From contig NZ_JASVWB010000002.1 in NCBI RefSeq assembly GCF_030287445.1, forward strand, positions 1,364,001 to 1,428,000: a stretch of 64,000 nt of DNA, in the 5' to 3' direction. This stretch comes from Streptomyces sp. ALI-76-A (lineage in GTDB: Bacteria > Actinomycetota > Actinomycetes > Streptomycetales > Streptomycetaceae). The notes beneath the pieces were generated by a model. That model ran no database searches. It worked only from the letters and a program-made list of their open reading frames with translations, and was not told where the DNA came from. Position 1 is the stretch's first letter; every line of letters begins with the position of its first letter. Position numbers and translations under genes: made by a program. This document shows positions 1-64,000 of this stretch, one piece after another.

Positions 1-477
1 ATCCTCGCCACCGCTCTGGTGGAAACCGGCTCCCGCGCCGACGGCTTCTACTTCGAGGAACTCAAGGGCACCGGCAACATGGAGCTGCGCCTCGACCGCG
101 AGCTCGCCTCCCGCCGTGTCTTCCCGGCCCTCGACATCAACCTCTCCGGCACGCGTCGCGAGGAACTCCTCCTGGCCCCCGCCGAGTTGACCGTGGTCCA
201 CGGCCTGCGCCGGGTCCTGCGGAACCAGGACGGCCAGGCCGCCCTGGAAACCCTGCTGGAGCGCATGCGCGAGACCCCGGACAACGCGGCCTTCCTGCGC
301 CGTGTCCAGCCGACGCTGCCCTCCGGCCGACCCGCCGTTCCGAGACCCCCGGCTACCGCCCCGGACCGCCCTGGGACCGCCCGGCCGACGGGACGTGCGG
401 CATCCGGGTGCTCGGCGGCCCCGCTCGGCCGGGGCAGCGCCGTGTGGGACGGGTCCGTTCCTACGTTTGCGGTATGA
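1..477 (+). CDS. rho: Transcription termination factor Rho, C-terminal part (5' end outside window)
   Basis: The frame is open from base 1 and enters inside the Rho RecA-like ATPase domain. The Rho signatures LVETGSR, KGTGNMEL, LDRELA and SGTRREELL are visible, followed by the helical end 'LRRVL...ALETLLERM...FLRRVQ'. Rho is the hexameric RNA-DNA helicase that ends transcription. Family similarity stops near 'VQPTLP' (about base 320), yet the frame continues for about 50 Pro/Arg/Ala-rich residues. That tail is either a paralogue-specific extension or the result of a small frameshift. The wording of the core (RADGFYFEELKGTGNMELRLDRELASRR) differs from the actinobacterial Rho I remember, so this may be a second Rho; that is inference. 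The TGA stop overlaps the ATG of the next gene (ATGA). Confidence 0.85.
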   Translation: MLATALVETGSRADGFYFEELKGTGNMELRLDRELASRRVFPALDINLSGTRREELLLAPAELTVVHGLRRVLRNQDGQAALETLLERMRETPDNAAFLRRVQPTLPSGRPAVPRPPATAPDRPGTARPTGRAASGCSAAPLGRGSAVWDGSVPTFAV

Positions 478-1649
478 CGATCGGATGTACTGCCCGGGTT
501 GCCGTGTCCGCCTGCGTGCTCGGGGTCGCCGGCCTGCTCACGCTCGCGCCGGCCGCCGTGGCGGCCCGAACCGGCGTGGATCCCGGGACACCCGGCGCAC
601 CCCGGGTGGCAGCCCCGCAGCCCGCCCTGCTGTACCGCTCCGGCACCCAGGTCCGGGCGCGCGCCGGAGCCCCCGAACTGCCGGACGTCTCCGCGCTGTC
701 GTGGCTGGTGGCCGACGCCCGCACCGGTGAGGTGCTCGCCGCGCACGACGCGCACCGCAGGCTGCCGCCCGCCAGCACCCTGAAGACCCTGTTCGCCCTC
801 ACGGTGCTGCCGGTCCTCCCGCGGGGCATCCGGCACACGGTCCACGAGGACGAGCTGACCGGGATCGGCGCCGGCAGCAGCCTGGTCGGAGTCGCCGAGG
901 GGCGCACGTACCGGGTCCTGGACCTGTGGCGCGGGGTGTTCCTCAACTCCGGCAACGACGCCGTGCGGGTGCTGGCCGAGCTGAGCGGCGGCTGGCGTTC
1001 CACGGCCGCCCGGATGCAGGCCAGGGCCCGTGCGCTGGGCGCCCGTGACACGCGCGTGCTCTCGCCGGACGGGTACGACGCGCCGGGTCAGGTGTCCTCC
1101 GCGTACGACCTCGCCGTGTTCGGCCGGGCGGGGCTGCGCAACCCGGAGTTCGCACGGTACTGCGGCACGGTCGAGGCCAGGTTCCCGGGCCGTGGCGGAG
1201 GGTCGTACCCCATCCGCAACACCAACCGGCTGCTGACCGGGGAGGACGGAGTGCGGCCGTATCCGGGACTGGTCGGCGTCAAGAACGGCTACACCAGCAA
1301 CGCCGGCCACACGCTGGTCGCCGCCGCCCGCAGGGGCGGGCGCACGCTCGTCGTGACCGTGATGAACCCTCAGGCGGGCGGCGGCTTCGCCGTGTACGAG
1401 GAGGCCCGGGCCCTGCTCGACTGGGGCTTCGCCGCCGACGACCGGGTCGACCCGGTGGGGTCGCTCGACGCGCTGCGGGCCGTGCCGCACGCCGGCCCCC
1501 CGGCCGCGCTGCCGGCGGCGGTGCCGCCCGCCCCGGACGGGAGGCCCGGCTGGCGGGAGACGGGGGCGGTCGCGGGTGCCGCCGGACTCGGCGCCGGTGT
1601 CGTCGCCCTGGCGCTGCGGGCCGTCGCGGGCCGTTCGGTCCGGAGCTGA
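474..1649 (+). CDS. D-alanyl-D-alanine carboxypeptidase (peptidase S11, DacC-like penicillin-binding protein)
   Basis: 391 residues from the ATG at 474, which overlaps the Rho stop. A hydrophobic N-terminal signal ending near AAVAA (about residue 31) sends it outside the membrane. The penicillin-binding motifs are present: STLK (S101, K104) with the catalytic serine, SGN (159-161), and KNG (270-272) where KTG is usual. A Pro/Ala linker leads to a C-terminal membrane helix (about 363-383). Its family trims the terminal D-Ala from peptidoglycan stem peptides. The KTG to KNG change lies in the substrate-binding strand and could alter activity or beta-lactam binding. The 3' part is overlapped on the opposite strand by the degenerate mannosyltransferase frame. 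Confidence 0.9.
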   Translation: MTIGCTARVAVSACVLGVAGLLTLAPAAVAARTGVDPGTPGAPRVAAPQPALLYRSGTQVRARAGAPELPDVSALSWLVADARTGEVLAAHDAHRRLPPASTLKTLFALTVLPVLPRGIRHTVHEDELTGIGAGSSLVGVAEGRTYRVLDLWRGVFLNSGNDAVRVLAELSGGWRSTAARMQARARALGARDTRVLSPDGYDAPGQVSSAYDLAVFGRAGLRNPEFARYCGTVEARFPGRGGGSYPIRNTNRLLTGEDGVRPYPGLVGVKNGYTSNAGHTLVAAARRGGRTLVVTVMNPQAGGGFAVYEEARALLDWGFAADDRVDPVGSLDALRAVPHAGPPAALPAAVPPAPDGRPGWRETGAVAGAAGLGAGVVALALRAVAGRSVRS

Positions 1650-2197
1650 TCGACCGGCAGCCACAGCAGCAGACCCAGCATGATCCACGTGTAGGCGTTG
1701 CCGCCGAGGAACCCGCCGACGCCGGACGCGTCGTCGAACCACAGCCAGACCACGCTCGTGCACAGCACCGCGTACAGGGCACCCGCGAGACGCGGATGCC
1801 CGGCGCGGACCAGTACCGCGAAGGACGGCAGCAGCCAGACCAGGTGGTGCACCCAGGCGACCGGGCTGACCAGGTAGCTGTACACGTCCCGGCTGAACAG
1901 CGGGGGCGCGAGCAGCAGCGGTGCCGCCCAGATCACCAGGACCGCCGTCAGGGCGCGCGGACCGGGCGGCCGGGGCCCGCGGACCAGCCGCCCGAGCAGG
2001 GCCCAGGCCGCGATCAGCAGCACGACACCGAAGTACGCGCCGACCAGCCCGAGCGCGGCGTGCGCGGAGGAGGGGGCCAGGAGTTCGCGCACGGGCAGGG
2101 CGCCGGCACTCTCGCCGCCCGCCGCGAGGAAGGCGGTTCCGGCCAGGCCGAGGACCTGGCAGCGGCGGAGATCGACGGAAAGAGCCATGGCCAGCAC
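1370..2197 (-). pseudogene. Chimeric remnant of polyprenol-phosphomannose-dependent mannosyltransferase(s)
   Basis: The 275-codon frame starts like MptB (GLAGTAFLAAGGESAGALPVREL, then APPLFSRDVYSYL), a membrane alpha-1,6-mannosyltransferase. Right after 'DVYSYL' it jumps to what looks like the C-terminal end of a DUF2029/GT87 mannosyltransferase (VSPVAWVHHLVWLLP). The several hundred residues normally between these landmarks are missing. The end is also abnormal: after 'WLPVDQLRTERP' the frame reads antisense through about 280 bp of the carboxypeptidase gene as low-complexity Ala/Ser/Pro. A deletion that fused two genes or collapsed one, followed by loss of the native stop, explains both. The start could be GTG 2197 or ATG 2188. 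Identification is by remembered motifs. Confidence 0.65.
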
Positions 2198-2316
2198 TCG
2201 GGAAGCGTGTCAACGTCGGGTGGCCGGAAAGGAACGTGCTCATCTCCGGGCGGGGGCCCGCCTGTGACCGGCACGTGAGGAGATACCGGCGGACGCGGCC
2301 GCGCGCCGGACGCCGG

Positions 2317-3234
2317 TCAGAACACCGACACGCCCGTCAGGGTCGTGAAACGGTCCAGGGCCGCGACCCCGGCCACCGAGTTGCCCCGCTCGTCCAGGCC
2401 CGGGCTCCACACACACAGCGTGCAGCGCCCCGGCACCACCGCGATGATGCCGCCGCCCACCCCGCTCTTGCCGGGCAGGCCCACCCGGTAGGCGAAGTCA
2501 CCCGCCGCGTCGTACGTGCCGCAGGTCAGCAGTACCGCGTTGACCTGCTTGGCCTGGCTCTGCGAGAGCAGCCGGGTGCCGTCGGCGCGCACGCCGTGCC
2601 GGGCCAGGAACGTGGTGGCCAGGGCGAGATCGGCGCAGGAGGCCCTGAGGGAGCACTGCCGGAAGTACTGGTCGAGCAGGACCGGGACGGGGTTGTCGAT
2701 GTTCCCGTACGAGGCCATGAAGTGGGCCAGGGCGGCGTTGCGGTCGCCGTGCGCGGACTCGGAGGCGGCGACCTCCTGGTCGAAGTCCAGGGTGGCGTTG
2801 CCGGTCTCCGAGCGGAGGAAGGACAGCAGTTCGCCGGCCGCGTCCCCGGTACGGGTGTGCAGGCGGTCGGTGACCACCAGGGCGCCCGCGTTGATGAACG
2901 GGTTGCGTGGGATGCCGTTCTCGTACTCCAGCTGGATCAGGGAGTTGAAGGGGTTGCCGGAGGGCTCGCGGCCCACGTGCTCCCAGAGTTCGTCGCCCTC
3001 GCGGGCCAGGTCGAGGGCGAGGGTGAAGACCTTGGTGATGGACTGCGTGGAGAACGGCTCCCGCCAGTCGCCCACCCCGTACACCGTGCCGTCCAGCTCG
3101 GCCACGGCCATGCCGAAGCTGCGCGGGTCGCAGGCCGCGAGCGCCGGGATGTAGCCGGCGGGCCGGCCGCGGCCCGGGGTCCGTTCGATCTCGGCGGCGA
3201 TGCGCTCCAGGACCGGTTGGAACTGCGAGGACAT
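2317..3234 (-). CDS. glsA: Glutaminase (GlsA family)
   Basis: 305 residues from ATG 3234, the usual length for this beta-lactamase-fold glutaminase. It converts L-glutamine to glutamate and ammonia in the cytoplasm. Diagnostic motifs are FSTQSITKVF with the SxxK nucleophile pair (S65, K68), NPFINAGALV (111-120), and GLPGKSGVGGG (252-262). The open frame reaches upstream to 3348, and two further in-frame ATGs lie at 3243 and 3246. 3234 is chosen because family proteins begin near 'MSSQFQPVLE'; no start has a strong ribosome-binding site. No operon partner is evident: it stands between the mannosyltransferase remnant and a divergent lipoprotein gene. Confidence 0.93.
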   Translation of the reverse strand: MSSQFQPVLERIAAEIERTPGRGRPAGYIPALAACDPRSFGMAVAELDGTVYGVGDWREPFSTQSITKVFTLALDLAREGDELWEHVGREPSGNPFNSLIQLEYENGIPRNPFINAGALVVTDRLHTRTGDAAGELLSFLRSETGNATLDFDQEVAASESAHGDRNAALAHFMASYGNIDNPVPVLLDQYFRQCSLRASCADLALATTFLARHGVRADGTRLLSQSQAKQVNAVLLTCGTYDAAGDFAYRVGLPGKSGVGGGIIAVVPGRCTLCVWSPGLDERGNSVAGVAALDRFTTLTGVSVF

Positions 3235-3469
3235 GATCGTCATCATGCCGCACACCCGCCCGCGGAGCGCCCCCGGGTCGGCGTGGGATCCGTGCCGGCC
3301 GTTCCGGACGCGGCCCTGTCCCTGTTCCCGCGCGCGGCAGGCGGCCAATCAGGCATGTCTGGGGCCGGACTCCGCGTGCTGGCCCGCCGACAGCGGGCGC
3401 GCACGTCAGGGTGAACGTCTGCGGACCCGACGAACCGGGGTCCGCTCGGCCATCGAGCAGACAGGAGCG

Positions 3470-5218
3470 ATGTTGCGTCACCGCGACGAAGGCGACGGAG
3501 CCACCGGCCGGCAGCGGCCGGCCGGCAGGAGAAGCACCGGGGCGGTCGGACCGCTGCGGCGAAGTGCCGCGGCCGGCCTGTGCGCGACGGCGGTGCTGAT
3601 GGCCGGGTGCGCCATGCCCACCCCGTACGTGCCCCTGCTGGAGAACCCGAAGGACGGACGGACGTTCTATCTCAGTCCCGGAGGGGACGACAGCGAGGAC
3701 GGCCGGACGCCGGAGACCGCCTGGCGCACGCTCGGTCGCGCCGACGCCCTGCGGTTCAAGCCGGGCGACCGGCTGCGGCTGAAGGCGGACGCACGTTTCC
3801 CGGGCCGCCTGAGCATCGGCCAGGGGGACGCCGGGAACACCCGCAGGCCGGTCGTGATCGAATCCTACGGAGCGGGCCGTGCGACGATCGTGGCCCGTGG
3901 CACCCGCGCCATCGAGGTGCACAACACGAGCGGGGTCGTGGTGCGCGACCTGCGCCTCGTCGGCGACGCCGCGTCCTACCGGACGCAGGACGGCCTCGCC
4001 TTCGTCAGCGATCTGCCCGGCGACCGGAAGCTGCCGTACGTCCGGGTCGCGGGGGTCGAGGTGTCGGGCTTCCGCAACGGCATCCGGCTGCACGGCGGCA
4101 TCGAGGCGTCGGGCTTCCGCGATGTGGTGATCAGGGACTGCGCGCTGCACGACAACCAGGACGCCGGTCTCGTGGCGGACGGCCCGCCCTTCTCCGCGGC
4201 CGCGCCCGCCTACGCGCACGACGAGGTGACGGTGTCGGGGGTGGCGGCGTACCGGAATGTCGGGGACCCCCGGGCGTCCGGCCGCAACACCGGCAGCGGC
4301 ATCGTCCTCGGCAGTGTCCACCGGGGCACGGTGGAGCGGTCCGTCAGCCACGACAACGGACGTTCGTCCTCGCCGGACGCCGTCGAGGGCCCCGAAGGCA
4401 TCTGGACGTACGACTCGACGCGGATGACGCTCCAGCGAAACGTCTCCTACAGCAACCACACCGGCTCCACGGTGGACGGCGGCGGGTTCGGCCTCGACAA
4501 CAACGTGTCCCACTCGGTGATGCAGTACAACCTGGCCCACGGGAACGACGGCGCGGGTTTCCTGGCGTACTCCGCCGCCCCCAACGCGGCGCACACGGGC
4601 AACACGATCCGGTACAACATCAGCCACGACGACAGTCGGAAGCTCCCGCAGTACGGCGGCATCGTCGCGCTCGGAACACGGGTCAGCGACCTCGCGGTCT
4701 ACCACAACACGGTGCTGACCACGGCGAACGGCCCCGTCCGCGCGCCGGCGCTCCGGCTCGAGCCCGGCCTGCGGGGCATCACCGTGCGCAACAACCTGTT
4801 CGTCACGGACGGTTCGCCCGTCGTCGCGGCGCCGAGGGTCCTGGCCGCCTCGGCCGTCCTGATGCAGGGCAACGACTACCACAGCTCCGGAGAGTGGGGC
4901 CTGCTGTGGGGCGGGCGCGCGTACGACGACATGGCCGTCTGGCGCCAGGAGACGCGTCAGGAGCTGCTCGGGGTGCGGGTCACCGGCACCGACCGCGACC
5001 CCTGCCTCGTCCCGGTCCCGGTCGCCGCGGCCGGCCCGGACCTGCGCGGCAGCGGACCGACGCGCGGCGCACTCGCGGCACAGTGCGCCCACGCGCTGGC
5101 CGATGCCGCCGTGGACCTGCGGGCCATGGGCATCGATCCCGGGCCGGTGGACTACTTCGGAGCGCCGCTCAACGGATCGCCCGGTGTGGGCGCCGTGCAG
5201 GTCGGTCCGGCCGCCTGA
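3470..5218 (+). CDS. Lipoprotein with right-handed parallel beta-helix
   Basis: 582 residues from the ATG at 3470, preceded by an AGGAG-like site; longer upstream frames lack such a site. An Arg-rich N-terminus and hydrophobic stretch end in a lipobox (LMAGC, C47), so the mature protein should be lipid-anchored outside the membrane. From about residue 65 it shows 'FYLSPGGDDSEDGRTPETAWRTLGRA', the usual opening of secreted parallel beta-helix carbohydrate-active proteins, then short strand-turn repeats ('VVVRDLRLVG', 'VVIRDCAL', 'VERSVSHDNG', 'NISHDD'). Polysaccharide binding, lyase or epimerase activity are possible, but no catalytic set can be assigned. It converges on the UDP-glucose dehydrogenase gene and overlaps it by 67 bp, suggesting a role with the neighbouring exopolysaccharide operon. 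Confidence 0.8.
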   Translation: MLRHRDEGDGATGRQRPAGRRSTGAVGPLRRSAAAGLCATAVLMAGCAMPTPYVPLLENPKDGRTFYLSPGGDDSEDGRTPETAWRTLGRADALRFKPGDRLRLKADARFPGRLSIGQGDAGNTRRPVVIESYGAGRATIVARGTRAIEVHNTSGVVVRDLRLVGDAASYRTQDGLAFVSDLPGDRKLPYVRVAGVEVSGFRNGIRLHGGIEASGFRDVVIRDCALHDNQDAGLVADGPPFSAAAPAYAHDEVTVSGVAAYRNVGDPRASGRNTGSGIVLGSVHRGTVERSVSHDNGRSSSPDAVEGPEGIWTYDSTRMTLQRNVSYSNHTGSTVDGGGFGLDNNVSHSVMQYNLAHGNDGAGFLAYSAAPNAAHTGNTIRYNISHDDSRKLPQYGGIVALGTRVSDLAVYHNTVLTTANGPVRAPALRLEPGLRGITVRNNLFVTDGSPVVAAPRVLAASAVLMQGNDYHSSGEWGLLWGGRAYDDMAVWRQETRQELLGVRVTGTDRDPCLVPVPVAAAGPDLRGSGPTRGALAAQCAHALADAAVDLRAMGIDPGPVDYFGAPLNGSPGVGAVQVGPAA

Positions 5219-6579
5219 GGGATCGTCACCCGCAGGAGCTCGCCCGGGCCCGGCGGCGGGACGTGGACCGGGCGTCCCAGGGCGCGGACGTGCCAGCCGG
5301 CCGCCCGCCACGCCACCGGGTCCAGGGCGTTGCGCGCGTCGACCAGCCGCGGTGCCCGGACCACCTCGGAGAGCCGGACCGGGTCGAGCGCGCGGTACTG
5401 GCGCCACTCGGTCAGGTGCAGCACCACATCCGCGTCGTGGCACGTCTCCATGACGTCCGCGCAGTAGGCCGGTCCGGGCAGCGCCGCGCGCGCGTTGTCG
5501 ATGCCCGCCGGATCGTGCACGCGCACGTCGGCGCCCTGGGCGACGATCTCGGCGGTGACGGCCAGTGCCGGTGAGTCCCGCACGTCGTCGCTGTCGGGCT
5601 TGAAGGTGGCGCCCAGCACCGCGACCCGCCGTCCGGTGAACCCGCCGCCCAGCAGATGACGGGCCAGGTCGACCGTCCGCCGACGCTGCCGGTGGTTGAT
5701 CCGGTCGATCTGGTGCAGGAAGGACACCGCCTCCCCCACCTGGAGCTCCTCGGCCCGGGCGAGGAACGCGCGGATGTCCTTGGGCAGACAGCCGCCGCCG
5801 AACCCGAGGCCCGCGGACAGGAACGCCCGCCCGATGCGCTGGTCATGACCGAGGGCGTCGGCCAGGGTCACCACGTCGGCCCCCGAGGCGTCGCACACCT
5901 CCGCCATCGCGTTGATGAACGAGATCTTCGTCGCCAGGAAGGAGTTGGCGGCGACCTTCACCAGTTCCGCGGTGGCCGGATCGGTGCTGACGTAGGCGAC
6001 ACCGGCCCGCAGCATCGGCGCGTAGACCTCGCGCAGCGTCCGGTCGGCGTGGGGCGAGGTGACCCCCACGACCAGCCGGTCGGGGCACAGCGTGTCCTGG
6101 ACGGCGAATCCCTCACGCAGGAACTCCGGGTTCCAGGCGACCTCGGCCTCCACACCGGGGCGGATCTGGGCGGTGACCCTGCGGCCGAGTGTCCGGGTGG
6201 TGCCCACCGGCACGGTCGACTTGCCGACGATCAGGCTGTCACGGGTGAGCAGCGGCGCCAGGCCGTCGACGACCGCCTCGACATGGCTCAGGTCGGCGGC
6301 GAGGGAGCCGGCGCGTTGCGGTGTGCCGACACACACGAAGTGCACGTCGGCGAAGGCTGCCGCCGCCTCCAGGGAGGTGGTGAAGCGCAGCCGCCCGGCC
6401 TGCGTGTTCCTGACGAGGATCTCCGGGAGGCCGGGTTCGAAGAAGGGCGCCCGGCCTGCCGCGAGCGCCGCGACCTTCCCGCTGTCGGTGTCGACACCGA
6501 GGACGTCGTGTCCGATGTCCGCCATGCACGCGGCGTGCACGGCTCCGAGGTAGCCCGTACCGATGACGGTCAACCGCAT
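5152..6579 (-). CDS. ugd: UDP-glucose 6-dehydrogenase
   Basis: 475 residues; oxidises UDP-glucose to UDP-glucuronate with two NAD+. The N-terminal Rossmann motif GTGYLG is at 7-12, 'GKSTVPVGTT' at 119-128, 'EVAWNPEFLREG' near 146-157, and the catalytic cysteine in GFGGGCLPKD is C264. The UDP-binding C-terminal domain has 'VLGATFKPDSDDVRDSP'. ATG 6579 has an AGGAGAA site just upstream. It is the last gene of the minus-strand operon. Its product is the substrate of the decarboxylase encoded by the first gene. The C-terminus runs about 40 residues past the family core and overlaps the convergent beta-helix gene. Confidence 0.95.
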   Translation of the reverse strand: MRLTVIGTGYLGAVHAACMADIGHDVLGVDTDSGKVAALAAGRAPFFEPGLPEILVRNTQAGRLRFTTSLEAAAAFADVHFVCVGTPQRAGSLAADLSHVEAVVDGLAPLLTRDSLIVGKSTVPVGTTRTLGRRVTAQIRPGVEAEVAWNPEFLREGFAVQDTLCPDRLVVGVTSPHADRTLREVYAPMLRAGVAYVSTDPATAELVKVAANSFLATKISFINAMAEVCDASGADVVTLADALGHDQRIGRAFLSAGLGFGGGCLPKDIRAFLARAEELQVGEAVSFLHQIDRINHRQRRRTVDLARHLLGGGFTGRRVAVLGATFKPDSDDVRDSPALAVTAEIVAQGADVRVHDPAGIDNARAALPGPAYCADVMETCHDADVVLHLTEWRQYRALDPVRLSEVVRAPRLVDARNALDPVAWRAAGWHVRALGRPVHVPPPGPGELLRVTIPQAAGPTCTAPTPGDPLSGAPK

Positions 6580-6617
6580 GGGGGTTCTCCTGTCGTGGGG
6601 CCGCCGACGCCGACGGG

Positions 6618-7640
6618 TCAGCGGGCGTAGCCGTGAGGGTTGAGTTCCTGGAACCGCCAGGCGTCACGGCACATGGCGGCCAGGTCACGTGTGGTGGTCC
6701 AGCCCCAGGCCTCGGCCACCGCGCTCGCGTCGGCGACGAGTTCGGCGACGTCGCCGGGTCTGCGGCCGACGACCTGGTAGGGAAGGGGGCGGCCGCTCGC
6801 CTCGCCGAAGGCGGCGACCAGTTGGAGCACGGAGGTGCCGGTGCCGGTGCCCAGGTTGAACACGCGCATGCCGGTGTGGCCGTCCAGGTGCTCGACGGCC
6901 ACCCGGTGTCCCTCGGCGACGTCCATGACGTGGATGTAGTCCCGCACTCCGGTGCCGTCCGGCGTGGGGTAGTCGTCCCCGAAGACGCTCAGCTTCTCCC
7001 GTCGGCCCACGGCGACCTGGGCGACGTAGGGCATGACGTTGTCGGGGACGCCCCGCGGGTCCTCGCCGAGCAGGCCGCCGGGGTGGGCTCCGACCGGGTT
7101 GAAGTAGCGCAGGGCGAGCACCTTCAGGTCCGTCAGGTGGGCGCAGACGTCCTCCAGGATCCGCTCGCACATCAGCTTGGTGCGGGCGTAGGGGTTGGTG
7201 GGGGCCACGGGGCTCCGCTCGGTCAGGGGCATCGTCCGCGCGTCGCCGTAGACGGAGCACGACGAGGAGAAGACCAGCCGGCGGACGGCGTGCTCGTGCA
7301 TGACCGACAGCAGTGCGCAGGTGCCGCCCACGTTCGTGTCGTAGTACTCGACCGGCAGTGCCACCGACTGCCCGACCGCCTTGTGGGCCGCGAAATGGAT
7401 GACCGCGTCCACCTGATGGGCTGCGAACACGCGCGCCAGGGCCTGCCGGTCGCGCACGTCGACCCGGTAGGCGGCGGCGAGCGGCCGCCCCGCGGTCTTG
7501 GTGATGCGGTCCAGGGCGTGCGGGGAGCTGTTGGCGTGGTTGTCGACGACGACGACCTCGTAGCCGTGGGCGAGCAGTTCGACGCAGGTGTGGCTGCCGA
7601 TGAAGCCTGCGCCACCGGTCACCAGGACCGTTTCGGGCAT
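6618..7640 (-). CDS. galE: UDP-glucose 4-epimerase
   Basis: 340 residues, standard GalE length. It interconverts UDP-glucose and UDP-galactose, and some members act on the N-acetyl forms. NAD-binding TGGAGFIGSH is at 8-17, the SSSCSVYG segment at 125-132 carries the catalytic Ser, and the YxxxK pair is Y151/K155 (NPYARTKLMCE). The C-terminal 'GTGVRDYIHVMDVAEGH' is typical of the nucleotide-sugar-binding half. It lies between the GT2 synthase and UDP-glucose dehydrogenase on one strand, with gaps of 66 and 38 bp. It therefore supplies nucleotide sugars to this exopolysaccharide operon rather than to a Leloir gal operon. Confidence 0.94.
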   Translation of the reverse strand: MPETVLVTGGAGFIGSHTCVELLAHGYEVVVVDNHANSSPHALDRITKTAGRPLAAAYRVDVRDRQALARVFAAHQVDAVIHFAAHKAVGQSVALPVEYYDTNVGGTCALLSVMHEHAVRRLVFSSSCSVYGDARTMPLTERSPVAPTNPYARTKLMCERILEDVCAHLTDLKVLALRYFNPVGAHPGGLLGEDPRGVPDNVMPYVAQVAVGRREKLSVFGDDYPTPDGTGVRDYIHVMDVAEGHRVAVEHLDGHTGMRVFNLGTGTGTSVLQLVAAFGEASGRPLPYQVVGRRPGDVAELVADASAVAEAWGWTTTRDLAAMCRDAWRFQELNPHGYAR

Positions 7641-7706
7641 CGGGCACCTCGTTCTCGTCAGGGAGGGGTGGGACGTTGCGGGCGGGGTGACGGGCGGCCT
7701 GGGGCG

Positions 7707-9578
7707 TCAGCCCGGGAGGAAGCCCCGCACGTAGGTGGGGAACAGCAGCAGCGCGAAGGCCAGCGGTGCGAGCGCGACGAGACCCGCGGTCAGCGGCACG
7801 ATCGCCGTCCGCAGTGCCCGGGGCACGCCCACCCCCGCACACCTCGCGGTCTCACGGATGTGCAGCACGCTGACGGCGAGGGTCACCAGCGCGTAGGCGA
7901 GGGAACCGAGCAGACACAGGAACACGTAGCCGATCGCGGGGCCGGTCAGCTGTCCGACCACGGCCGCGCCGGACAGGACGGCGGTGAGCAGGAGATAGGG
8001 GAGCATCAGGCGCAGCGGCAACGGCTCCATGCCGTCACGGACCTTGGGCGTCACCTTGAAGACGACCTTCCTCGGCCGCAGGCGCTGCGCGAGCGCGGCC
8101 GCGGCTCCCCAGGCCACGTACGGCCAGCGGGTCAGCCCGAACAGCCAGCTCTCCCAGCTCAGCAGCGGCGCGTCGACGGGCCGCAGCAGCCCCCGCCTGC
8201 GCAGCAGCACGGTGAGCAGGATCAGGAAGAACGACATGGCCCAGAAGTGCAGGAGGAAGGCGACGTAGTTGATGTCGATCCACGGGTGGCCCGTGACCGC
8301 GGCGATCGGCGGCAGCAGCAGGCCGGCGGTGGTGGTCAGCGCGAGCAGCGGATAGTAGGAGAGGGCGAACGCGAACCGGATCCTCAGCCGTGCGGGCATG
8401 CGCCGCAGATGCTTCGGGAGCATTCCCAGCAGCATGAACACCAGGCTCCGCGACCACTGGAACTCCTGCGTCACCATGGCGGCGAAGGTGAGGGGGCCGT
8501 CGCCGTGCGCCTCCGCGTCGATGGCGAACGCACCGTGCCAGCCGGCCGAGTTCAGCAGGAACGTCGTCGAGAAGTCCTCGGCCAGCTCGGGGCCGAGCCC
8601 GCCGATGTCCTGGAGGGCGCGGGTCCGTACGGCGTAGTGGGAGCCGATGCACAGCGGGGCCAGGCCGTCGGAGTGGCCCAGTTGCATGGGTCCGTGGAAG
8701 GTGGCCTCGCGGTGCAGTCGTCCGCGTGCCGACCACGAGGTGCCGGCGTTGGCGTCGCACACGCTGGGGGCGGCGACGTAGCCGACGGCCGGGTCGGCGA
8801 ACGGCCGGACCACTTCCGCCAGGTAGCGGGGGTGGGGCACGTGGTCGACGTCGAGCTGGGCGACCACGTCGTAGTCGCCGTAGCCCCAGTGGTCGTAGAA
8901 GTGCGCGAGGTTGCCCTCCTTGCACCGGGTGCGGCGGGGCCAGGAGTCCCGGTGGTAGGACGCGACACCGCGCCGGCAGGACACCCGCACGGCGTTGGCC
9001 TCGCACCAGGCCAGGATCTCCCGGTCCGGGTCCTCGTCGCACAGCCATACGTCGTAGGGATGCGGGAAGTCCTGACGCAGCATCGCGCTCAGGGTGGTGC
9101 GGGCGACCGGCCACGGCTCCGACGGTGCCCGGGTCACCACGAACGCGGTCCGCAGCCGGGGCACCTCGACGGCCGGGTCGAAGGTGCGCAGCCGCACCAT
9201 CACGACGACGAAGTACAGCGGCAGCACGGACAGGTACAGCAGAAGGGCGCTGTTGACCACGAAGCCCGCCCAGCCGACGCGGTGTTCCGGGCGCAGCCAC
9301 CACTCCCAGAAGCAGACGAGGGCGGTCCACCAGCACACCGCGAGCAGGGACACCTTCATCCGGTCCAGGCGTCCCAGCCGGGGGACCCAGGACGTGGGCC
9401 CGGGTGTGACCGGTCTGCGCGGCTTGCCGAAGACCGGTCCGTCGGCCGCCAGGTCGACGACGTTGCCCGACGAGAGGACCCACAGGTGGGTCCTCAGCAT
9501 GGCGGCGTCGGCGTCCGGCAGACCCGGACCGCGGTCCAGGGCGGTGCCGCGCGCGCGGCCGGGGTCCGTCTGGGTCAC
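7707..9578 (-). CDS. Membrane GT2 processive glycosyltransferase (cellulose/hyaluronan-synthase-like)
   Basis: 623 residues from the GTG at 9578, whose GTGA overlaps the stop of the decarboxylase gene. Two N-terminal membrane helices (about 74-92 and 102-127) precede a cytoplasmic GT-A domain with CDEDPD (181-183 acidic), LDVDH (243-245) and AEDF (334-335) acidic motifs. The acceptor-channel motif reads QEFQW (371-375) where QxxRW is usual. Five or more helices follow, as expected for a synthase that polymerises and exports its chain. With Ugd, GalE and UDP-glucuronate decarboxylase in the same operon, likely donors are UDP-glucose, UDP-glucuronate, UDP-xylose or UDP-galactose; which is used cannot be read from sequence. 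Confidence 0.88.
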   Translation of the reverse strand: MTQTDPGRARGTALDRGPGLPDADAAMLRTHLWVLSSGNVVDLAADGPVFGKPRRPVTPGPTSWVPRLGRLDRMKVSLLAVCWWTALVCFWEWWLRPEHRVGWAGFVVNSALLLYLSVLPLYFVVVMVRLRTFDPAVEVPRLRTAFVVTRAPSEPWPVARTTLSAMLRQDFPHPYDVWLCDEDPDREILAWCEANAVRVSCRRGVASYHRDSWPRRTRCKEGNLAHFYDHWGYGDYDVVAQLDVDHVPHPRYLAEVVRPFADPAVGYVAAPSVCDANAGTSWSARGRLHREATFHGPMQLGHSDGLAPLCIGSHYAVRTRALQDIGGLGPELAEDFSTTFLLNSAGWHGAFAIDAEAHGDGPLTFAAMVTQEFQWSRSLVFMLLGMLPKHLRRMPARLRIRFAFALSYYPLLALTTTAGLLLPPIAAVTGHPWIDINYVAFLLHFWAMSFFLILLTVLLRRRGLLRPVDAPLLSWESWLFGLTRWPYVAWGAAAALAQRLRPRKVVFKVTPKVRDGMEPLPLRLMLPYLLLTAVLSGAAVVGQLTGPAIGYVFLCLLGSLAYALVTLAVSVLHIRETARCAGVGVPRALRTAIVPLTAGLVALAPLAFALLLFPTYVRGFLPG

Positions 9579-10603
9579 GACGCGGCGGTGGTCGCGCCGA
9601 CCAGGCGGGGCGCCGCGGTGGCGACGCCGTCCTGCTGCCCGCCCCGGATGGCGCAGAGCGCTGCGGCGATGTCGTCCGGTCGGGCGGCGAACCACTCCAC
9701 CGTGCGCCGCAGACCGTCCTCGATGTCCACCTCGGGGCTCCAGCCCAGGCGCCGCGCCGCTCGGGCGATCACCGGCCGACGGCGGGCGGGGTCGTCGACC
9801 GGCAGCGGGTGGAACTGGATGTCGGCCTGGGACCCCGTCAGGTCCAGGACCCGTTCGGCGAGTTGCAGGACCGTCAGTTCGACGGGATTCCCGAGATTGA
9901 CCGGTCCGGGTTCGTCGTGGTCGAGCATGGCGACGATTCCGCGCACCAGGTCGTCGACGTAACAGAAGCTGCGGGTCTGCTTTCCGTCGCCGTAGACGGT
10001 CAACGGCTCCTGCGCCAATGCCTGGACGATGAAGCTGGAGACGACCCGGCCGTCGTGCGGGCGCATGCGCGGACCATAGGTGTTGAAGATCCGCACGATT
10101 CCCGTGTTCGTTCCCCGGTGCGTCCGGTAGGCCTGGGTCAGCGCCTCGGAGAACCTTTTCGCCTCGTCGTAGACGCTGCGCGGGCCGATCGGGTTCACAT
10201 GCCCCCAGTACGTCTCGTCCTGAGGATGCACGTCGGGGTCTCCGTAGACCTCACTCGTGGAGGCCAGGACGAAGCGGGCGTCGTGGCGTGCCGCCAGGCG
10301 CAGCGCGTTCTCCGTGCCGCGGCTGCCGACAGCGAGCGTTTCCAGCGGACGGGCGAGGTAGTCGGGAGGCGAGGCGGGACTGGCCAGATGGGCGACCGCG
10401 TCGATCGCGCCCGACACCTCGACCGACCGGCTGACGTCACCGCGGACGAGGGCGAACGCCGGGTCTGCGAGAAAGGGTGCGATGTTCGCGGGATCACCGG
10501 TCGAGAAGTCGTCGAAGCACACGACCTCGTCACCGCGCCGAAGGAGCGTTTCGCAAAGATGCGAACCGAGAAAACCGCCGCCACCTGTCACGGCCACACG
10601 CAT
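9575..10603 (-). CDS. UDP-glucuronate decarboxylase (UDP-xylose synthase) family SDR
   Basis: 342 residues. An extended SDR with TGGGGFLGSH (6-15), 'HLASPASPPDY' (about 72-82), 'STSEVYGDP' and 'YWGHVNPIGPRSVYDEAKR', which carries the Y-x3-K pair. The 'SPASPP' and 'NPIGPRSVYDEAKR' wording is characteristic of the UXS branch, which makes UDP-xylose from UDP-glucuronate. It heads the operon, and the last gene makes its substrate. The stop overlaps the GT2 start. An NDP-glucose 4,6-dehydratase-like activity is less likely. Confidence 0.88.
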   Translation of the reverse strand: MRVAVTGGGGFLGSHLCETLLRRGDEVVCFDDFSTGDPANIAPFLADPAFALVRGDVSRSVEVSGAIDAVAHLASPASPPDYLARPLETLAVGSRGTENALRLAARHDARFVLASTSEVYGDPDVHPQDETYWGHVNPIGPRSVYDEAKRFSEALTQAYRTHRGTNTGIVRIFNTYGPRMRPHDGRVVSSFIVQALAQEPLTVYGDGKQTRSFCYVDDLVRGIVAMLDHDEPGPVNLGNPVELTVLQLAERVLDLTGSQADIQFHPLPVDDPARRRPVIARAARRLGWSPEVDIEDGLRRTVEWFAARPDDIAAALCAIRGGQQDGVATAAPRLVGATTAAS

Positions 10604-11000
10604 GGATTCTCCTGGACTCGCCGAAGGGATCTCATCGCTCCGCCCGGCTCAAGGTGTACGGGAATCGGTCACCGGGTCAGGAGACGGCCTTCTCGGAGGC
10701 CGCACGATTCAGCATATGAGCGTAAATAGGACTTTTCGGAGTCCGACAGCACGGGCTGCGCCGATCAGCCGGTAGCGCATGAGGGGAGCCGTCTCCTCCC
10801 GTCCCGGCACCGCCCGGATCTGAAGGGGGCGCCACCCCGCCACGGTTCATCCCTTGGCGTGACGACACCGCGTGTCGGCCCGGCCGCCGTCGTCCCGCGC
10901 CCGGATGCCGTTCGCCGGACGGCCCGCGTCGTGCCGCTGCCGGCGAGTGCCTCGGGGCGAGGCCCGGAAGCGCCCGCACACCCCGCCGCGCGGCGAGCCG
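10604..11000. other. Intergenic region upstream of the exopolysaccharide operon
   Basis: About 400 bp without a supportable gene. The part nearest the decarboxylase start holds a locally AT-rich patch (about 10708-10735) with the 12-mer AGCATATGAGCG at 10711-10722, also found before the GAPDH gene. Read on the minus strand it contains TATGCT, a possible -10 element, without a convincing -35. The remaining 260 bp toward uppP show no coding signal. Confidence 0.5.
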
Positions 11001-11837
11001 TCAGCCGCTCAGCGCACCGGTGGCCAGCAGCCCGAACAGCAGCACGCCCACGGCGATCCGGTAGATCACGAACGCGTTGAAGGAGTGCTTCGCGACGAAC
11101 CTCAGCAGCCAGGCGACGGAGGCGTAGGCGACGGCGAAGGAGACGGCGGTCCCGACGGCGAGCGGCGCCATGCCCACCCCCGCGCCCAGCGCGTCCTTCA
11201 GCTCGTACAGGCCGGCGCCGGTCAGGGCGGGGATGCCGAGGAAGAAGGAGAGCCGGGTGGCGGCCACCCGGTCCAGGTCGAGAAGGAGCGCCGTGGACAT
11301 GGTGGCGCCGGAGCGGGAGAAACCGGGGAAGAGCAGAGCCAGGATCTGGGAGCCGCCGACCAGCATCGTGTCCTTGAAGGAGGTGTCGTCCTCCCCGCGC
11401 TGGTGCCGACCCGTCCGGTCCGCCGCCCACATGACACCGCTGCCGGCGATCAGCGAGGCGGCGACCACCCACAGCGAGGCGAGCGGTCCTTGGACGAGCG
11501 GCTCGGCGGCCAGGCCCACGACGACGATCGGGACCGTCGCGCAGATCACCCACCAGGCGAACCTGTAGTCGCGGTGGTGACGCTCCTCGCGGTGGGCGAG
11601 CCCCCGGCCCCACGCGGAGACGATCCGGACGATGTCCTGGAAGAAGTACACGAGGACCGCGGCGATCGCGCCGACCTGGATGACGGCCGAGAAGCCGACG
11701 ACGGCGTCGTCGTCGACGGGGATCCCCATGAGGCCCTCGACGATCTTCAGATGGCCGGTGGAGGACACCGGCAGGAACTCGGTCACCCCTTCGACGGCTC
11801 CGAGGACGACGGCCTGACCGACGCTGATGACGCTCAT
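11001..11837 (-). CDS. uppP: Undecaprenyl-diphosphate phosphatase (UppP/BacA)
   Basis: 278 residues, about eight membrane helices. It dephosphorylates undecaprenyl diphosphate so the lipid carrier of cell-wall and polysaccharide synthesis can be reused; the family also gives bacitracin resistance. The acidic signature EGVTEFLPVSSTGHL (16-30) and the second signature FPGFSRSGAT are intact. ATG 11837 gives the normal N-terminus. It follows the crcB genes on the same strand after 63 bp and may be co-transcribed with them. Nearby exopolysaccharide genes would also draw on the carrier pool. Confidence 0.95.
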   Translation of the reverse strand: MSVISVGQAVVLGAVEGVTEFLPVSSTGHLKIVEGLMGIPVDDDAVVGFSAVIQVGAIAAVLVYFFQDIVRIVSAWGRGLAHREERHHRDYRFAWWVICATVPIVVVGLAAEPLVQGPLASLWVVAASLIAGSGVMWAADRTGRHQRGEDDTSFKDTMLVGGSQILALLFPGFSRSGATMSTALLLDLDRVAATRLSFFLGIPALTGAGLYELKDALGAGVGMAPLAVGTAVSFAVAYASVAWLLRFVAKHSFNAFVIYRIAVGVLLFGLLATGALSG

Positions 11838-11900
11838 GGGATCCAGTTCTTCTCGGGGAGGCGGCGGGCCAGTCCTACCGCATGCCGACGAGAGGCGGAC

Positions 11901-12275
11901 TTACCCCCACACGGCCCGCGCCAGGCCCACCCCGGCGAAAACCGCGCCCAGACCGGCCGCCACGCTCGCGATCACGTTGGCGGCGGCGTAGCGCCCGGCA
12001 CCCGTCTCGGTCAGCCGGAGGGTCTCGTACGAGAAGGTCGAGTAGGTCGTCAGCGCCCCGCACAGACCGGTGCCCAGGAGCAGCTGGAGCTGGGAGTCGG
12101 CGGCTCCGGCGGCCGCCGCGCCGGTCAGCAGGCCGAGGACCAGACAGCCGGTGACGTTGACCGCGAAGGTGCCCCAGGGGAAGAGCGAGTCGTACCGGGA
12201 CCGCACCGCGCGGTCGGTCAGGTGGCGGAGCGGGGCGCCGACCATGGCGCCCACGACGACGAGCAGCCAGTTCAC
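11901..12275 (-). CDS. crcB: Fluoride channel CrcB/FluC, first paralogue
   Basis: 124 residues, four membrane helices. The Fluc signatures 'GAPLRHLTDR', 'PWGTFAVNVTGC' and 'GLCGALTTYSTFSYE' are all present, including the asparagine and the TTYSTFS strip that line the fluoride pore. Fluc channels are dual-topology dimers that export fluoride. The GTG start at 12275 overlaps the stop of the 39-codon DUF190-like mini-ORF (GTGA), so translation is probably coupled to the upstream crcB. Two different CrcB proteins in one operon suggest a heterodimer, as is known for paired Fluc genes. Confidence 0.94.
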   Translation of the reverse strand: MNWLLVVVGAMVGAPLRHLTDRAVRSRYDSLFPWGTFAVNVTGCLVLGLLTGAAAAGAADSQLQLLLGTGLCGALTTYSTFSYETLRLTETGAGRYAAANVIASVAAGLGAVFAGVGLARAVWG

Positions 12276-12391
12276 GACGGACTCTTACCCTTCATGCCCG
12301 GATTGTCGCGATGGTGACGCCGGGTGTCGTGCTCACCGGCGAGCACGGTCACCCGCGGCGCACGGCCGGTGCGGGCGGTCAGCCCGGTCAT
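12272..12391 (-). pseudogene. 39-codon DUF190-like mini-ORF between the two crcB genes
   Basis: The ATG at 12391 overlaps the stop of the upstream crcB (ATGA), and its own TGA overlaps the GTG of the downstream crcB (GTGA). The first 28 residues ([28 protein letters not shown]) resemble the N-terminus of DUF190 proteins, which I recall sitting between paired crcB genes in streptomycetes. The rest of the roughly 110-residue domain is absent. Either the domain was deleted, or the small frame survives as a translational bridge linking the two channel genes. Resemblance is by eye over a short segment. Confidence 0.6.
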
Positions 12392-12849
12392 GGCCGCCTC
12401 CCTCGCAGGACCCGCCGGGTGGCCCCGGCCGCCAGCCACACCGCGCAGAGCGCGGCGAGCAGGGTGGCGGCGAGGTAGGCCAGCCCCGTGCCCGGGTGGC
12501 CGGAGTCGACCAGCCTCTGGATGTCGACGGCGTAGGTGGAGAAGGTGGTGAAGCCGCCGAGGACACCGGTGCCGACGAACGGCCGGACCAGGCGGTGGGC
12601 GGCCCACACCTCGGTGACGACCACCATGAACACGCCGATCACGGCACAGCCGAGGACGTTGGTCCAGAAGGTCGCCCAGGGAAAGTCGCCGGCCCGTGCG
12701 GGCCACCCCAGGGCGAGCGCGTAGCGGGCGGCGGCACCGAGGGCACCGCCGAGCGCGACCGCCGCGACGACGGGGGCCTGGCCGCGCCGGTCGGGCCGCC
12801 GCCGGGTCCGCGCGGGGACGGGGAGGCTCTCGGCGTCCGGGGCTGTCAT
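12388..12849 (-). CDS. crcB: Fluoride channel CrcB/FluC, second paralogue
   Basis: 153 residues from ATG 12849, with AGGAGA about ten bases upstream; the open frame reaches further but without a site. After a 25-residue Arg/Pro-rich cytoplasmic head come four membrane helices with the Fluc signatures '[12 protein letters not shown]', '[12 protein letters not shown]' and '[13 protein letters not shown]'. It is the first gene of the coupled crcB / mini-ORF / crcB set and the likely partner subunit of the shorter paralogue. No fluoride riboswitch sequence was recognised in the 200 bp upstream. Confidence 0.94.
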
Positions 12850-13050
12850 GGCGGTACGTCTCCTACTCGCCGGGGCCCGGTCGGACAGGCGGGCGCCAGA
12901 ATGCCGGCCGGACGGGTCTTCGCGTCCGCTGCCGTCGCGAGCAGAAACCGTCGGCGGCACCAGCCGCGGTGCGGGTGCGGCGGGCCCCGCCGCGGCGCCG
13001 CGAGGATGGTCGCGGCCGGTCAGAAGGGTACCTCCGGGGAGCTGCCCGGG

Positions 13051-14025
13051 TCACGTCACGGGGTGCTTCACGGCGGGTGCCTCGCACACCGCGACGCCGC
13101 TCTCCCACAGGCTGCCGAGGATCAGGTGGCCGGCGGTCTCGCAGACGCTGGTGACCATGCGGAAGCCGGAGCGGCGCCGGGTGAGGTGGTGGAGCACCCG
13201 GGCGTCGTCGTCGACGGCGAGGACACCGATCGTGCCCGTGGGGCGGAAGGGGGCGCGCACGGCGAGGCGGGCGGCGGCCCGGCGGGCGGACGGGGTGCCG
13301 CGGTGCAGGAGGTCCAGCGGGGGGACGCGGGGTCCGGCGAGCGACACCCACACCGGGCCCTCGGGTCCGGCGCGCCAGATGTTGTCGGGCATCCCCGGGA
13401 GGTCCGCGACGAAGGGCTCGCTGTGTCCCGCCCGCGGCCCGGTCAGCCAGTAGCGGGTCAGCCGGTACGCGCCCGTCTCGGCGACGACCAGGAAGGACTC
13501 GTCGCCGCTCGGGGCCAGCCCGTTGGCGAACTGGAGCCCCTCCAGGAGGACTTCGGGCGTGTCGCTGCCGGGGGACAGACGCAGGAGCCGGCCGGTTCCG
13601 GTGTGCTCGACCAGGTCGCCGATCCACTGGTCCAGGGGGTAGCGGCGGCTGGAGACGGTGACGTACACGCTGCCGTCGGCCAGGGCGACGACATTGCTGC
13701 AGAACCGAAGCCGCTCCCCCGCCACCGAGTCGGCGAGCACGCGTACGGTGCCGTCGTCGAGGTCGACGCGCAGCAGTCCGCGTTCGGCGTCGCACACCAG
13801 CAGGGTGCCGTCCGGGTGGAGTTCGAGACCGAGCGGCCTGCCGCCGGTCCTGGCGAGTACCTCGACGCGGGGCGCGGCGGCGTCCGTCAGTCCGTGCAGG
13901 CGCAGGATGCGGCCGTCGGCCAGCCCGGTCAGGACGCGTCCGCGGGCGTCGGCCACCACGTCCTCGGGGCCGCGGCCGCCGATCGCGACATAACGGCGGG
14001 GTACGAGAGCTGCGGAACGGTCCAT
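13051..14025 (-). CDS. SMP-30/strictosidine-synthase-like beta-propeller protein
   Basis: 324 residues from ATG 14025, with GGAA about eight bases upstream. Repeated blade-like segments occur ('GPEDVVADARGRVLTGLADGRILRL', 'PLGLELHPDGTLLVCDAERGLLRVD', 'QFANGLAPSGDESFLVVAETGAYRLTRY', 'LPGMPDNIWRAGPEGPVWVSLA'). These are the hallmarks of the strictosidine-synthase/gluconolactonase (SMP-30) propeller, whose members hydrolyse lactones or phosphotriesters. No signal peptide is seen, so it is probably cytoplasmic. The substrate cannot be told. It lies 97 bp downstream of an ArsR-type regulator on the same strand and is probably controlled by it. Confidence 0.85.
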   Translation of the reverse strand: MDRSAALVPRRYVAIGGRGPEDVVADARGRVLTGLADGRILRLHGLTDAAAPRVEVLARTGGRPLGLELHPDGTLLVCDAERGLLRVDLDDGTVRVLADSVAGERLRFCSNVVALADGSVYVTVSSRRYPLDQWIGDLVEHTGTGRLLRLSPGSDTPEVLLEGLQFANGLAPSGDESFLVVAETGAYRLTRYWLTGPRAGHSEPFVADLPGMPDNIWRAGPEGPVWVSLAGPRVPPLDLLHRGTPSARRAAARLAVRAPFRPTGTIGVLAVDDDARVLHHLTRRRSGFRMVTSVCETAGHLILGSLWESGVAVCEAPAVKHPVT

Positions 14026-14122
14026 TGCGCTTCCCTTGCTGTCGAGGACGGCCGGCGGGGCGGGCGCGGTCCGCGGTCCGGTGCCGGCGGCTCCGGGCCG
14101 TGCGCACGGGAGTCCGCCCTGT

Positions 14123-14410
14123 CTACCAGCCCTTCTCGAACATGCGCGCCACCTCGGCGATCCGCATGTCGTCGCGCCGGTAGTGGACGCGCCGCCGGAT
14201 CCGCCTGGTGCGCAGCAGGCCCATGTCCGCGAGGATGCCGAGGTGGGTCTCGGCGACCGCGCGGCGCACGCCGAGCTTGTGGGCCACGGCGTGTGCGGTG
14301 ACACCGTCCGTGACGGGGTCGCCGTACCGCTGCGGCGGGAAGTGAACGGCCGGGTCCTTCAGCCATTCGAGGATGTCCAGGCGCCTCTCGCCGGTCGGAG
14401 TCCTCAGCAT
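14123..14410 (-). CDS. ArsR-type helix-turn-helix regulator
   Basis: 95 residues from ATG 14410, with GGAGGGG eight bases upstream. The layout is the winged helix of ArsR regulators: an N-terminal 'ERRLDILEWLKDP', a recognition region 'VTAHAVAHKLGVRRAVAETHLGILADMGLLRTRR', and a wing 'RRVHYRRDD'. It has no cysteine pair for metal sensing, so it probably senses something else or acts constitutively. The following SMP-30-like gene is the obvious partner. Confidence 0.85.
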   Translation of the reverse strand: MLRTPTGERRLDILEWLKDPAVHFPPQRYGDPVTDGVTAHAVAHKLGVRRAVAETHLGILADMGLLRTRRIRRRVHYRRDDMRIAEVARMFEKGW

Positions 14411-14591
14411 CGTCGTCCCCTCCGTCCGAGCCTCCTCGTACCGCGTCTTCCCACTGTCCCGCAGTCGAAGCCGCCCTGTCCGCCGGCCGGGCAACCTTGT
14501 CCGGTACCGAACTCCCTTGCCGTACAGGCCTGTTCGGTGCGGTCGGGCCGGACGGGTCCGGTACTCGCGGGTCAGACGGCGGAAAGAAGGG

Positions 14592-14634
14592 TCCCCTCCG
14601 CCCGCGGCTCGGCCGCTCGCACGGGCGGAGGGGA
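14592..14634 (-). terminator. Stem-loop terminator of the GH42 gene
   Basis: A perfect 13-bp inverted repeat (TCCCCTCCGCCCG / CGGGCGGAGGGGA) with a 17-nt loop lies six bases past the GH42 stop. No U-tract follows, as is usual in Streptomyces. Confidence 0.75.
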
Positions 14635-14639
14635 GTCGT

Positions 14640-16661
14640 TCAGCCGTGGAGCCGGACCACCCGCACGGCACCCGCCGGCAGGGCCAGGCGGCCCGCCGCC
14701 CGCTCACCGGTGAGCAGTTCGGTACCGTCCGCTTCCAGCGCCACCTTGACGTCGGACGCGGTGTGGTTGATCGCGAACAGGTAGGTGCCCGACTCGCCGG
14801 TGCGGCGCACCACTTCGACGTCCCGGGGCAGGTCGGCACGGCCGGCGATGCCCGCGTCCTCGACGGCACAGCCCAGCAGCACGTCCAGGCCCTGGGCGTC
14901 GAGGCGGGTCGAGACGTACCAGGCGGTGCCCTCGCCGAGGCGGTGCCGGGTGACGGCGGGCCGGCCGGCGGTCGGACCGTCGGCATAGGTCCACACGGGC
15001 TCGGCGTCGCGCGGCACCACGAACTCGGTCCACACGTCCCCGGTGAGTGCCGAGCCGTCGGGGCCGGTGATGCGCACCGACTGCCCCTGGAGCAGCGGCG
15101 AGAACTCCTCGACGGTCAGGCCGAGCACGTTCCGCAGCGCGCCGGGGTGGGCGCCCTCGTGCACGGCGTCGTGCTCGTCGACGATGCCGGAGAAGTACGA
15201 GACGACGAGGGTGCCGCCGTTCTCGACGTACCGCTCGACGTTGCGCCCGGCGGCCTCGGTCATCAGGTAGAGCGCGGGGACGACGACAAGGGGATAAGCC
15301 GACAGGTCGGCTTCCGGGTGGGCGAAGTCGACGGTGAGGTGGTGGTCGTAGAGGGCCGCGTAGAAGGCGTCGGCGCGTTCGCGCGCGTCGTGGTCCTCGC
15401 TGGGACGCCACTGGAGGTTCTGCGCCCACCAGGAGTGCCAGTCCCACAGGACGGCCACGTCGGCCCGGGTGCGGGTGCCGCGGATCTCGCTCAACGCGTC
15501 CAGGGACGCCCCGAGTTCGACCACCTCGCGCCACACGCGGGTGTCCGTGCCGCCGTGCGGGACCATCGCCGAGTGGAACTTCTCGGCGCCGCGCCGTGAC
15601 TGGCGCCACTGGAAGAACAGGGCGCCCTCGGAGCCGCGCGCCACGTGCGCGAGGGAGTTGCGGGCCATCTGCCCCGGCGTCTTGGCCGGGTTGCGGGGCT
15701 GCCAGTTGACGCCCGACGTGGAGTGTTCGAGGAGCAGCCAGGGGGCACCGCCCGCGACCGAGCGGGTCAGGTCGGCGGCCATCGCGAGGTTGACGTGCGT
15801 GCGGCGGCCGTCGGTGATCAGGTAGTGGTCGTTGGTGACCAGGTCGACCTCGCGGCCCCAGGCCCAGTAGTCGACGGAGTCGCACTGGCTGAGCGCGGTC
15901 ATGAAGTTGGTGGTGACCGGGACGCCCGGGGAGAGGCGGTGCAGGATGTCCCGTTCCATGACGAAGTTCTCGCGCATGGTGGCGTCGGCGAACCGCTTGT
16001 AGTCCAGCGCCTGGCCCGGATTGCCGACCGTGGGCGCGGTGCGTGGCGGGGTGATCTGCTCCAGATCGGCGTAGCGCTGGCCCCAGAAGGCGGTGCCCCA
16101 GGCCTCGTTGACCGCCTCGACCGTGCCGTACGTCGTCCGCAGCCAGCGGCGGAAGTGCGCGGCGCAGGAGTCGCAGTAACAGGCCGAGACGGGGACGCCG
16201 TACTCGTTGTGCACGTGCCACATCGCGAGGGCCGGGTGGCTCGCGTAGCGCTCGGCGAGTTCGGTGGTGATCCTCGCGGCGGCGGCACGGTAGTCGGCGT
16301 TGCTGTGGCAGATGGCGCCGCGCGAACCGAACGCGTACCGGACGCCGTCGGCGGTCACGGGCAGCGCGTCCGGGTGTGCGCGGTAGAACCAGGCCGGGGG
16401 TACGACCGTGGGGGTGCCGAGGTCGACGCGGACGCCGTTGTCGTGCAGCAGGTCGAGCAGGCGGTCCAGCCAGCCGAAGTCGTACACACCGGGCTCGGGC
16501 TCCAGGAGCGCCCAGGAGAAGATCCCGACGCTGACCAGGGTGACGCCGGCCTCCCGCATCAGCCGGACGTCCTCCTGCCAGACGCTCTCCGGCCACTGCT
16601 CCGGGTTGTAGTCCCCGCCGAAGGCGAGCCTGGTGAGGCCCTTGGGGGCGGTCTCCGGCAT
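14640..16661 (-). CDS. Glycoside hydrolase family 42 beta-galactosidase
   Basis: 673 residues from ATG 16661 (GGGAG site upstream). A cytoplasmic GH42 enzyme that removes beta-galactosyl units. The TIM barrel opens with 'RLAFGGDYNPEQWPESVWQEDVRLMREAGV'. The proposed acid/base is E153 in 'WHVHNEYG' and the nucleophile E312 in 'LLLEHSTSGVNW'. The zinc-cluster cysteines (C119, C161, C163, C166) are present. A trimerisation domain and a C-terminal beta domain follow. There is no signal peptide. A divergent LacI regulator and two matching operators lie immediately upstream, so it is probably induced by a galactoside or galacto-oligosaccharide. No sugar transporter is encoded nearby. Confidence 0.95.
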   Translation of the reverse strand: MPETAPKGLTRLAFGGDYNPEQWPESVWQEDVRLMREAGVTLVSVGIFSWALLEPEPGVYDFGWLDRLLDLLHDNGVRVDLGTPTVVPPAWFYRAHPDALPVTADGVRYAFGSRGAICHSNADYRAAAARITTELAERYASHPALAMWHVHNEYGVPVSACYCDSCAAHFRRWLRTTYGTVEAVNEAWGTAFWGQRYADLEQITPPRTAPTVGNPGQALDYKRFADATMRENFVMERDILHRLSPGVPVTTNFMTALSQCDSVDYWAWGREVDLVTNDHYLITDGRRTHVNLAMAADLTRSVAGGAPWLLLEHSTSGVNWQPRNPAKTPGQMARNSLAHVARGSEGALFFQWRQSRRGAEKFHSAMVPHGGTDTRVWREVVELGASLDALSEIRGTRTRADVAVLWDWHSWWAQNLQWRPSEDHDARERADAFYAALYDHHLTVDFAHPEADLSAYPLVVVPALYLMTEAAGRNVERYVENGGTLVVSYFSGIVDEHDAVHEGAHPGALRNVLGLTVEEFSPLLQGQSVRITGPDGSALTGDVWTEFVVPRDAEPVWTYADGPTAGRPAVTRHRLGEGTAWYVSTRLDAQGLDVLLGCAVEDAGIAGRADLPRDVEVVRRTGESGTYLFAINHTASDVKVALEADGTELLTGERAAGRLALPAGAVRVVRLHG

Positions 16662-16684
16662 GGGTCTCTCCCGATTCGAGTAGG

Positions 16685-16698
16685 TGTGAACGTGCACA
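16685..16698. promoter_or_regulatory. LacI-type operator, site 1 (GH42-proximal)
   Basis: TGTGAACGTGCACA is an inverted repeat with a central CpG, 24 bp before the GH42 start. It matches site 2 under TGTGNACGNNCACA. A central CG flanked by inverted arms is typical of LacI-family operators. Its place suggests repression of the GH42 gene by the adjacent LacI protein. Confidence 0.65.
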
Positions 16699-16774
16699 CA
16701 CAGCTTCAGCAGCGTCCGGCCCAAGATAACCGTACAGAGGTCACGCTTGCCAAGTGCCTGGAATCAGCCGTTGC

Positions 16775-16788
16775 TGTGCACGATCACA
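16775..16788. promoter_or_regulatory. LacI-type operator, site 2 (between the divergent genes)
   Basis: TGTGCACGATCACA is the second copy of the TGTGNACGNNCACA inverted repeat. It lies 90 bp from site 1, centre to centre, and about 80 bp before lacI. Two sites could allow looping or joint control of both genes. Confidence 0.6.
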
Positions 16789-16867
16789 GAGCGCCGGGCG
16801 GGACCGGTGCGATCCGCCGACGGGAGCGCACCTCTCCCCCGCCGCCCCGGGCCTTAGAGTCGTGACC

Positions 16868-17893
16868 ATGAACAATGCGGGGGGCCGGCGCAGACCGCCG
16901 ACGATCCACGACGTGGCGCGGGAGGCCGGTGTCTCACGCGGCACCGTCTCACGCGTGCTCAACGGCGGGCACTACGTCAGTCCCGCCGCACAGGAGGCGG
17001 TCAACGCCGCCATCCGCAAGACGGGATACGTCGTCAACCGGCACGCCCGTTCGCTGATCACCGGCCGGTCGGACTCGATCGGCTTCCTGCTGACCGAGCC
17101 GCAGGAGCGCTTCTTCGAGGACCCGAACTTCAACGTCCTGCTGCGCGGCTGCACCCAGGCGCTGGCCGCCCACGACGTCCCCCTGCTGCTGATGCTGGCC
17201 GGCACCGAGGACGAGCGGCGGCGCATCACCCGGTACATCACGGCCGGGCACGTCGACGGGGTGCTGCTGGTCTCCAGCCACTCCGGGAACCCGGTCGCCG
17301 AGGAACTGCGCGAGGCGGGCGTGCCGCTGGTGGCGTGCGGCAAGCCGATCGGGCTCGGCTCGCGGGTGAGCTACGTGGCGGCGGACGACCGGGACGGCGC
17401 CCGGGACATGGTCCGCCACCTGCTCTCACTGGGCCGCCGCCGCGTCGGTGTGGTGACCGGCCCGCCGGACACCCCGGGCGGGGTCGAGCGCCTGGCCGGC
17501 TACCAGGAGGTGCTCACCGAGGCGGGCATCGAGATCGACGAGCGGCTGATCGTCTCCGGTGACTACAGCCGTGCCAGCGGTGCGGCGGGCGGGGAGCTGC
17601 TGCTGGCACGCGCCCCGGACGTGGACGCCGTGTTCGTCGCCTCCGACCTGATGGCTCAGGGGGTGCTGACCGCGCTGGAGCGAGCGGGGCGCCGGGTGCC
17701 GCAGGACGTGGCCGTCGGCGGCTTCGACGACTCCCCGGCCGCGCTCTCCGCCCGCCCCCAGCTCACCACCATCCGCCAGCCCTGGGACCGGATCAGCGCG
17801 GAGATGGTCCGGGTGCTGCTGGCGCAGATCGGGGGCGAGGAACCGGCGGCGGTGATCCTGCCGACGGAGCTGGTGAAGCGGGAGTCGACGTAG
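16868..17893 (+). CDS. LacI-family transcriptional regulator
   Basis: 341 residues from ATG 16868. The N-terminal helix-turn-helix 'PTIHDVAREAGVSRGTVSRVLNGGHYVSPAAQEAVNAAI' with hinge 'LITGRSDSIGFLL' is intact. The periplasmic-binding-protein-like sensor includes 'HVDGVLLVSSH', 'DRDGARDMVRHLLSLGRRRVGVVTG' and 'AVFVASDLMAQGVLTALERAGRRVPQDVAVGGFDD'. It is divergent from the GH42 beta-galactosidase and is its likely repressor through the two TGTGNACGNNCACA sites. The inducer is probably a galactoside (inference). A MarR gene follows on the same strand after 118 bp. Confidence 0.95.
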   Translation: MNNAGGRRRPPTIHDVAREAGVSRGTVSRVLNGGHYVSPAAQEAVNAAIRKTGYVVNRHARSLITGRSDSIGFLLTEPQERFFEDPNFNVLLRGCTQALAAHDVPLLLMLAGTEDERRRITRYITAGHVDGVLLVSSHSGNPVAEELREAGVPLVACGKPIGLGSRVSYVAADDRDGARDMVRHLLSLGRRRVGVVTGPPDTPGGVERLAGYQEVLTEAGIEIDERLIVSGDYSRASGAAGGELLLARAPDVDAVFVASDLMAQGVLTALERAGRRVPQDVAVGGFDDSPAALSARPQLTTIRQPWDRISAEMVRVLLAQIGGEEPAAVILPTELVKREST

Positions 17894-17958
17894 CGGGTCG
17901 GCGCGGACGCGCCCGAGTGAGGGGTGCGCGTCCGGGCGCGGAACCGGATCTCTGTGCA

Positions 17959-17975
17959 TGTGCAGTAGTTGCACA
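17959..17975. promoter_or_regulatory. Inverted repeat upstream of the MarR gene
   Basis: TGTGCA-N5-TGCACA: perfect 6-bp arms, 36 bp before the MarR start, overlapping a TTGCAC that could serve as a -35 element. MarR proteins often bind such sites next to their own genes, so this is a candidate autoregulatory operator. Confidence 0.5.
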
Positions 17976-18011
17976 CTCAACCAGTGGCCGGTTCGGTGCT
18001 ACCGTTCAGGT

Positions 18012-18401
18012 ATGGCGGCGAAAACGGCCGAGGCAGGCCTCGAAGAGCGGTGGCGGGACATCCTGTCCGTGCACGCGCGCACGATGTGCGAGATCGATCG
18101 TGTGCTGCACCCTCATGGGCTGGGCGCGAGCGACTTCGAAGTGCTCGACATCCTGGCCACCGAGTCGCCCCGGGAGGGCGACCAGTGCCGGGTGCAGAAC
18201 CTCGTCGGGCGGGTGCATCTCAGCCAGAGCGCGCTGTCCCGGCTCATCGGCCGACTGGAGAAGGACGGCCTGGTGGCACGCTCGGTCTGCGAGCAGGACC
18301 GGCGGGGCGTCTGGGTGGCGCTGACCCGCAAGGGCCGCGACCTGCACGCCGAAGTGCTGCCCCTCCAGCGCGCGGTCCTGAACCGCATGCTCAACGGCTG
18401 A
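18012..18401 (+). CDS. MarR-family transcriptional regulator
   Basis: 129 residues from ATG 18012; the frame extends 18 codons upstream, but family proteins start about here. Winged-helix features are visible: 'LGASDFEVLDILA', 'CRVQNLVGRVHLSQSALSRLIGRLEKDGLVARSVCEQDRRGVWVALTRKGRDL'. The 'DRRGVWVALT' turn and wing are diagnostic. One cysteine in the wing region (VCEQDRRG) and another in 'DQCRVQN' might be redox-sensitive, which is speculation. A perfect inverted repeat lies upstream. No obvious target operon is adjacent, because the downstream gene converges. Confidence 0.9.
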   Translation: MAAKTAEAGLEERWRDILSVHARTMCEIDRVLHPHGLGASDFEVLDILATESPREGDQCRVQNLVGRVHLSQSALSRLIGRLEKDGLVARSVCEQDRRGVWVALTRKGRDLHAEVLPLQRAVLNRMLNG

Positions 18402-18413
18402 ACCGCCGCCCCC

Positions 18414-18472
18414 CTCACCGGGCCCGGCCGTTCCCTTGCCGCCGTGCGGTGGCCGGGCCCCGTTCCGGTGAG
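18414..18472. terminator. Bidirectional stem-loop terminator between convergent genes
   Basis: Inner arms GGGCCCGGCC (18420-18429) and GGCCGGGCCC (18451-18460) pair perfectly; outer arms CTCACCGG (18414-18421) and CCGGTGAG (18465-18472) are an alternative or nested pairing. It fills the gap between the MarR stop and the SseB-like stop. Confidence 0.7.
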
Positions 18473-18474
18473 TG

Positions 18475-18876
18475 CTACGGCCTGGCCAGCAGGGTGCGTA
18501 CACCCTCGGAGGTGAGGGTCAGCGGGTGCTCGGAGCTGGCGTCGATGGTGAGCGACAGGTCGTCGGCCGGCCACTGCGCGGCGAGCGCGCCCAGCGGGAC
18601 CAGCCGGTAGCGGGAGACGTACGGAAGCAGATCCGCCATCTCGGGCTCGGAGGTGAACACCGGCACCACCGGCGCCCCGTCCGTCTGTTCGAGGACGGGC
18701 AGCGCCACCGTGCCGGGGTCGCTGACCTCCTCCTGGCCTGCGTCGTCTGGCACGGGTACCAGCACCTCGCTCCTCGCGAGGGTGTCCAGCGCCGTCGTGT
18801 CCTCGGTGTTCTCGGCCAGCGCGTCCAGCGCCTGCCGGGCCGGGGTGGCGGTGTTGTCGTACGCGGGTGTGTCCAT
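18475..18876 (-). CDS. SseB-family (SseB N-terminal domain) protein
   Basis: 133 residues from ATG 18876, with AGGGGA upstream. It shows the SseB-like layout: an acidic helical start ('ARQALDALAENTEDTTALDTLARSEVLVPVPDDA'), then 'VALPVLEQTDGAPVVPVFTSEPEMADLLP' and a C-terminal 'LTLTSEGVRTLL'. The molecular role of actinobacterial members is unknown. It has no signal peptide or membrane segment. It is transcribed alone. Confidence 0.75.
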   Translation of the reverse strand: MDTPAYDNTATPARQALDALAENTEDTTALDTLARSEVLVPVPDDAGQEEVSDPGTVALPVLEQTDGAPVVPVFTSEPEMADLLPYVSRYRLVPLGALAAQWPADDLSLTIDASSEHPLTLTSEGVRTLLARP

Positions 18877-19140
18877 GGCTGATCCCCTGATAGCGGCGGT
18901 CGTACGGCCCCGCCCGGGACAAGATCGCCTCGGGCACGGTTCTGCTCGCGTACCCGACCCCGGCCGGGGCAATCATGCGCGCTCCAGGAGTTCACCACGG
19001 GGCGCGGGGTCGGCGCAGGTCAGGGATCGGGGCCGGGCGCGGGATCGGATGTGGGTCGGGGGGCGGACGGGGTGGACAGGGCTCCGAAGGGCGATGCGGG
19101 TCCGGGTGGGTGGGGGTACCTGGGAGTGGTGCGGGTCCGG

Positions 19141-19208
19141 GGTGTGGTGGGGATTCCGGGGTGTGGTGGGGATCCGGGGTGTGGTGGGGGTCCGGGGGTG
19201 TGGTGGGG
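19141..19208. repeat. Short G-rich tandem repeat, about 18-19 bp period
   Basis: The core GGTGTGGTGGGG recurs at 19141, 19160, 19178 and 19197, separated by ATTCCGG, ATCCGG and GTCCGGG. The + strand is nearly free of runs of A or T and rich in GGGG runs, so G-quadruplex formation is conceivable. The surrounding 18877-19294 gap shows no supportable gene. Confidence 0.8.
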
Positions 19209-19294
19209 CGGCGGTGCGGTCAATGGGGGCGGGGCGCGGACGGGAAGACGCCCATGGCGTCCTGGCGGCTGCGGCACCCGTGGCGGGGCGCCGC

Positions 19295-19843
19295 TCAGCC
19301 CGTCTCCCCCAGCAGCTCGGCCACGCTGACCACGCGGACCAGCGGCCGGTAGAGGTCCATCACCCGCAGTGCCCGGGCGTGCGAGGCGTCGTCCGCGCCC
19401 GCACAGGCGTCGGACGCCACCCGTACCTCGATGCCGGCGTCGGCCGCGGCGAGGGCGGTGGACAGGACGCAGCAGTCGGTGCTGACGCCGGCCAGGACCA
19501 GCCGGCCCTCGGGACCGACGCGGGCGGCCAGCTCGGGGGTCCACTTGCCGAAGGTGGGCGCGTCCACGGTGTGGGCGGCCACGGCGGCGAACTCGTCGGT
19601 GAGCTGCCACAGCGGGGCGTGCGGGGGCTGCCGGGCGAAGGGCCACTGCTCGTAGTACGCCCGCCAGGCACCGGTGGGCCGGTCGGGGGCGAGGAAGCGG
19701 GTGAAGGTGACGCGTTCCCCGTAGGCAGGCAGCAGCCGTCGTACGCCTTCCGCCGCCCGGGCGAACCGCGGGGTGGCCCACGGGCTCCCGGGTTCCGCGA
19801 AGACGCGCTGCATGTCGATGACGGCGAGCAGTCCGGCGGTCAC
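19295..19843 (-). CDS. Isochorismatase-like cysteine hydrolase
   Basis: 182 residues from the GTG at 19843, which overlaps the permease stop (GTGA). The catalytic triad of the family is readable: D10 in 'LAVIDMQ', K100 in 'TFGKWTPEL' and C125 in 'GVSTDCCVLSTALAAADAG'. Family members hydrolyse amides or vinyl ethers (nicotinamidase, biuret hydrolase, isochorismatase, ureidoacrylate hydrolase). Coupling to an NCS1 nucleobase/hydantoin-type permease points to an imported nitrogen heterocycle or its breakdown product. The exact substrate is not known. Confidence 0.88.
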   Translation of the reverse strand: MTAGLLAVIDMQRVFAEPGSPWATPRFARAAEGVRRLLPAYGERVTFTRFLAPDRPTGAWRAYYEQWPFARQPPHAPLWQLTDEFAAVAAHTVDAPTFGKWTPELAARVGPEGRLVLAGVSTDCCVLSTALAAADAGIEVRVASDACAGADDASHARALRVMDLYRPLVRVVSVAELLGETG

Positions 19844-21408
19844 GTGAGCGCGCCTTCGTCCACCGTCGGGCTCGGTGCCTGAGCCTCCTGCGCGCGGACC
19901 CGCCCGCGGCCGAGGGCCAGGGTGGCGAGGAACCCCAGCGCGAGGGCGGCCAGGACGCCCAGGTTGGCGTACGCCCAGGAGCCGGACGTGCCGCCGAGGC
20001 CCAGGGGGCCGAGCAGATAGCCCTGCCATTCCAGCCAGCCCGCGGCCGAGTTGGTGACCAGGCCCCAGCCGAGCGCGGTGGCGGCGAGGGTGAGCAGCAG
20101 CGGGACGGGCGGTACGTCGCCGTAGCGGCCGTGGGGACGGTAGAGGTCGCCGTCGTCGTAGGGACGGCGGCGCAGCGCCAGGTCGGCGAGGACGATGCCG
20201 CACCAGGCGGCGATGGGGACGCCGAGCGTGGTCAGGAAGCCCATGAACTGGCCGAGGAAGTCGTCGGCGACGAACACGATGTAGACCGAGCCCGCGATCA
20301 TCAGGACCCCGTCGAACAGCGCGGCCAGAAAGCGGGGCACGCGCAGTCCGGCGGAGAGCAGGGCGAGGCCGGAGGAGTAGATGTCGAGGACCGCGCCGCC
20401 GACCAGGCCGAGGACCGCGACCACGGCGAAGGGGACCAGGAACCAGGTGGGCAGGAGGGTGGTGAGCGCGCCGATCGGGTCGGCGGCGACGGCGGCGGCG
20501 AGGCCGGTGGAGGAGCCGGCCAGCAGCAGGCCGAAGACCAGCAGGAGCAGGGGCGCCACCGACGCGCCGAAGGTGGTCCAGCCGATCACGCCCCGGCTCG
20601 ACGAGGTGCGCGGCAGATAGCGGGAGTAGTCGGCGGCGGCGTTGACCCAGCCGAGGCCGAAGCCGGTCATCATGAACACCAGCGCGCCGACGAACTCCTG
20701 CGCGGAGCCCGCCGGGAGCGCGCTGACGGCGCTCCAGTGGATGTGGTCGGCGACCAGCCCGACGTAGACGAGGGTGAGCACGCCGGTGACCACGGTGATC
20801 ACCGTCTGCAAACGCATGATCAGGTCGAAGCCCATCACCCCGCCGACCACGATCAGCGCGCCGACCAGCACCAGGGCGACGGCCTTGGTCCCGGTGCCGC
20901 CGCCCCAGCCGAGCCGGCCGAACACGGTCGCGGTGGCCAGGGTGGCGAGGGAGCACAGCACGGTCTCCCAGCCGACGGTGAGGATCCAGGAGATCACCGA
21001 GGGCAGCCGGTTGCCGCGCACTCCGAAGGCGGCGCGGCTGAGCACCATCGTCGGCGCCGAGCCGCGTTTGCCGGTGACGCCGACGAAACCGCAGAGCAGG
21101 AACGAGAAGACGATACCGATCACTCCGGCGGCCAGCGCCTGCCAGAAGGAGATGCCGAAGCCGAGCGCGAAGGCGCCGTAACTCAGCCCGAGGATGGAGA
21201 CGTTGGCCCCGAACCAGGGCCAGAACAGGGTGCGGGGAGTGCCCTTGCGTTCGGTGTCGCCGATCACGTCGAGGCCGTGCGTCTCCACCTGGAGCTGTCG
21301 GCCCGCGGACCGTCCGCGGGCGGGGCCCGGGAAGTCCGCCGCCGCACCGCCGTCGCTGTCCGCGAGGTCCGCCGCCGTTCCGTCGGTGCGGTCCGGGAAG
21401 TCTGCCAT
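19840..21408 (-). CDS. NCS1-family nucleobase/cation symporter
   Basis: 522 residues from ATG 21408; a longer frame reaches 21468. A 50-residue cytoplasmic head is followed by 12 helices. NCS1 landmarks include 'GDTERKGTPRTLFWPWFGANVSILGLSYGA', 'RAAFGVRGNRLPSVISWILTVGWET' and 'GFGLGWVNAAADYSRYLPR'. The 'DYSRYLP' segment is typical of cytosine/purine permeases (CodB-like). It imports a nucleobase or related compound with a cation. It forms a translationally coupled pair with the downstream cysteine hydrolase and diverges from the GAPDH gene. Confidence 0.9.
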   Translation of the reverse strand: MADFPDRTDGTAADLADSDGGAAADFPGPARGRSAGRQLQVETHGLDVIGDTERKGTPRTLFWPWFGANVSILGLSYGAFALGFGISFWQALAAGVIGIVFSFLLCGFVGVTGKRGSAPTMVLSRAAFGVRGNRLPSVISWILTVGWETVLCSLATLATATVFGRLGWGGGTGTKAVALVLVGALIVVGGVMGFDLIMRLQTVITVVTGVLTLVYVGLVADHIHWSAVSALPAGSAQEFVGALVFMMTGFGLGWVNAAADYSRYLPRTSSSRGVIGWTTFGASVAPLLLLVFGLLLAGSSTGLAAAVAADPIGALTTLLPTWFLVPFAVVAVLGLVGGAVLDIYSSGLALLSAGLRVPRFLAALFDGVLMIAGSVYIVFVADDFLGQFMGFLTTLGVPIAAWCGIVLADLALRRRPYDDGDLYRPHGRYGDVPPVPLLLTLAATALGWGLVTNSAAGWLEWQGYLLGPLGLGGTSGSWAYANLGVLAALALGFLATLALGRGRVRAQEAQAPSPTVDEGALT

Positions 21409-21556
21409 CGTCGACCTGCCTGTCTGGACGGGTGTGTGGAGGCTAGGCACGGCTGTCGGGAGCGTCAAGGAGATCGAGAGGATCGCGGATCAGGCCGTAC
21501 CGCCGCCGGTCCGTTTCCTCGGTGGACCCGGCGCGCAACCCCCGCGACCGTGCGTT

Positions 21557-21569
21557 TAGCATATGAGCG
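21557..21569 (+). promoter_or_regulatory. Possible -10 region of the GAPDH gene
   Basis: TAGCAT (21557-21562) fits TANNNT and lies 31 bp before the chosen start; no good -35 is visible. It overlaps the 12-mer AGCATATGAGCG shared with the upstream region of the exopolysaccharide operon. Confidence 0.3.
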
Positions 21570-21593
21570 CCACCTAGCTCGAAAGAGATGCTC

Positions 21594-23066
21594 GTGACTG
21601 TCAAGGACGACTCGTTCACCAACTGGAAGACCCGCGAGGAGATCGCGGAGTCGATGATCCCCCTCATCGGGAAGCTGCATCGGGAGCGGGACGTCACCGT
21701 TCTGCTGCACAGCCGCTCCCTGGTGAACAAGTCGGTGGTGAGCATCCTCAAGACCCACCGCTTCGCCCGTCAGATCGCCGGTGAGGAGCTGTCGGTCACC
21801 GAGACGCTGCCGTTCCTGCGCACCCTCACCACCCTCGATCTCGGCCCGTCCCAGATCGACCTCGGCATGCTCGCCGCGACGTACCGGGCCGACGACCGCG
21901 GCCTGTCCGTGGAGGACTTCACCGCCGAGGCGGTGGCCGGTGCCACCGGCGCGAACCGGGCCGAACGGCGTGAGCCGCGCGACGTGGTCCTGTACGGCTT
22001 CGGCCGGATCGGCCGCCTCGTGGCGCGCCTGCTGATCGAGAAGACCGGCTCCGGCAACGGCCTGCGGCTGCGCGCCATCGTCGTGCGCGGCGGCGGGGCC
22101 GGCGAGGATCTCGTCAAGCGCGCCTCGCTGCTGCGGCGCGACTCGATCCACGGCCAGTTCCAGGGCACCATCACGGTCGACGAGGCGAACAGCACGATCG
22201 TCGCCAACGGCAACGAGATCAAGGTGATCTACGCCGACGACCCGGCATCGGTCGACTACACGGCGTACGGCGTCAAGAACGCCATCCTGATCGACAACAC
22301 CGGCAAGTGGCGCGACCGCGAGGGGCTGTCCGGTCACCTGCGTCCCGGCATCGACAAGGTCGTCCTGACCGCGCCGGGCAAGGGCGACGTCCCGAACATC
22401 GTGCACGGCGTGAACCACGACACGATCAAGCCGGACGAGCGGATCCTGTCCTGCGCGTCCTGCACCACCAACGCGATCGTGCCGCCGCTGAAGGCGATGG
22501 CGGACGAGTACGGCGTCCTGCGCGGCCACGTGGAGACCGTCCACTCGTTCACCAACGACCAGAACCTGCTGGACAATTACCACAAGGCCGACCGCCGGGG
22601 CCGGTCCGCGCCGCTCAACATGGTCATCACGGAGACGGGTGCCGCCTCCGCCGTCGCCAAGGCGCTGCCCGACCTCAAGGCGCCGATCACCGGCAGTTCG
22701 ATCCGGGTGCCGGTGCCGGACGTCTCGATCGCGATCCTCAGCCTGCGGCTGGGCCGTGAGACCACCCGCGAGGAGGTCCTCGACCATCTGCGCGACGTCT
22801 CGCTGACCTCTCCGCTCAAGCGCCAGATCGACTTCACCACGGCCCCCGACGCGGTCTCCAGCGACTTCATCGGCTCCCGCCACGCCTCGATCGTCGACGC
22901 CGGAGCGACCAAGGTCGACGGGGACAACGCGATCCTCTACCTCTGGTACGACAACGAGTTCGGCTACTCCTGCCAGGTCATCCGCGTCGTCCAGCACGTC
23001 TCGGGCGTGGAGTACCCCACGTACCCGGCCCCTGCCCCGGCCTCCGCCCCGCTCCCGGTGGCCTGA
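21594..23066 (+). CDS. gap: Glyceraldehyde-3-phosphate dehydrogenase, long form
   Basis: 490 residues from GTG 21594, chosen over ATG 21588 because GAAAGAG lies six bases before the GTG. An N-terminal extension of about 130 residues ('SFTNWKTREEIAESMIPLIGKLHRERDVTVLLHSR...') precedes the NAD-binding GFGRIG (135-140). The catalytic cysteine is C290 in SCASCTTNA, and 'HSFTNDQN' and 'LWYDNEFGYS' follow. The long GAPDH form is a known actinobacterial second paralogue. It interconverts glyceraldehyde-3-phosphate and 1,3-bisphosphoglycerate. A strong stem-loop follows the stop. Confidence 0.93.
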   Translation: MTVKDDSFTNWKTREEIAESMIPLIGKLHRERDVTVLLHSRSLVNKSVVSILKTHRFARQIAGEELSVTETLPFLRTLTTLDLGPSQIDLGMLAATYRADDRGLSVEDFTAEAVAGATGANRAERREPRDVVLYGFGRIGRLVARLLIEKTGSGNGLRLRAIVVRGGGAGEDLVKRASLLRRDSIHGQFQGTITVDEANSTIVANGNEIKVIYADDPASVDYTAYGVKNAILIDNTGKWRDREGLSGHLRPGIDKVVLTAPGKGDVPNIVHGVNHDTIKPDERILSCASCTTNAIVPPLKAMADEYGVLRGHVETVHSFTNDQNLLDNYHKADRRGRSAPLNMVITETGAASAVAKALPDLKAPITGSSIRVPVPDVSIAILSLRLGRETTREEVLDHLRDVSLTSPLKRQIDFTTAPDAVSSDFIGSRHASIVDAGATKVDGDNAILYLWYDNEFGYSCQVIRVVQHVSGVEYPTYPAPAPASAPLPVA

Positions 23067-23080
23067 GGTCCAGCACCCGG

Positions 23081-23109
23081 CCCGGCGCCCCGGCGGACGG
23101 GGCGCCGGG
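23081..23109. terminator. Strong terminator after the GAPDH gene, with GC repeat tail
   Basis: CCCGGCGCCCCG pairs perfectly with CGGGGCGCCGGG around a 5-nt loop (12-bp stem). GGGGCGCC-type 8-mers repeat just downstream (to about 23122). It lies between convergent genes and can serve both strands. Confidence 0.8.
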
Positions 23110-23150
23110 GCGCCGGGGCGCCGGTTCTCGGTGTCGGCAGGGTCCCGGTG

Positions 23151-24089
23151 TCAGCAGGGCTTCCGCCACACCCCCAGTTCCGGTTCCTTCACCATCGAGG
23201 ACAGCTTCAGGCGGCGGGACTCGGCGCAGAAGCTGCTTCTCGGTTCCGTGTACTCCACGTGGAACACCGCCTTGCCGGCCGCGATGAACGGAGCGAGTCG
23301 CCCGCACTCGTCGTACTGCGCGCACTCCTCGTTGACCGCGAAGTCGAAGTCGGCCAGGAGCTGGGGGATCTGCGGAAGGTCGTTCTTCAGACCCACCGAC
23401 AGTCCGCGCTGATGGGCGACGGCCGCGATCATGCGGTTGTACGCGAGCTGGTCGCGTGCGGTGAGCGGGAAGCCGGTGTCGTTGCCGTAGCCCTCCACCA
23501 GGTCCGGCTCCACCGCGTCGAAGCCCTTGTCACGGCACATGTCGAAGCGCCGCTCCATGATCGGCCGCAGGACGGAGACCTGCCGGATGTCCAGCCACCG
23601 TTCGCCCGCCCAGCCGTTGGGCCTTCCGAGCACCGAGCGCGGGAAGGCGTCCTTGTCGGGCCGGAAGTCCTCCCAGGCGCCGACGTTGACGTAACAGATG
23701 ACCTTGCGGCCGTCGCGGTGCAGACGGGCCACGTCGGCCGCGGAGTTCTCGAAACCGTCGATGTCGTAGACGGGCACGTCGGCCGACGGGTCGGCCCTTC
23801 CGTCCAGTTGCCACTGCCAGGCCAGGCCGGGACGCGGCTTCCACCGCGCCTTCCCCGGGCTCGTCGAAGTCCCGGGCGAGTGTGGGGAGTTGCCGGCGTC
23901 CGGCGCCGCCCGGGGGCCGTCGGCGCGGGGCGTGCCGGACGCCGTGCCGCGTGCGTCGGCGGACGGGCCGCCGTCCGCGGTGGCGCCCCCGGCGTCCGCG
24001 CCCGGGGTGCCGGACGTACCGGAACAGCCGGTCAGCGCCGAGGCTCCCAGCGCGGCCAGCAGGACGGCGGTCAGGGCCGTGTTCCTCAT
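23151..24089 (-). CDS. GH114 endo-alpha-1,4-polygalactosaminidase-like lipoprotein (Ega3-like)
   Basis: 312 residues. The signal peptide ends in lipobox LTGC (C22), so it should be lipid-anchored outside the membrane. A low-complexity Gly/Ala/Pro/Ser linker (about 24-80) could span the wall. The catalytic domain begins 'GLAWQWQLDGRADPSADVPVYDIDGFENS' and holds 'VICYVNVGAWEDFRPD', 'WLDIRQ' and 'GFDAVEPDLVEGY', the acidic strand ends typical of GH114. Such enzymes cleave alpha-1,4-galactosamine polymers; Aspergillus Ega3 belongs to the family. The start overlaps the spherulin-4 stop (ATGA). It is the last gene of the GAG-like operon and could trim or release the polymer. Confidence 0.88.
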   Translation of the reverse strand: MRNTALTAVLLAALGASALTGCSGTSGTPGADAGGATADGGPSADARGTASGTPRADGPRAAPDAGNSPHSPGTSTSPGKARWKPRPGLAWQWQLDGRADPSADVPVYDIDGFENSAADVARLHRDGRKVICYVNVGAWEDFRPDKDAFPRSVLGRPNGWAGERWLDIRQVSVLRPIMERRFDMCRDKGFDAVEPDLVEGYGNDTGFPLTARDQLAYNRMIAAVAHQRGLSVGLKNDLPQIPQLLADFDFAVNEECAQYDECGRLAPFIAAGKAVFHVEYTEPRSSFCAESRRLKLSSMVKEPELGVWRKPC

Positions 24090-24748
24090 GGTTCCGTCCC
24101 GGTCAGTGCGGGCGTCAACTCGGCCCAGGGGTTGGGTGGTTCACCGGTCACGGGCCCGCAGACGGCCGCGCCCCGCTCGTGTGCGGTGCGTACGGCGAGG
24201 GGTACGAGCGCCTCGGGCACACCGTAGACGAGATGGCACAGCCGCTCCGGTGGATGCCGTCCGGTCCACTCCGGTCTGCTGAACGCCGACACGTACGTCG
24301 ACCAGTGACCCTCGAACGTGACGGTCAGGTCGGCGAGGCGGGCGTAGCCGGGCGCCGGATGGACGCCGGGGTTGATGACGACCGTCCCCGCACCGAGCCG
24401 GCGGACGGCCCGCACCAGCCGGCGGCAGGCGGACAGGCCGTCCGGTGTCGCCGTCACCCGGTCGAGGAAGCAGCCGTCGGCGCCGTACCACTCCTGGTGC
24501 CGGCGTACGTCCTCGGTGATCGCGGTGGTCCCGCGCACCCCGTAGTCGGTGTCGACGTACCCGAGCAGCCGGGCCCCGGCCGCGCGCAGGGCGCCCGCCG
24601 CCGCCGTGAAGGCCGGGTCGGGACCGTCGCCCGGCCCGTCGGCGGGGTTGAGGACGACCCCGTAGGTACGGGTGGCGGCCGTGATCAGCCGGTGCCAGGC
24701 CCCCGGGTCCTCCGCCGGGTGGACGTAGAGCGGGATCAGCAGGGTCAT
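24086..24748 (-). CDS. Spherulin-4 family protein (GH135/Sph3-like)
   Basis: 220 residues. It begins 'MTLLIPLYVHPAEDPGAW' and continues 'YGVVLNPADGPGDGPDPAF', 'LLGYVDTDYGVR', 'YGADGCFLDRV' and 'VVINPGVHP', the linear signature of spherulin-4 TIM barrels. Aspergillus Sph3, an alpha-1,4-N-acetylgalactosaminidase needed for GAG synthesis, is in this family. I recall its active site using an Asp-Glu pair plus a later Glu. Here the pair reads D96-R97, while a later Glu (E146, TFEGHW) is kept. There is no signal peptide, so it should be cytoplasmic, unlike secreted relatives. ATGA overlaps with both neighbours show tight coupling. Confidence 0.85.
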   Translation of the reverse strand: MTLLIPLYVHPAEDPGAWHRLITAATRTYGVVLNPADGPGDGPDPAFTAAAGALRAAGARLLGYVDTDYGVRGTTAITEDVRRHQEWYGADGCFLDRVTATPDGLSACRRLVRAVRRLGAGTVVINPGVHPAPGYARLADLTVTFEGHWSTYVSAFSRPEWTGRHPPERLCHLVYGVPEALVPLAVRTAHERGAAVCGPVTGEPPNPWAELTPALTGTEP

Positions 24749-25644
24749 GGGGTGCGGTCGCCTCCCCCGCCGTCCCACAACGCGGTCAGCGCGTCGTCGA
24801 GGGTGTGGGCCGGGCGCCAGCCGAGGGCCCGGTCGGCGGCGGTGATGTCGGAGCACTGCCACGACACCTGCGCCGAGCGGGCCGAGCCGGCGGCGTTCTC
24901 CTCGATCCTTCCCCGGAAGCCCGCCCGGTCGGCCAGGCCCCGCACCAGGTCGCGCACCGGGACGGCCCGGCCGCCGCCGATGTTGAGGACGGGCGGCAGG
25001 GGGCCCGGGGCGGTGACCGCGCACGCCACCGCCCGCGCCACGTCACGGACGTCGACGAAGTCCCGGTACGCGGACAGGTCACCGAGCCGCAGCACCGCCT
25101 CGGGGTCCGGGCCGGCCACACGCAGCAGTCCCGCGATCCGGCCGGGCAGTCCGGCGGCCGGCGCCCCGGGGCCCACCGGGTTGCCCACCCGCAGCACCAC
25201 CGCGTCCAGGCCGGCGGTGGTCACGGCGACCGTGCCCGCGAGCTTGGTCGCGCCGTACGGGCCGACCGGGTGAGTGGCCGCCGACTCCGTGACCCGGCTG
25301 CCGGGGGCACCGGGGCCGTACTCGGCGGCCGAGCCCAGGTGCACCAGGCGGGCCGCGGGCGCCGCCTCGCGCAGCGCGGCGCACAGCACCGCGGGCCCGC
25401 GGGCGTTGACCTCCGCGAGGGTCACGGCGTCGCCGCCGGTCGCGCCCGCGCAGTTGATGACGGTGTCGGGGGTGGCCGCCGCGAGGGTCTTCGCCAGCCG
25501 CTCGGGGCGGACGGAGGCCAGGTCGACGGGGAACTCGGCGGACGAGCGTCCGCCGCCGAGGACCAGCGCGCCCGGCAGGGCACGCAGCCGCTCGGCGACA
25601 TGGCGGCCCAGGTAGCCGGTGTGCCCCAGGACGAAAATGCGCAT
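24745..25644 (-). CDS. NAD-dependent epimerase/dehydratase (extended SDR)
   Basis: 299 residues. An N-terminal GHTGYLGRHV Rossmann motif (7-16), 'VINCAGATGG', 'LVHLGSAAEYGPG' with the Ser site, and 'VGPYGATKLAGT' with the Y-x3-K pair. The C-terminal half has 'YRDFVDVRDVARAV' and 'LGWRPAHTLDDALTALW'. The family reduces, epimerises or dehydrates nucleotide sugars. Whether this one is the C4 epimerase that a galactosamine polymer would need cannot be settled from motifs. It sits seven bases after the nucleotidyltransferase gene and overlaps the spherulin-4 gene (ATGA). Confidence 0.85.
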   Translation of the reverse strand: MRIFVLGHTGYLGRHVAERLRALPGALVLGGGRSSAEFPVDLASVRPERLAKTLAAATPDTVINCAGATGGDAVTLAEVNARGPAVLCAALREAAPAARLVHLGSAAEYGPGAPGSRVTESAATHPVGPYGATKLAGTVAVTTAGLDAVVLRVGNPVGPGAPAAGLPGRIAGLLRVAGPDPEAVLRLGDLSAYRDFVDVRDVARAVACAVTAPGPLPPVLNIGGGRAVPVRDLVRGLADRAGFRGRIEENAAGSARSAQVSWQCSDITAADRALGWRPAHTLDDALTALWDGGGGDRTP

Positions 25645-25651
25645 GTGGTGC

Positions 25652-26365
25652 TCAGGCTCCCTTGAGCAGAAGCGACTTGCGGCTGGTGAACTCCGCGTTG
25701 GCCCGGTCGTAGTCGTCCGGGCGCCCGATGTCCAGCCAGTACCCGTCGAAGTCGTAGGCGTGCGGCAGATTCTGGGCGGCCAGCAGGTCGAGCACCAACT
25801 CGTCGAAGCCCAGGGGCAGTCCGGGCGTGTAGCCGTCGAGGGTGGAGCGGGACAGGCCGTAGACGCCCATGGAGACCCGGTAGTCCATGCTGGGCTTCTC
25901 GGTGAACGCGACGACCCTGCTGGAGTCGGTGGTCAGCACCCCGAAGTCGATGTGCACCTTGCGGGCGTACGTGGCGATGGTCAGCGGCCCGCCCGACTCC
26001 CGGTGCCGGTGCAGGACGTCGGCGTAGTCCAGGTCGGTGAGGACGTCGCCGTTCATCACCAGGAACGTCTCGGGCAGCCGGTCGCGCAGGGTGAGCAGGG
26101 GGCCCATCGTGCCGAGCGGGCTCTCCTCGGTGGCGTAGTCGATGCTCATGCCCCACTGGGAGCCGTCGCCGACGTACGCGCGGATGATCTCGCCGAGGTG
26201 GCCGATGGCGATGGTGCAGCTGGTGAAGCCGGCCGTGGCGAGCTGGCGCAGCACGATCTCCAGGATGGCGTGCTGGTCGCCTATCGGGACGAGCGGCTTG
26301 GGCAGCGCGGTGGTGTAGGGCCGCAACCGGACACCCTTGCCTCCCGCCAGGATCACTACGTGCAT
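25652..26365 (-). CDS. Sugar-phosphate nucleotidyltransferase
   Basis: 237 residues from ATG 26365 with a GGAGGAG site. The N-terminal pyrophosphorylase signature is complete (MHVVILAGGKGVRLRPYTTALPKPLVPIGD). 'FLVMNGDVLTDLD' supplies the metal-binding Asp, and 'FTEKP' and 'YWLDIGRPDDYDRA' mark the substrate end. It makes an NDP-sugar from an NTP and a sugar 1-phosphate; short proteins of this type include GDP-mannose and dTDP/CDP-glucose pyrophosphorylases. It lacks the left-handed helix domain of acetyltransferase-fused GlmU. In the operon it would provide an activated sugar to the two SDR enzymes. Confidence 0.9.
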   Translation of the reverse strand: MHVVILAGGKGVRLRPYTTALPKPLVPIGDQHAILEIVLRQLATAGFTSCTIAIGHLGEIIRAYVGDGSQWGMSIDYATEESPLGTMGPLLTLRDRLPETFLVMNGDVLTDLDYADVLHRHRESGGPLTIATYARKVHIDFGVLTTDSSRVVAFTEKPSMDYRVSMGVYGLSRSTLDGYTPGLPLGFDELVLDLLAAQNLPHAYDFDGYWLDIGRPDDYDRANAEFTSRKSLLLKGA

Positions 26366-26415
26366 GGGGCTCCTCCTTCGTGGATGTGCGTGCGGGGACC
26401 TGTGCCGGACGGGGA

Positions 26416-27417
26416 TCAGATGTTGTAGATGCCGGTCTTGTAGCGAGCCAGGTTGGCCGGGTCGCGGAAGAACTCCACGGTGTGCGCGAGACCCTCCTCC
26501 AGCGTGTGGGCGGGCTGCCAGCCGGTGGCGGCGGCGAGCCGGCTCGCGTCCGCGACCAGCCGCATCACCTCGGAGTTCGCGGGCCGGATGCGGGCGGTGT
26601 CCTCGCGCACGTCCAGGGCCGTGTCCATCACCTTGCCGATCAGCGCGACGAGGTCGCCGACCGAGATCTCCCCGCCGGTCCCGGCGTTGAAGGTGCGGCC
26701 CACGACCTGGGCGGCGGGCGCGGTGCCGACCGCGAGGAACGCCTGCGCGGTGTCCTTGACGAAGGTGAAGTCCCGGGTGGGACGCAGGTCGCCGAGGGTG
26801 ATCGTCCGCTCCCCCGCCGCCACCTGGCCGATGACGGTGGGGATCACCGCCCGCATCGACTGGCGTGGTCCGAAGGTGTTGAACGGCCGCAGCGTCACCA
26901 CCGGGGTGTCGAAGCTCGCGTGGTAACTGTCGGCCAGCCGGTCCCCTCCCGCCTTCGAAGCGGCGTACGGCGACTGGGTGTTGATGGGGTGGTCCTCGGT
27001 GATCGGCACGGTCCTGGCGGTGCCGTAGGTCTCACTGGTGGAGGTGTGCACCAGACGGGGCGTGCCGAGGGCGCGTACCGCCTCCAGCACGTTGAGGGTG
27101 CCGGTGACGTTGGTGTCCACGTAGCTGTGCGGTGCCTGGTAGGAGTACGGGATCGCGATCAGGGCGGCCAGGTGGTAGGCGGTGTCGGCGCCTTCGAGGA
27201 GACCGCGGACCGAGCCCGGGTCGCGGACGTCGCCGAGGACGATCTCCACCTGGTCGAGGACGTCCGGGTGCAGGGTCTCCAGCCAGCCGTAGGAGGAGAA
27301 GGAGTTGTACTGGGCCATGGCCCTGACCCGGTGTCCCGAGGCGACCAGCGCCTCGGTGAGGTGGGAGCCGATGAAACCCTCGGCTCCGGTGACGGCGGCG
27401 AGCGGTGCGGAGGTCAA
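26416..27417 (-). CDS. LegB-like nucleotide-sugar SDR (4,6-dehydratase/epimerase)
   Basis: 333 residues from a TTG at 27417, accepted because GGAAGGA lies eight bases upstream and the frame begins correctly with 'LAAVTGAEGFIGSHLTEALVASGHRVRAM'. 'YNSFSSYGWLETL' after the second strand is the wording I associate with LegB-type NDP-sugar 4,6-dehydratases. 'HTSTSETYGTARTVPITEDHPINTQSPYAASKAGGD' holds the Thr/Ser and Y-x3-K catalytic residues, and 'RPFNTFGPRQS' follows. The product could be a 4-keto-6-deoxy or 4-epimerised NDP-sugar. A 4,6-dehydratase is not part of the fungal GAG set, so the bacterial polymer may contain an extra or different sugar. Confidence 0.87.
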   Translation of the reverse strand: MTSAPLAAVTGAEGFIGSHLTEALVASGHRVRAMAQYNSFSSYGWLETLHPDVLDQVEIVLGDVRDPGSVRGLLEGADTAYHLAALIAIPYSYQAPHSYVDTNVTGTLNVLEAVRALGTPRLVHTSTSETYGTARTVPITEDHPINTQSPYAASKAGGDRLADSYHASFDTPVVTLRPFNTFGPRQSMRAVIPTVIGQVAAGERTITLGDLRPTRDFTFVKDTAQAFLAVGTAPAAQVVGRTFNAGTGGEISVGDLVALIGKVMDTALDVREDTARIRPANSEVMRLVADASRLAAATGWQPAHTLEEGLAHTVEFFRDPANLARYKTGIYNI

Positions 27418-27528
27418 CTCGGGTGTCCTTCCGGTCGGTTCGGGCGTGCTTGGTGCTCGGGCGGGGGTGCTGTCCGGGCGTGCGCGGGGCGACGGTTCGT
27501 GCGGGGGCGGGGCTCTGCGGTGGGCACG

Positions 27529-28947
27529 TCAGACGTGCGGGGCGGGCCGTCCCAGGAGCCACAGCGCGCACCCCGCCAGACACAGCGCCGCCGCGCCGCA
27601 GCACAGCGGCAGCGCCGACGGGCCGGGGGGCAGGTTCAGCACGGTGACCGCCCCGGCGCCGCCCGCGGCGGCGAGGGTGATCAATGCCGACGGCCAGGCC
27701 GCACCGAAGGCCTGGAGCAGCAGCGCGGTCCACAGCGCCGCCGCGAGCAGCAGCAGGGCGGCCGGCTCCGCGCCGGTGAGCAGGGCCGCGGGCAGCAGCG
27801 GTAGGAGGTAGACGCACAGGCAGAGGCCGAGGATCCCGGCCGAGCGGAGCAGGAACCGGGCGGGCGTGGCGGTGGCGCGCAGCGCGGCGACCGACAGCCC
27901 GCGGTAGCGGTACAGCAGCCACTCCGCCGGGCCCATGCTCACGGTCAGCACGATCACCGCGTACGGCTCCTCCCGCCCCTCCAGCAGCACCAGCACGCCC
28001 GCCGCCAGTCCGAACAGGCCGTACGGCAGGGACCAGCGCAGGCGCGGGCGGGCGGCGCCGGGCACGGGCGGGACGGCGACAACGGTCCACAGGACCCGCC
28101 CGGTGACGGCGAGGGTGGCCAGCAGCGCCAGCAGCGGCAGCCCGGCCCGCGGCAGGGAGCCCGGCTCCCACCACGGCAGGACGGCGGCACCGGCGACCAG
28201 CGGGCTGAGCGCGGCCAGCAGCAGCCGTTCGCGCCCCAGCACCAGCAGGACGCCCGCCGCCGCGAGGTACGCCGACTGCGCGGCCGCCACCAGCGTCACC
28301 GGGCCGGCCTCGGCGGGCAGCGCGGCGACCGCGGTGGCGACCGCCGCTCCGAGGGGCGCGCCGACCAGGAGGGTACGGCCCGCTTCCCGCCGTCCGGTCG
28401 CCAGCCGCAGGTGGGCGCGGTGGCCCAGTGCCTGGCCCCAGGCCCAGGAGACGAGTCCCGCCACGATCAGGGCCGGGGCGTGACCGCCCGCGTCCCACAG
28501 GGGCGCGGTCAGCAGGTAGGCGAGTCCCGGGAGGGCGAACAGCACGCCCCGCAGGAGACAGCGCACGGTGTCCGGGCGCCACGGGTCGGCCGTCGGGGCG
28601 GGCTCCGGGAAGGTGCGCGGCACCCGCTCGTACAGCGCGGAGGCGAGCGAGAACAGGTTCGGGTGGCCGTACCGCTCCTTGATCAGGGAGGCGGACAGGC
28701 CCTCCGCCTCCAGCAGCGCGGCCACCTCGTAGGGGTGGACGGCGGGGCCGACGCGGTCGGCGAGTTCGGCGGCGAGTTCGCTGACCGCCTCCTCGTCGGG
28801 GCCGCGCCGGGGCATCCGGATGGCGAGCGTGCTGTCGTCCAGGGCCCAGCGGGGCCGGCGGCGCGCGGGGCGGGGTGGTTCCGCGAGCCGCAGTGCCAGC
28901 GTGTCCTGTTCGCAACCGCCCGGTTCGAGCGATATCGGGCCGCTCAT
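27529..28947 (-). CDS. Polytopic membrane protein of the GAG-like cluster, possible exporter
   Basis: 472 residues from ATG 28947, which overlaps the GT4 stop (ATGA). The first 130 residues are soluble and include 'DEEAVSELAAELADRVGPAVHPYEVAALLEAEGLSASLIKERYGHPNLFSLASALYERVPR', which looks like a small helical domain. About eleven membrane helices follow. No recognised transporter motif stands out. By position next to a PelF-like transferase it takes the place of PelG, the membrane partner of Pel synthesis, so chain export or assembly is a reasonable guess. No homology to PelG is claimed. Confidence 0.7.
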   Translation of the reverse strand: MSGPISLEPGGCEQDTLALRLAEPPRPARRRPRWALDDSTLAIRMPRRGPDEEAVSELAAELADRVGPAVHPYEVAALLEAEGLSASLIKERYGHPNLFSLASALYERVPRTFPEPAPTADPWRPDTVRCLLRGVLFALPGLAYLLTAPLWDAGGHAPALIVAGLVSWAWGQALGHRAHLRLATGRREAGRTLLVGAPLGAAVATAVAALPAEAGPVTLVAAAQSAYLAAAGVLLVLGRERLLLAALSPLVAGAAVLPWWEPGSLPRAGLPLLALLATLAVTGRVLWTVVAVPPVPGAARPRLRWSLPYGLFGLAAGVLVLLEGREEPYAVIVLTVSMGPAEWLLYRYRGLSVAALRATATPARFLLRSAGILGLCLCVYLLPLLPAALLTGAEPAALLLLAAALWTALLLQAFGAAWPSALITLAAAGGAGAVTVLNLPPGPSALPLCCGAAALCLAGCALWLLGRPAPHV

Positions 28948-30452
28948 CCGGCCACCGTGCTCACCGGCGCGAGCGCCTGTGGCGTGGCCGGGACGGGCGT
29001 CGACCGCCGTGTCCGGGTGGGCAGTTCGAGGTAGATGGCGCGGAACGTGTCGATGGTCTGGCGCAGGGTGAACTGCTCGATCACCCGCAGCCGTGCCGCC
29101 TCGCCCATCGTCCGGCGGCGCTCGGGGTCGCGCAGCAGGTCCAGCGCTGCCGCGGCCATCGCGGCCGGATCGCGCGGCGGCACCACCAGTCCGGTGTCGC
29201 CGACGGCCTCGCGCACGCCGCCCACATCGGTGGAGACGGTCGCCCGCCCGCACGACATGGCCTCGATCAGGGTGAACGGGAAGCCCTCGCTGATGCTGGA
29301 CAGCATCACGACATTGCCGGCCGCGTAGGCGTCCTTGATGTCGTCGACGCGGCCCTCGAAGGTGACGGCGTCCGCGTGTCCGAGTGCGGCGGCCAGCGCC
29401 GCGCACCGGTCCCGGTAGGCCTCTCCGCCGCGTGGTGTCCCGCCGAACAACCGCAGCCGGGTGTGCGGGAGTCGAGCCCGTACCAGCGAGAAGGCGCGGA
29501 TCAGGGTCTCCAGGTCCTTGATGGGGTCGACCCGGCCCGCCCAGCTGAGGGTGGGTGCCTGCGGCTCGGGTCCGGCCGGCGGGAACGCGGCCGGGTCCAC
29601 GCCGTTGTAGACCGTGCGGATCGACTCCGGGTCGGCGCCGCCCTGTTCCTCCCACAGCCGGTTGTAGCGGTTGCCCGGCGTGATCAGGGCCGCCCGGCGG
29701 TAGCTCTCCTCCGCCAGCAGCCGGAAGAACCCGAGCATGACGGCCTTCACCGGCCAGCGGTACGGGGCGGTGCGGTACCCGAGGTAGCGCTCGCGCAGAT
29801 AGACGCCGTGCTCGGTCAGCAGCAGCGGCACGCCGTGCCGTTCGAGCGCGGCGAGGCCGGGCAGCACCGCGACCCCTCCACTGACGGCGTGCGCCACCCC
29901 GTCCTGCGGTGTCGGCGCGGCCAGCGGGCGCAGCGCGTGTTCCAGCAGAGCGGTGGCGGTGAGGGCGTCGTGCAGGGTGGGCCGGGCCTCGCGCACGGCC
30001 CGGCCCGGCCGGTTCCACACATCGGCCAGGATCGCGACGGCCCGGTCGCCGCGCAGGAACGGGCTCAGCGCCCCGTCCGCCGCGGCCCGCGCCATGGCGT
30101 ACAGGGCGGGCGCGAACCCCTCCTCGGCGCGGGGATCGACCAGCGCGGTCAGGAACCGCTCGTAGGCGGCGGCGAGTCGGTTACGGGCCCGCCCGCGGGG
30201 CGCACGGCCCTCGGGCGGGTCGCCCCACATGGGGACGGACAGCAGGTGCGAGACATGGGCGGGCAGGTCCCAGACGACGGGTTCGCGTCCCGTGCCGGTG
30301 ACGGCGATGACGTCGAAGTCGATGTCGGGCATGCCCTGGACGAGTTGGTCGCACCAGACGCTCACGCCGCCGTGACTGTGCGGGTAGGTGCCTTCGGTGA
30401 GCAGGGTGACGCGCGTCACGCCGGGGCGTCGCGCGCCGTGGGGAACGTGCAT
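28944..30452 (-). CDS. GT4 glycosyltransferase, PelF/Gtb3-like (DUF3492 N-terminus)
   Basis: 502 residues. The N-terminal 'RVTLLTEGTYPHSHGGVSVWCDQLVQGMPDIDFDVIAV' is the DUF3492 signature shared by PelF of bacterial Pel clusters and, as I recall, the GAG synthase Gtb3 of Aspergillus. The GT-B fold continues with 'LLLTEHGVYLRER', 'ALITPGNRYNRLWEEQGGADPESIRTVYNGVD', 'SWAGRVDPIKDLETLIRAF' and the EX7E motif E389-E397 (SEGFPFTLIEAM). It has no membrane segment. PelF uses UDP-N-acetylhexosamine, so this enzyme is the proposed polymerase of the cluster. It is coupled to the membrane-protein gene and lies 97 bp downstream of the deacetylase gene. Confidence 0.9.
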   Translation of the reverse strand: MHVPHGARRPGVTRVTLLTEGTYPHSHGGVSVWCDQLVQGMPDIDFDVIAVTGTGREPVVWDLPAHVSHLLSVPMWGDPPEGRAPRGRARNRLAAAYERFLTALVDPRAEEGFAPALYAMARAAADGALSPFLRGDRAVAILADVWNRPGRAVREARPTLHDALTATALLEHALRPLAAPTPQDGVAHAVSGGVAVLPGLAALERHGVPLLLTEHGVYLRERYLGYRTAPYRWPVKAVMLGFFRLLAEESYRRAALITPGNRYNRLWEEQGGADPESIRTVYNGVDPAAFPPAGPEPQAPTLSWAGRVDPIKDLETLIRAFSLVRARLPHTRLRLFGGTPRGGEAYRDRCAALAAALGHADAVTFEGRVDDIKDAYAAGNVVMLSSISEGFPFTLIEAMSCGRATVSTDVGGVREAVGDTGLVVPPRDPAAMAAAALDLLRDPERRRTMGEAARLRVIEQFTLRQTIDTFRAIYLELPTRTRRSTPVPATPQALAPVSTVAG

Positions 30453-30491
30453 CGGTGTGCTCCACGGCCGGGGTGTGGGGTGGTTCGTACG

Positions 30492-30521
30492 GGTCCCGGC
30501 CGCCGTCGGGCGGCCGGGACC
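30492..30521 (-). terminator. Intercistronic hairpin between deacetylase and GT4 genes
   Basis: GGTCCCGGCCGCC and GGCGGCCGGGACC form a perfect 13-bp stem with a GTCG tetraloop, 28 bp past the deacetylase stop and 40 bp before the GT4 start. It could terminate the deacetylase transcript, attenuate the operon or stabilise the upstream mRNA. Confidence 0.7.
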
Positions 30522-30549
30522 TTCGAGCGGTCCCTGGGTCGGTGTGCCC

Positions 30550-32679
30550 TCAGCTGCCCGCGGTGTACGGAACCGGCTCGGTCACGCCCGCGGGGACACG
30601 GGTGTCCGGCGCGGGCTCGGTGGCCGGGGCGGTTTCGGCGGTGCCGGCCGCCGGGGCGGCGGCGGACGCCGGCAGGGTGAGACTCAGTGGGGTGCCCGCC
30701 GAGGGCGTCCAGCCGGACACCTGGCCCGCGTAGGGCGCGCCGAAGGCGGCGCCGGCCAGGGTGGTGCCGGCGGGCGCGGTCGCCGGCACGGTCAGCCCGT
30801 CCGGCGCCGCGACGGTCACCTCGGCACCGATGCGGTAGGCGCTGACCTCGCCGGCCCGCAGGGCGGCCTGCCAGGCGGCCCTGCGCCGGAGTTCGGTGCC
30901 GATGTCCTTCATCCGCGGGTTCACCACGGGGGTGTTGTCCGCGAAGAGGGTGCCGTAGCCGTCCAGGACACCGCTCAGCACCGGGTAGGCGATGCGGTCC
31001 TCGGCCAGGTTGGACTGGTGGATGAAGTGCGGCCTGGGGTCGTTGGACAGCACGTGCCCGAGCGCGATCCGGGTCTCCAGCGGGACGATGTGCTCGGCGT
31101 AGCCGGTGGCGGTGTCCAGCGGCGCCGCGAGACACGTCGTGGTGGCCGGGTTGTCCTCGCAGACGCCGCTGCCGCCCTGGGCGCGGCTCGTGTAGATCCA
31201 GTTGTACTCGTCGACCTGCTCGGCCGCCCGGCCCGCGTTGTAGAAGACGTTCATCGGGTAGCGGGGGACGGTGGTGGCCGTGCCGACCCGGCGCTGGACG
31301 GGCTCGCGGGAGTTGTCCGAGCCGAGCCAGGAGATGTCGTTGTCCTCGAGGGCGAGCGCCAGGTTGGGGTTGTCCTCGGACTGCTGCGGCAGCACCTTCG
31401 TGCCGGAGTGCTCACCGGTGACCAACTCGTCGTTCTCCAGCGGGAGTCCGGCCAACTGTCCCCATACGCGGTTGGTGGCGATCTCGTCGGAGATCTCGGT
31501 GCGGCTGACCCAGCGGGTGCTGCCGTCGGCGTGGGTGGAGCATGTCCAGGGGACGGTCGTGGTGTCCTGCACGCAGCCGAGGAAGGGGTGCGAGTAGGTG
31601 TGGTTGATCCAGCGGAACCGGTTGCGGTCCGCGATCAGCTTGTCCGCGAGGGCGTCGGCGCCGTTGTTGTCCTGGCGGTGGTCGACGCTGCCGGCGCCGT
31701 TGTAGGCGAAGTCGAGGGTGAAGTCGTGGCTGTCCTGCCAGGCGGTGGCGTGGTCGACGTCCGCGGGCGTCATCCGGATCGGGTCGGGCGTGGCGTCGGG
31801 ATCCGTGCAGTCGACGTCGCCGGGTGTGCAGTTGAGGGTGGTGTTCCAGCGGTCGTCGGCGGCGAACACGTCGTCCACGTGCACCGCGAAGTAGTTGCGG
31901 GAGGCGCCGAGGTGGACCCCGCCGGTCATCCACTCCACGATGCCGCGGGCCAGCAGCCGGAACTGCTGCTGGTACTGGTTGTAGACGAACGTGACGACGA
32001 GTTCGCGCCGCCCGTCGTGCCGGTACTCGCCCACCAGGGAGCCCCGCGCCGACCGCCCGGGGATCGGGGCGTCGACGTACGACGTGAAGTCGGCGCCCGG
32101 CGCGGGTGTCGACAGGTAGGCGTAACTCTCGCCCACGGCCGGGTCGTTGTCCTCGAAGGGCACCGCGCCGTCGAGGTAGCCGAAGGGGCCCGCCCGGCCG
32201 GCGGAGGTCACCGAGGCCCGCACCCCGTCCACGCCGCCGGCGTAGCCGCCGTGCACCGGGTAGTGCAGACCCGCCTCCGGACGCGCGTAGGTGTAGGCGT
32301 CGACCTGGGGGATCGCGTACGTCCGCTCGTAGGCCGCGAGCGCCGCCATCTCCGTCGAACCGGCCGCGAACGGGTTGTCGTTGGGCAGGACGACGGCCTG
32401 GAACTTCGCGCGCGGGCGGCCGTCCGCAGTGTCCGCGAGGAAGCCGGCGTCGATCACGGGCCGGTCGGCACGCGTGAGGTCGATCTCGGTGTACGGCGTT
32501 CCGGCCGCGTCCAGTTCCGCCGCGATGGCGTCGGTGGACGGACCGCCGTCGCTCACCACCAGCACGCGCAGGTCGATGCGGGGCGTGGTGTCGGCGGCGT
32601 GGGCCGCGCCGGCCGGCAGGCCGAGTGCGACGACGAGCGCGCCCACCGTCAGCGCCGTCGTGCGTATGCTCCGCTTCAT
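30550..32679 (-). CDS. Secreted Agd3-like (CE18-type) polysaccharide deacetylase
   Basis: 709 residues from ATG 32679 with GGGGAGGGG upstream. A Sec signal ends at AHA (about residue 28) and no membrane anchor follows. The N-terminal third starts 'RIDLRVLVVSDGGPSTDAIAAELDAAGTPYTEIDL'. The deacetylase core holds 'NYFAVHVDDVF' with D269/D270 and 'WINHTYSHPFLGC' with the H-x3-H pair H360/H364. These are the metal-site motifs of polysaccharide deacetylases in the form I associate with Agd3 of the Aspergillus GAG cluster. The C-terminus is a predicted beta region plus a Pro/Ala/Thr tail. Such an enzyme would partly de-N-acetylate the secreted polymer and make it cationic. It is the first gene of the set. 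Confidence 0.82.
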   Translation of the reverse strand: MKRSIRTTALTVGALVVALGLPAGAAHAADTTPRIDLRVLVVSDGGPSTDAIAAELDAAGTPYTEIDLTRADRPVIDAGFLADTADGRPRAKFQAVVLPNDNPFAAGSTEMAALAAYERTYAIPQVDAYTYARPEAGLHYPVHGGYAGGVDGVRASVTSAGRAGPFGYLDGAVPFEDNDPAVGESYAYLSTPAPGADFTSYVDAPIPGRSARGSLVGEYRHDGRRELVVTFVYNQYQQQFRLLARGIVEWMTGGVHLGASRNYFAVHVDDVFAADDRWNTTLNCTPGDVDCTDPDATPDPIRMTPADVDHATAWQDSHDFTLDFAYNGAGSVDHRQDNNGADALADKLIADRNRFRWINHTYSHPFLGCVQDTTTVPWTCSTHADGSTRWVSRTEISDEIATNRVWGQLAGLPLENDELVTGEHSGTKVLPQQSEDNPNLALALEDNDISWLGSDNSREPVQRRVGTATTVPRYPMNVFYNAGRAAEQVDEYNWIYTSRAQGGSGVCEDNPATTTCLAAPLDTATGYAEHIVPLETRIALGHVLSNDPRPHFIHQSNLAEDRIAYPVLSGVLDGYGTLFADNTPVVNPRMKDIGTELRRRAAWQAALRAGEVSAYRIGAEVTVAAPDGLTVPATAPAGTTLAGAAFGAPYAGQVSGWTPSAGTPLSLTLPASAAAPAAGTAETAPATEPAPDTRVPAGVTEPVPYTAGS

Positions 32680-33087
32680 GCGGTGAAGTCCCCTCCCCGG
32701 GCAGGGGTGAGCACGGCTCCCATGGAGCGCGTGCACCCCCTCGCGTGACGCCGACATCCCCCTCAGAAGCCAGTCGCCGACGCGTCCGTCGCGTCACATA
32801 GTGATGCAGGTGTGTAGCTTTCGTGGTCATGCTGCGAAACATGACGGAAAAGCGCAGGTGTCCAACTGGTCGTCCAGGGAACCGGATCGGGCGCCTTTCC
32901 GTCGCGGTGACACGGGTGACCCGATGGGCGGAAGGGCCCCGAGTGCTGGTGGCCCCGGGACGCGCGCACCGGCGGACCGCTGGGATCCGCCGGGCGCGGC
33001 GCCGAGGCTGTCCATCGTGATGTGCGCCTGGTCACAGGCTGGTTTTAGGTCACCGGCACCATGGTCGACCGGGTTGCCGACGGATCG
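32680..33087. other. Upstream region of the GAG-like gene set
   Basis: About 400 bp without a gene. An inverted repeat GTCATG-N8-CATGAC lies at 32826-32845 in a relatively AT-rich stretch, the best candidate for a regulator site. The 10-mer AGGTGTGTAG at about 32808-32817 also occurs in the divergent promoter region near 35746. No clear sigma-70-type promoter was identified toward the deacetylase. Confidence 0.5.
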
Positions 33088-33615
33088 TCAGGCGCAGAGC
33101 ACGCGCGTCTCCGGCGTGTAGACCGGTCCGCCGCTGGCGCTCGTACGGTCGCTGAACTCGGCGTAGTAGTACGAGTAGAAGCCGATGTTTCCGTTGCAGC
33201 CGGAGTCGGCGGCGACCTGGAGCGTCAGCGTGACGGTGCGGCTCTGGCCGGGTGGGACGGTGGCGCCGTAGTTGGTGCCGAGATCGGCGGGGCCGGTCCC
33301 GGCGCAGGGGGTGGGGCCGGCGGCCGTGGCCAGGCTGCACCCGGTGAAGCCGTACTTCAGGTCGGGGCGCTGGGTGGTCAGCCACGTCGGTTCGATCGTC
33401 TGGTACACGAACCAGATGTCGTAGGTCTTGTTGTTGGTGATCGTCATCGACAGGTTCACCGTGCCGCCGGGCGTGGTGGTGGCGCTGTCGGTGGTGAACG
33501 TCAGTTCGGCCGGTGCCGGGTCGGCCGCGCTCGCGGCGGGGGCCAGGCCGAACACGGCGAGGACGAGGGCGAGGACGGCGCCGAGGCCGAGACGTCTCAT
33601 GAGTGGTGATCGCAT
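33088..33615 (-). CDS. Small secreted protein with Ig-like/CARDB-type domain
   Basis: 175 residues from ATG 33615 (alternative 33600); neither start has a good ribosome-binding site. A signal peptide ends near PAASA (residue 30). The mature part ('AELTFTTDSATTTPGGTVNLSMTITNNKTYDIWFVYQTI', 'VPPGQSRTVTLTLQVA') has the strand pattern of an extracellular Ig-like domain such as CARDB or DUF11. Four cysteines could form two disulphides (FTGCSL, TPCAG, SGCNG, VLCA). Function is unknown. It is on the same strand as the GAG-like genes but upstream of them and separated by 408 bp. Confidence 0.75.
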   Translation of the reverse strand: MRSPLMRRLGLGAVLALVLAVFGLAPAASAADPAPAELTFTTDSATTTPGGTVNLSMTITNNKTYDIWFVYQTIEPTWLTTQRPDLKYGFTGCSLATAAGPTPCAGTGPADLGTNYGATVPPGQSRTVTLTLQVAADSGCNGNIGFYSYYYAEFSDRTSASGGPVYTPETRVLCA

Positions 33616-34129
33616 GGCCTGGGAGGCTAGGCAGGCGGCGAACGGACCGTCTGCCCGACCGGGGCGCGCGCGACCTCGCCCGGCCGGAAGTGTGCGTCGC
33701 GTGAAGATCACGTGAGGAAGAGGTGGGGCGGGCGGAGAACCCTGTCCACGCACGGTGACGCGTGGGTGACGCGGTGGTTCGCCCGGGCCGGTGATGCCGG
33801 CGCGCCTGTCGATGGCACGGATGACATTGGCGCGTATCGGATCCAGGGCGCCGCTCTCCCGTCGGCACGGGGTGCGGAGGTTCTCGGCCGACCGCCGGTT
33901 TCCGGCCCGGCCCCGGACGCCCTACGGACCCGTGGGTGAGCGGGAGCCGAGGGCGTGCCCACGGCGGGCGCGCGGTGTCGGCCCCGGTGTGCGCGTCGGC
34001 CCCGGCGGGTGGCATGAGCGCCGGGGGTGGCATCGGTCTCGGTACGGGGCGCCGATCCTGGTCCGTGGCTCAGCCCCGGTGCGGAGCGCTGATCCCGGTG
34101 CGTCAAGCCCGCCGGTGCCCCGGCGGGCG
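33616..34129. other. Gene-free region
   Basis: No supportable frame on either strand: open frames here are unbroken only because of base composition. A short inverted repeat CGTGA-aga-TCACG lies near 33700, upstream of the secreted protein. Confidence 0.5.
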
Positions 34130-34229
34130 GACGCGGGTCGGTCCCGGACGCGGATCAGTCCCGGACGCGGGTCGGTCCCGGACGCGGGTCGGTCCCGGAC
34201 GCGGGTCGGTCCCGGACGCGGATCAGCCG
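34130..34229. repeat. 17-bp tandem repeat array at the 3' end of the hydrolase gene
   Basis: GACGCGGGTCGGTCCCG recurs with an exact 17-bp period from 34130: copies at 34130, 34147, 34164, 34181 and 34198, then a partial sixth at 34215. Copies 2 and 6 carry GGATCAG in place of GGGTCGG. The array runs into the hydrolase stop codon (34223-34225), so the stop lies inside the sixth copy. Confidence 0.9.
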
Positions 34230-35659
34230 CGGGGGCGGTCGCCCGGGTGGGCGAGGTCGTAGGGACGCGGGTAGGCGGCGGGGCGGTACGGGCCGTATCG
34301 GGCGGGGGTGGTGGGATCGGCCTCGGCGGCGCGGGCGTTGAGGGCGCCGGCGCCGGTGGCCTTCCAGCGCCCGGTGTCGATGCGGTCCTCCACGGCGTGC
34401 AGGGCGGCGATCTGCTCGGCGGGGCTGAAGGTGCAGTGGCCGGCGTTCTCCACATAGGCCTGGCGCAGCAGGGGGGCCGAGCCGGCGGCGGCGACCGCAC
34501 GGCGCAGCGCGCTCTCGGCCTGGACGGGGATGAGGCCGTCTCCGGTGGTGTGGACGGCCAGTTGGGGCTTGACCAGCCTGCCGGTGAAGGAACTGGTGGC
34601 GGCCATCTTCTCGACGGCGGCTGGATCGGCCTTGATCCGGGGCGTCCGGTTGAGGACCGTGAGGTCCGCCTTCAGTGACAGCCCGGCCTTGGCGTAGAGC
34701 GCGGTGACCTCCTTGTGGAGCGGGGAGCGGTGGAGCATGGCGGCGTAGTCGACCCCGGTGTTCCAGGACATGTTGCCGCCCACGCGGCTCTCCGCCTCCT
34801 GGCGCCAGGAGAAGGCGGGGTTGAGCACCAGGCCCATGATCCCCTGGTACTGGTTGGCCTGCTGACCGTCCCAGTCGGCGGGTGCGGGGCGGGGCTGGGC
34901 GGGGTTGTTCCAGCCGGGGATGTCGTGCAGCGCGGCGGCCAGCGCGATGCGGGCCCGGCCGGTGCTCGTGGCCTGCGCCCCGGTGACGGCGGTGGACAGG
35001 GTCCGTGCCGCCGCAGCGGCCTCGCTCTGGCTGCCCAGCCCTGTCAGCCTGATGCCGGAGTCCGGTGCGAGCAGCGCCTTCAGGGCGAAGACCGCGTCGA
35101 GGGTGCTGTTCCAGTTCGCGACGCCGCCCTGCACCAGGCCGCACATGGACAGCGAACCGTCGATGCGCTCGGGGTGGCGCTCGGCGATGGCGGTCGTGAC
35201 CAGGCCGCCGTACGAGGTCCCCCAGGCGATCGTCTCGCGGGCGGGGCCGAAGCGGCCGGTGAAGGCGTCGAGGGTGGCGAGCTGGTCCGGCACCGCGTCG
35301 GACACGGCCCAGCCGGTGCCGGCGTAGGAAGAGCCGATGAGTGCGTAACCCGCGTCCAGGAGCAGGGACGTGGTGGCTTCGTCGGGGCCGTTCTGGGCGG
35401 GGTTGGACGATCCGGCCGGGCGGTAGCCGTGGCTGTAGAGCAGGACGGTTCCGTTCCAGCGTGCGGGGACGTCCATCAGATAGGCGGCGCCGGACGGCAG
35501 AGTGCCTTCGACACGGGTGACGGAGTCGGAGGCGGGGGCGGGAGCGGAGGCATGGGCGGCCGGAGCGACGGGGGCGCCGGAGAGCAGCAGGGCCGTCAGG
35601 GCGATGAGGGCTCGGGTCCTGGTACGGGGCCTGGTACGGGTACTGGTGCGGGTGGTCAC
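34223..35659 (-). CDS. Secreted alpha/beta-hydrolase (possible peptidase)
   Basis: 478 residues from GTG 35659 with AGGAG upstream. The N-terminus is an unusual Thr-Arg repeat (TTRTSTRTRPRTRTR) leading to a signal peptide cut near HASA (about residue 38). The fold shows an oxyanion segment 'TVLLYSHGYRP', the nucleophile elbow GTSYGG (S149), a late 'TTGDGLIP' with the acidic residue, and 'ENAGHCTFSP' with the histidine. Secreted Streptomyces relatives are annotated as hydrolases or tripeptidyl aminopeptidases; the substrate cannot be assigned. It has a promoter that overlaps a divergent one for the ABC binding-protein gene. The 3' end lies in a 17-bp repeat array. Confidence 0.85.
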   Translation of the reverse strand: MTTRTSTRTRPRTRTRALIALTALLLSGAPVAPAAHASAPAPASDSVTRVEGTLPSGAAYLMDVPARWNGTVLLYSHGYRPAGSSNPAQNGPDEATTSLLLDAGYALIGSSYAGTGWAVSDAVPDQLATLDAFTGRFGPARETIAWGTSYGGLVTTAIAERHPERIDGSLSMCGLVQGGVANWNSTLDAVFALKALLAPDSGIRLTGLGSQSEAAAAARTLSTAVTGAQATSTGRARIALAAALHDIPGWNNPAQPRPAPADWDGQQANQYQGIMGLVLNPAFSWRQEAESRVGGNMSWNTGVDYAAMLHRSPLHKEVTALYAKAGLSLKADLTVLNRTPRIKADPAAVEKMAATSSFTGRLVKPQLAVHTTGDGLIPVQAESALRRAVAAAGSAPLLRQAYVENAGHCTFSPAEQIAALHAVEDRIDTGRWKATGAGALNARAAEADPTTPARYGPYRPAAYPRPYDLAHPGDRPRG

Positions 35660-35729
35660 GGCGGAGCTCCTTCTCAGGTTTCCCGGTGGGGCGGGCCCGG
35701 AGCAGTCGCGACCGCAGCTGTCCGGAGTA

Positions 35730-35758
35730 CTGACAGCGCGAAGGTAGGTGTGTAGATT
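35730..35758 (+). promoter_or_regulatory. Divergent promoter toward the ABC binding-protein gene
   Basis: CTGACA (35730-35735), a 17-bp spacer, then TAGATT (35753-35758). It is interleaved with the hydrolase promoter, so the two should compete. The leader to the start codon would be about 165 nt. Confidence 0.55.
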
Positions 35759-35769
35759 TCAGCCGTCAA
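35741..35769 (-). promoter_or_regulatory. Promoter of the secreted hydrolase
   Basis: Read on the minus strand: TTGACG (35769-35764), a 17-bp spacer, then TACCTT (35746-35741). This fits the main vegetative sigma factor. The start codon lies about 80 bp downstream. It overlaps the divergent promoter. Confidence 0.6.
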
Positions 35770-35929
35770 TAAACTGCACAACATCCGCAACCCCCTGTCC
35801 GCTGAAGCGAGTTCGGCGTACGGCGCCGAAGTGCCTGCTCAGGTTCGTGGTTCCCGTCCGGCTGGTTCGGGCGTCGCGGCCTGTTCCCCCCTCACTTCGT
35901 CCACCGGTGCTTTCCTTCAGGAGGAGCCC

Positions 35930-36901
35930 ATGCAAAGGCGCGTTCCAGGGCTTGCCGCAGTACTGCTCACGGTCGCCGCCGCGGCCGGGTGCGGATCGTC
36001 GGACTCGGGGGCGAGCGGTACGTCGTCCTCGGGCGGGACCACCACGGTCAAGGTCGGCATCATCCCGATCGTCGACGTGGCCCCGCTCTATCTGGGGCAG
36101 AAGAAGGGGTTCTTCAGCAGCCGGGGCATCGAACTGGAGATGGTGAGCGCCCAGGGCGGGGCGGCGATCATCCCCGGGGTGGTGCGCGGGCAGTTCCAGT
36201 TCGGGTTCAGCAACACCACGTCACTGATGGTGGCCCAGGTCAAGGGAGTGCCGGTCCGGTCCGTGGTCAACGGCGCCGCCTCCAACGGCAAGGTCGGGGC
36301 GGACGTCACCGGGGTCGCCGTCAAGAAGGACAGCCCGGTCAAGTCGGCCAGGGACCTCGCCGGACGCACGGTCGCGGTGAACACCCTGCAGAACATCGGG
36401 GACACCACGGTGCGCGAGTCGGTCCGGCAGGCCGGCGGCGACCCCTCGAAGGTCGAGTTCGTGGAGATACCGTTCGACCAGATGCCCGCCGCGCTGGACG
36501 GCGGCCGGGTGGACGCCGCCTGGATGGGCGAGCCCTCGATGACGGTCGCCAAGGCACAGGGCGCCCGCGTCGTGGCCTCACCGTTCGCCGAGACGGACCC
36601 ACGGCTCACCGTCGCCACGTACTTCACCTCGGCCCAGGTCGAGAAACAGAACCCCGGCCTGGTCAAGGACTTCGCCGCGGCCATGACCGAGTCGCTGCGG
36701 TACGCCACCGACCACCCGGACGAGGCCCGCCAGATCCTCACCACCTACACCAAGATCAGCGGCGATGTCCTGAAGAGGCTCACCCTGCCCGGCTGGCCAC
36801 CGGACATCGACCTGCCCTCCCTGCGGAAACTGGCCTCCCTCAGTGAGAAGGACGGCCTCTTCGGGGACGAGAAGCCCGACCTGGACGCCCTGTTCTCCTG
36901 A
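35930..36901 (+). CDS. ABC transporter substrate-binding lipoprotein (NMT1/SsuA-type)
   Basis: 323 residues from ATG 35930, preceded by a strong AGGAGG. The lipobox gives C21 (AAAAGC), with a Ser/Gly-rich linker after it. The fold shows 'VKVGIIPIVDVAPLYLGQKKGFFSSRGIELEMVSAQGGAAIIPGVVRGQFQFGFSN' and 'DAAWMGEPSMTVAKAQGARVVASPFAETDP'. This is the binding-protein class for sulfonates, nitrate, aromatic acids or thiamine precursors. No permease or ATPase gene lies on either side, so it is an orphan and must use components encoded elsewhere or serve as a receptor. The next gene is an unrelated rpoA. Confidence 0.9.
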   Translation: MQRRVPGLAAVLLTVAAAAGCGSSDSGASGTSSSGGTTTVKVGIIPIVDVAPLYLGQKKGFFSSRGIELEMVSAQGGAAIIPGVVRGQFQFGFSNTTSLMVAQVKGVPVRSVVNGAASNGKVGADVTGVAVKKDSPVKSARDLAGRTVAVNTLQNIGDTTVRESVRQAGGDPSKVEFVEIPFDQMPAALDGGRVDAAWMGEPSMTVAKAQGARVVASPFAETDPRLTVATYFTSAQVEKQNPGLVKDFAAAMTESLRYATDHPDEARQILTTYTKISGDVLKRLTLPGWPPDIDLPSLRKLASLSEKDGLFGDEKPDLDALFS

Positions 36902-37181
36902 AACCGGCACCGCCGTTCTCCCGACGGCACCGGCCTCGCGCCGGACGCCGGGGAACCGCCGGGGCGATGCGGACGGCGACGCGGAGGGCGCGCCCTCCCC
37001 GGATTCCGGCACAGGCACGCCATCGGGAACGAACGCTGAATCCCATCCCGTGAGGCCGTCGGGTCGCGGCGCCGTGCACCACGCGAACGTGCGGTGCCGC
37101 ACCGGGGACCGTATGGCCCGTACCCTTCATGGTGTCTACGGCGTCACATAGCGGGCGCCAAACCACTGGAGGCAACACCCC

Positions 37182-38204
37182 GTGCTGATTGCTCAGCGTC
37201 CGTCCCTGACCGAAGAGGTCGTCGACGAGTTCCGCTCCCGGTTCGTGATCGAGCCGCTGGAGCCGGGCTTCGGCTACACCCTCGGCAACTCCCTGCGTCG
37301 TACGCTCCTCTCCTCGATCCCGGGTGCGGCGGTCACGTCCATCCGTATCGACGGTGTCCTGCACGAGTTCACCACCGTGCCGGGCGTCAAGGAGGACGTC
37401 ACCGACCTGATCCTCAACATCAAGCAGCTGGTCGTCTCCTCGGAGCACGACGAGCCGGTCGTGATGTACCTGCGCAAGCAGGGCCCGGGTCTGGTCACCG
37501 CCGCCGACATCGCGCCCCCGGCCGGTGTCGAGGTGCACAACCCCGACCTCGTCCTGGCCACGCTCAACGGCAAGGGCAAGCTGGAGATGGAGCTGACGGT
37601 CGAGCGCGGCCGCGGTTACGTCTCCGCCGTGCAGAACAAGCAGGTGGGCCAGGAGATCGGCCGTATCCCGGTCGACTCCATCTACAGCCCGGTGCTGAAG
37701 GTCACGTACAAGGTCGAGGCGACCCGTGTCGAGCAGCGCACCGACTTCGACAAGCTGATCGTCGACGTCGAGACCAAGCAGGCCATGCGTCCCCGTGACG
37801 CCATGGCGTCCGCCGGCAAGACCCTGGTGGAGCTGTTCGGTCTGGCGCGCGAGCTCAACATCGACGCCGAGGGCATCGACATGGGCCCGTCCCCCACGGA
37901 CGCCGCCCTCGCCGCCGACCTGGTCCTGCCGATCGAGGACCTCGACCTCACCGTCCGGTCCTACAACTGCCTCAAGCGCGAGGGCGTCCACTCGGTGGGC
38001 GAGCTCGTGGCCCGTTCCGAGGCGGACCTGCTGGACATCCGCAACTTCGGCGCGAAGTCCATCGACGAGGTCAAGGCGAAGCTCGCCGGCATGGGTCTGG
38101 GCCTCAAGGACAGCCCGCCCGGATTCGACCCCGCCGCCGCCGCCGACGCCCTCGGCGCCGACGACGACGCGAACTCGGGCTTCGTGGAGACCGAGCAGTA
38201 CTGA
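37182..38204 (+). CDS. rpoA: DNA-directed RNA polymerase alpha subunit, stand-alone copy
   Basis: 340 residues from GTG 37182 with TGGAGG ten bases upstream. The sequence is full length: N-terminal dimerisation domain ('[43 protein letters not shown]'), the insertion domain, a linker, and the DNA-binding C-terminal domain ('[47 protein letters not shown]'). It is nearly what I remember of the canonical Streptomyces alpha subunit, except near the linker and C-terminus. The normal neighbours (rpsM, rpsK, rplQ, truA) are absent: an orphan binding protein lies upstream and a phosphatase downstream. It is therefore either a second rpoA copy or a relocated sole copy. No residue loss suggests inactivation. 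Confidence 0.95.
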
Positions 38205-38562
38205 CCACCCCGCTGCACCGGACACAGCGACACTTCGCCGGGGAGGGACTGGAGAAAACATCCACGCCCTTCCCGGCCGGCCGGGCGTCCTCGGACTGCT
38301 CGCCGAAGCCCTGGTCCGGTGCAGCACGCACCACCAGGCCGGCAGCCGCGTGCGTCGCCCGCCCCGCCGCCGGCAGCGGAACCCGTTGCGGCGGACGGGG
38401 CGCGGCGGCCGTCGCCCCGCCGACCGCGGGGGACGGTCCGCCCGACGGACCCGTGACCTCCTCGAAACCGATCTGCCCACTGCCCTGACCAGGCAAAATG
38501 GGCAGATCAGGTGATGTCGCGCGGGCTCGGGGAAGAAGGTCGGCAACCGACGGGAGGTTGCT
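38205..38562. other. Gene-free region between rpoA and the phosphatase gene
   Basis: No rplQ or other gene is present downstream of rpoA. A perfect 14-nt palindrome CCCGGCCGGCCGGG lies near 38273, and an imperfect hairpin with CGGGGCG/CGCCCCG arms near 38395-38420 could act as a terminator. No clear promoter. Confidence 0.45.
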
Positions 38563-39756
38563 GTGAAGGGTGGAGATCTGGAACTGGGCGTGTTGCTGGC
38601 CGCCGCGGAAGCGGCCCCGCCCGGTGAGTCGGTCGACGTGGTGGCACTCGACTTGCAGAAGCGGTTCGGTGCCCAGGGCGTGTCGTTCCTGTTCGTCGAC
38701 CTCATCGGTCAGCGGCTGGTACGGCTCGCCGCGGCCGGCGGTCCGGCCGCCGGTCAGGACGAGCCGATCGATCTGCGCGGCAGCGTCTACGACGGCGTTC
38801 TGCGCAGCCTGCGCCAGCATGTGGAACCGGACGGCCAGGGCGGCCGGCGCATCCTCACGCCGGTCGTCAACCGCGGCGACTGCATCGGCGTACTGGAGGT
38901 GACTCTCCAGTACGCCGATGACACCGTGCTCCGACAGGTCCGCGACGCGGCCCACGCACTGGCGTACATCATCGTCACGGACAGCCGCTTCACCGACCTG
39001 TACCACCTGCGCCGGCGCACCACCGAGACCAGCCTGGCGGCGGAGATCCAGCACCAGCTGCTGCCCTCGGCCCCCTGCTGCGAGGCAGACCAGTTCACCC
39101 TGGCCGCCGGACTGGTCCCGGCCGACGACATCAGCGGCGACACCTACGACTACACGCTCGACCGCGACACCCTGCACCTGTCGATCACCGACGCCATGGG
39201 CCACGACACGGACTCCGCCCTGTTGGCCACCTTGCTGGTCGGCGCACTGCGGCGGGCCCGCCGCAGCGGCTGTGACGCCCTCAAGCAGGCCCGCCACGCC
39301 CACGAGGCCCTGCTGAGCCACAACCGCGGCCTGGCCACCGGACTGCTCCTGTGCGTCGACCTCGGAACGGGACTGTGCGAACTGGTCAACGCCGGCCATC
39401 CCAGGCCGCTGCGGCTGCGTGACGACGCCGTCGAAGAGGTGCGGCTCGCCGCCAACCTGCCCTTCGGTGTGGCGGCACCCACCCCCTACCGCCTACAGGA
39501 ACTGCACCTGCGTCCCGGGGACCGCCTGGTCCTGCTCACCGACGGCATGCAGGAGCGCGGTGCCGCGGCCGTCGACCTGGCCTCGGTCGTCCGCGACACC
39601 CGCGCGCTGCACCCGAGAGAAGCCGTCCGCGGCCTGACCTCCGCGGTGCTCGACGCCTGCCACGGCAGCCTCAAGGACGACGCCACGGTCGTGATACTGG
39701 ACTGGCACGGCAATCGCAGCCGCCCGGCCGAATCCGGACCCGCCCAGCAGCCATGA
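38563..39756 (+). CDS. GAF-PP2C (SpoIIE-type) serine phosphatase
   Basis: 397 residues from GTG 38563, with GGGAGG five bases upstream. Residues 1-140 form a GAF-like sensor ('VDVVALDLQKRFGAQGVSFLFVDLIGQRLVRLAA', 'ILTPVVNRGDCIGVLEVTLQ'). The linker helix 'TSLAAEIQHQLLPSAP' is the usual lead into SpoIIE phosphatases. Metal-binding motifs are 'VPADDISGDTYDY' and 'ITDAMGHD', then 'NAGHPRPL', 'LLTDGMQERG' and 'LKDDATVVILDW'. Such proteins dephosphorylate anti-anti-sigma factors in partner-switching cascades. No partner is adjacent, but an RsbW-like ATPase is encoded at the far end of the window. Confidence 0.9.
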   Translation: MKGGDLELGVLLAAAEAAPPGESVDVVALDLQKRFGAQGVSFLFVDLIGQRLVRLAAAGGPAAGQDEPIDLRGSVYDGVLRSLRQHVEPDGQGGRRILTPVVNRGDCIGVLEVTLQYADDTVLRQVRDAAHALAYIIVTDSRFTDLYHLRRRTTETSLAAEIQHQLLPSAPCCEADQFTLAAGLVPADDISGDTYDYTLDRDTLHLSITDAMGHDTDSALLATLLVGALRRARRSGCDALKQARHAHEALLSHNRGLATGLLLCVDLGTGLCELVNAGHPRPLRLRDDAVEEVRLAANLPFGVAAPTPYRLQELHLRPGDRLVLLTDGMQERGAAAVDLASVVRDTRALHPREAVRGLTSAVLDACHGSLKDDATVVILDWHGNRSRPAESGPAQQP

Positions 39757-39931
39757 GGGTGGGTGAGGGTGGGTGACTGCGATTGCTGTGGGCTGCCCAG
39801 CGGGGTTGCCGTCAGCGCGACCAGCCCCACCACGGCCGACACCGGCATCGCCGGCCGGGTACCGAGCAGGCCGGCCGTCATGCCGAGGATCACCATGCCG
39901 GACGGCAGCGCGAGGCCGATCCTGGTGCTCG
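39757..39931 (-). other. Possible third gene fragment (hydrophobic, transporter-like)
   Basis: On the minus strand one frame reads 'STRIGLALPSGMVILGMTAGLLGTRPAMPVSAVVGLVALTATPLG', two membrane-like segments without start or context. It adjoins two catabolic-gene fragments and may be a third remnant of the same decayed cluster. Family not identified. Confidence 0.3.
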
Positions 39932-40042
39932 GATCGCGTCCGGCTCCCACGACTCCCACAGCCTGCTGACAAGCCCGAGGTACTCGCTGGCTCGGACGTA
40001 GCGCTCGTCGTGCTCGTGAAGCTTGTCGAGGCCGAAGTTCCG
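39932..40042 (-). pseudogene. Fragment of a flavin-dependent monooxygenase (NtaA/LLM type)
   Basis: About 37 codons read 'NFGLDKLHEHDERYVRASEYLGLVSRLWESWEPDAI'. That is the internal wording of nitrilotriacetate/dibenzothiophene-type monooxygenases ('HDERY..A.E....V..LW.SWE.DA'). There is no start, no stop and none of the rest of the roughly 450-residue enzyme. It is fused in frame to an aldehyde dehydrogenase fragment. Confidence 0.6.
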
Positions 40043-40231
40043 CGCCGCCCGGTCCTCGCCCGACGTCATGAACCGACGGAGATTGCGCTCCAGGTAGTCG
40101 ATGCCCTGGACGACGCCGCCGAGCTCCACCATCGCCGTCTCGTGGCGCGAGCGGTTCCCGAAGTCGGCGTTGATCGCCTCCTCGATGGCGCTGCGCCGGG
40201 CGATCAGCGCCGCCTTGAAGGCTCCGGCCAG
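40043..40231 (-). pseudogene. Fragment of an aldehyde dehydrogenase (coniferyl-aldehyde-dehydrogenase-like N-terminus)
   Basis: About 63 codons read 'AFKAALIARRSAIEEAINADFGNRSRHETAMVELGGVVQGIDYLERNLRRFM', the typical N-terminal helix region of the coniferyl aldehyde dehydrogenase branch ('A..ADFG.RS..E......V...I.YL.R.L..WM'). The catalytic core is absent. It joins the monooxygenase fragment without a stop. Together they are scars of lost catabolic genes next to the MHS transporter. Confidence 0.6.
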
Positions 40232-40361
40232 GCCGTCATGGTGGCGGCACGCACCTCTGCACCCAGAACTATGGTGCCCCACCACATGTGCCACTGACCT
40301 GCGGATTCCTACGGTATGGCGACACGCACACGTCCCCGCCGACCGCTTGGAAGTGGTACCG

Positions 40362-41747
40362 ATGTCCTCCCCCGCGACCGCCGCCCCACCCCCCGCCAGC
40401 CTCAAGCGCATCGTCGCCGCCAGCCTCATCGGCACCACCATCGAGTGGTACGACTTCTTCCTCTACGGCTCCGCGGCCGCCCTGGTCTTCAACCAGCTGT
40501 TCTTCCCGGACTCGGATCCGCTCGTCGGCACCCTGCTGTCGTTCCTGACGTACGCCGTCGGATTCGCCGCCCGTCCGCTCGGTGCCCTGGTCTTCGGGCA
40601 CTACGGCGACCGGCTCGGCCGGAAGAAACTGCTGGTGCTGAGCTTGCTGCTGATGGGCGGGGCGACCTTCGCGATCGGCCTGCTGCCCACGCACGCCACC
40701 ATCGGCACCGCCGCTCCGGTGCTGCTGACCGTGCTACGGCTCGTGCAGGGCTTCGCGCTCGGCGGCGAGTGGGGCGGGGCCGTGCTGCTGGTGTCCGAAC
40801 ACGGGGACGCGCGTCGGCGCGGCTTCTGGGCCTCGTGGCCGCAGACCGGCGCGCCCGCGGGGCAGCTCCTGGCCACCGGCGTGCTGTCCCTGCTGACCGC
40901 CGTCCTGTCGGACAGCGCGTTCAACAGCTGGGGCTGGCGGATCCCGTTCCTGCTCTCCGGCGTACTGGTGATCGTCGGTTTGTGGATTCGGCTGTCCGTC
41001 GACGAATCGCCGGTGTTCAAGCAGGCCTTGGCGCAGGCCGAGGCCCGCAAGGCGACGCACACCGCCGAGGCCGAGAAGCTGCCGCTCGTCGCCGTGCTGA
41101 AGCACCACTGGCGGGACGTACTGGTGGCGATGGGCGCCCGCATGGCGGAGAACATCAGCTACTACGTCATCACCGCGTTCATCCTCGTCTACGCCACCAC
41201 GTCGGCCGGCGTCTCCAAGCAGACCGCGCTCAACGCGGTGCTGATCGCGTCGGCCGTGCACTTCGCCGTGATCCCGGCCTGGGGTGCCCTGTCGGACCGC
41301 GTCGGCCGGCGTCCCGTGTATCTGCTGGGCGCGGTCGGCGTCGGCCTGTGGATGTTCCCGTTCTTCGCGCTCATCGACACCGGCGGCTTCGGCAACCTGC
41401 TCCTCGCCGTGACCGTCGGGCTGGTCATGCACGGAGCGATGTACGCGCCCCAGGCCGCCTTCTTCTCGGAGATGTTCTCGACCCGGATGCGCTACTCCGG
41501 AGCCTCCATCGGCGCCCAGTTCGCCTCCGTCGCGGCGGGCGCTCCGGCTCCCCTGATCGCCACCGCCCTGCTGGCCGACTACGGCAGCTCCACCCCGATC
41601 GCGCTGTACGTCATCGCCGCGGCCGTCCTGACCGTCGTCGCCGTGGGTGTGGCCAAGGAGACCCGCCACCGGGACCTGTCCGACATCGAGCCGTCCGCCG
41701 ACGCGCCGCCCGCGACGGCCCCGGCGGCGGACGCGCGCACCGTCTGA
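40362..41747 (+). CDS. MHS-family MFS transporter (metabolite:H+ symporter)
   Basis: 461 residues from ATG 40362, with GGAAGTGG upstream. 'SLIGTTIEWYDFFLYGSAAALVFNQLFFP' is the MHS family opening. 'GHYGDRLGRKKLLVLSLLLMG' is the MFS loop 2-3 motif, and 'RLVQGFALGGEWGGAVLLVSEH' and 'SEMFSTRMRYSGASIGAQF' are also typical. Twelve helices are evident. The family carries organic acids (shikimate, alpha-ketoglutarate, citrate, proline betaine). A 3-hydroxybutyrate dehydrogenase and a PucR-type regulator next to it suggest a hydroxy-acid substrate. A strong stem-loop follows the stop. Confidence 0.93.
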   Translation: MSSPATAAPPPASLKRIVAASLIGTTIEWYDFFLYGSAAALVFNQLFFPDSDPLVGTLLSFLTYAVGFAARPLGALVFGHYGDRLGRKKLLVLSLLLMGGATFAIGLLPTHATIGTAAPVLLTVLRLVQGFALGGEWGGAVLLVSEHGDARRRGFWASWPQTGAPAGQLLATGVLSLLTAVLSDSAFNSWGWRIPFLLSGVLVIVGLWIRLSVDESPVFKQALAQAEARKATHTAEAEKLPLVAVLKHHWRDVLVAMGARMAENISYYVITAFILVYATTSAGVSKQTALNAVLIASAVHFAVIPAWGALSDRVGRRPVYLLGAVGVGLWMFPFFALIDTGGFGNLLLAVTVGLVMHGAMYAPQAAFFSEMFSTRMRYSGASIGAQFASVAAGAPAPLIATALLADYGSSTPIALYVIAAAVLTVVAVGVAKETRHRDLSDIEPSADAPPATAPAADARTV

Positions 41748-41769
41748 GCCGTCAACGGAACCTCCCCGG

Positions 41770-41795
41770 CCCCCGTACGTCCGTGCGTACGGGGG
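41770..41795. terminator. Bidirectional terminator between the transporter and PucR genes
   Basis: CCCCCGTACG and CGTACGGGGG form a perfect 10-bp stem with a 6-nt loop, ending directly at the stop codon of the convergent regulator. Confidence 0.8.
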
Positions 41796-43946
41796 TCAGT
41801 GGCGTCCCGCCCCCGACAACCGGTGGAGTCTGAGCGCGAGTTGTATCTCCAGGGCCCTGGCGGGACTCTGCCAGTCGTCACCGAGGAGACGGCCGACACG
41901 CTCCAGCCGCTGGGCGACCGTGTTCACATGGACATGCAGCGCGTCCTTGGTGCGGGCGGGGCTCATCCCGCTCGCGAAGTAGGCGTCGAGGGTGCGCACC
42001 AGATCGGTGCCGCGCCGTTCGTCGTACGCGACCACCTGGCCGATCGTGCGGTGGACGAAGCCGGTGATGTCCCGGTCCCCCGCGAGCAGCAGCCCGAGGA
42101 AACCGAAGTCCTCGGCGGCGGCCCCGTCGCCGGAGCGGCCCAGCAGCCTCAGGGCGTCCAGGCAGCGTCGGCCCTCCTCGTAGGCGCCGGCCACCGCGTC
42201 CGGCCGGGTGACCAGCTTCTCGACGGGGGCGGAGGCGCCGACGGTGACCGGCTCGTGCACGGCGGTGCCGAGATGGCGGGCCGTGCGACGGGCCACCTCC
42301 GTCGCGGTGTCGCCCGGCTCCAGCGGCAGCAGCAGCACGGTGCCGCCGTCGCGGGCGGCGGCCAGACCCCGCCGGGTGGCGGCGAGGTGCGAGGCCGCGG
42401 ACCACAGACGCCTGCGGGCGTCCGCCTCGTGGTCGGCGTCGGCGGCGGCGGCGTCGAGCCGGGCGGCGAGCACCACATGGGTGGCGTCCAGGTCGGCCTG
42501 CAACCGGGACGCGCGCTCGCGCAGCAGCCGGGAGTCGCGGTCCCGGGCGTCCAGCAGGTCGTCCAGCAGCTCGCCCCGCACCCGCTGTTCGGCCTCGGCG
42601 GCGGAGCGTCTGGCGAGCAGCAGCAGCGAGGTGACCATGGCGGCGCGCTCCAGGGTGCGCTGGTCGACGGGATCGAGCCCTGGATGGCCGCGCAGCACCA
42701 GCGCGCCGAGCAGCTCACCGCCGGCGGCCACCGCGGCGATCCAGTCGTCCCCGTGCCGCACGGCGTGGCCCTCCGCGCGGGACGCCTCCAGCGCCTGCGC
42801 TGGCGCGGCGACGGCCTCGGTGAACTCGACCGTGCCGTCCAGGACCTCGGACACCGCGGCGGCCACGTCATGGACCTGACCGCCGCGCAGGACGAGTTCG
42901 GCGAGCCGGTCATGAACGTCCGACGCGCGCTCGATGACCCCGCTGCGGTCCTGGATGATCTCGTTGGCGCGCTCCAGGCCGGCCAGGGCGGAGCGGGTCT
43001 CGGTGAGGAGGTTCGCGGTGTCGATGGCGGCCGCGGCCAGCGCGGCGAACGAGCCGAGCAGCGCGATCTGCTCCCGCTCGAAGACCCGGGCCCGCCGGTC
43101 CGCCGCGAACAGCACCCCGATCACGTGCTGCCCCAGCATCAGCGGCACTCCGAGGATGGCGACCAGGCCCTCGTCGCGTACGCCCGCGTCGATGGCGCGG
43201 GTGTGCCGGAAGCGGTCGTCCTTGAAGTAGTCGTCGGTGACGTACGGCCGGGCGGTCTGGGCGACGAGGCCGCCGAGTCCCTCGCCCATCCCGAGGCGCA
43301 GCTGCTGGAAACGGGCCGCGACCGAGCCCTCGGTGACCCGCATGTAGGTGTCGCCCCGCGCCGGGTCGTTCAGGCTGAGGTAGGCGATGTCCGTGCCGAG
43401 CAGCGACCGGGCGCGCTGCACGATCGCCTGGAGGACCGCGTCCAGGTCGCGCAGCCCGGCCAGGTCGTGGGCGGTCTCGAAGAGGGCGGACAGCTCCGCC
43501 TCCCGGCGACGCCGCCCCTCCAGTTCCGAGCGCACCCGCAGCGCGAGCGGCTTGGCCCGCTCCAGTGCGGCGATCTCCTCGGCCGGCCGGCCTTCGGCAC
43601 GGGCGACCAGCACCGGCTGCTCATAGGCCTCGGCGGACGCTCCCCGGGCCAGCAGCTCCAGGAACGGCGCCTCGGCGGCGCCGGGCGCCGGGGAGGCAGC
43701 GGTCTCGTCCACGACCGACGAGGCGGGCGTCGACCCGCTCCCGGGCACCGGCGCGGCGCCCGCGCCGTCAGGGGCCGGCGCCCCGGGACCCTCGCTCGGC
43801 ATGCCTGCGGCCGGTGCTCCGGCGACACCGACGGCACCGGTGACACCGGTGACGCCGGACACTCCGGCCGCACCGGCGGCTCCGGCGGCTCCGGCTCGTT
43901 CGGTGGACTGCACGTGATCGCGGGACATGCTCACAGGATTCACCAT
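41796..43946 (-). CDS. GAF-domain PucR/CdaR-type transcriptional regulator
   Basis: 716 residues from ATG 43946 (43928 is an in-frame alternative). The N-terminal 110 residues are low complexity, including nine Gly-X-Y triplets (GAAGAAGAAGVSGVTGVTG...). A GAF domain follows (about 140-320: 'LSALFETAHDLAGLRDLDAVLQAIVQRARSLLGTDIAYL', 'GVPLMLGQHVIGVLFAADRRARVFEREQIALLGSFAALAAAAI'). A CdaR-like middle region and a C-terminal PucR helix-turn-helix come next ('LVRTLDAYFASGMSPARTKDALHVHVNTVAQRLERVGRLL'). PucR-type proteins usually activate catabolic genes. It lies between the MHS transporter and the 3-hydroxybutyrate dehydrogenase, its likely targets. Confidence 0.92.
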   Translation of the reverse strand: MVNPVSMSRDHVQSTERAGAAGAAGAAGVSGVTGVTGAVGVAGAPAAGMPSEGPGAPAPDGAGAAPVPGSGSTPASSVVDETAASPAPGAAEAPFLELLARGASAEAYEQPVLVARAEGRPAEEIAALERAKPLALRVRSELEGRRRREAELSALFETAHDLAGLRDLDAVLQAIVQRARSLLGTDIAYLSLNDPARGDTYMRVTEGSVAARFQQLRLGMGEGLGGLVAQTARPYVTDDYFKDDRFRHTRAIDAGVRDEGLVAILGVPLMLGQHVIGVLFAADRRARVFEREQIALLGSFAALAAAAIDTANLLTETRSALAGLERANEIIQDRSGVIERASDVHDRLAELVLRGGQVHDVAAAVSEVLDGTVEFTEAVAAPAQALEASRAEGHAVRHGDDWIAAVAAGGELLGALVLRGHPGLDPVDQRTLERAAMVTSLLLLARRSAAEAEQRVRGELLDDLLDARDRDSRLLRERASRLQADLDATHVVLAARLDAAAADADHEADARRRLWSAASHLAATRRGLAAARDGGTVLLLPLEPGDTATEVARRTARHLGTAVHEPVTVGASAPVEKLVTRPDAVAGAYEEGRRCLDALRLLGRSGDGAAAEDFGFLGLLLAGDRDITGFVHRTIGQVVAYDERRGTDLVRTLDAYFASGMSPARTKDALHVHVNTVAQRLERVGRLLGDDWQSPARALEIQLALRLHRLSGAGRH

Positions 43947-44004
43947 CGCCCGGCCGCCCGTTCCACCCTGTGGAAAACTCCGCGGGCGACCCGGGCCCGG
44001 CCGC

Positions 44005-44805
44005 TCAGTGCGCGGTCCAGCCGCCGTCGAGGACGAGCGAGGTGCCGGTCATGAAGGAGGCCTGCGGGCTGCAGAGATACGCCACGGCCTCGGCGACCTC
44101 CTCCGGTTCGATCAGCCGCTTCACGGCGCTGTCCTGCAGCAGCACCTCGGACAGCACGCGTTCCTCCGGGATCCCGTGCGCCTCGGCCTGGTCCGCGAGC
44201 TGCTTCTCGACCAGTGGTGTGCGCACATAGGCCGGGTTCACACAGTTCGAGGTGACCCCATGGGGCGCTCCTTCGAGGGCCGCCGTCTTGGACAGCCCCT
44301 CCAGGCCATGCTTGGCGGCCACGTACGCCGACTTGTACGCGGAGGCACGCAGCCCGTGCACGGACGACACGTTCACGATCCGGCCCCACCCCTGCCCGTA
44401 CATGTGGGGCAGCGCACCGCGGATGAGCCGGAAGGGCGCCTCCAGCATCACGGTGAGCACGGTGTGGAAGACGTCCGGGGGGAACTCCTCGATGGGCCGA
44501 ACCAGTTGCAGTCCGGCGTTGTTGACGAGGACGTCGGTGCCCGCGGCGGCGAGTTCGGCGGCGTCCAGGTCGGTGAGGTCGAGCACCCGCGCGTCGACGG
44601 TGCCCGCGAGCCCGCGGCCCTGCTCGACGAGGGTCTCCAGACCGGCGGCGTCCCGGTCGACCGCTCTCACCTTCGCCCCGGCGGCGGCGAGCCGCAGCGC
44701 GCAGGCGCGGCCGATGCCGCCGGCCGCACCGGTGACGAGGGCGGTGCGGCCACCGAGGTCGAGCATGGGGGCGTGGGGTCCCGGGAGGGCACTGCGAGCA
44801 GTCAT
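44005..44805 (-). CDS. 3-hydroxybutyrate dehydrogenase (classical SDR)
   Basis: 266 residues from ATG 44805 (ATG 44766 would remove a 13-residue lead). NAD-binding TGAAGGIG (25-32), NNAG (95-98), catalytic Ser in NVSSVHG (S147/S148) and Y161-x3-K165. 'GLRASAYKSAYVAAKHGLEGLSKTAALEGA', 'CVNPAYVRTPLVEKQL' and 'LCSPQASFMTGTSLVLDGGW' are the wording of D-beta-hydroxybutyrate dehydrogenases, which oxidise 3-hydroxybutyrate to acetoacetate. It is on the same strand as the PucR regulator, just upstream of it. Confidence 0.88.
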   Translation of the reverse strand: MTARSALPGPHAPMLDLGGRTALVTGAAGGIGRACALRLAAAGAKVRAVDRDAAGLETLVEQGRGLAGTVDARVLDLTDLDAAELAAAGTDVLVNNAGLQLVRPIEEFPPDVFHTVLTVMLEAPFRLIRGALPHMYGQGWGRIVNVSSVHGLRASAYKSAYVAAKHGLEGLSKTAALEGAPHGVTSNCVNPAYVRTPLVEKQLADQAEAHGIPEERVLSEVLLQDSAVKRLIEPEEVAEAVAYLCSPQASFMTGTSLVLDGGWTAH

Positions 44806-44859
44806 GCCCCGACCCTAGGCAGCATCCGGCTCCCGCCCCATGTGGTCAGCACCCACACT

Positions 44860-45339
44860 TCACTCGACACTCGTAGGTTCGAACCATGTGGGGTCGTCCG
44901 ACAGGGCCTGTTTGATCCGCAGCAACGCGAACTCGTTGAGCTCGGGCAGGGCGTCCACGGCGAACCAGCCCACCTCCAGCGACTCGTCGTCGTTGACCCG
45001 CGCCTCCCCGTCGACGGCCCGGCAGCGGAAGTTGATGTCCATGTACTGGCACACGTCGCCGTTCTCGTAGGTGACGGGTCGGAGCGCCTGGACGGCGATC
45101 ACCCGCTCCACCTCGCAGCGCACCCCTGTCTCCTCCTCGACCTCCCGCACGGCGCAGGTCGCCGGCTGCTCGCCCGGTTCGGGGATACCCCCGATCAGCG
45201 ACCATTTGCGGGTGTCGGAGCGCCGGTTGAGCAGCACTCTGCCCTCGTCGTCGAGTACGACGGCGCTGACGCCGGGCAGCCACAGCGACTCGTGGCCGAT
45301 GGACGTCCGCAGTGAACGGATGAAGTCAGGAGTAGCCAT
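44860..45339 (-). CDS. Nudix hydrolase
   Basis: 159 residues. The Nudix box is complete and begins at about residue 50: 'GGIPEPGE' then 'REVEEETGV', matching Gx5Ex7REUxEExGU. 'ESLWLPGVSAVVLDDEGRVLLNRRSDTRKWSLI' precedes it. Nudix enzymes hydrolyse nucleoside diphosphate derivatives with Mg2+; the substrate is not predictable here. No operon partner: an SDR gene lies downstream and lnt upstream on the same strand. Confidence 0.93.
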   Translation of the reverse strand: MATPDFIRSLRTSIGHESLWLPGVSAVVLDDEGRVLLNRRSDTRKWSLIGGIPEPGEQPATCAVREVEEETGVRCEVERVIAVQALRPVTYENGDVCQYMDINFRCRAVDGEARVNDDESLEVGWFAVDALPELNEFALLRIKQALSDDPTWFEPTSVE

Positions 45340-45373
45340 GGCCCCGACTCTAATGGGCGATCTTCGGCGCCCT

Positions 45374-45393
45374 CACGCCCTTCCCAGGGCGTG
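45374..45393 (-). terminator. Stem-loop after the lnt gene
   Basis: CACGCCC and GGGCGTG pair perfectly around a 6-nt loop, 14 bp past the lnt stop and before the Nudix start. Confidence 0.6.
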
Positions 45394-45407
45394 CGACGGG
45401 CGTACGG

Positions 45408-47018
45408 CTACACGTCACCGGCGCGCCGGGCGCGCAGGCCGGCGCCGATGGCCCAGCCCAGTCCGCCCGCGGCGACCAGCACCAGAGCGATCTCCGGCGC
45501 GATGCCCAGCCGGGTGGCGGGCGTCTGCGAGGAGCGCAGCGGGACCTTCTGGACCAGCGAGTCGGCCACGAACATGCCGGTCCGCTGTGTGATCCGCCCG
45601 CCCGGCATGATGATCGCGCTGACGCCGCTGGTCACCGGGACGGTGACGGTCCGGCTGTGCTCGACCGCGCGCACCCGGGACATGGCGAGCTGCTGGTAGG
45701 TCATCTCGCTGCGGTCGAAGGTGGCGTTGTTGCTGGGCACGGAGATCAGCTGGGCACCGTCGGTGACCTCGGAGCGCACGGCCCAGTCGAAGGCGGCCTC
45801 GTAGCAGGTGACCAGACCGACCTTGGCGCCGTCCATGGTGAACACGCCCGGCTCGCTGCCCCGGCTGAAGTCCTGGCGGACCATGGAGGTCCACTCGCTG
45901 TTGATCGCGCCGATGAGCGAGCGCAGCGGGAGGTACTCGCCGAAGGGCTGGATCTGCCGCTTGTCGTAGGTGTCGACGGGGCCCTCGACCGGGTCCCACA
46001 GGATCTGCTCGTTGTAGAGCCTGCCGTCGCGCCCGACGACACCGCCGACCGAGATGGGCACGCCGATCGCCTGGGCCGCCTCGTCGATGACGGCGCGCGC
46101 GTCGGGGTTGGCGAACGGGTCGATGTCGGAGGAGTTCTCGGGCCACAGCACGAAGTCGGGCTGGGCGACCTTGCCGGCCTTGACCTCGGCGGCCAGCCGC
46201 AGCGTCTCCCGCGCGTGGTAGTCGAGGACGGCCCGCCGCTGGGCGTTGAAGTCCAGACCGGCGCGGGGCACATTGCCCTGGATGAGCGCGACGGTCACGC
46301 TGCCGTCCTCGGCCTCGTCGCTCACCAGCGGCCGGGCGGCCACCGCGCCCAGCACGGGCACCGCCACGCTCAGCAGGGCGACGGCCGCCGCCGACCGCCG
46401 TACGGCCTGGGTGCGCCGTGCCGCAAGGGCCAGCCGCACGACCTCGCAGAGGCCGAAGCCGCACAGGACGACGGCGAAACCGAGGACCGGGGTGCCGCCC
46501 ACCGCGGCGAGCGGCAGGAAGACGCCGTCCGCCTGCCCGAACGCGATCTTGCCCCAGGGGAAGCCGTTGAAGGGCGCACGCGCGCGTGCCGCCTCTCCGG
46601 CGATCCACACAGCCGCCGCCCACACCGGCCAGCCGGGCAGCTTCGAGACCGCGGCGACGCCCGCGCCGACCAGGGCCACGAAGACCGCCTCGATGACGAC
46701 CAGCGCCAGCCAGGGCCCCGGGCCGACCTCCACGCCGGTCCACACCAGCAGCGGCAGCAGGAAGCCGAGACCGAAGAGGTAGCCGAGACCGAGGCCCGCC
46801 TTCCAGCCGCGCCCGCGCAGCACCCACCCGAGGACGGCGAAGGCCGGCAGGGCCAGCCACCACAGGGAGCGGGGCGGGAAACTGACGTAGAGCAGCACTC
46901 CGGAGAGCGCGGCGGCGGCGAACGGAACCAGTCGCAGGAGCCGCGCCCCGCGCGATACGGACGCGCTCGGCGGCCTCACCTGGTCCGACTCGTCCACAGA
47001 GGTTGCGGTGACGGTCAC
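45408..47018 (-). CDS. lnt: Apolipoprotein N-acyltransferase
   Basis: 536 residues from GTG 47018, the only plausible start although its ribosome-binding site is weak. About seven membrane helices flank an extracytoplasmic nitrilase-like domain. The conserved Glu-Lys-Cys set is visible: 'FVLWPENSSDIDPFANP', 'YDKRQIQPFGEYLPLR' and 'VGLVTCYEAAFD'. 'NNATFDRSEMTYQQLAMSRVRAVEHSRTVTVPVTSGVSAII' is also classical. It adds the third acyl chain to lipoprotein cysteines, which is relevant to the lipoproteins encoded in this window. Streptomyces can carry two Lnt homologues; whether this is the main one is not known. Confidence 0.93.
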   Translation of the reverse strand: MTVTATSVDESDQVRPPSASVSRGARLLRLVPFAAAALSGVLLYVSFPPRSLWWLALPAFAVLGWVLRGRGWKAGLGLGYLFGLGFLLPLLVWTGVEVGPGPWLALVVIEAVFVALVGAGVAAVSKLPGWPVWAAAVWIAGEAARARAPFNGFPWGKIAFGQADGVFLPLAAVGGTPVLGFAVVLCGFGLCEVVRLALAARRTQAVRRSAAAVALLSVAVPVLGAVAARPLVSDEAEDGSVTVALIQGNVPRAGLDFNAQRRAVLDYHARETLRLAAEVKAGKVAQPDFVLWPENSSDIDPFANPDARAVIDEAAQAIGVPISVGGVVGRDGRLYNEQILWDPVEGPVDTYDKRQIQPFGEYLPLRSLIGAINSEWTSMVRQDFSRGSEPGVFTMDGAKVGLVTCYEAAFDWAVRSEVTDGAQLISVPSNNATFDRSEMTYQQLAMSRVRAVEHSRTVTVPVTSGVSAIIMPGGRITQRTGMFVADSLVQKVPLRSSQTPATRLGIAPEIALVLVAAGGLGWAIGAGLRARRAGDV

Positions 47019-47236
47019 TGTGGGAGTGTACGGCCGCCCGCCTCGACGCCGACAGCGCGGTCCGTCCCGCCCGAGGCACGCACGTCGGCCGCGACGTTCC
47101 CGCGCATCTCGGCCCCACATGTCCACAAACCGCCCATCAGCCGTTACGGTGTGCCCCAGTCTGTGTCGTACGGGCCGGTAACACGCGGCGCGAACGGGGC
47201 GACACGGGTCGGGGGCGACCGGGTTCGGGGGGCGGG

Positions 47237-48307
47237 ATGGGTTCCACGGGGATGACGTCGGCGGCCGGCGCGGAGGCCGCGGCGGACGACGACAGACGAA
47301 GCGTCTCCGACGTGTGGGGCGTCGTCATCCTCGGCGCGTGTGCCGCCTGGGCGCTGATCACGGCGGCCGTGCACGACGGCCGCCCGGAGGGAGTACTGCT
47401 CGCGCTGCTGGCCGTGGCCGCCGGCTACGCCGCGGGGCGGATCTGCGGGGCGCTGCTGCCGGTCGCCGCGCCGGCTGCCGGGGCCCTGGCCGGGGTCGGC
47501 CTCACGGTGGGCCTGCCGCAGCTGTCCCCCGGGCCCGAGATCGTCACGCCGCTCGGGCACGCCGGTGCCACCGCGGCCCTGCTGACCCTGTCCGCCGGCG
47601 CCGCGTGCTGCGCCGCCTGGGCCACCGAGTCCGCCGGCCCGCGCCTGGCGCTGCGGGCGCTGGCGGCCGGGATCGCGGTGACCGCGGCCGTGCTGGGCTC
47701 GGTCGGCGGGTTCGCCGCCTGTGTCGCGGTGCTGGTGTGCTCGCTCGCCGCGGGCCGGACCCGCCACCGGGGTGCCGGCATCGCCGGACTGGCCCTCACC
47801 GCGGCTCTGACGGCAGCCCTGACCTGGGCGGTCGCCGGACGTGTGCTGCCGGACGGGCTCGTCGCCGCCCTGGAGGGCCGGCTCACCCGGCACCGGGTCG
47901 GGCTGTGGCACGACGCCCTGCGCCTGGCGCGCGAGGATGCCGCGCTGGGCGTGGGGCCGGGCCGTTTCGGCGAGCTGAGCGGAACGGCGACCCGGACGCT
48001 GCTCTCCGACGGCAAACCGCACTCGGCGCCGCTCCAGCAGGCGGCCGAGCAGGGAGTCGTCGGTGTGGCCCTGCTGGCGGCGGCGTTCTGCTGGATCCTG
48101 TACGCGCTGTGGCGCACCCGGCGTCCCACGCCGGGTGCGCTCACCGCGGGTGCGGCTCTGACCGCGCTGGCGATGATCGCCTGTGTGGGCAACGCGCTGA
48201 GCTTCACGACGGTGTCGGTCGGCGCGGGGCTGCTGGCGGGGCTGGCCACGGCCCGTCCGCTGGCCGGCACGTCGCTCCCGCACGAGACGGCCGTACGCCC
48301 GGGGTGA
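47237..48307 (+). CDS. O-antigen-ligase-like (Wzy/WaaL-type) membrane protein
   Basis: 356 residues from ATG 47237. About nine hydrophobic segments are interrupted by a polar loop 'RLTRHRVGLWHDALRLAREDAALGVGPGRFGELS' (about 213-247) and 'KPHSAPLQQAAEQGVVGVALL' (about 259-279). A loop with 'R..W..A......P..G.G.G.F' followed by 'H....Q...E.G' is the hallmark of O-antigen ligases and polymerases. It is shorter than typical members. A role in joining a glycan to a lipid or wall acceptor is inferred. It is divergent from lnt. Confidence 0.75.
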   Translation: MGSTGMTSAAGAEAAADDDRRSVSDVWGVVILGACAAWALITAAVHDGRPEGVLLALLAVAAGYAAGRICGALLPVAAPAAGALAGVGLTVGLPQLSPGPEIVTPLGHAGATAALLTLSAGAACCAAWATESAGPRLALRALAAGIAVTAAVLGSVGGFAACVAVLVCSLAAGRTRHRGAGIAGLALTAALTAALTWAVAGRVLPDGLVAALEGRLTRHRVGLWHDALRLAREDAALGVGPGRFGELSGTATRTLLSDGKPHSAPLQQAAEQGVVGVALLAAAFCWILYALWRTRRPTPGALTAGAALTALAMIACVGNALSFTTVSVGAGLLAGLATARPLAGTSLPHETAVRPG

Positions 48308-48353
48308 CCGACCGGCTCCGTGAGCCCGGTGTGCCGCCGACCGGTCGGGCGCC

Positions 48354-48890
48354 TCAGCGGGCGGCGCCGGACCGCAGCCGGGCCCTGATGACCCGTACGG
48401 CGGCCTCCGCGTCGTCCACGGTGATGGTGAACGTGTGGCCGTCCCACAGGCGCAGGACCACGCCCTCGCCCCGTCGTACGACGACCGCGGTGCCCTTCTC
48501 GGGACGCCAGCGGTAGCCCCAGCCGCCCCAGTGGCGGGGGGTGACCAGCGGGTCGAAGTCGGCGCCCGCGACCTGTGCCAGCGGGATGCGGCGGCGGGGC
48601 AGGCCCATGTGGCCGCAGCGCACTTCCAGGCACTCCTGGTCGACCTTGATCGCCACGTGCACGAACGCGAGGGTGCCGAAGAGGACCAGCAGCCCCGCCG
48701 CGATGCAGCCGACGACGGACATCACGAGCGGGGCGATGCCGGACGTCCACGTGGAGTCGACCGCCAGCTCGATACCGAGTGCCAGGCAGGCGGCCCCGCC
48801 GAGCGCCAGCAGCCACTGGAACCGGTTGGAGGCTCGTCCGGTCCAGACATCGGGGTGGGGGGTGTTCTCACCCTGGAGGTGGTCCCTCAT
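48354..48890 (-). CDS. Membrane protein with PH-like domain
   Basis: 178 residues. Two membrane helices (about 27-45 and 50-80) are followed by a soluble domain ('VDQECLEVRCGHMGLPRRRIPLAQVAGADFDPLVTPRHWGGWGYRWRPEKGTAVVVRRGEGVVLRLWDGHTFTITVDDAEAAVRVIRARL') typical of bacterial PH/DUF3093-type proteins. These are common in actinobacteria and of unknown function. It converges on the O-antigen-ligase-like gene. Confidence 0.75.
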   Translation of the reverse strand: MRDHLQGENTPHPDVWTGRASNRFQWLLALGGAACLALGIELAVDSTWTSGIAPLVMSVVGCIAAGLLVLFGTLAFVHVAIKVDQECLEVRCGHMGLPRRRIPLAQVAGADFDPLVTPRHWGGWGYRWRPEKGTAVVVRRGEGVVLRLWDGHTFTITVDDAEAAVRVIRARLRSGAAR

Positions 48891-48959
48891 CGCTACGAGA
48901 CTACTCAGGTTTCGCTGTGCCGGTAGGCCGTCGCGGACGGTGACTGGGCCGGGTGGGGG

Positions 48960-49745
48960 TCAGCGGGCGGGACTGACCGCGTTGAGGAGCCGGCCTTCCT
49001 CGTAGGCCAGGGCGGGCTCGGGCAGCGCGCCCTCGCGGCCACTGAGCAGGACGGTGACGGTCCCGTCGGCCGTCGCCCGTGGGGCGGGCTGTTCGCCGAG
49101 CCGGCGCAGCGCCTGGGCGGCGACCGCCCCGGCGGAGCCGTGCAGCACGAGCGGGGGGAAGCCGGGGCGCTGCACGGCGGCGCGGATGCGGTCGGAGACC
49201 AGCTCGTAGTGGGTGCAGCCGAGGACGACGGTCGTCACGTCGTCGGGGGTCAGCGCCGCCGCCGCGGCGACGGCGGCGTCGATGGCCGCTTCGTCCGCGT
49301 GCTCCACCGCCTCCGCGAGGCCGGGGCAGGGCACCTCGGTGACCGCCACGCCGCCGGCGAAGTCCTCGATGAGGCCGCGCTGGTAGGGGCTGCCGGTGGT
49401 GGCGGGCGTCGCCCAGATCGCGAAGGGACCGCCGCCGGCCGCGGCCGGCTTGATCGCGGGGACCGTGCCGATGACCGGGATGCCGGGTTCGAGCCGGGCG
49501 CGCAGGGCCGGCAGGGCGTGCACGGTGGCGGTGTTGCAGCCGATGATCAGGGCGTCGGGCCGCCGCGCGGCGGCGGCCTCGGCGACGGCGAGGGCACGTC
49601 CCGTCAGGTCCTCCGGGGTCCTGGGACCCCAGGGCATGCCGTCGGGGTCCAGGGAGAGCACGAGATCGGCGTCGGGCCGCAGGCGCCGTACCGCGGCGGT
49701 GGCCGCCAGCAGACCGATTCCGGAGTCCATGAGCGCGATCTTCAC
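48960..49745 (-). CDS. murI: Glutamate racemase / Asp-Glu racemase family
   Basis: 261 residues from GTG 49745. The Asp/Glu racemase signatures are present: 'ALMDSGIGLL' near the start, 'IIGCNTATVHALPALR' with the first catalytic cysteine, and 'TVVLGCTHYELV' with the second. The family gives D-glutamate for peptidoglycan. The sequence is more divergent than typical MurI ('MDSGIG' in place of 'FDSGVGG'), so it may be a second racemase. Confidence 0.85.
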   Translation of the reverse strand: MKIALMDSGIGLLAATAAVRRLRPDADLVLSLDPDGMPWGPRTPEDLTGRALAVAEAAAARRPDALIIGCNTATVHALPALRARLEPGIPVIGTVPAIKPAAAGGGPFAIWATPATTGSPYQRGLIEDFAGGVAVTEVPCPGLAEAVEHADEAAIDAAVAAAAALTPDDVTTVVLGCTHYELVSDRIRAAVQRPGFPPLVLHGSAGAVAAQALRRLGEQPAPRATADGTVTVLLSGREGALPEPALAYEEGRLLNAVSPAR

Positions 49746-49802
49746 CCCGCCACGATAGACGATGCCCCTTCGCGGGCCGGGGCGGTGGGGCAGACTGCGC
49801 GC

Positions 49803-50981
49803 GTGAGCGCCATCGTGTGGACCGCGGCCGGATCACTCGCCGCCTGGCTGTGGCTGCTGCTCGGCCAGGGCTTCTTCTGGCGTACCGACGTCAGGCTGCC
49901 GCCCCGCAGGGATCCGGAGGCGTGGCCGTCCGTCGGTGTCGTGGTGCCGGCCCGCGACGAGGCCGCGGTGCTGCCGGCGAGCCTGCCGTCGTTGCTCGCC
50001 CAGGACTACCCCGGGCGGGCCGAGGTCGTCCTCGTCGACGACGGCAGTACGGACGGCACCGGGGCGCTGGCGCGCGAGCTGGCGCACCGGCACGGCGGTC
50101 TGCCGCTGACCGTGACCTCGCCCGGCGAGCCGCCCGCGGGCTGGACCGGCAAACTGTGGGCCGTACGGCACGGCATCGGCCTGGCACGCGCGCGTGGACC
50201 CGAGTACCTCCTGCTGACGGACGCCGACATCGCCCACGCGCCGGACAGCCTGCGGCAGTTGGTCGCGGCGGCCGGTCCGGGCGGCTTCGACGTCGTCTCC
50301 CAGATGGCCCGGCTGCGGGTGGAGAGCCGGTGGGAGCGGCTCGTCGTGCCGGCCTTCGTCTACTTCTTCGCGCAGCTCTACCCGTTCCGCCGGATCGCCC
50401 GGAAGGGAGGACGGACGGCCGCCGCGGCGGGCGGCTGCGTGCTGCTGCGCGCCGAGGCCGCCGAACGGGCCCGGATCCCGGACACCATCCGGCACGCCGT
50501 CATCGACGACGTGGCGCTCGCGCGGGCCGTCAAGAGCAGTGGCGGGCACATCTGGCTGGGGCTGGCGGAGGGCGTGGACAGCGTCCGTCCGTACCCGCGG
50601 CTGCACGACCTGTGGCGGATGGTGTCGCGCAGCGCCTACACGCAGCTGCGGCACAACCCGCTGCTGCTCGCCGGTACGGTGGCCGGGCTCGTGCTGGTGT
50701 ACCTGGTGCCGCCGCTCGCCCTGATCGCGGGCGTGGCCGCCGGCGGTACGGCGGCCACGGTCCTCGGCGGTACGGCGTGGCTGGTGATGACCGGCACCTA
50801 CGTCCCGATGCTCCGCTACTACCGGCAGCCCCTGTGGCTCGCTCCCCTGCTGCCGTGCACCGCGTTCCTCTACCTCCTCATGACGGTCGATTCGGCGGTG
50901 CGGCACTACAGGGGGCGCGGCGCGGCCTGGAAGGGCCGCACGTACACGCGTCCGGACGCCGTCGTCGGCGAGGAGAGCTGA
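49803..50981 (+). CDS. GT2 glycosyltransferase, HpnB-like (hopene-associated)
   Basis: 392 residues from GTG 49803. One N-terminal helix, then a GT-A domain: 'VGVVVPARDEAAVLPASLPSLLAQDYPGRAEVVLVDDGSTDGTG', 'WTGKLWAVRHGI', the DXD-type 'LLTDADIAH' and 'HAVIDDVALARAVKSSGGHIWLGLAEG'. Three or four C-terminal helices follow. The layout and 'PPAGWTGKLWA' wording match glycosyltransferases often found with hopanoid genes. No hopanoid gene is adjacent here, so the acceptor is uncertain. It is divergent from the racemase and converges on the TerD gene with a 4-bp gap. Confidence 0.83.
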   Translation: MSAIVWTAAGSLAAWLWLLLGQGFFWRTDVRLPPRRDPEAWPSVGVVVPARDEAAVLPASLPSLLAQDYPGRAEVVLVDDGSTDGTGALARELAHRHGGLPLTVTSPGEPPAGWTGKLWAVRHGIGLARARGPEYLLLTDADIAHAPDSLRQLVAAAGPGGFDVVSQMARLRVESRWERLVVPAFVYFFAQLYPFRRIARKGGRTAAAAGGCVLLRAEAAERARIPDTIRHAVIDDVALARAVKSSGGHIWLGLAEGVDSVRPYPRLHDLWRMVSRSAYTQLRHNPLLLAGTVAGLVLVYLVPPLALIAGVAAGGTAATVLGGTAWLVMTGTYVPMLRYYRQPLWLAPLLPCTAFLYLLMTVDSAVRHYRGRGAAWKGRTYTRPDAVVGEES

Positions 50982-50985
50982 GCGG

Positions 50986-52260
50986 TCACTTGCGGCCGGG
51001 GGTCCAGTTCATGCCCCATCCGTAGGCGTGGTCGACGGTCCGCTGCGGGCTCACGCCGCGCTCGGGCACCAGGTAACGGGCCTCGCGCTGGACCACCAGG
51101 TCGCTGCCGGTGTTGGTGATCAGGGCGAGCGCGCACACCGTCGAGGGAACCGTGCACTCGTCGAGGGAGAAGTCGACCGGGGCGCCGTGCTGCGGCCGGA
51201 GGGTGACCGTGGCGTTCAGTTCGGCGAAGGAGCGTGCTCCCGCGTAGATGGTCACGAAGACCAGGACCCGTCGGAAGGCCTGCTTGTGGTCGAGGTTGAC
51301 GGTGAGGTTCTCGCCGCTGGAGCGGGCGCCGGTGCGGTCGTCGGCGTCGAGGTGGATGTACGGCGGCCGGTGCAGGTCGCCGAAGGCGTTGCCGAGGGCC
51401 TGGACGACGCCCTTGCTGCCGTCGGTGAGTTCGTACAGGGCGCACAGGTCGAGGTCCAGGTCGGCGTGCAGGGCGACGGCCCGGCCGAGCTTGCTGCCCC
51501 ATCCGGAGAACTGCTTGCGCATCTCCCAGTTGAGGTTCACGTGCAGGGCGCCCGAGGTGCCGCCCTGCTTGGTGAGCGAGACGGAGGGGGCCGCCTTCGT
51601 GAGCGTCACCTTCGTCAGGCGCACCGGTGCCGCGGGGGGTGCCGGGGGCGGGGGCGGGGGCGGGGGCGGGGGCGGTGCCGCGGTCATCGGAGGCGCGGTG
51701 ACCGGGGGCGCGCTCGGCTCCGGCGCGGTGTGCTGGGGTTCGTCCACCGTGATGCCGTAGTCCGTGGCGAGGCCCTCCAGTCCGCTGCCGTAGCCCTGGC
51801 CCACGGCGCGGAACTTCCAGGCGCCCTGGCGCCGGTAGAACTCGCCGAGCACGAAGGCGGTCTCGACGGTGGCGCCGGGGCTGTCGAAACGGGCGGCCAC
51901 CGTGTCCCGTCCGGCGTCCCTGACCTCGATGGAGAGGTCGGGGACGGCGGCGAACGTACCGCCGTCGGCGGAGACGGCGAGGACCACCGTCTCGATCGTG
52001 GGCTCCAGGCGCGCGAGGTCGACGACGAGCGTGTCGGTCACCCGGCCGCCCGCGTCCCGTTTGCCCTCGTGCCGGACCGCGCCGGAGGCGTGCAACGGCT
52101 GGTTGTAGAAGACGAAGTCGCTGCCGGAACGTACCTTTCCGCCCACCAGCAGCAACGCGGAGGCGTCCACGTCGGGCACGCCCGGCCCGGAGCGCCAGCC
52201 CAGCTCGACCCGCAGCGCCGTCGTCGGCACCGGAGCGTTGGATCCCTTCGGCATTGACAT
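50986..52260 (-). CDS. Two-domain TerD-family stress protein
   Basis: 424 residues from ATG 52260 (ATG 52254 is possible). An N-terminal TerD domain ('[62 protein letters not shown]') is joined by a Pro-rich linker (poly-Pro near 190-205) to a second, TerA-like domain ('[54 protein letters not shown]'). TerD domains bind calcium and are linked to tellurite, phage and stress responses. The acidic Ca-site-like stretch '[15 protein letters not shown]' is present in domain 2. No other ter gene is nearby. Confidence 0.92.
51643..51672. repeat. Hexanucleotide CGGGGG repeat encoding the poly-proline linker
   Basis: Five perfect CGGGGG units inside the TerD gene, coding proline on the minus strand. 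Such a microsatellite can change length in frame and would alter the linker between the two TerD domains. Confidence 0.85.
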
Positions 52261-52551
52261 GTCGCCCCCATCGAGGTGTCGGCGCCAGGCGGGACCCGGC
52301 AGTCCCGTCGGGTTGTCTGCCCGCCCAACCTAATTCCCCAGGACACCGGGCGCCCATGAACAGCGCGGGAAGGCGGGTCGCCAACCCCCGGCAATCCGCC
52401 GGGAACTCGGCTTTTACATCACAACCATGGGGTGCGACGCCCCTTTTTGCCATGTTCGCTCGCATTGGGGATCCCAGGTCACCGCGGACGCGGAAAACAA
52501 CCCTCTTATCGGTCTCCCCAACCAGCACATCGTGGGCTTAACTTATGTCCC

Positions 52552-53001
52552 ATGACCTCCCCCCGCTCCACTTATGGCGGCGGCTATTACTCCGCCTCCT
52601 TCCCGGACACCCCGATCTACGACTCGCTCGTCGCCGAGCGGGGCACCCCGCAGATCGCTCCGATCCGGGTCCCCGCCGCCTACGACACACCGGGCAGTCA
52701 CCTGCCCGCGCTGCCGTCGGCACTGCCCGCCCTTCCGGCCGGGCCCTCCCAGCCCTCCTACGGTTACCCGCAGGCCCAGTACCCCGCCCCGCTCCAGCAG
52801 GCACCCGCGGCGTACATCCCGCAGCAGGCCGCAGCGCCGCGTGGCTACCAGGGTCAGTACCCCCAGCAGCCGCGCCCCGCGCAGCCGGGCATGGGAACGG
52901 GCTACGAGGCCATGCGGCCCGCCGCTCCCCGGCCCGCGCCGGCTCCCTACCAGGACCCGTACGGCAACCAGCAGCAGCAGTACCGCGGCGGCGGCTACTG
53001 A
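52552..53001 (+). CDS. Small Gln/Pro/Tyr-rich conserved streptomycete protein
   Basis: 149 residues from ATG 52552. It starts 'MTSPRSTYGGGYYSASFPDTPIYDSLVAERGTPQIAPIRVPAAYD', then becomes rich in Pro, Gln, Ala and Tyr, ending 'NQQQQYRGGGY'. I recall a streptomycete-specific family (DUF6643) with this opening, but the assignment is from memory. No signal peptide, membrane helix or catalytic motif is seen. The tail is probably disordered. The 290-bp gap upstream is relatively AT-rich and shared with the divergent TerD gene. Confidence 0.7.
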   Translation: MTSPRSTYGGGYYSASFPDTPIYDSLVAERGTPQIAPIRVPAAYDTPGSHLPALPSALPALPAGPSQPSYGYPQAQYPAPLQQAPAAYIPQQAAAPRGYQGQYPQQPRPAQPGMGTGYEAMRPAAPRPAPAPYQDPYGNQQQQYRGGGY

Positions 53002-53043
53002 CACGTCTCCCGGGCTTTCCGTGCCGCCTGGCACGATGAGCGC

Positions 53044-53873
53044 ATGGGGAACGTGTGGTTGCAGTCGATTCATGTGCATCCGGTCAAGGCGTTCCGGGGC
53101 CTCGCGCCCCGGGAGGCCGTCGTGGAGCCCTGGGGGCTGGCCGGAGACCGACGCTGGGCACTGATCGACGACGGGGGAAAGGTCGTCACCCAACGTCAGC
53201 GACCACGCCTCGCGCTGGCCGCCGCCGAACTCCTGCCCGGCGGCGGCGTCCGGCGCTGTCCGCGCCCGGCCGCAACCCGCTGACGGTGCCCGTCCCGCGG
53301 CCGTTCGGGCGGGTGCCCGTGGAGATCTTCCGCGACAAGGTGGAGGCCGTCCCGGCCGAGGACGACGCCGCGCACGCCTGGTGCAGCGCGTTCCTCGGTG
53401 CCGACGTGCGCCTGGTACACCTCGACGACCCCGCCTCGCGCCGCCCCGTGGACCCCGCGTACGCGCTGCCCGGCGAGACGGTCACGTTCGCCGACGGCTA
53501 TCCGCTGCTGCTCACCTCCGCGGCCTCCCTCGACGCACTCAACGCCCTGATCGCCGAGGGTGACCGGGCGCACGAGGGTCCGCTGCCGATGAACCGTTTC
53601 CGGCCGAACGTGGTCGTGGCGGGCGCCGCCGCCTGGGCCGAGGACGACTGGTCCCGGATCGCCGTCGGCGAGGTCACCTTCCGCGTCGCCAAGATCTGCG
53701 GGCGGTGCGTCGTGACCACGACCGACCAGGACACGGCCGACCGCGGCCGGGAACCCCTGCACACCCTCGGCCGGCACCGCCGCGTCGACGGCAAGCTGGC
53801 CTTCGGACAGAACCTGGTGCCCGAGACCCGGGGCACCATCCGGGCCGGCGATCCGGTCACCGTCCTCGCCTGA
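53044..53873 (+). pseudogene. MOSC-domain protein, disrupted by a frameshift
   Basis: The first frame (ATG 53044) gives the MOSC N-terminal beta-barrel: 'VWLQSIHVHPVKAFRGLAPREAVVEPWGLAGDRRWALIDDGGKVVTQRQRPRLALAAAELLPGGGVR'. It then hits a stop at 53283. From about 53254 the protein continues in another frame ('ALSAPGRNPLTVPVPRPFGRVPVEIF', 'MNRFRPNVVV', 'KICGRCVVTTTDQDT', 'FGQNLVPETRGTIRAGDPV') to 53873. One missing base near 53251-53254 (GTCCGGCGC) would restore one frame of about 276 residues. MOSC proteins handle molybdenum cofactor-bound sulfur; the conserved cysteine CGRC is kept. Either the gene is recently inactivated or there is a sequencing error. Confidence 0.85.
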
Positions 53874-54058
53874 ACCGGATCCCGCTCCGCCCGGAACCCG
53901 GGAACCCGGGAACCCGGCCCAGGGCCCCGCGCGTTGCATGTTCCGTGAGCGGTTCCGAGTGCTCCGGACACTGGTGATCTCGCTCTCTCTTCGACCGGAT
54001 CCGCGTGTGCGGGGATCACGGCGGGAGGTCTCATGGAGCGGGAAGGGGGTGCGGGACG

Positions 54059-54664
54059 GTGCGAGCGATCGGCGGACTGTGGCGCTGGCGGCACAACCCG
54101 CTGCGCCGCCGAACCGACCTGGCCGAGGCCTGGGCGGCCCTCGTGGCCCTGCTGCTGATCGTGTTCGTCGGGCCCCTCGTCGGCGCGCTCACCGGCCAGA
54201 TCGCCCAGGACACGCTCCAGCGGTCCGTCCGTGAGCAGCGCCAGGCCCGGCACCTGGTGACGGCCACCGTCGTCCGCAAGCTGGACCGCTCCCCACTGGA
54301 CACCGACCCCGAGAGCTCCTCCGGCCGTGACCTGCGCAGCCGGGTGGCCGCCGACTGGACCGCTCCGGACGGCACCGCGCGGCGGGGCACCGTCCTCGCG
54401 CCCCTCGCGGACCCGCGCCGCGGCGACCAGTTCACGCTGTGGACGGACGCGCGCGGACGCATCGTGGCCCGGCCCCTGGACCCCGCCACGGCGACGACCC
54501 ACTCCGTCCTCGCCGGGGTCGGTGCCGCGCTGCTGACCGCGGGCCTCGTCGAGGCGGGCAGACGGCTGGCTGTCTGGCGCATGGTCCTTCGCCGGTACGC
54601 CCGTTGGGACCGGGCCTGGGAGCGGGCGGGACCGGACTGGGGCAGGACCGGCACCGGCAGCTGA
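54059..54664 (+). CDS. Rv1733c-like membrane protein
   Basis: 201 residues from GTG 54059. A short Arg/Trp-rich start ('[20 protein letters not shown]') leads into a membrane helix ('[19 protein letters not shown]'). An external domain follows ('[19 protein letters not shown]', '[39 protein letters not shown]') and a second helix near residue 155. The pattern 'R.NPLRR.TD..EAW' is that of the Rv1733c family, common in Streptomyces and mycobacteria and of unknown function. The start is not certain, since the ribosome-binding site is weak. Confidence 0.8.
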
Positions 54665-54776
54665 CCGCCTTCCGGCTCTGGTCAACCCACCGCCTGCGCG
54701 CACGCTACGGTGGACCGGCCGAACTACTTCGGCAGCACGAAACCCGCGTACGACGAGGTGGGGGCACGGCAACGCC

Positions 54777-57215
54777 ATGGCACAGGGCACGGTCCAGGTG
54801 ACGCACACCGGTACATCGCGGTGGCGGCGCCGCACGGGTGAGTACGCGTCGCTCGCCGCCGCCCTGGAGGCCGCGGCCGACGGCGATGTCCTCACCGTCG
54901 CCCCGGGCACCTACCGGGAGAACCTCGTCATCCAGCGGGCGGTGACCCTGCGCGGCCCGGAGGGCTCCGCGGGCTCGGTGCGGATCGCGCCCGTGGACGG
55001 GGTGCCGCTGACCGTGCGGGCCTCGGCCGTGGTCCAGGACCTGCACGTGGAGGGCCAGGACGCCGCGGCGCCCGCCCTGCTCGTCGAGGAGGGCACCCCC
55101 GAACTCACCGACCTGCGGATCGTCACCCGCTCCGCGGCCGGCATCGAGGTGCGCGGCGGCGCGCGGCCGACCGTGCGGCGCTGCACCGTCGACAACCCGG
55201 CCGGTGTCGGCATCGCCGTACTGGACGGCGGGGGCGGGGTGTTCGAGGAGTGCGAGGTCGTCGCGGCGGGCCAGGCGGGCGTCGCCGTGCGCGGCGGCGC
55301 GCATCCCCGGCTGGAGCGCTGCCGCGTGCACCACACCTCGGGTGTGGGCCTGTCGGTGACCGGTGAGAACTCCGCGCTGGAGGCGCTGGGGTGCGAGGTC
55401 TACGAGGTCCGCGGCAGCGGCGTCCAGGTCACCGGCCGGGCCACCGCCCACCTCACCGACTGCGATGTGCACCGCACCACCGCGGACGGCGTCACGCTCG
55501 ACACGGACGCCGTGCTGACGCTGGCCGACTGCCGCATCCACGACATCCCGGAGAACGCGGTCGACCTGCGCTCGCGCTCCGTGCTGACGCTGACCCGCAC
55601 GACGGTGCGTCAGTTCGGCCGCAACGGCCTGTCGGTGTGGGACCCGGGCACCCGCGTGGACGCCAACCAGTGCGAGATCTTCGACAGCACCGGTGACTAC
55701 CCGGCCGTCTGGGTCAGCGACGGCGCCACCGCCGTACTGGACTCGTGCCGGGTGCACGACGTGCCGGACGCCCTGTTCGTCCTCGACCGCGGTTCCCGCG
55801 CGGACGTCGTCGACAGCGACATCTCCCAGGTCCGCAACACGGCCGTGTCGGTGAGCGACGGCGCCACCGCTCAGCTCGACGACTGCCGTATCCGGGACGC
55901 GGCGACCGGCGCCTGGTTCCGCGACCACGGCAGCGGCGGCACCCTCAGCAACTGCACGGTGGACGCCACCCAGACCGGCGTGATCGTCACCAAGGGCGCC
56001 GACCCGACGGTGGAGCGCTGCACGGTCGACTCCCCCGCCGAAGCGGGCTTCTACGTCTCGGCGGGGGGCCGGGGCAGCTTCCTGAACTGCCGGGTGACGG
56101 GCAGCGGCGGCTACGGCTTCCATGTGATCGACGGCTCCCGTACGACGCTGAGGAAGTGCCGTACGGAGCGCTGCGCGCGCGGTGGGTACGAGTTCGCGGA
56201 CGCCGGTGGCGACGCGGCGTCCGGCGCCGGTCCCGTCGTGGAGGACTGCACCAGCGACGAGAGCGGAAGCCCGCGGCAGCCCAGCGCGCCGGAGACCGCT
56301 GTCCAGACCCTGCCGCAGTCCCCCGGCCTGCTGGGCTCGATCCCCGGGCAGCGCGCCGGCGATCAGGAACCGGCGGTCGCCGCTCCCGGGCCGGACAGGC
56401 CGGTGCGGGCCTCCAAGGCCGTGCTCGGTGAACTGGACGCGCTGGTGGGCCTGGACAGCGTCAAGCGCGAGGTGCGGGCGCTGACCGACATGATCGAGGT
56501 GGGCCGGCGCCGCCAGGAGGCGGGTCTGAAGGCCGCCTCGGTCAAGCGCCACCTCGTCTTCACCGGCTCCCCCGGCACCGGCAAGACGACGGTCGCCCGT
56601 CTCTACGGCGAGATCCTGGCCTCCCTCGGCGTGCTGGAGAAGGGCCACCTGGTCGAGGTGTCCCGGGTCGACCTGGTCGGCGAGCACATCGGTTCCACCG
56701 CGATCCGCACCCAGGAGGCCTTCACCCGGGCGCACGGCGGTGTGCTGTTCATCGACGAGGCGTACGCGCTGTCGCCGGAGGACTCGGGCCGCGACTTCGG
56801 CAAGGAGGCCATCGACACGCTGGTGAAGCTGATGGAGGACCAGCGGGACGCGGTCGTGGTGATCGTCGCCGGCTACACGGCCGAGATGGAGCGGTTCCTC
56901 TCGGTCAACCCCGGTGTGGCGTCCCGCTTCTCCCGGACCATCACCTTCAGCGACTACAACCCCGAGGAACTGCTGCGGATCGTGGAGCAGCAGGCCGAGG
57001 AGCACGAGTACCGGCTGGCGCCGGGCGCCGCGGAGGCCCTGCTGAAGTACTTCACGACGCTCCCCAAGGGGCCCGCCTTCGGCAACGGCCGTACCGCCCG
57101 CCAGACCTTCGAGGCGATGGTCGAGCGGCATGCGAGCCGGGTCGCCCAGGTCACCGACCCGAGCACGGACGACCTGACCCTGCTCTACGCCGAGGACCTG
57201 CCCGACTCCGCCTGA
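54777..57215 (+). CDS. Parallel beta-helix / AAA+ (CbxX-EccA type) fusion ATPase
   Basis: 812 residues. Residues 20-500 are a parallel beta-helix of about 22-residue coils ('[41 protein letters not shown]', repeated many times). A Pro-rich hinge leads to a CbxX/CfqX AAA+ domain with Walker [10 protein letters not shown] (about 597-605), Walker B VLFIDEAY (about 655-662), sensor '[40 protein letters not shown]', and '[20 protein letters not shown]'. The AAA module is related to EccA of type VII secretion, but no esx gene is in the window. With no signal peptide, the beta-helix is intracellular and may be a protein-binding scaffold. It overlaps the convergent gene by 31 bp. Confidence 0.92.
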
Positions 57216-59545
57216 GCCCCTCCGGCGGGCCGCGGCCCGGGCAGGTCCGGCCGCAGCCGGCCCAGCAGGCGTTCCCGCTCCTCGGCGAACGCCGGGTCGG
57301 CCTGGTAGCCGGAGTGGCCGAGGATCGGGGCCGGCAGAGGATGCCGCGCTGTCCGGCCGTACGCGAGCGGGTCCTTGAGGGCTTCGCGGTCGACCTCGGG
57401 GCCGCCGTCGCCGGACAGGCGGACCGGGCCGCCGATGGGGTCGGTGGGCCGGTGCAGGTTGCGCCAGCAGTCCACGTCGTGGTGCAGGGCGCTGAGCGCG
57501 GCCGGTCCGAAGTGGGCCGGGAACCAGCGGCCGTAGAGGCGCTCCAGCGGCGAGCCGTAGGTCAGCAGCGCGACCCGTCCGCGGGCGGACGGTTCCAGCT
57601 GCCAGGCCGCCGCGGCGGCCAGCACGCTGCCCTGCGAGTGGCCGGAGATGACGAGCCGGCCGCCGGTGGCACGGGTCCAGGTGGCCATCCGCCAGGTCAG
57701 GTCGGGCACCGCGCGCTCGGCGTAGCAGGGCGGGGCGAAGGGGTGGGCGGCGCGCGGCCAGAAGGTGCCGACGTCCCACAGGATGCCGATGGTGCGGCGT
57801 GCGGAGGGGTCCTTGTAGGCGCGCCGGCCCCAGGTGACGAACAGGATGAAGCCGAGTCCGATCAGCCAGGAGCCCAGCGCCTCGGCCGTCTCGGCGGCGC
57901 TCTCGACGACGGCGTAGGCCGGCCGGGCCGCCTCGGCGGGTGTCTGCTCGGTGGTCGTCGCGCCGGCCAGGGCCGCGGCGCCCAGCAGGAGGGTCGTGGT
58001 GGAGACGACCGCGACGAGCAGGGGCGCGCGGTCGGTGAGGGTGGCCATCGCCCGGGCGCGGGCGATGCGGCGGGTGCGGGTGATGTCCTGCGGCTCGCCC
58101 GCGTAGTCGCGCTCCACCGCGGCCAGTTCCAGGCGGCGCAGGAGCCAGGTGCGCCGGCCCAGCCAGCCGAGCAGCACCAGCAGGACGAGCAGCATCGGCG
58201 GGATCACGGACGCCTGCCAGGTCAGCAGGACCGGTGGGCCGGGGATGTTCGTGCCGGTGCCGTCGAGCCAGTCGGCGACACGCTGGGAGACGCCGCCGGA
58301 CATGACCCCGCCGAGCGCGCAGGCCAGCATCGCGACGGCCGGGCCGCCCAGTCCGCGCAGCGCCACGCGTGCGTCCGGACGCACCCGGTGCAGCACATGG
58401 GCGACCACACCGAGGGCGATCACCAGCAGGCCCTGGGCCAGGGTGAGGGCACCGAAGGTCGCGTCGCCCGGCAGCCGGCCCGCTGATTGCCATCCCGGGC
58501 GCTCCCACCCGGCGTACACCCCGGTGAGGACGAGCAGGGCGACGGCGGCGAGCGGCAGCCGTCGGACGAGGTGTTCGTCGAGCTCGCGGTCGAGGCGGTG
58601 CTCGCTGCGGCCCCGGCGGCACACCACCCACACCACGGCCGCCGCGGCCACGACCAGCGCCGTCTCCAGGAGCCGGCCCAGGACGTCGAGGAGCGCGGGT
58701 CCGCCGGGCCGGTGGTCGAACCGGGCGGCCGACGTGCCGACCGCCGCGGCGACCGTCAGCAGACCGGCGGCGGTGTGCGCGGCGCGGAGCCGGGCCACCA
58801 GGCGGCGTCCGTACCAGAACCCGGGGCGGCCGAGGGCGGTGTGGCCGGTCTCCTCCTCGGGCTCCGGCGCGCGGGACATCGGCTGCTGGGACTCGTACGC
58901 GCTCCAGGTGCGGTGGGAGAGGTACCACAGCAGGGCGGTGAGGACGGCCGGGACCAGGGCCGCGACGACCAGGCGGCGGCCGGGCCGGCTCCACCAGCCG
59001 CCGTCCGAGACCTCGGGGGACAGGAAGCCCAGCCAGGAGTGCCGCTCGGCGCACGCGGACGTGCCCGCGCACTGCCAGGCGGCGAGGTCCAGCGCGACCT
59101 CGCAGGCGGCGGCGACCAGCAGCACGGTCAGGGTGAGCCCGGTGAGCCGCACCAGCAGGCCGTACAGGCGCACGGTCCGGGTGCGGCCGCGGGCGGTGGG
59201 GCGCATCCAGTGGGCGAGGTTGACGACCATGAACGGCAGCAGCAACAGCCACAGGGCGCGGGTGCCGTTGCCGGAGGTGAGGTTGCACCAGACGTAGGCC
59301 TCCGGCACCGGGCGGCCGCGGTGGGCGTCCGGCCGGGACTCCGCGTCGGCGTCCTCGGCGCGCCGGAAGACGGCCGCGGTGTCGTCGCCGGTGATCCGCA
59401 CCGTGCGCGGATCGTCGAGCATCTGCTCGGGTGTGGTGCCGCCCACTCCGTGGACCAGGAGCTCGAGCGCCGCTCCGCCGTCCGCCGGCCGACGGGCCAT
59501 GTCGTCGGTGCCCCCGGCCGGGACATGTTCCTGCGCAGGTTCCAC
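57185..59545 (-). CDS. Large multi-pass membrane protein with lipase-like hydrolase motif
   Basis: 786 residues from GTG 59545, with GGGGGAAG eight bases upstream; ATG 59500 is an alternative. Near the start '[18 protein letters not shown]' resembles the HG oxyanion strand of lipases. About ten membrane helices follow. After them '[23 protein letters not shown]' gives a GHSQG nucleophile elbow, and '[14 protein letters not shown]' near the end could supply the histidine. The hydrolase fold thus appears split by membrane helices. The type is known in streptomycetes without assigned function. It is a separate unit from the adjacent AAA+ gene. Confidence 0.78.
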
Positions 59546-59873
59546 TGTCCGCACTTCCCCCGTGACGCGCCGTCGGCATCTGTCCGTGCGGGCACAAGGA
59601 TCGCCGCTGGGCGCGCGGCGTACACCCCTCGTCACGGAATCTCCCCGATCCGTGTGACAGCGGGGGGCCGGGAGGTCACGTCACTGACATGTGCGCGTCC
59701 GCACGGTCGGTGGCGCGACCCGACACGGCCCGTGCGAGGATGGGACGTCCGCGCACCGGGGACGGGCAAAATGGCCTGGTCGACGGGGGTCCTCCCGGCT
59801 CGCGCGCAGTGGTGGGCCGGGGAGGGTGCGCGAGGCGTGTCGGACGGCTTGAGGCGAAAGGACCGGAGCGTAC

Positions 59874-60713
59874 GTGAGTGAGAATCAGAACCTCCTCGCG
59901 GAGCAGCGGCGCGCCCTGATCCTGGACGAGGTCCGGCGCCGTGGCGGCGTCCGCGTCAACGAGCTCACCCGCAAGCTCGGCGTGTCGGACATGACCGTAC
60001 GGCGGGATCTCGACGCGCTGGCCCGGCAGGGTGTGCTGGAGAAGGTGCACGGCGGTGCCGTCCCGGTGGTGGAGGCGAGCACGCACGAGCCGGGGTTCGA
60101 GGCGAAGTCGGGTCTGGAGCTGTCCGCGAAGGAGGACATCGCGCGGGCCGCGTCCGAGCTGGTCGCGCCGGGCAGTGCCATCGCGCTGTCGGGCGGTACG
60201 ACGACGTACGCGCTCGCGCACCAGCTGGTGGACGTGCCGGACCTGACCGTGGTCACCAACTCGGTGCGGGTGGCCGACGTCTTCCACGCGGCACAGCGCA
60301 CCTCGGGTCCCCGGCAGGGCGCCGCCACGGTGGTGCTGACCGGCGGGGTGCGCACCCCCTCGGACTCGCTGGTGGGGCCGGTGGCCGACCAGGCGATCGC
60401 GGCCCTGCACTTCGACCTGCTCTTCCTCGGGGTGCACGGCATATCGGTGGAGGCCGGCCTGTCCACGCCGAACCTCGCGGAGGCCGAGACCAACCGGCGC
60501 CTCGTGCAGTCGGCGCGGCGGGTCGTGGTGGTCGCCGACCACACCAAGTGGGGGACGGTGGGCCTGAGTTCGTTCGCGGCGCTGGAGCAGGTGGACACGC
60601 TGGTGACGGACGCCGGGCTGTCGGGCGAGGCGCGCGCCGAGGTGTCGGAGCATCTGCGGCGGCTGGTAGTGGCGGGCGAGCCCGACGAGTCCGACGAGGC
60701 CTCGGACATCTGA
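59874..60713 (+). CDS. DeoR/GlpR-family transcriptional regulator
   Basis: 279 residues from GTG 59874. An N-terminal DeoR helix-turn-helix ('RRALILDEVRRRGGVRVNELTRKLGVSDMTVRRDLDALARQGVLEKVHGGAV') is followed by the sugar-isomerase-like sensor ('SAIALSGGTTTYALAHQL', 'DLLFLGVHGISVEAGLSTPNLAEAETNRRLVQSARRVVVVADHTKWG'). Members respond to sugar phosphates. No sugar operon is adjacent, so the targets lie elsewhere. Confidence 0.94.
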   Translation: MSENQNLLAEQRRALILDEVRRRGGVRVNELTRKLGVSDMTVRRDLDALARQGVLEKVHGGAVPVVEASTHEPGFEAKSGLELSAKEDIARAASELVAPGSAIALSGGTTTYALAHQLVDVPDLTVVTNSVRVADVFHAAQRTSGPRQGAATVVLTGGVRTPSDSLVGPVADQAIAALHFDLLFLGVHGISVEAGLSTPNLAEAETNRRLVQSARRVVVVADHTKWGTVGLSSFAALEQVDTLVTDAGLSGEARAEVSEHLRRLVVAGEPDESDEASDI

Positions 60714-61007
60714 CCCTGCCGCCGGTTAGGCTGTGGCGTCGTCTCCGTCGCCGCCCCGGCCGTGGTGAGTGACCGCCGCCCGGTCGGCCGCTTCCGGGAC
60801 GCGGTCGCCTCGCTCGACCGGCGGCTGGACTCCCGCTAGGGCCCAGGAGCGGCGTTCGGCGCGTGCTCTCGCCGCACGGCCGGCAGTCCACGGAGGTCCG
60901 GTGGCCGTACGTCCCGTACGAGGACATCCCGGCCGGCACACCTGGACCACGCACCAGGCACCGCTTCTCGACGGGCAGACGTCGCCTGCCGCACAACCAG
61001 GTGTCGT
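60714..61007. other. Region between the DeoR and cysteine-synthase-like genes
   Basis: No convincing gene. A 24-codon frame (GTG 60765 to TAG 60839, 'MSDRRPVGRFRDAVASLDRRLDSR') has no homology I recognise. A short symmetric CGTACG-N3-CGTACG lies near 60907. Confidence 0.4.
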
Positions 61008-62153
61008 TCAGGGCGCGTCCGGGGTCACGTCCCGGCGCCAGACACCCGTCTCCAGCAGCGAGGTGATCGCCGCCGTGTACGGCGCGATGTCCAGGCCCTG
61101 CTCGGCGAGCCACGCGTCGGAGTAGTACTTGTCCAGGTAGCGGTCCCCGGGGTCGCACAGCAGCGTCACCACGCTCCCCTGCCGACCCTCGGCCACCATC
61201 TCCGCGACGATCTTCAGTGCGCTCCACAGTCCGGTGCCCGTGGATCCGCCCGCCCGGCGGCCGATGGTCCGCTCCAGGGCGCGGACGGCGGCGACACTGG
61301 CCGCGTCCGGGACCTTCATCATCCGGTCGATCGCGCCGGGCACGAAGCTCGGCTCCATGCGCGGCCGTCCGATGCCCTCGATCCGGGATCCGCAGTCGCA
61401 GGTGACGTCCGGATCGCCGGTGGTCCAGCCCTCGAAGAAACAGGAGTTCTCCGGATCGGCGACACAGATGCGGGTGTCGTGCTGCATGTAGTGGACGTAG
61501 CGCGCGAGGGTCGCCGAGGTGCCGCCGGTGCCGGCCGTGGCGACGATCCACGCGGGCTCCGGGAACCGCTCCGACGCCAGCTGACGGAAGATGGATTCGG
61601 CGATGTTGTTGTTGCCGCGCCAGTCCGTGGCCCGTTCCGCGTAGGTGAACTGGTCCATGTAGTGGCCGCCGGTCTCCACCGCCAGGCGGGCCGACTCCTC
61701 GTACATCTTCCGGGAGTCGTCCACGAAGTGGCACTGCCCGCCGTGGAACTCGATCAGGCGGATCTTCTCGGCGCTGGTCGTGCGCGGCATGACGGCGATG
61801 AAGGGCACTCCGATCAGCTTCGCGAAGTACGCCTCGGACACGGCCGTCGAACCGCTGGAGGCTTCGATCACCGGGCGGCCCGGCCGGATCCAGCCATTGC
61901 ACAGACCGTAGAGGAACAGGGAGCGGGCCAGCCGGTGTTTGAGGCTGCCGGTCGGATGGGTCGACTCGTCCTTCAGGTACAGGTCGATGCCCCACCGCTC
62001 GGGCAGCGGGAACCGCAGCAGATGCGTGTCGGCCGAGCGGTTCAGGTCCGCCTGGACCTTGCGCACCGCCTCTTTCAGCCAGCCGCGATAGGCCCCGTCG
62101 GTGCGGTCGACGTCGAGGGTTTCGCCGGTCCGGATCTGTGCGGGGGTGCTCAC
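61008..62153 (-). CDS. PLP-dependent cysteine-synthase-family enzyme (Cds1-like)
   Basis: 381 residues from GTG 62153, with AAGGAG upstream; a longer frame from 62216 lacks a site. The PLP lysine is K72 in '[16 protein letters not shown]'. '[27 protein letters not shown]' is the substrate-loop region, '[19 protein letters not shown]' the phosphate-binding loop, and 'GSTGTGLW' follows. Long C-terminal segments with '[38 protein letters not shown]' match the actinobacterial Cds1 branch, implicated in cysteine desulfhydration. Ordinary cysteine synthase activity is not excluded. Confidence 0.87.
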
Positions 62154-62498
62154 GGCAGGCTCCTTACGTTCCGCGCCGACGGCGCCTCGCGCGGTCGGCA
62201 CACCGATCATAGACACCTTCCTGCACGCTTCTCACCTGCATAAACACCTCTTTGGGCGACTCAAAGGCAGCCCTGGGGTGCGATGGCGCGGCCCCGTGGG
62301 GGGCGCATTCGCGCGAGTGCTCCGGGTGCTCACGGCGAGGCGGCCATGCGCACTGGTGCTCGGCGGCCGGGACGGGCAGACTGCCCGACGGGACGAAGGT
62401 CCTGGACGGGGGCGCGCATTGGATCACGACAGGAACGGGACAACGGCTCACGCGTGAGCGCGAGCCGGCAGAGCCACGCACAAGGGGGGCGGAGCCAG
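62154..62498. other. Divergent upstream region
   Basis: About 345 bp without a gene. On the minus strand TATGAT (62212-62207) is an excellent -10 for the cysteine-synthase-like gene, about 50 bp before its GTG, but no good -35 is visible. Confidence 0.45.
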
Positions 62499-62822
62499 AT
62501 GGCGGAGCCGGAGTTCAGGGCCACGGGCGTGCGGATCGGGAAGCGACTGCGCTCGCTCACCCGGGCCGGGCAGGTCCGGATCAACGACGGCAGGCTCGAA
62601 CTGCTCACCAGTTACGGGAGCGAGATCGACAGCGCGCCGGTACAGGCGGTGCGTGCCTCCAAGCCCTGGTTCGTCCCGGAGGACCGGGCCCTGGCGGACC
62701 TCAACGGCAACCGCTACCTGCTGACCCTGGGCGAGCACGATCCCGCTCCCGGAGAGCCGGGGCCACCCGCCGCACGCCGGTTCGTCGAAGCCGTACGGAA
62801 GGCTGCGCGGCGTGACCGCTGA
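62499..62822 (+). CDS. Small conserved actinobacterial protein
   Basis: 107 residues from ATG 62499, preceded by a G-rich GGAG site. The sequence 'FRATGVRIGKRLRSLTRAGQVRINDGRLELLTSYGSEIDSAPVQAVRASKPWFVPEDRALADLNGNRYLLTLGEHDP' is basic then acidic and lacks cysteines, membrane helices or known motifs. It reads like a streptomycete-conserved hypothetical protein, but I cannot name the family. It stands upstream of the HATPase gene, separated by 187 bp. Confidence 0.65.
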   Translation: MAEPEFRATGVRIGKRLRSLTRAGQVRINDGRLELLTSYGSEIDSAPVQAVRASKPWFVPEDRALADLNGNRYLLTLGEHDPAPGEPGPPAARRFVEAVRKAARRDR

Positions 62823-63009
62823 ACCACCGCGAGTTGCGGGACCGCGCCTCCTGCGCCACGCTGATCTCACGTAACTCTGGGTTTACCGGCGATAACGCTG
62901 CGAACCAGCCCGCCGGCCACGACAGCAGGCGGCCGCGTCACGCGGGCACTCTGCTGGATCGATCCGAACTCCGTGTTCTTCCGGACCTCTATGTCGGGGA
63001 GTCGCAGCC

Positions 63010-63552
63010 GTGATCAGTCACCCGAGCAGGCACTGCACGGTGGAGCTCCAAGCCCTGCCGTCGCGGATCGGCCAGGTCCGCAGAATCGTATCTGCGCAGT
63101 TGCGCTACTGGCATCTGGATCCCCTCATAGACCGGGCGGCGCTCGGTGTGACGGAGCTGTTGACCAACGTCCACCTCCATGCCCGGCCCGACAAGACGTG
63201 CACCGTGGAGATCGAGCTGGTGCTCGACCGGCTCAAGGTCTCGGTGCGCGACCACGACCCGCGTCTGCCGGTCGTGGGATCGATCGACGAGGCGGACGGG
63301 CTCGCCACCTGCGGCCGTGGGCTCGCGATGGTCGCCGCGGTCAGCGAGAGCTGGGGTGTGCGGCCGGACGGCGAGTCCGGCAAGGTCGTGTGGTTCACCC
63401 TGCCGACGTCCTCGGCCGCGCGGGCCGGTTCCGCTCGTCCGCCGCGGCGCCAGGTCGTGGACAAGCCCGCGCGCCGGTTCGCGGAGGTCGAGCACGCGGT
63501 CGACCTGCGCCGGCCCGGACACACTCCCGCCCGGTCGGCCGTCCCAGGCTGA
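63010..63552 (+). CDS. RsbW-like histidine-kinase-type ATPase (putative anti-sigma factor)
   Basis: 180 residues from GTG 63010. The HATPase_c fold shows the N box 'ALGVTELLTNVHLHA', 'VSVRDHDPRLP' at the G1 position and 'GRGLAMVAAVSESWGVRPDGESGKVVWFTLP' as the G2/G3 end. This is the single-domain ATPase abundant in Streptomyces; related proteins inhibit sigma factors or phosphorylate anti-anti-sigma partners. The last 40 residues are Arg/Pro-rich. The SpoIIE-type phosphatase at 38.6 kb is the kind of protein that would oppose it, though a link is not shown. Confidence 0.9.
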   Translation: MISHPSRHCTVELQALPSRIGQVRRIVSAQLRYWHLDPLIDRAALGVTELLTNVHLHARPDKTCTVEIELVLDRLKVSVRDHDPRLPVVGSIDEADGLATCGRGLAMVAAVSESWGVRPDGESGKVVWFTLPTSSAARAGSARPPRRQVVDKPARRFAEVEHAVDLRRPGHTPARSAVPG

Positions 63553-63646
63553 CCGGGCGGTGACGCCTGTCGCCACGGTGCGGGGTCACTCGGAGCGACG
63601 TGTCGTCCGAGGGCCGTCCTCCTCGGTGTCAGGCGTCGTATGAGGG

Positions 63647-63900
63647 CGGTTCCGCCAGGGGGCACGCCGCCTCCGGACGGTTCCGCCAGGGGGCACGCCT
63701 GCGAGAGCGGCTCCGCCCGGTGCAACGCGTCGCCCGGGGGCGGTCCGCTCGGCGTTGTGCGTCGGCCTGGGAACGGTCGCACTCGGTGCCTTGTCGTTCG
63801 AGGGCGGGCGCACCCGGTGCCACGCCTCGTCCGAGAGGCATCCCACCCGGTGCCAGGTCTGGTCCGAGAGCCATCCACCGGTGCCACGCCCCGTCAGAGG
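63647..63900. repeat. Degenerate tandem repeats between convergent genes
   Basis: A 22-bp identical block starts at 63647 and 63678 (31-bp period; core TTCCGCCAGGGGGCACGCC), with a diverged third copy near 63705. A second set with core CACCCGGTGCCA / CCGGTGCCACGCC and GTCCGAGAG recurs about every 32 bp from about 63807 to 63895. No gene is seen in 63553-63932. Confidence 0.75.
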
Positions 63901-63932
63901 CGGTGGTGCCGTGTCGGCCGGCGCGGACGGTT

Positions 63933-64000
63933 TCACTCCGTGGCGATGGCCCGCAGCACGTCCAGGCGTGCCGCGCGCCGCGCCGGGCGCAGGCCGGCGA
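63933..64000 (-). CDS. FtsX/MacB-type ABC permease, C-terminal end (5' part outside window)
   Basis: The last 21 codons before the stop read 'AGLRPARRAARLDVLRAIATE'. The ending 'P..RAARLDVLRAIATE' is the standard C-terminus of FtsX-like permeases of actinobacterial antimicrobial or lipoprotein ABC exporters. Only this tail is inside the window. Confidence 0.75.
   Translation of the reverse strand, partial: AGLRPARRAARLDVLRAIATE

Follow-up and report, generated by a model that had tools for sequence, protein, structure and literature searches.

Does this Streptomyces locus encode the synthesis and export of a galactosamine-type polysaccharide, and if so, of which chemistry? Streptomyces walls hold low galactosamine polysaccharide and S. 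griseus has a galactosaminidase, both as cited in the excerpted text of PMC7229062; among the papers listed by our literature searches, none linked a galactosamine polymer to Streptomyces genes. The locus lies in a 64,000-nucleotide stretch of Streptomyces sp. ALI-76-A (the window), in which an earlier note had seen a bacterial match to the Aspergillus galactosaminogalactan (GAG) cluster.

An Eight-Gene Operon Recurs Across Related Loci

The eight genes of the proposed set are all on the minus strand inside 23151-32679, as the earlier note had them, and are given here in their 5' to 3' order, followed by a conserved gene upstream:

30550..32679, minus strand: Agd3-like carbohydrate de-N-acetylase, CE18 with a CBM87-like N-terminal domain, 709 aa (profile and fold)
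28944..30452, minus strand: PelF-class GT4 glycosyltransferase, DUF3492 and GT4, 502 aa (NF038011, PF11997)
27529..28947, minus strand: MATE/MOP-fold membrane protein, N-terminal helical domain, 472 aa (structure model)
26416..27417, minus strand: SDR1, LegB-like nucleotide-sugar 4,6-dehydratase, 333 aa, TTG start (TIGR04180, motif)
25652..26365, minus strand: sugar-1-phosphate nucleotidyltransferase, 237 aa (PF00483)
24745..25644, minus strand: SDR2, probable NDP-4-keto-6-deoxyhexose reductase, 299 aa (PF01370, solved relatives)
24086..24748, minus strand: spherulin-4 family hydrolase (Sph3 class), 220 aa (PF12138, Sph3 5c5g)
23151..24089, minus strand: GH114 endo-alpha-1,4-galactosaminidase (Ega3 class), lipoprotein-type signal, 312 aa (PF03537, Ega3 6oj1)
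33088..33615, minus strand: small secreted protein, 175 aa (conserved upstream gene; start placed manually, translation checked)

ATGA overlaps are present at the three junctions where they had been reported, GT4/membrane protein, SDR2/spherulin-4 and spherulin-4/GH114. When frames were listed by a gene-like G+C pattern over the codon positions, six of the eight genes appeared; the other two, encoding the membrane protein and spherulin-4, are absent because the script chose the longest frame, which begins at an upstream start.

Of 409 related loci in the genome collection, the neighborhood survey covered the best 80, all titled Streptomyces; these were chosen as nearest to the window's membrane protein and so describe the operon type rather than the genus. 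Within these 80 best of 409, the complete operon recurs in the same order on one strand in 58, and a further 11 lack only GH114. The 4-base overlap of GT4 and membrane protein is kept in 78/78 measurable loci of the same 80, and the SDR2/spherulin-4 overlap in 74/75. Because order and overlaps recur across related loci, the grouping of these genes is not chance. A scorable Agd3-like gene is absent from nine of the 80 best loci: two lie at contig edges (L068, L084), four hold fragments (L051, L069, L085, L113) and three show no trace of it (L047, L096, L105). The gene for the 175-aa protein, which matched no Pfam or NCBIfam family, is found upstream in 65 of the 80 best of 409 loci (64 of the 77 having room upstream), always on the same strand (65/65) and a median of 409 bases before the Agd3-like match. 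Copies of operon genes were also found on plasmids.

A PelF-Class Glycosyltransferase Is Paired with a MATE/MOP-Fold Membrane Protein

The PelF-like assignment of the GT4 holds: it scores 178.1 bits against the NCBIfam PelF model NF038011 (cut-off 100), matches the DUF3492 profile PF11997 at 1.2e-62, and stands alone among the genome's 15 matches to PelF in exceeding the cut-off. It is presumed to be a cytoplasmic polymerase. Its neighbor is modeled with the 12-helix MATE/MOP flippase fold, about 12 long helices being counted on the model; the best Foldseek TM is 0.45, and a MATE-like fold reveals no substrate. PelG itself belongs to the MATE/MOP superfamily (PMC13254593, excerpted text). By sequence, no Pfam family, PelG (PF16933) included, matched the membrane protein at E 0.01, and hhalign gave a probability of 0.06% against a thin profile of seven PelG rows and of 0.18% against one row. 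The GT4 and the membrane protein are naturally fused in four database proteins. We therefore propose, from the model and these fusions, that the membrane protein may be the polymer exporter in place of PelG.

The Deacetylase and Hydrolases Resemble Agd3, Ega3 and Sph3

Profile and fold both bear out the suggested Agd3/CE18 class of the 709-residue protein. A profile built from 18 relatives matches Agd3 (6nwz_A) at 2.3e-34, spanning both domains, with heparan sulfate N-deacetylase next at 0.0031. Its AlphaFold model (pLDDT 82.6) recovers the Agd3 fold, with 6nwz_A as the top Foldseek match (E 5.9e-31, TM 0.66/0.70) and heparan sulfate N-deacetylase second (2.3e-19). The catalytic motifs CM1-CM4 align to those of Agd3, whose residue roles are described in PMC7229062, as D269-D270, H360/H364, R473 and H554; across the 18 sequences R473 is nearly invariant and the others invariant. 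Pfam Agd3_CE gives the protein 19.2 bits, below the cut-off of 27.6, which its relatives in loci L125 and L126 exceed, and plain phmmer against the PDB found no relative. An N-terminal signal peptide was judged present by eye. The profile and the model together make homology to Agd3/CE18 firm.

GH114 falls in the Ega3 class as anticipated (PF03537 2.4e-86, 289.2 bits against a cut-off of 27; Ega3 6oj1 6.2e-57), and its near-invariant D196/E254, 58 apart, match Ega3 D189/E247, the catalytic Asp189/Glu247 of PMC12054363. It is a predicted surface lipoprotein, a lipobox occurring in 62/65 sequences whose starts were chosen to permit one. The spherulin-4 protein is likewise of the expected class, GH135 (PF12138 5.5e-34, 118.2 bits against a cut-off of 30.2; Sph3 5c5g 3e-14). 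Its near-invariant D96 and E146 align with the FFDE and FEAT of Sph3, the catalytic Asp of which we take to be Asp166. The catalytic residues of Sph3 are given as Asp196/Glu222 in PMC12054363. No signal peptide was found on this protein, which begins MTLLIPLYVHP, and 80 of the 81 N-termini shown (of 85 scored) are alike; it is probably a cytoplasmic enzyme.

A Sugar-Nucleotide Trio in an Operon Lacking a GalE-Type Epimerase

The two SDRs had been called epimerase-type, a reading that the profiles do not support: against the GalE model SDR1 scores 140.1 bits and SDR2 45.5 (cut-off 262.3), so by profile scoring of both SDRs the operon lacks a Uge3/GalE-type epimerase. SDR1 reaches 449.9 bits against LegB TIGR04180, below the cut-off of 475, which its Deinococcus counterpart, 69% identical, passes with 478.1 bits. 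It stays below the cut-offs of its other models, dTDP-glucose 4,6-dehydratase (168.5) scoring above GDP-mannose dehydratase (80.8), and the solved structures closest to it belong to dTDP- and UDP-sugar enzymes. The acid/base signature of SDR1, T127-S-E129..Y151xxxK155, is that of a dehydratase; UDP-glucuronate decarboxylases carry a similar motif, so the motif alone is no proof of a dehydratase. It equals the GDP-mannose 4,6-dehydratase line in Table 1 of PMC8987622, and LegB of C. jejuni takes GDP-GlcNAc (PMC7439481, excerpted text).

The nucleotidyltransferase (PF00483 4.6e-39; 59% to its Deinococcus counterpart) falls far under the cut-off of every named NCBIfam model, the top one being mannose-1-phosphate guanylyltransferase (133.6 bits against 440), and its solved relatives also include uridylyl- and thymidylyltransferases. 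SDR2 (PF01370 2.3e-37) has as its nearest solved structures GDP-6-deoxy-D-mannose reductase (6x3b, 1.6e-17) and then GDP-6-deoxy-D-lyxo-4-hexulose reductase (2pk3, 1.6e-16). These similarities suggest that the trio makes a 6-deoxysugar, perhaps one linked to GDP, and hint at a residue other than galactosamine; with SDR1 and the nucleotidyltransferase below cut-offs and their solved relatives mixed, nucleotide and sugar are not fixed.

A conceivable though rather unlikely alternative is that the product is a true GalNAc/GalN polymer of the GAG/Pel kind, with UDP-GalNAc supplied by a galE elsewhere and the trio making either an unrelated sugar or, by a diverged pathway, that precursor itself. 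Agd3 and the characterized GH114 and Sph3 enzymes do act on alpha-1,4-GalNAc/GalN polymers (PMC7229062, PMC12054363; excerpted texts), and the genome holds four GalE-type matches above the cut-off; the strongest of these, at window 6618-7640, belongs to a separate gene group some 15.5 kb from the operon. Three same-genus sister loci (L026, L035, L036) also favor it, combining Agd3-like, GT4, membrane-protein and spherulin-4 genes without the trio; these operons work relatives of the GT4, exporter and Agd3-like protein without it, so the trio is not required for the backbone there. Against this reading, 79 of the 80 best loci carry the trio within the operon (the contig of L096 ends after the membrane protein), and the SDR1 signature is that of a dehydratase, not an epimerase. 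The trio also follows the GT4 and membrane protein in another phylum: a Deinococcus aquaticus plasmid carries GT4, membrane protein, LegB, nucleotidyltransferase and reductase in the same order, then two Agd3-like genes.

Relationship to GAG and Pel Systems

Relatives of agd3, sph3 and ega3 are clustered with a PelF-class glycosyltransferase in both the Streptomyces operon and the Aspergillus cluster (uge3, gtb3, agd3, sph3, ega3). The claimed match thus stands for four of the five genes and fails for uge3: the SDRs score below the GalE cut-off, SDR1 has a dehydratase signature, and the operon lacks the uge3-type UDP-Glc/GlcNAc 4-epimerase that the fungal cluster has. Gtb3, described as a single transmembrane glycosyltransferase (PMC4817252), has two proteins as its counterpart, polymerase and membrane part. 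The operon also adds three sugar-nucleotide genes and the upstream secreted protein, and, unlike in Aspergillus, its spherulin-4 carries no export signal. The expectation that chemistry or export would differ from the fungal set is borne out by the trio and by the operon's own MATE/MOP-fold candidate exporter.

Bacterial agd3 operons are already in print: Bamford 2020 (PMC7229062) describes an Agd3 homologue, a cytoplasmic glycosyltransferase, a multi-spanning membrane protein and GH114, with spherulin-4 in some actinobacterial cases. These are of the same class, and the idea of bacterial GAG-like operons, reported in 2020, is not new. The excerpted text of PMC7229062 mentions no membrane-protein fold, trio or upstream gene, although its figure 8c may show some of these. 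Beyond that text, our analysis adds the MATE/MOP fold without detectable PelG sequence relation, the GT4 fusions, the dehydratase-nucleotidyltransferase-reductase trio, the signal-less spherulin-4, the upstream gene and the plasmid copies.

With Pel operons (pelDE-A/ADA-FG) the Streptomyces operon shares a PelF above the NCBIfam cut-off and a membrane protein of PelG's superfamily fold. Pel operons have PelG itself, whereas the Streptomyces genome has none above the cut-off (one partial match, 27 bits against 29). The deacetylase matches Agd3/CE18, whereas PelA of Pel founds CE21 (PMC12022489, excerpted text), and the GH114 and spherulin-4 hydrolases are also unlike Pel. A PelD profile search found no match in the genome, nor in the control genomes, and so has no positive control behind it. 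Two loci from other families of the same phylum (L030, L032) likewise bring together PelF-like, Agd3-like and spherulin-4 genes, but with a canonical PelG in place of the MATE/MOP membrane protein; PelG scores 475.3 bits in L030, and both genomes exceed the PelG cut-off.

Proposed Function

We consider it fairly probable that this is a conserved operon of the Pel/GAG class, making a synthase-dependent exopolysaccharide akin to the sticky amino-sugar polymers in biofilms of Aspergillus and Pseudomonas, as follows. The PelF-like GT4 would polymerize an alpha-linked chain of N-acetylhexosamine in the cytoplasm and hand it to the MATE/MOP-fold membrane protein for export, a step suggested by families, fold and natural fusions. 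Outside, the secreted Agd3-like enzyme would, by analogy with Agd3, strip part of the N-acetyl groups to leave a cationic, sticky chain, whose deacetylated stretches the GH114 lipoprotein may cleave, as Ega3 would. The spherulin-4 enzyme, having no export signal, probably works inside the cytoplasm, on chains that have stalled or been misrouted. The weakest step of the scheme concerns the trio: its nucleotidyltransferase, LegB-like dehydratase and reductase would probably yield a 6-deoxyhexose or 6-deoxyhexosamine linked to a nucleotide, perhaps GDP, and this sugar would be built into the polymer, either in the backbone or as a side residue. The enzyme classes thus support the earlier proposal insofar as a secreted, deacetylated amino-sugar polymer is the likely product; a galactosamine-rich chain is one candidate composition.

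A bolder version, which we regard as speculative and unlikely, is a 6-deoxy analogue of GAG and Pel, in which a PelF-class synthase, coupled to a new family of MOP exporters, would polymerize a nucleotide-linked, most likely GDP-linked, 6-deoxyhexosamine built by the trio (QuiNAc or FucNAc, for example). The Agd3-like enzyme would then yield a cationic, more hydrophobic adhesive, and the module would have spread on plasmids between phyla.

It is quite improbable that the product is instead a wall-bound glycopolymer or surface glycan, with a 6-deoxy residue from the trio and chains trimmed by GH114 and spherulin-4, even if GH114 is predicted to sit at the surface and galactosamine polysaccharides are cited for Streptomyces cell walls (PMC7229062). 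In none of the eight proteins does Pfam find a family for wall attachment or for polyprenyl-phosphate sugar transfer. In Pel, moreover, the PelF-class synthase makes a free polymer, which counts against a wall glycan. That the locus scavenges GAG or Pel of fungi or other bacteria, as two hydrolases and a deacetylase might suggest, is highly implausible, given a PelF-class polymerase, exporter-like protein and sugar-nucleotide enzymes in one operon of overlapping genes and a spherulin-4 without export signal.

As a Pel/GAG-class system, the operon provides a defined gene set for the question of the Streptomyces galactosamine polysaccharide, and bears on the published idea of a bacterial origin of the fungal cluster. 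Should the membrane protein prove to be the exporter, Pel-class exporters would have a second branch, as yet unnamed, within the MOP superfamily. A trio that feeds the chain would extend the chemistry of the Pel/GAG class beyond GalNAc/GalN, which would matter for biofilm-breaking enzymes and detection lectins; and if the product is a 6-deoxy analogue, two such polymers would be expected from those Streptomyces that carry both types of operon.

Organization of the operon and its conserved upstream gene

The eight genes reported by the earlier note are confirmed, all on the minus strand and in the order listed below, within a genome of 9.69 Mb. Their intergenic distances, 5' to 3' along the eight genes, are 97, -4, 111, 50, 7, -4 and -4 bases.

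23151-32679, minus strand: Agd3-like deacetylase, PelF-like GT4, membrane protein, SDR1, nucleotidyltransferase, SDR2, spherulin-4 and GH114
33088-33615, minus strand: gene for a small secreted protein that fits no known family; it precedes the operon
21588-23066, opposite strand: GAPDH-like gene (identified from its translation), next after the operon
5152-11837, minus strand: second polysaccharide group comprising a UDP-sugar dehydrogenase, GalE, a GT2 and another SDR, then UppP/BacA
11901-12275: CrcB, beside this second group

To define the borders of the operon, we used the best 80 of 409 related loci, selected for the similarity of their membrane protein to that of the window; a gene counted as present when a single match covered 35% or more of the query, with 45% identity additionally required for the SDRs. 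The upstream gene is retained in 65 of the 80 loci and the GAPDH-like gene in only four, so the conserved set probably comprises nine genes. Within our sample across the phylum, the upstream protein accompanies operons of the window type at L022, L024 and L025, not at L023, and none was seen at three loci (L026, L035 and L036) that lack SDR1, the nucleotidyltransferase and SDR2, hereafter the trio. No RNA element in the window scored above the Rfam gathering thresholds, a promoter scan returned none, and terminator-like matches occurred at chance level. Within the second polysaccharide group, the GT2 weakly resembles cellulose synthase, and the GalE is a true GalE (416 bits), the strongest galE of the genome.

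Synthase, putative exporter and outer enzymes

The GT4 matches Pfam DUF3492 (1.2e-62) plus GT4 domains, and scores 178.1 bits against the NCBIfam PelF model (cut-off 100). It contains both an E-x7-E motif and an R and K five residues apart, which we take to be the catalytic residues of PelF. The adjacent membrane protein, a putative exporter, belongs to no Pfam family, and its profile matched nothing among PDB sequences up to E 1. It is not a recognizable PelG, the canonical Pel membrane protein: there was no profile relation with either one or seven PelG sequences, the seven-sequence profile being thin (two rows from genomes, five from plasmids). A joined GT4 and membrane-protein query, aimed at fungal Gtb3, gave 1269 rows; no fungus is named among the top 120, where some entries are nameless. 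Among six long candidate fusion proteins examined, P0355 is without the membrane part, and in P0295 the match to the membrane protein ends at residue 257; we therefore do not include either among the fusions. Viral contigs yielded no match to six short membrane-protein patterns, and a search of the genome for PelD found none, as was also the case for the control genomes.

The GH114 protein is assigned both by Pfam (2.4e-86) and by its PDB match to Ega3 (6oj1, 6.2e-57). In the GH114 lipobox count, start codons were chosen so as to allow a lipobox; hydropathy and the structure model served to assess signal peptides and membrane helices.

For the Agd3-like protein, the Pfam Agd3_CE match (6.7e-4) falls below the Pfam cut-off, which counts against our main reading of a Pel/GAG-class operon, and plain phmmer against the PDB gave no match. 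However, a profile of 18 relatives matches Agd3 at 2.3e-34, covering the CBM87 and esterase domains, and Agd3 is the best match of the predicted structure (E 5.9e-31, TM 0.66/0.70), with human heparan sulfate N-deacetylase next (2.3e-19). All four catalytic motifs align with Agd3, although motifs 1 and 2 lie closer together, at 90 residues (D270-H360) compared with 132 in Agd3 (D378-H510, numbered as in PMC7229062). PMC12022489 and PMC13254593 assign PelA to CE21 and leave PelADA outside any existing family, so the deacetylase here is Agd3-type and not Pel-type. Also counting against the reading, the Agd3-like gene is fragmentary (L051, L069, L085, L113) or without trace (L047, L096, L105) in seven of the 80 loci, with two more at contig edges. 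In those seven the GT4 and membrane-protein genes stay, and deacetylation has possibly been lost in some species. Overall, the matches to PelF, Agd3, Ega3 and Sph3 (the last at 3e-14) show that the class of system was correctly named in the earlier note, whose galactosamine-rich polymer is a hypothesis.

Spherulin-4 accompanies the synthase

Spherulin-4 is recognized by Pfam (Spherulin4, 5.5e-34), and its PDB match is the Sph3 structure 5c5g. Its N-terminus aligns with the first barrel segment of Sph3, with no signal peptide, and the same start is found in 80 of the 81 N-termini displayed (85 were scored), the other having a different start. N-terminal hydropathy, as the best 12-residue mean, has a median of 1.27 (range 0.59-2.06), near the window's SDR1 (1.28), nucleotidyltransferase (1.41) and SDR2 (1.31) and below the Agd3-like proteins (median 2.32). 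A paralogous group was found elsewhere on the same contig:

L133 6462-11846 (contig position approximately 5.792-5.798 Mb): GT4, short membrane-protein-like frame, SDR2-like gene and spherulin-4

Across the 17 kb of L133, the Agd3-like, GH114 and nucleotidyltransferase proteins had no match in any neighbor, and the SDR1 match arises only via the SDR2-like gene. The genome holds this second synthase and spherulin-4 group, yet its sole Agd3-like match and its sole GH114 match lie inside the window; spherulin-4 thus goes along with the synthase, not the outer enzymes. This association would fit a cytoplasmic role for spherulin-4 in synthesis.

A conserved sugar-nucleotide trio

The trio is present in 79 of the 80 loci; at the other, L096, the contig stops after the membrane protein. 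Both SDRs belong to Pfam Epimerase, and the nucleotidyltransferase to NTP_transferase (4.6e-39). The suggestion that these SDRs include a uge3 counterpart was wrong, as both score far under GalE. SDR1 reaches 449.9 bits with the NCBIfam LegB model, just below the cut-off of 475, a shortfall that counts against the main reading. The simplest reading of these sequences is that the trio would produce a 6-deoxysugar nucleotide, which may be N-acetylated and may supply backbone or branch residues.

GDP is the likely carrier, though not surely so. SDR1 possesses a T-S-E..Y-x3-K motif where the window's galE has S-C-S, and this motif is the GDP-mannose dehydratase signature in Table 1 of PMC8987622; GDP-GlcNAc is the substrate of Campylobacter LegB (PMC7439481). 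The best solved relatives of SDR2 are GDP-6-deoxyhexose reductases, and the top model for the nucleotidyltransferase is mannose-1-phosphate guanylyltransferase, far under its cut-off. The scores of SDR1 speak against a GDP link, at 168.5 bits for the dTDP-glucose dehydratase model versus 80.8 for that of GDP-mannose, as do its closest solved relatives, which act on dTDP- and UDP-sugars.

Sister operons, plasmids and published relatives

Of 396 genomes drawn from across the phylum, 14, our own included, have an Agd3-like match, a sparsity that counts against the main reading; among the genomes listed, 6 of the 12 from the same genus have one. The trio-less sister operon of the same-genus loci L026, L035 and L036 also counts against it. 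Identity at these loci is 58-62% for the Agd3-like protein, about 65% for the GT4 and 41-44% for the membrane protein; spherulin-4 is present, and GH114 is found in L036. Two of these three genomes also possess the window type (L023, L025). Further variants were found:

L123 12001-21435, Streptomyces californicus linear plasmid: window-type operon with all eight genes, and with NRPS genes on both sides (four plasmid records matched, one examined)
L124 7714-16782, mobilizable Kocuria rosea plasmid: Agd3-like, pelF, membrane protein, spherulin-4 and GH114, trio-less
L033 7735-18267, from a different family within the same class: Agd3-like, GT4, membrane protein, nucleotidyltransferase, SDR2, UDP-sugar dehydrogenase, another SDR and a weak GH114-like gene

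On either side of the L124 operon lies a copy of the transposase WP_284563886.1, the two being on opposite strands, and the operon looks like the cargo of a composite transposon. The L033 set is a variant sugar cassette. A Deinococcus aquaticus plasmid is annotated with the order pelF, membrane protein, LegB, nucleotidyltransferase, reductase, two Agd3-like and two galactosaminidase-type genes, its trio sharing 69, 59 and 39% identity with the window's LegB, nucleotidyltransferase and reductase, respectively.

Such operons have been described: PMC7229062 reports Agd3 homologs in 45 bacterial species; of the 35 in its tree, 30 lie within or close to carbohydrate operons. Every operon identified there has a glycosyltransferase and a multi-spanning membrane protein, GH114 is highly consistent, some of the Actinobacteria operons include spherulin-4, and a bacterial-to-fungal transfer is favored. 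The central claim of the earlier note is therefore already in print, in outline; among the papers listed by our literature searches, no other deals with an operon of this kind in Streptomyces. New here are the exporter family, its role being putative, the conserved trio resembling a 6-deoxysugar pathway, a spherulin-4 that lacks an export signal, and the gene that precedes the operon.
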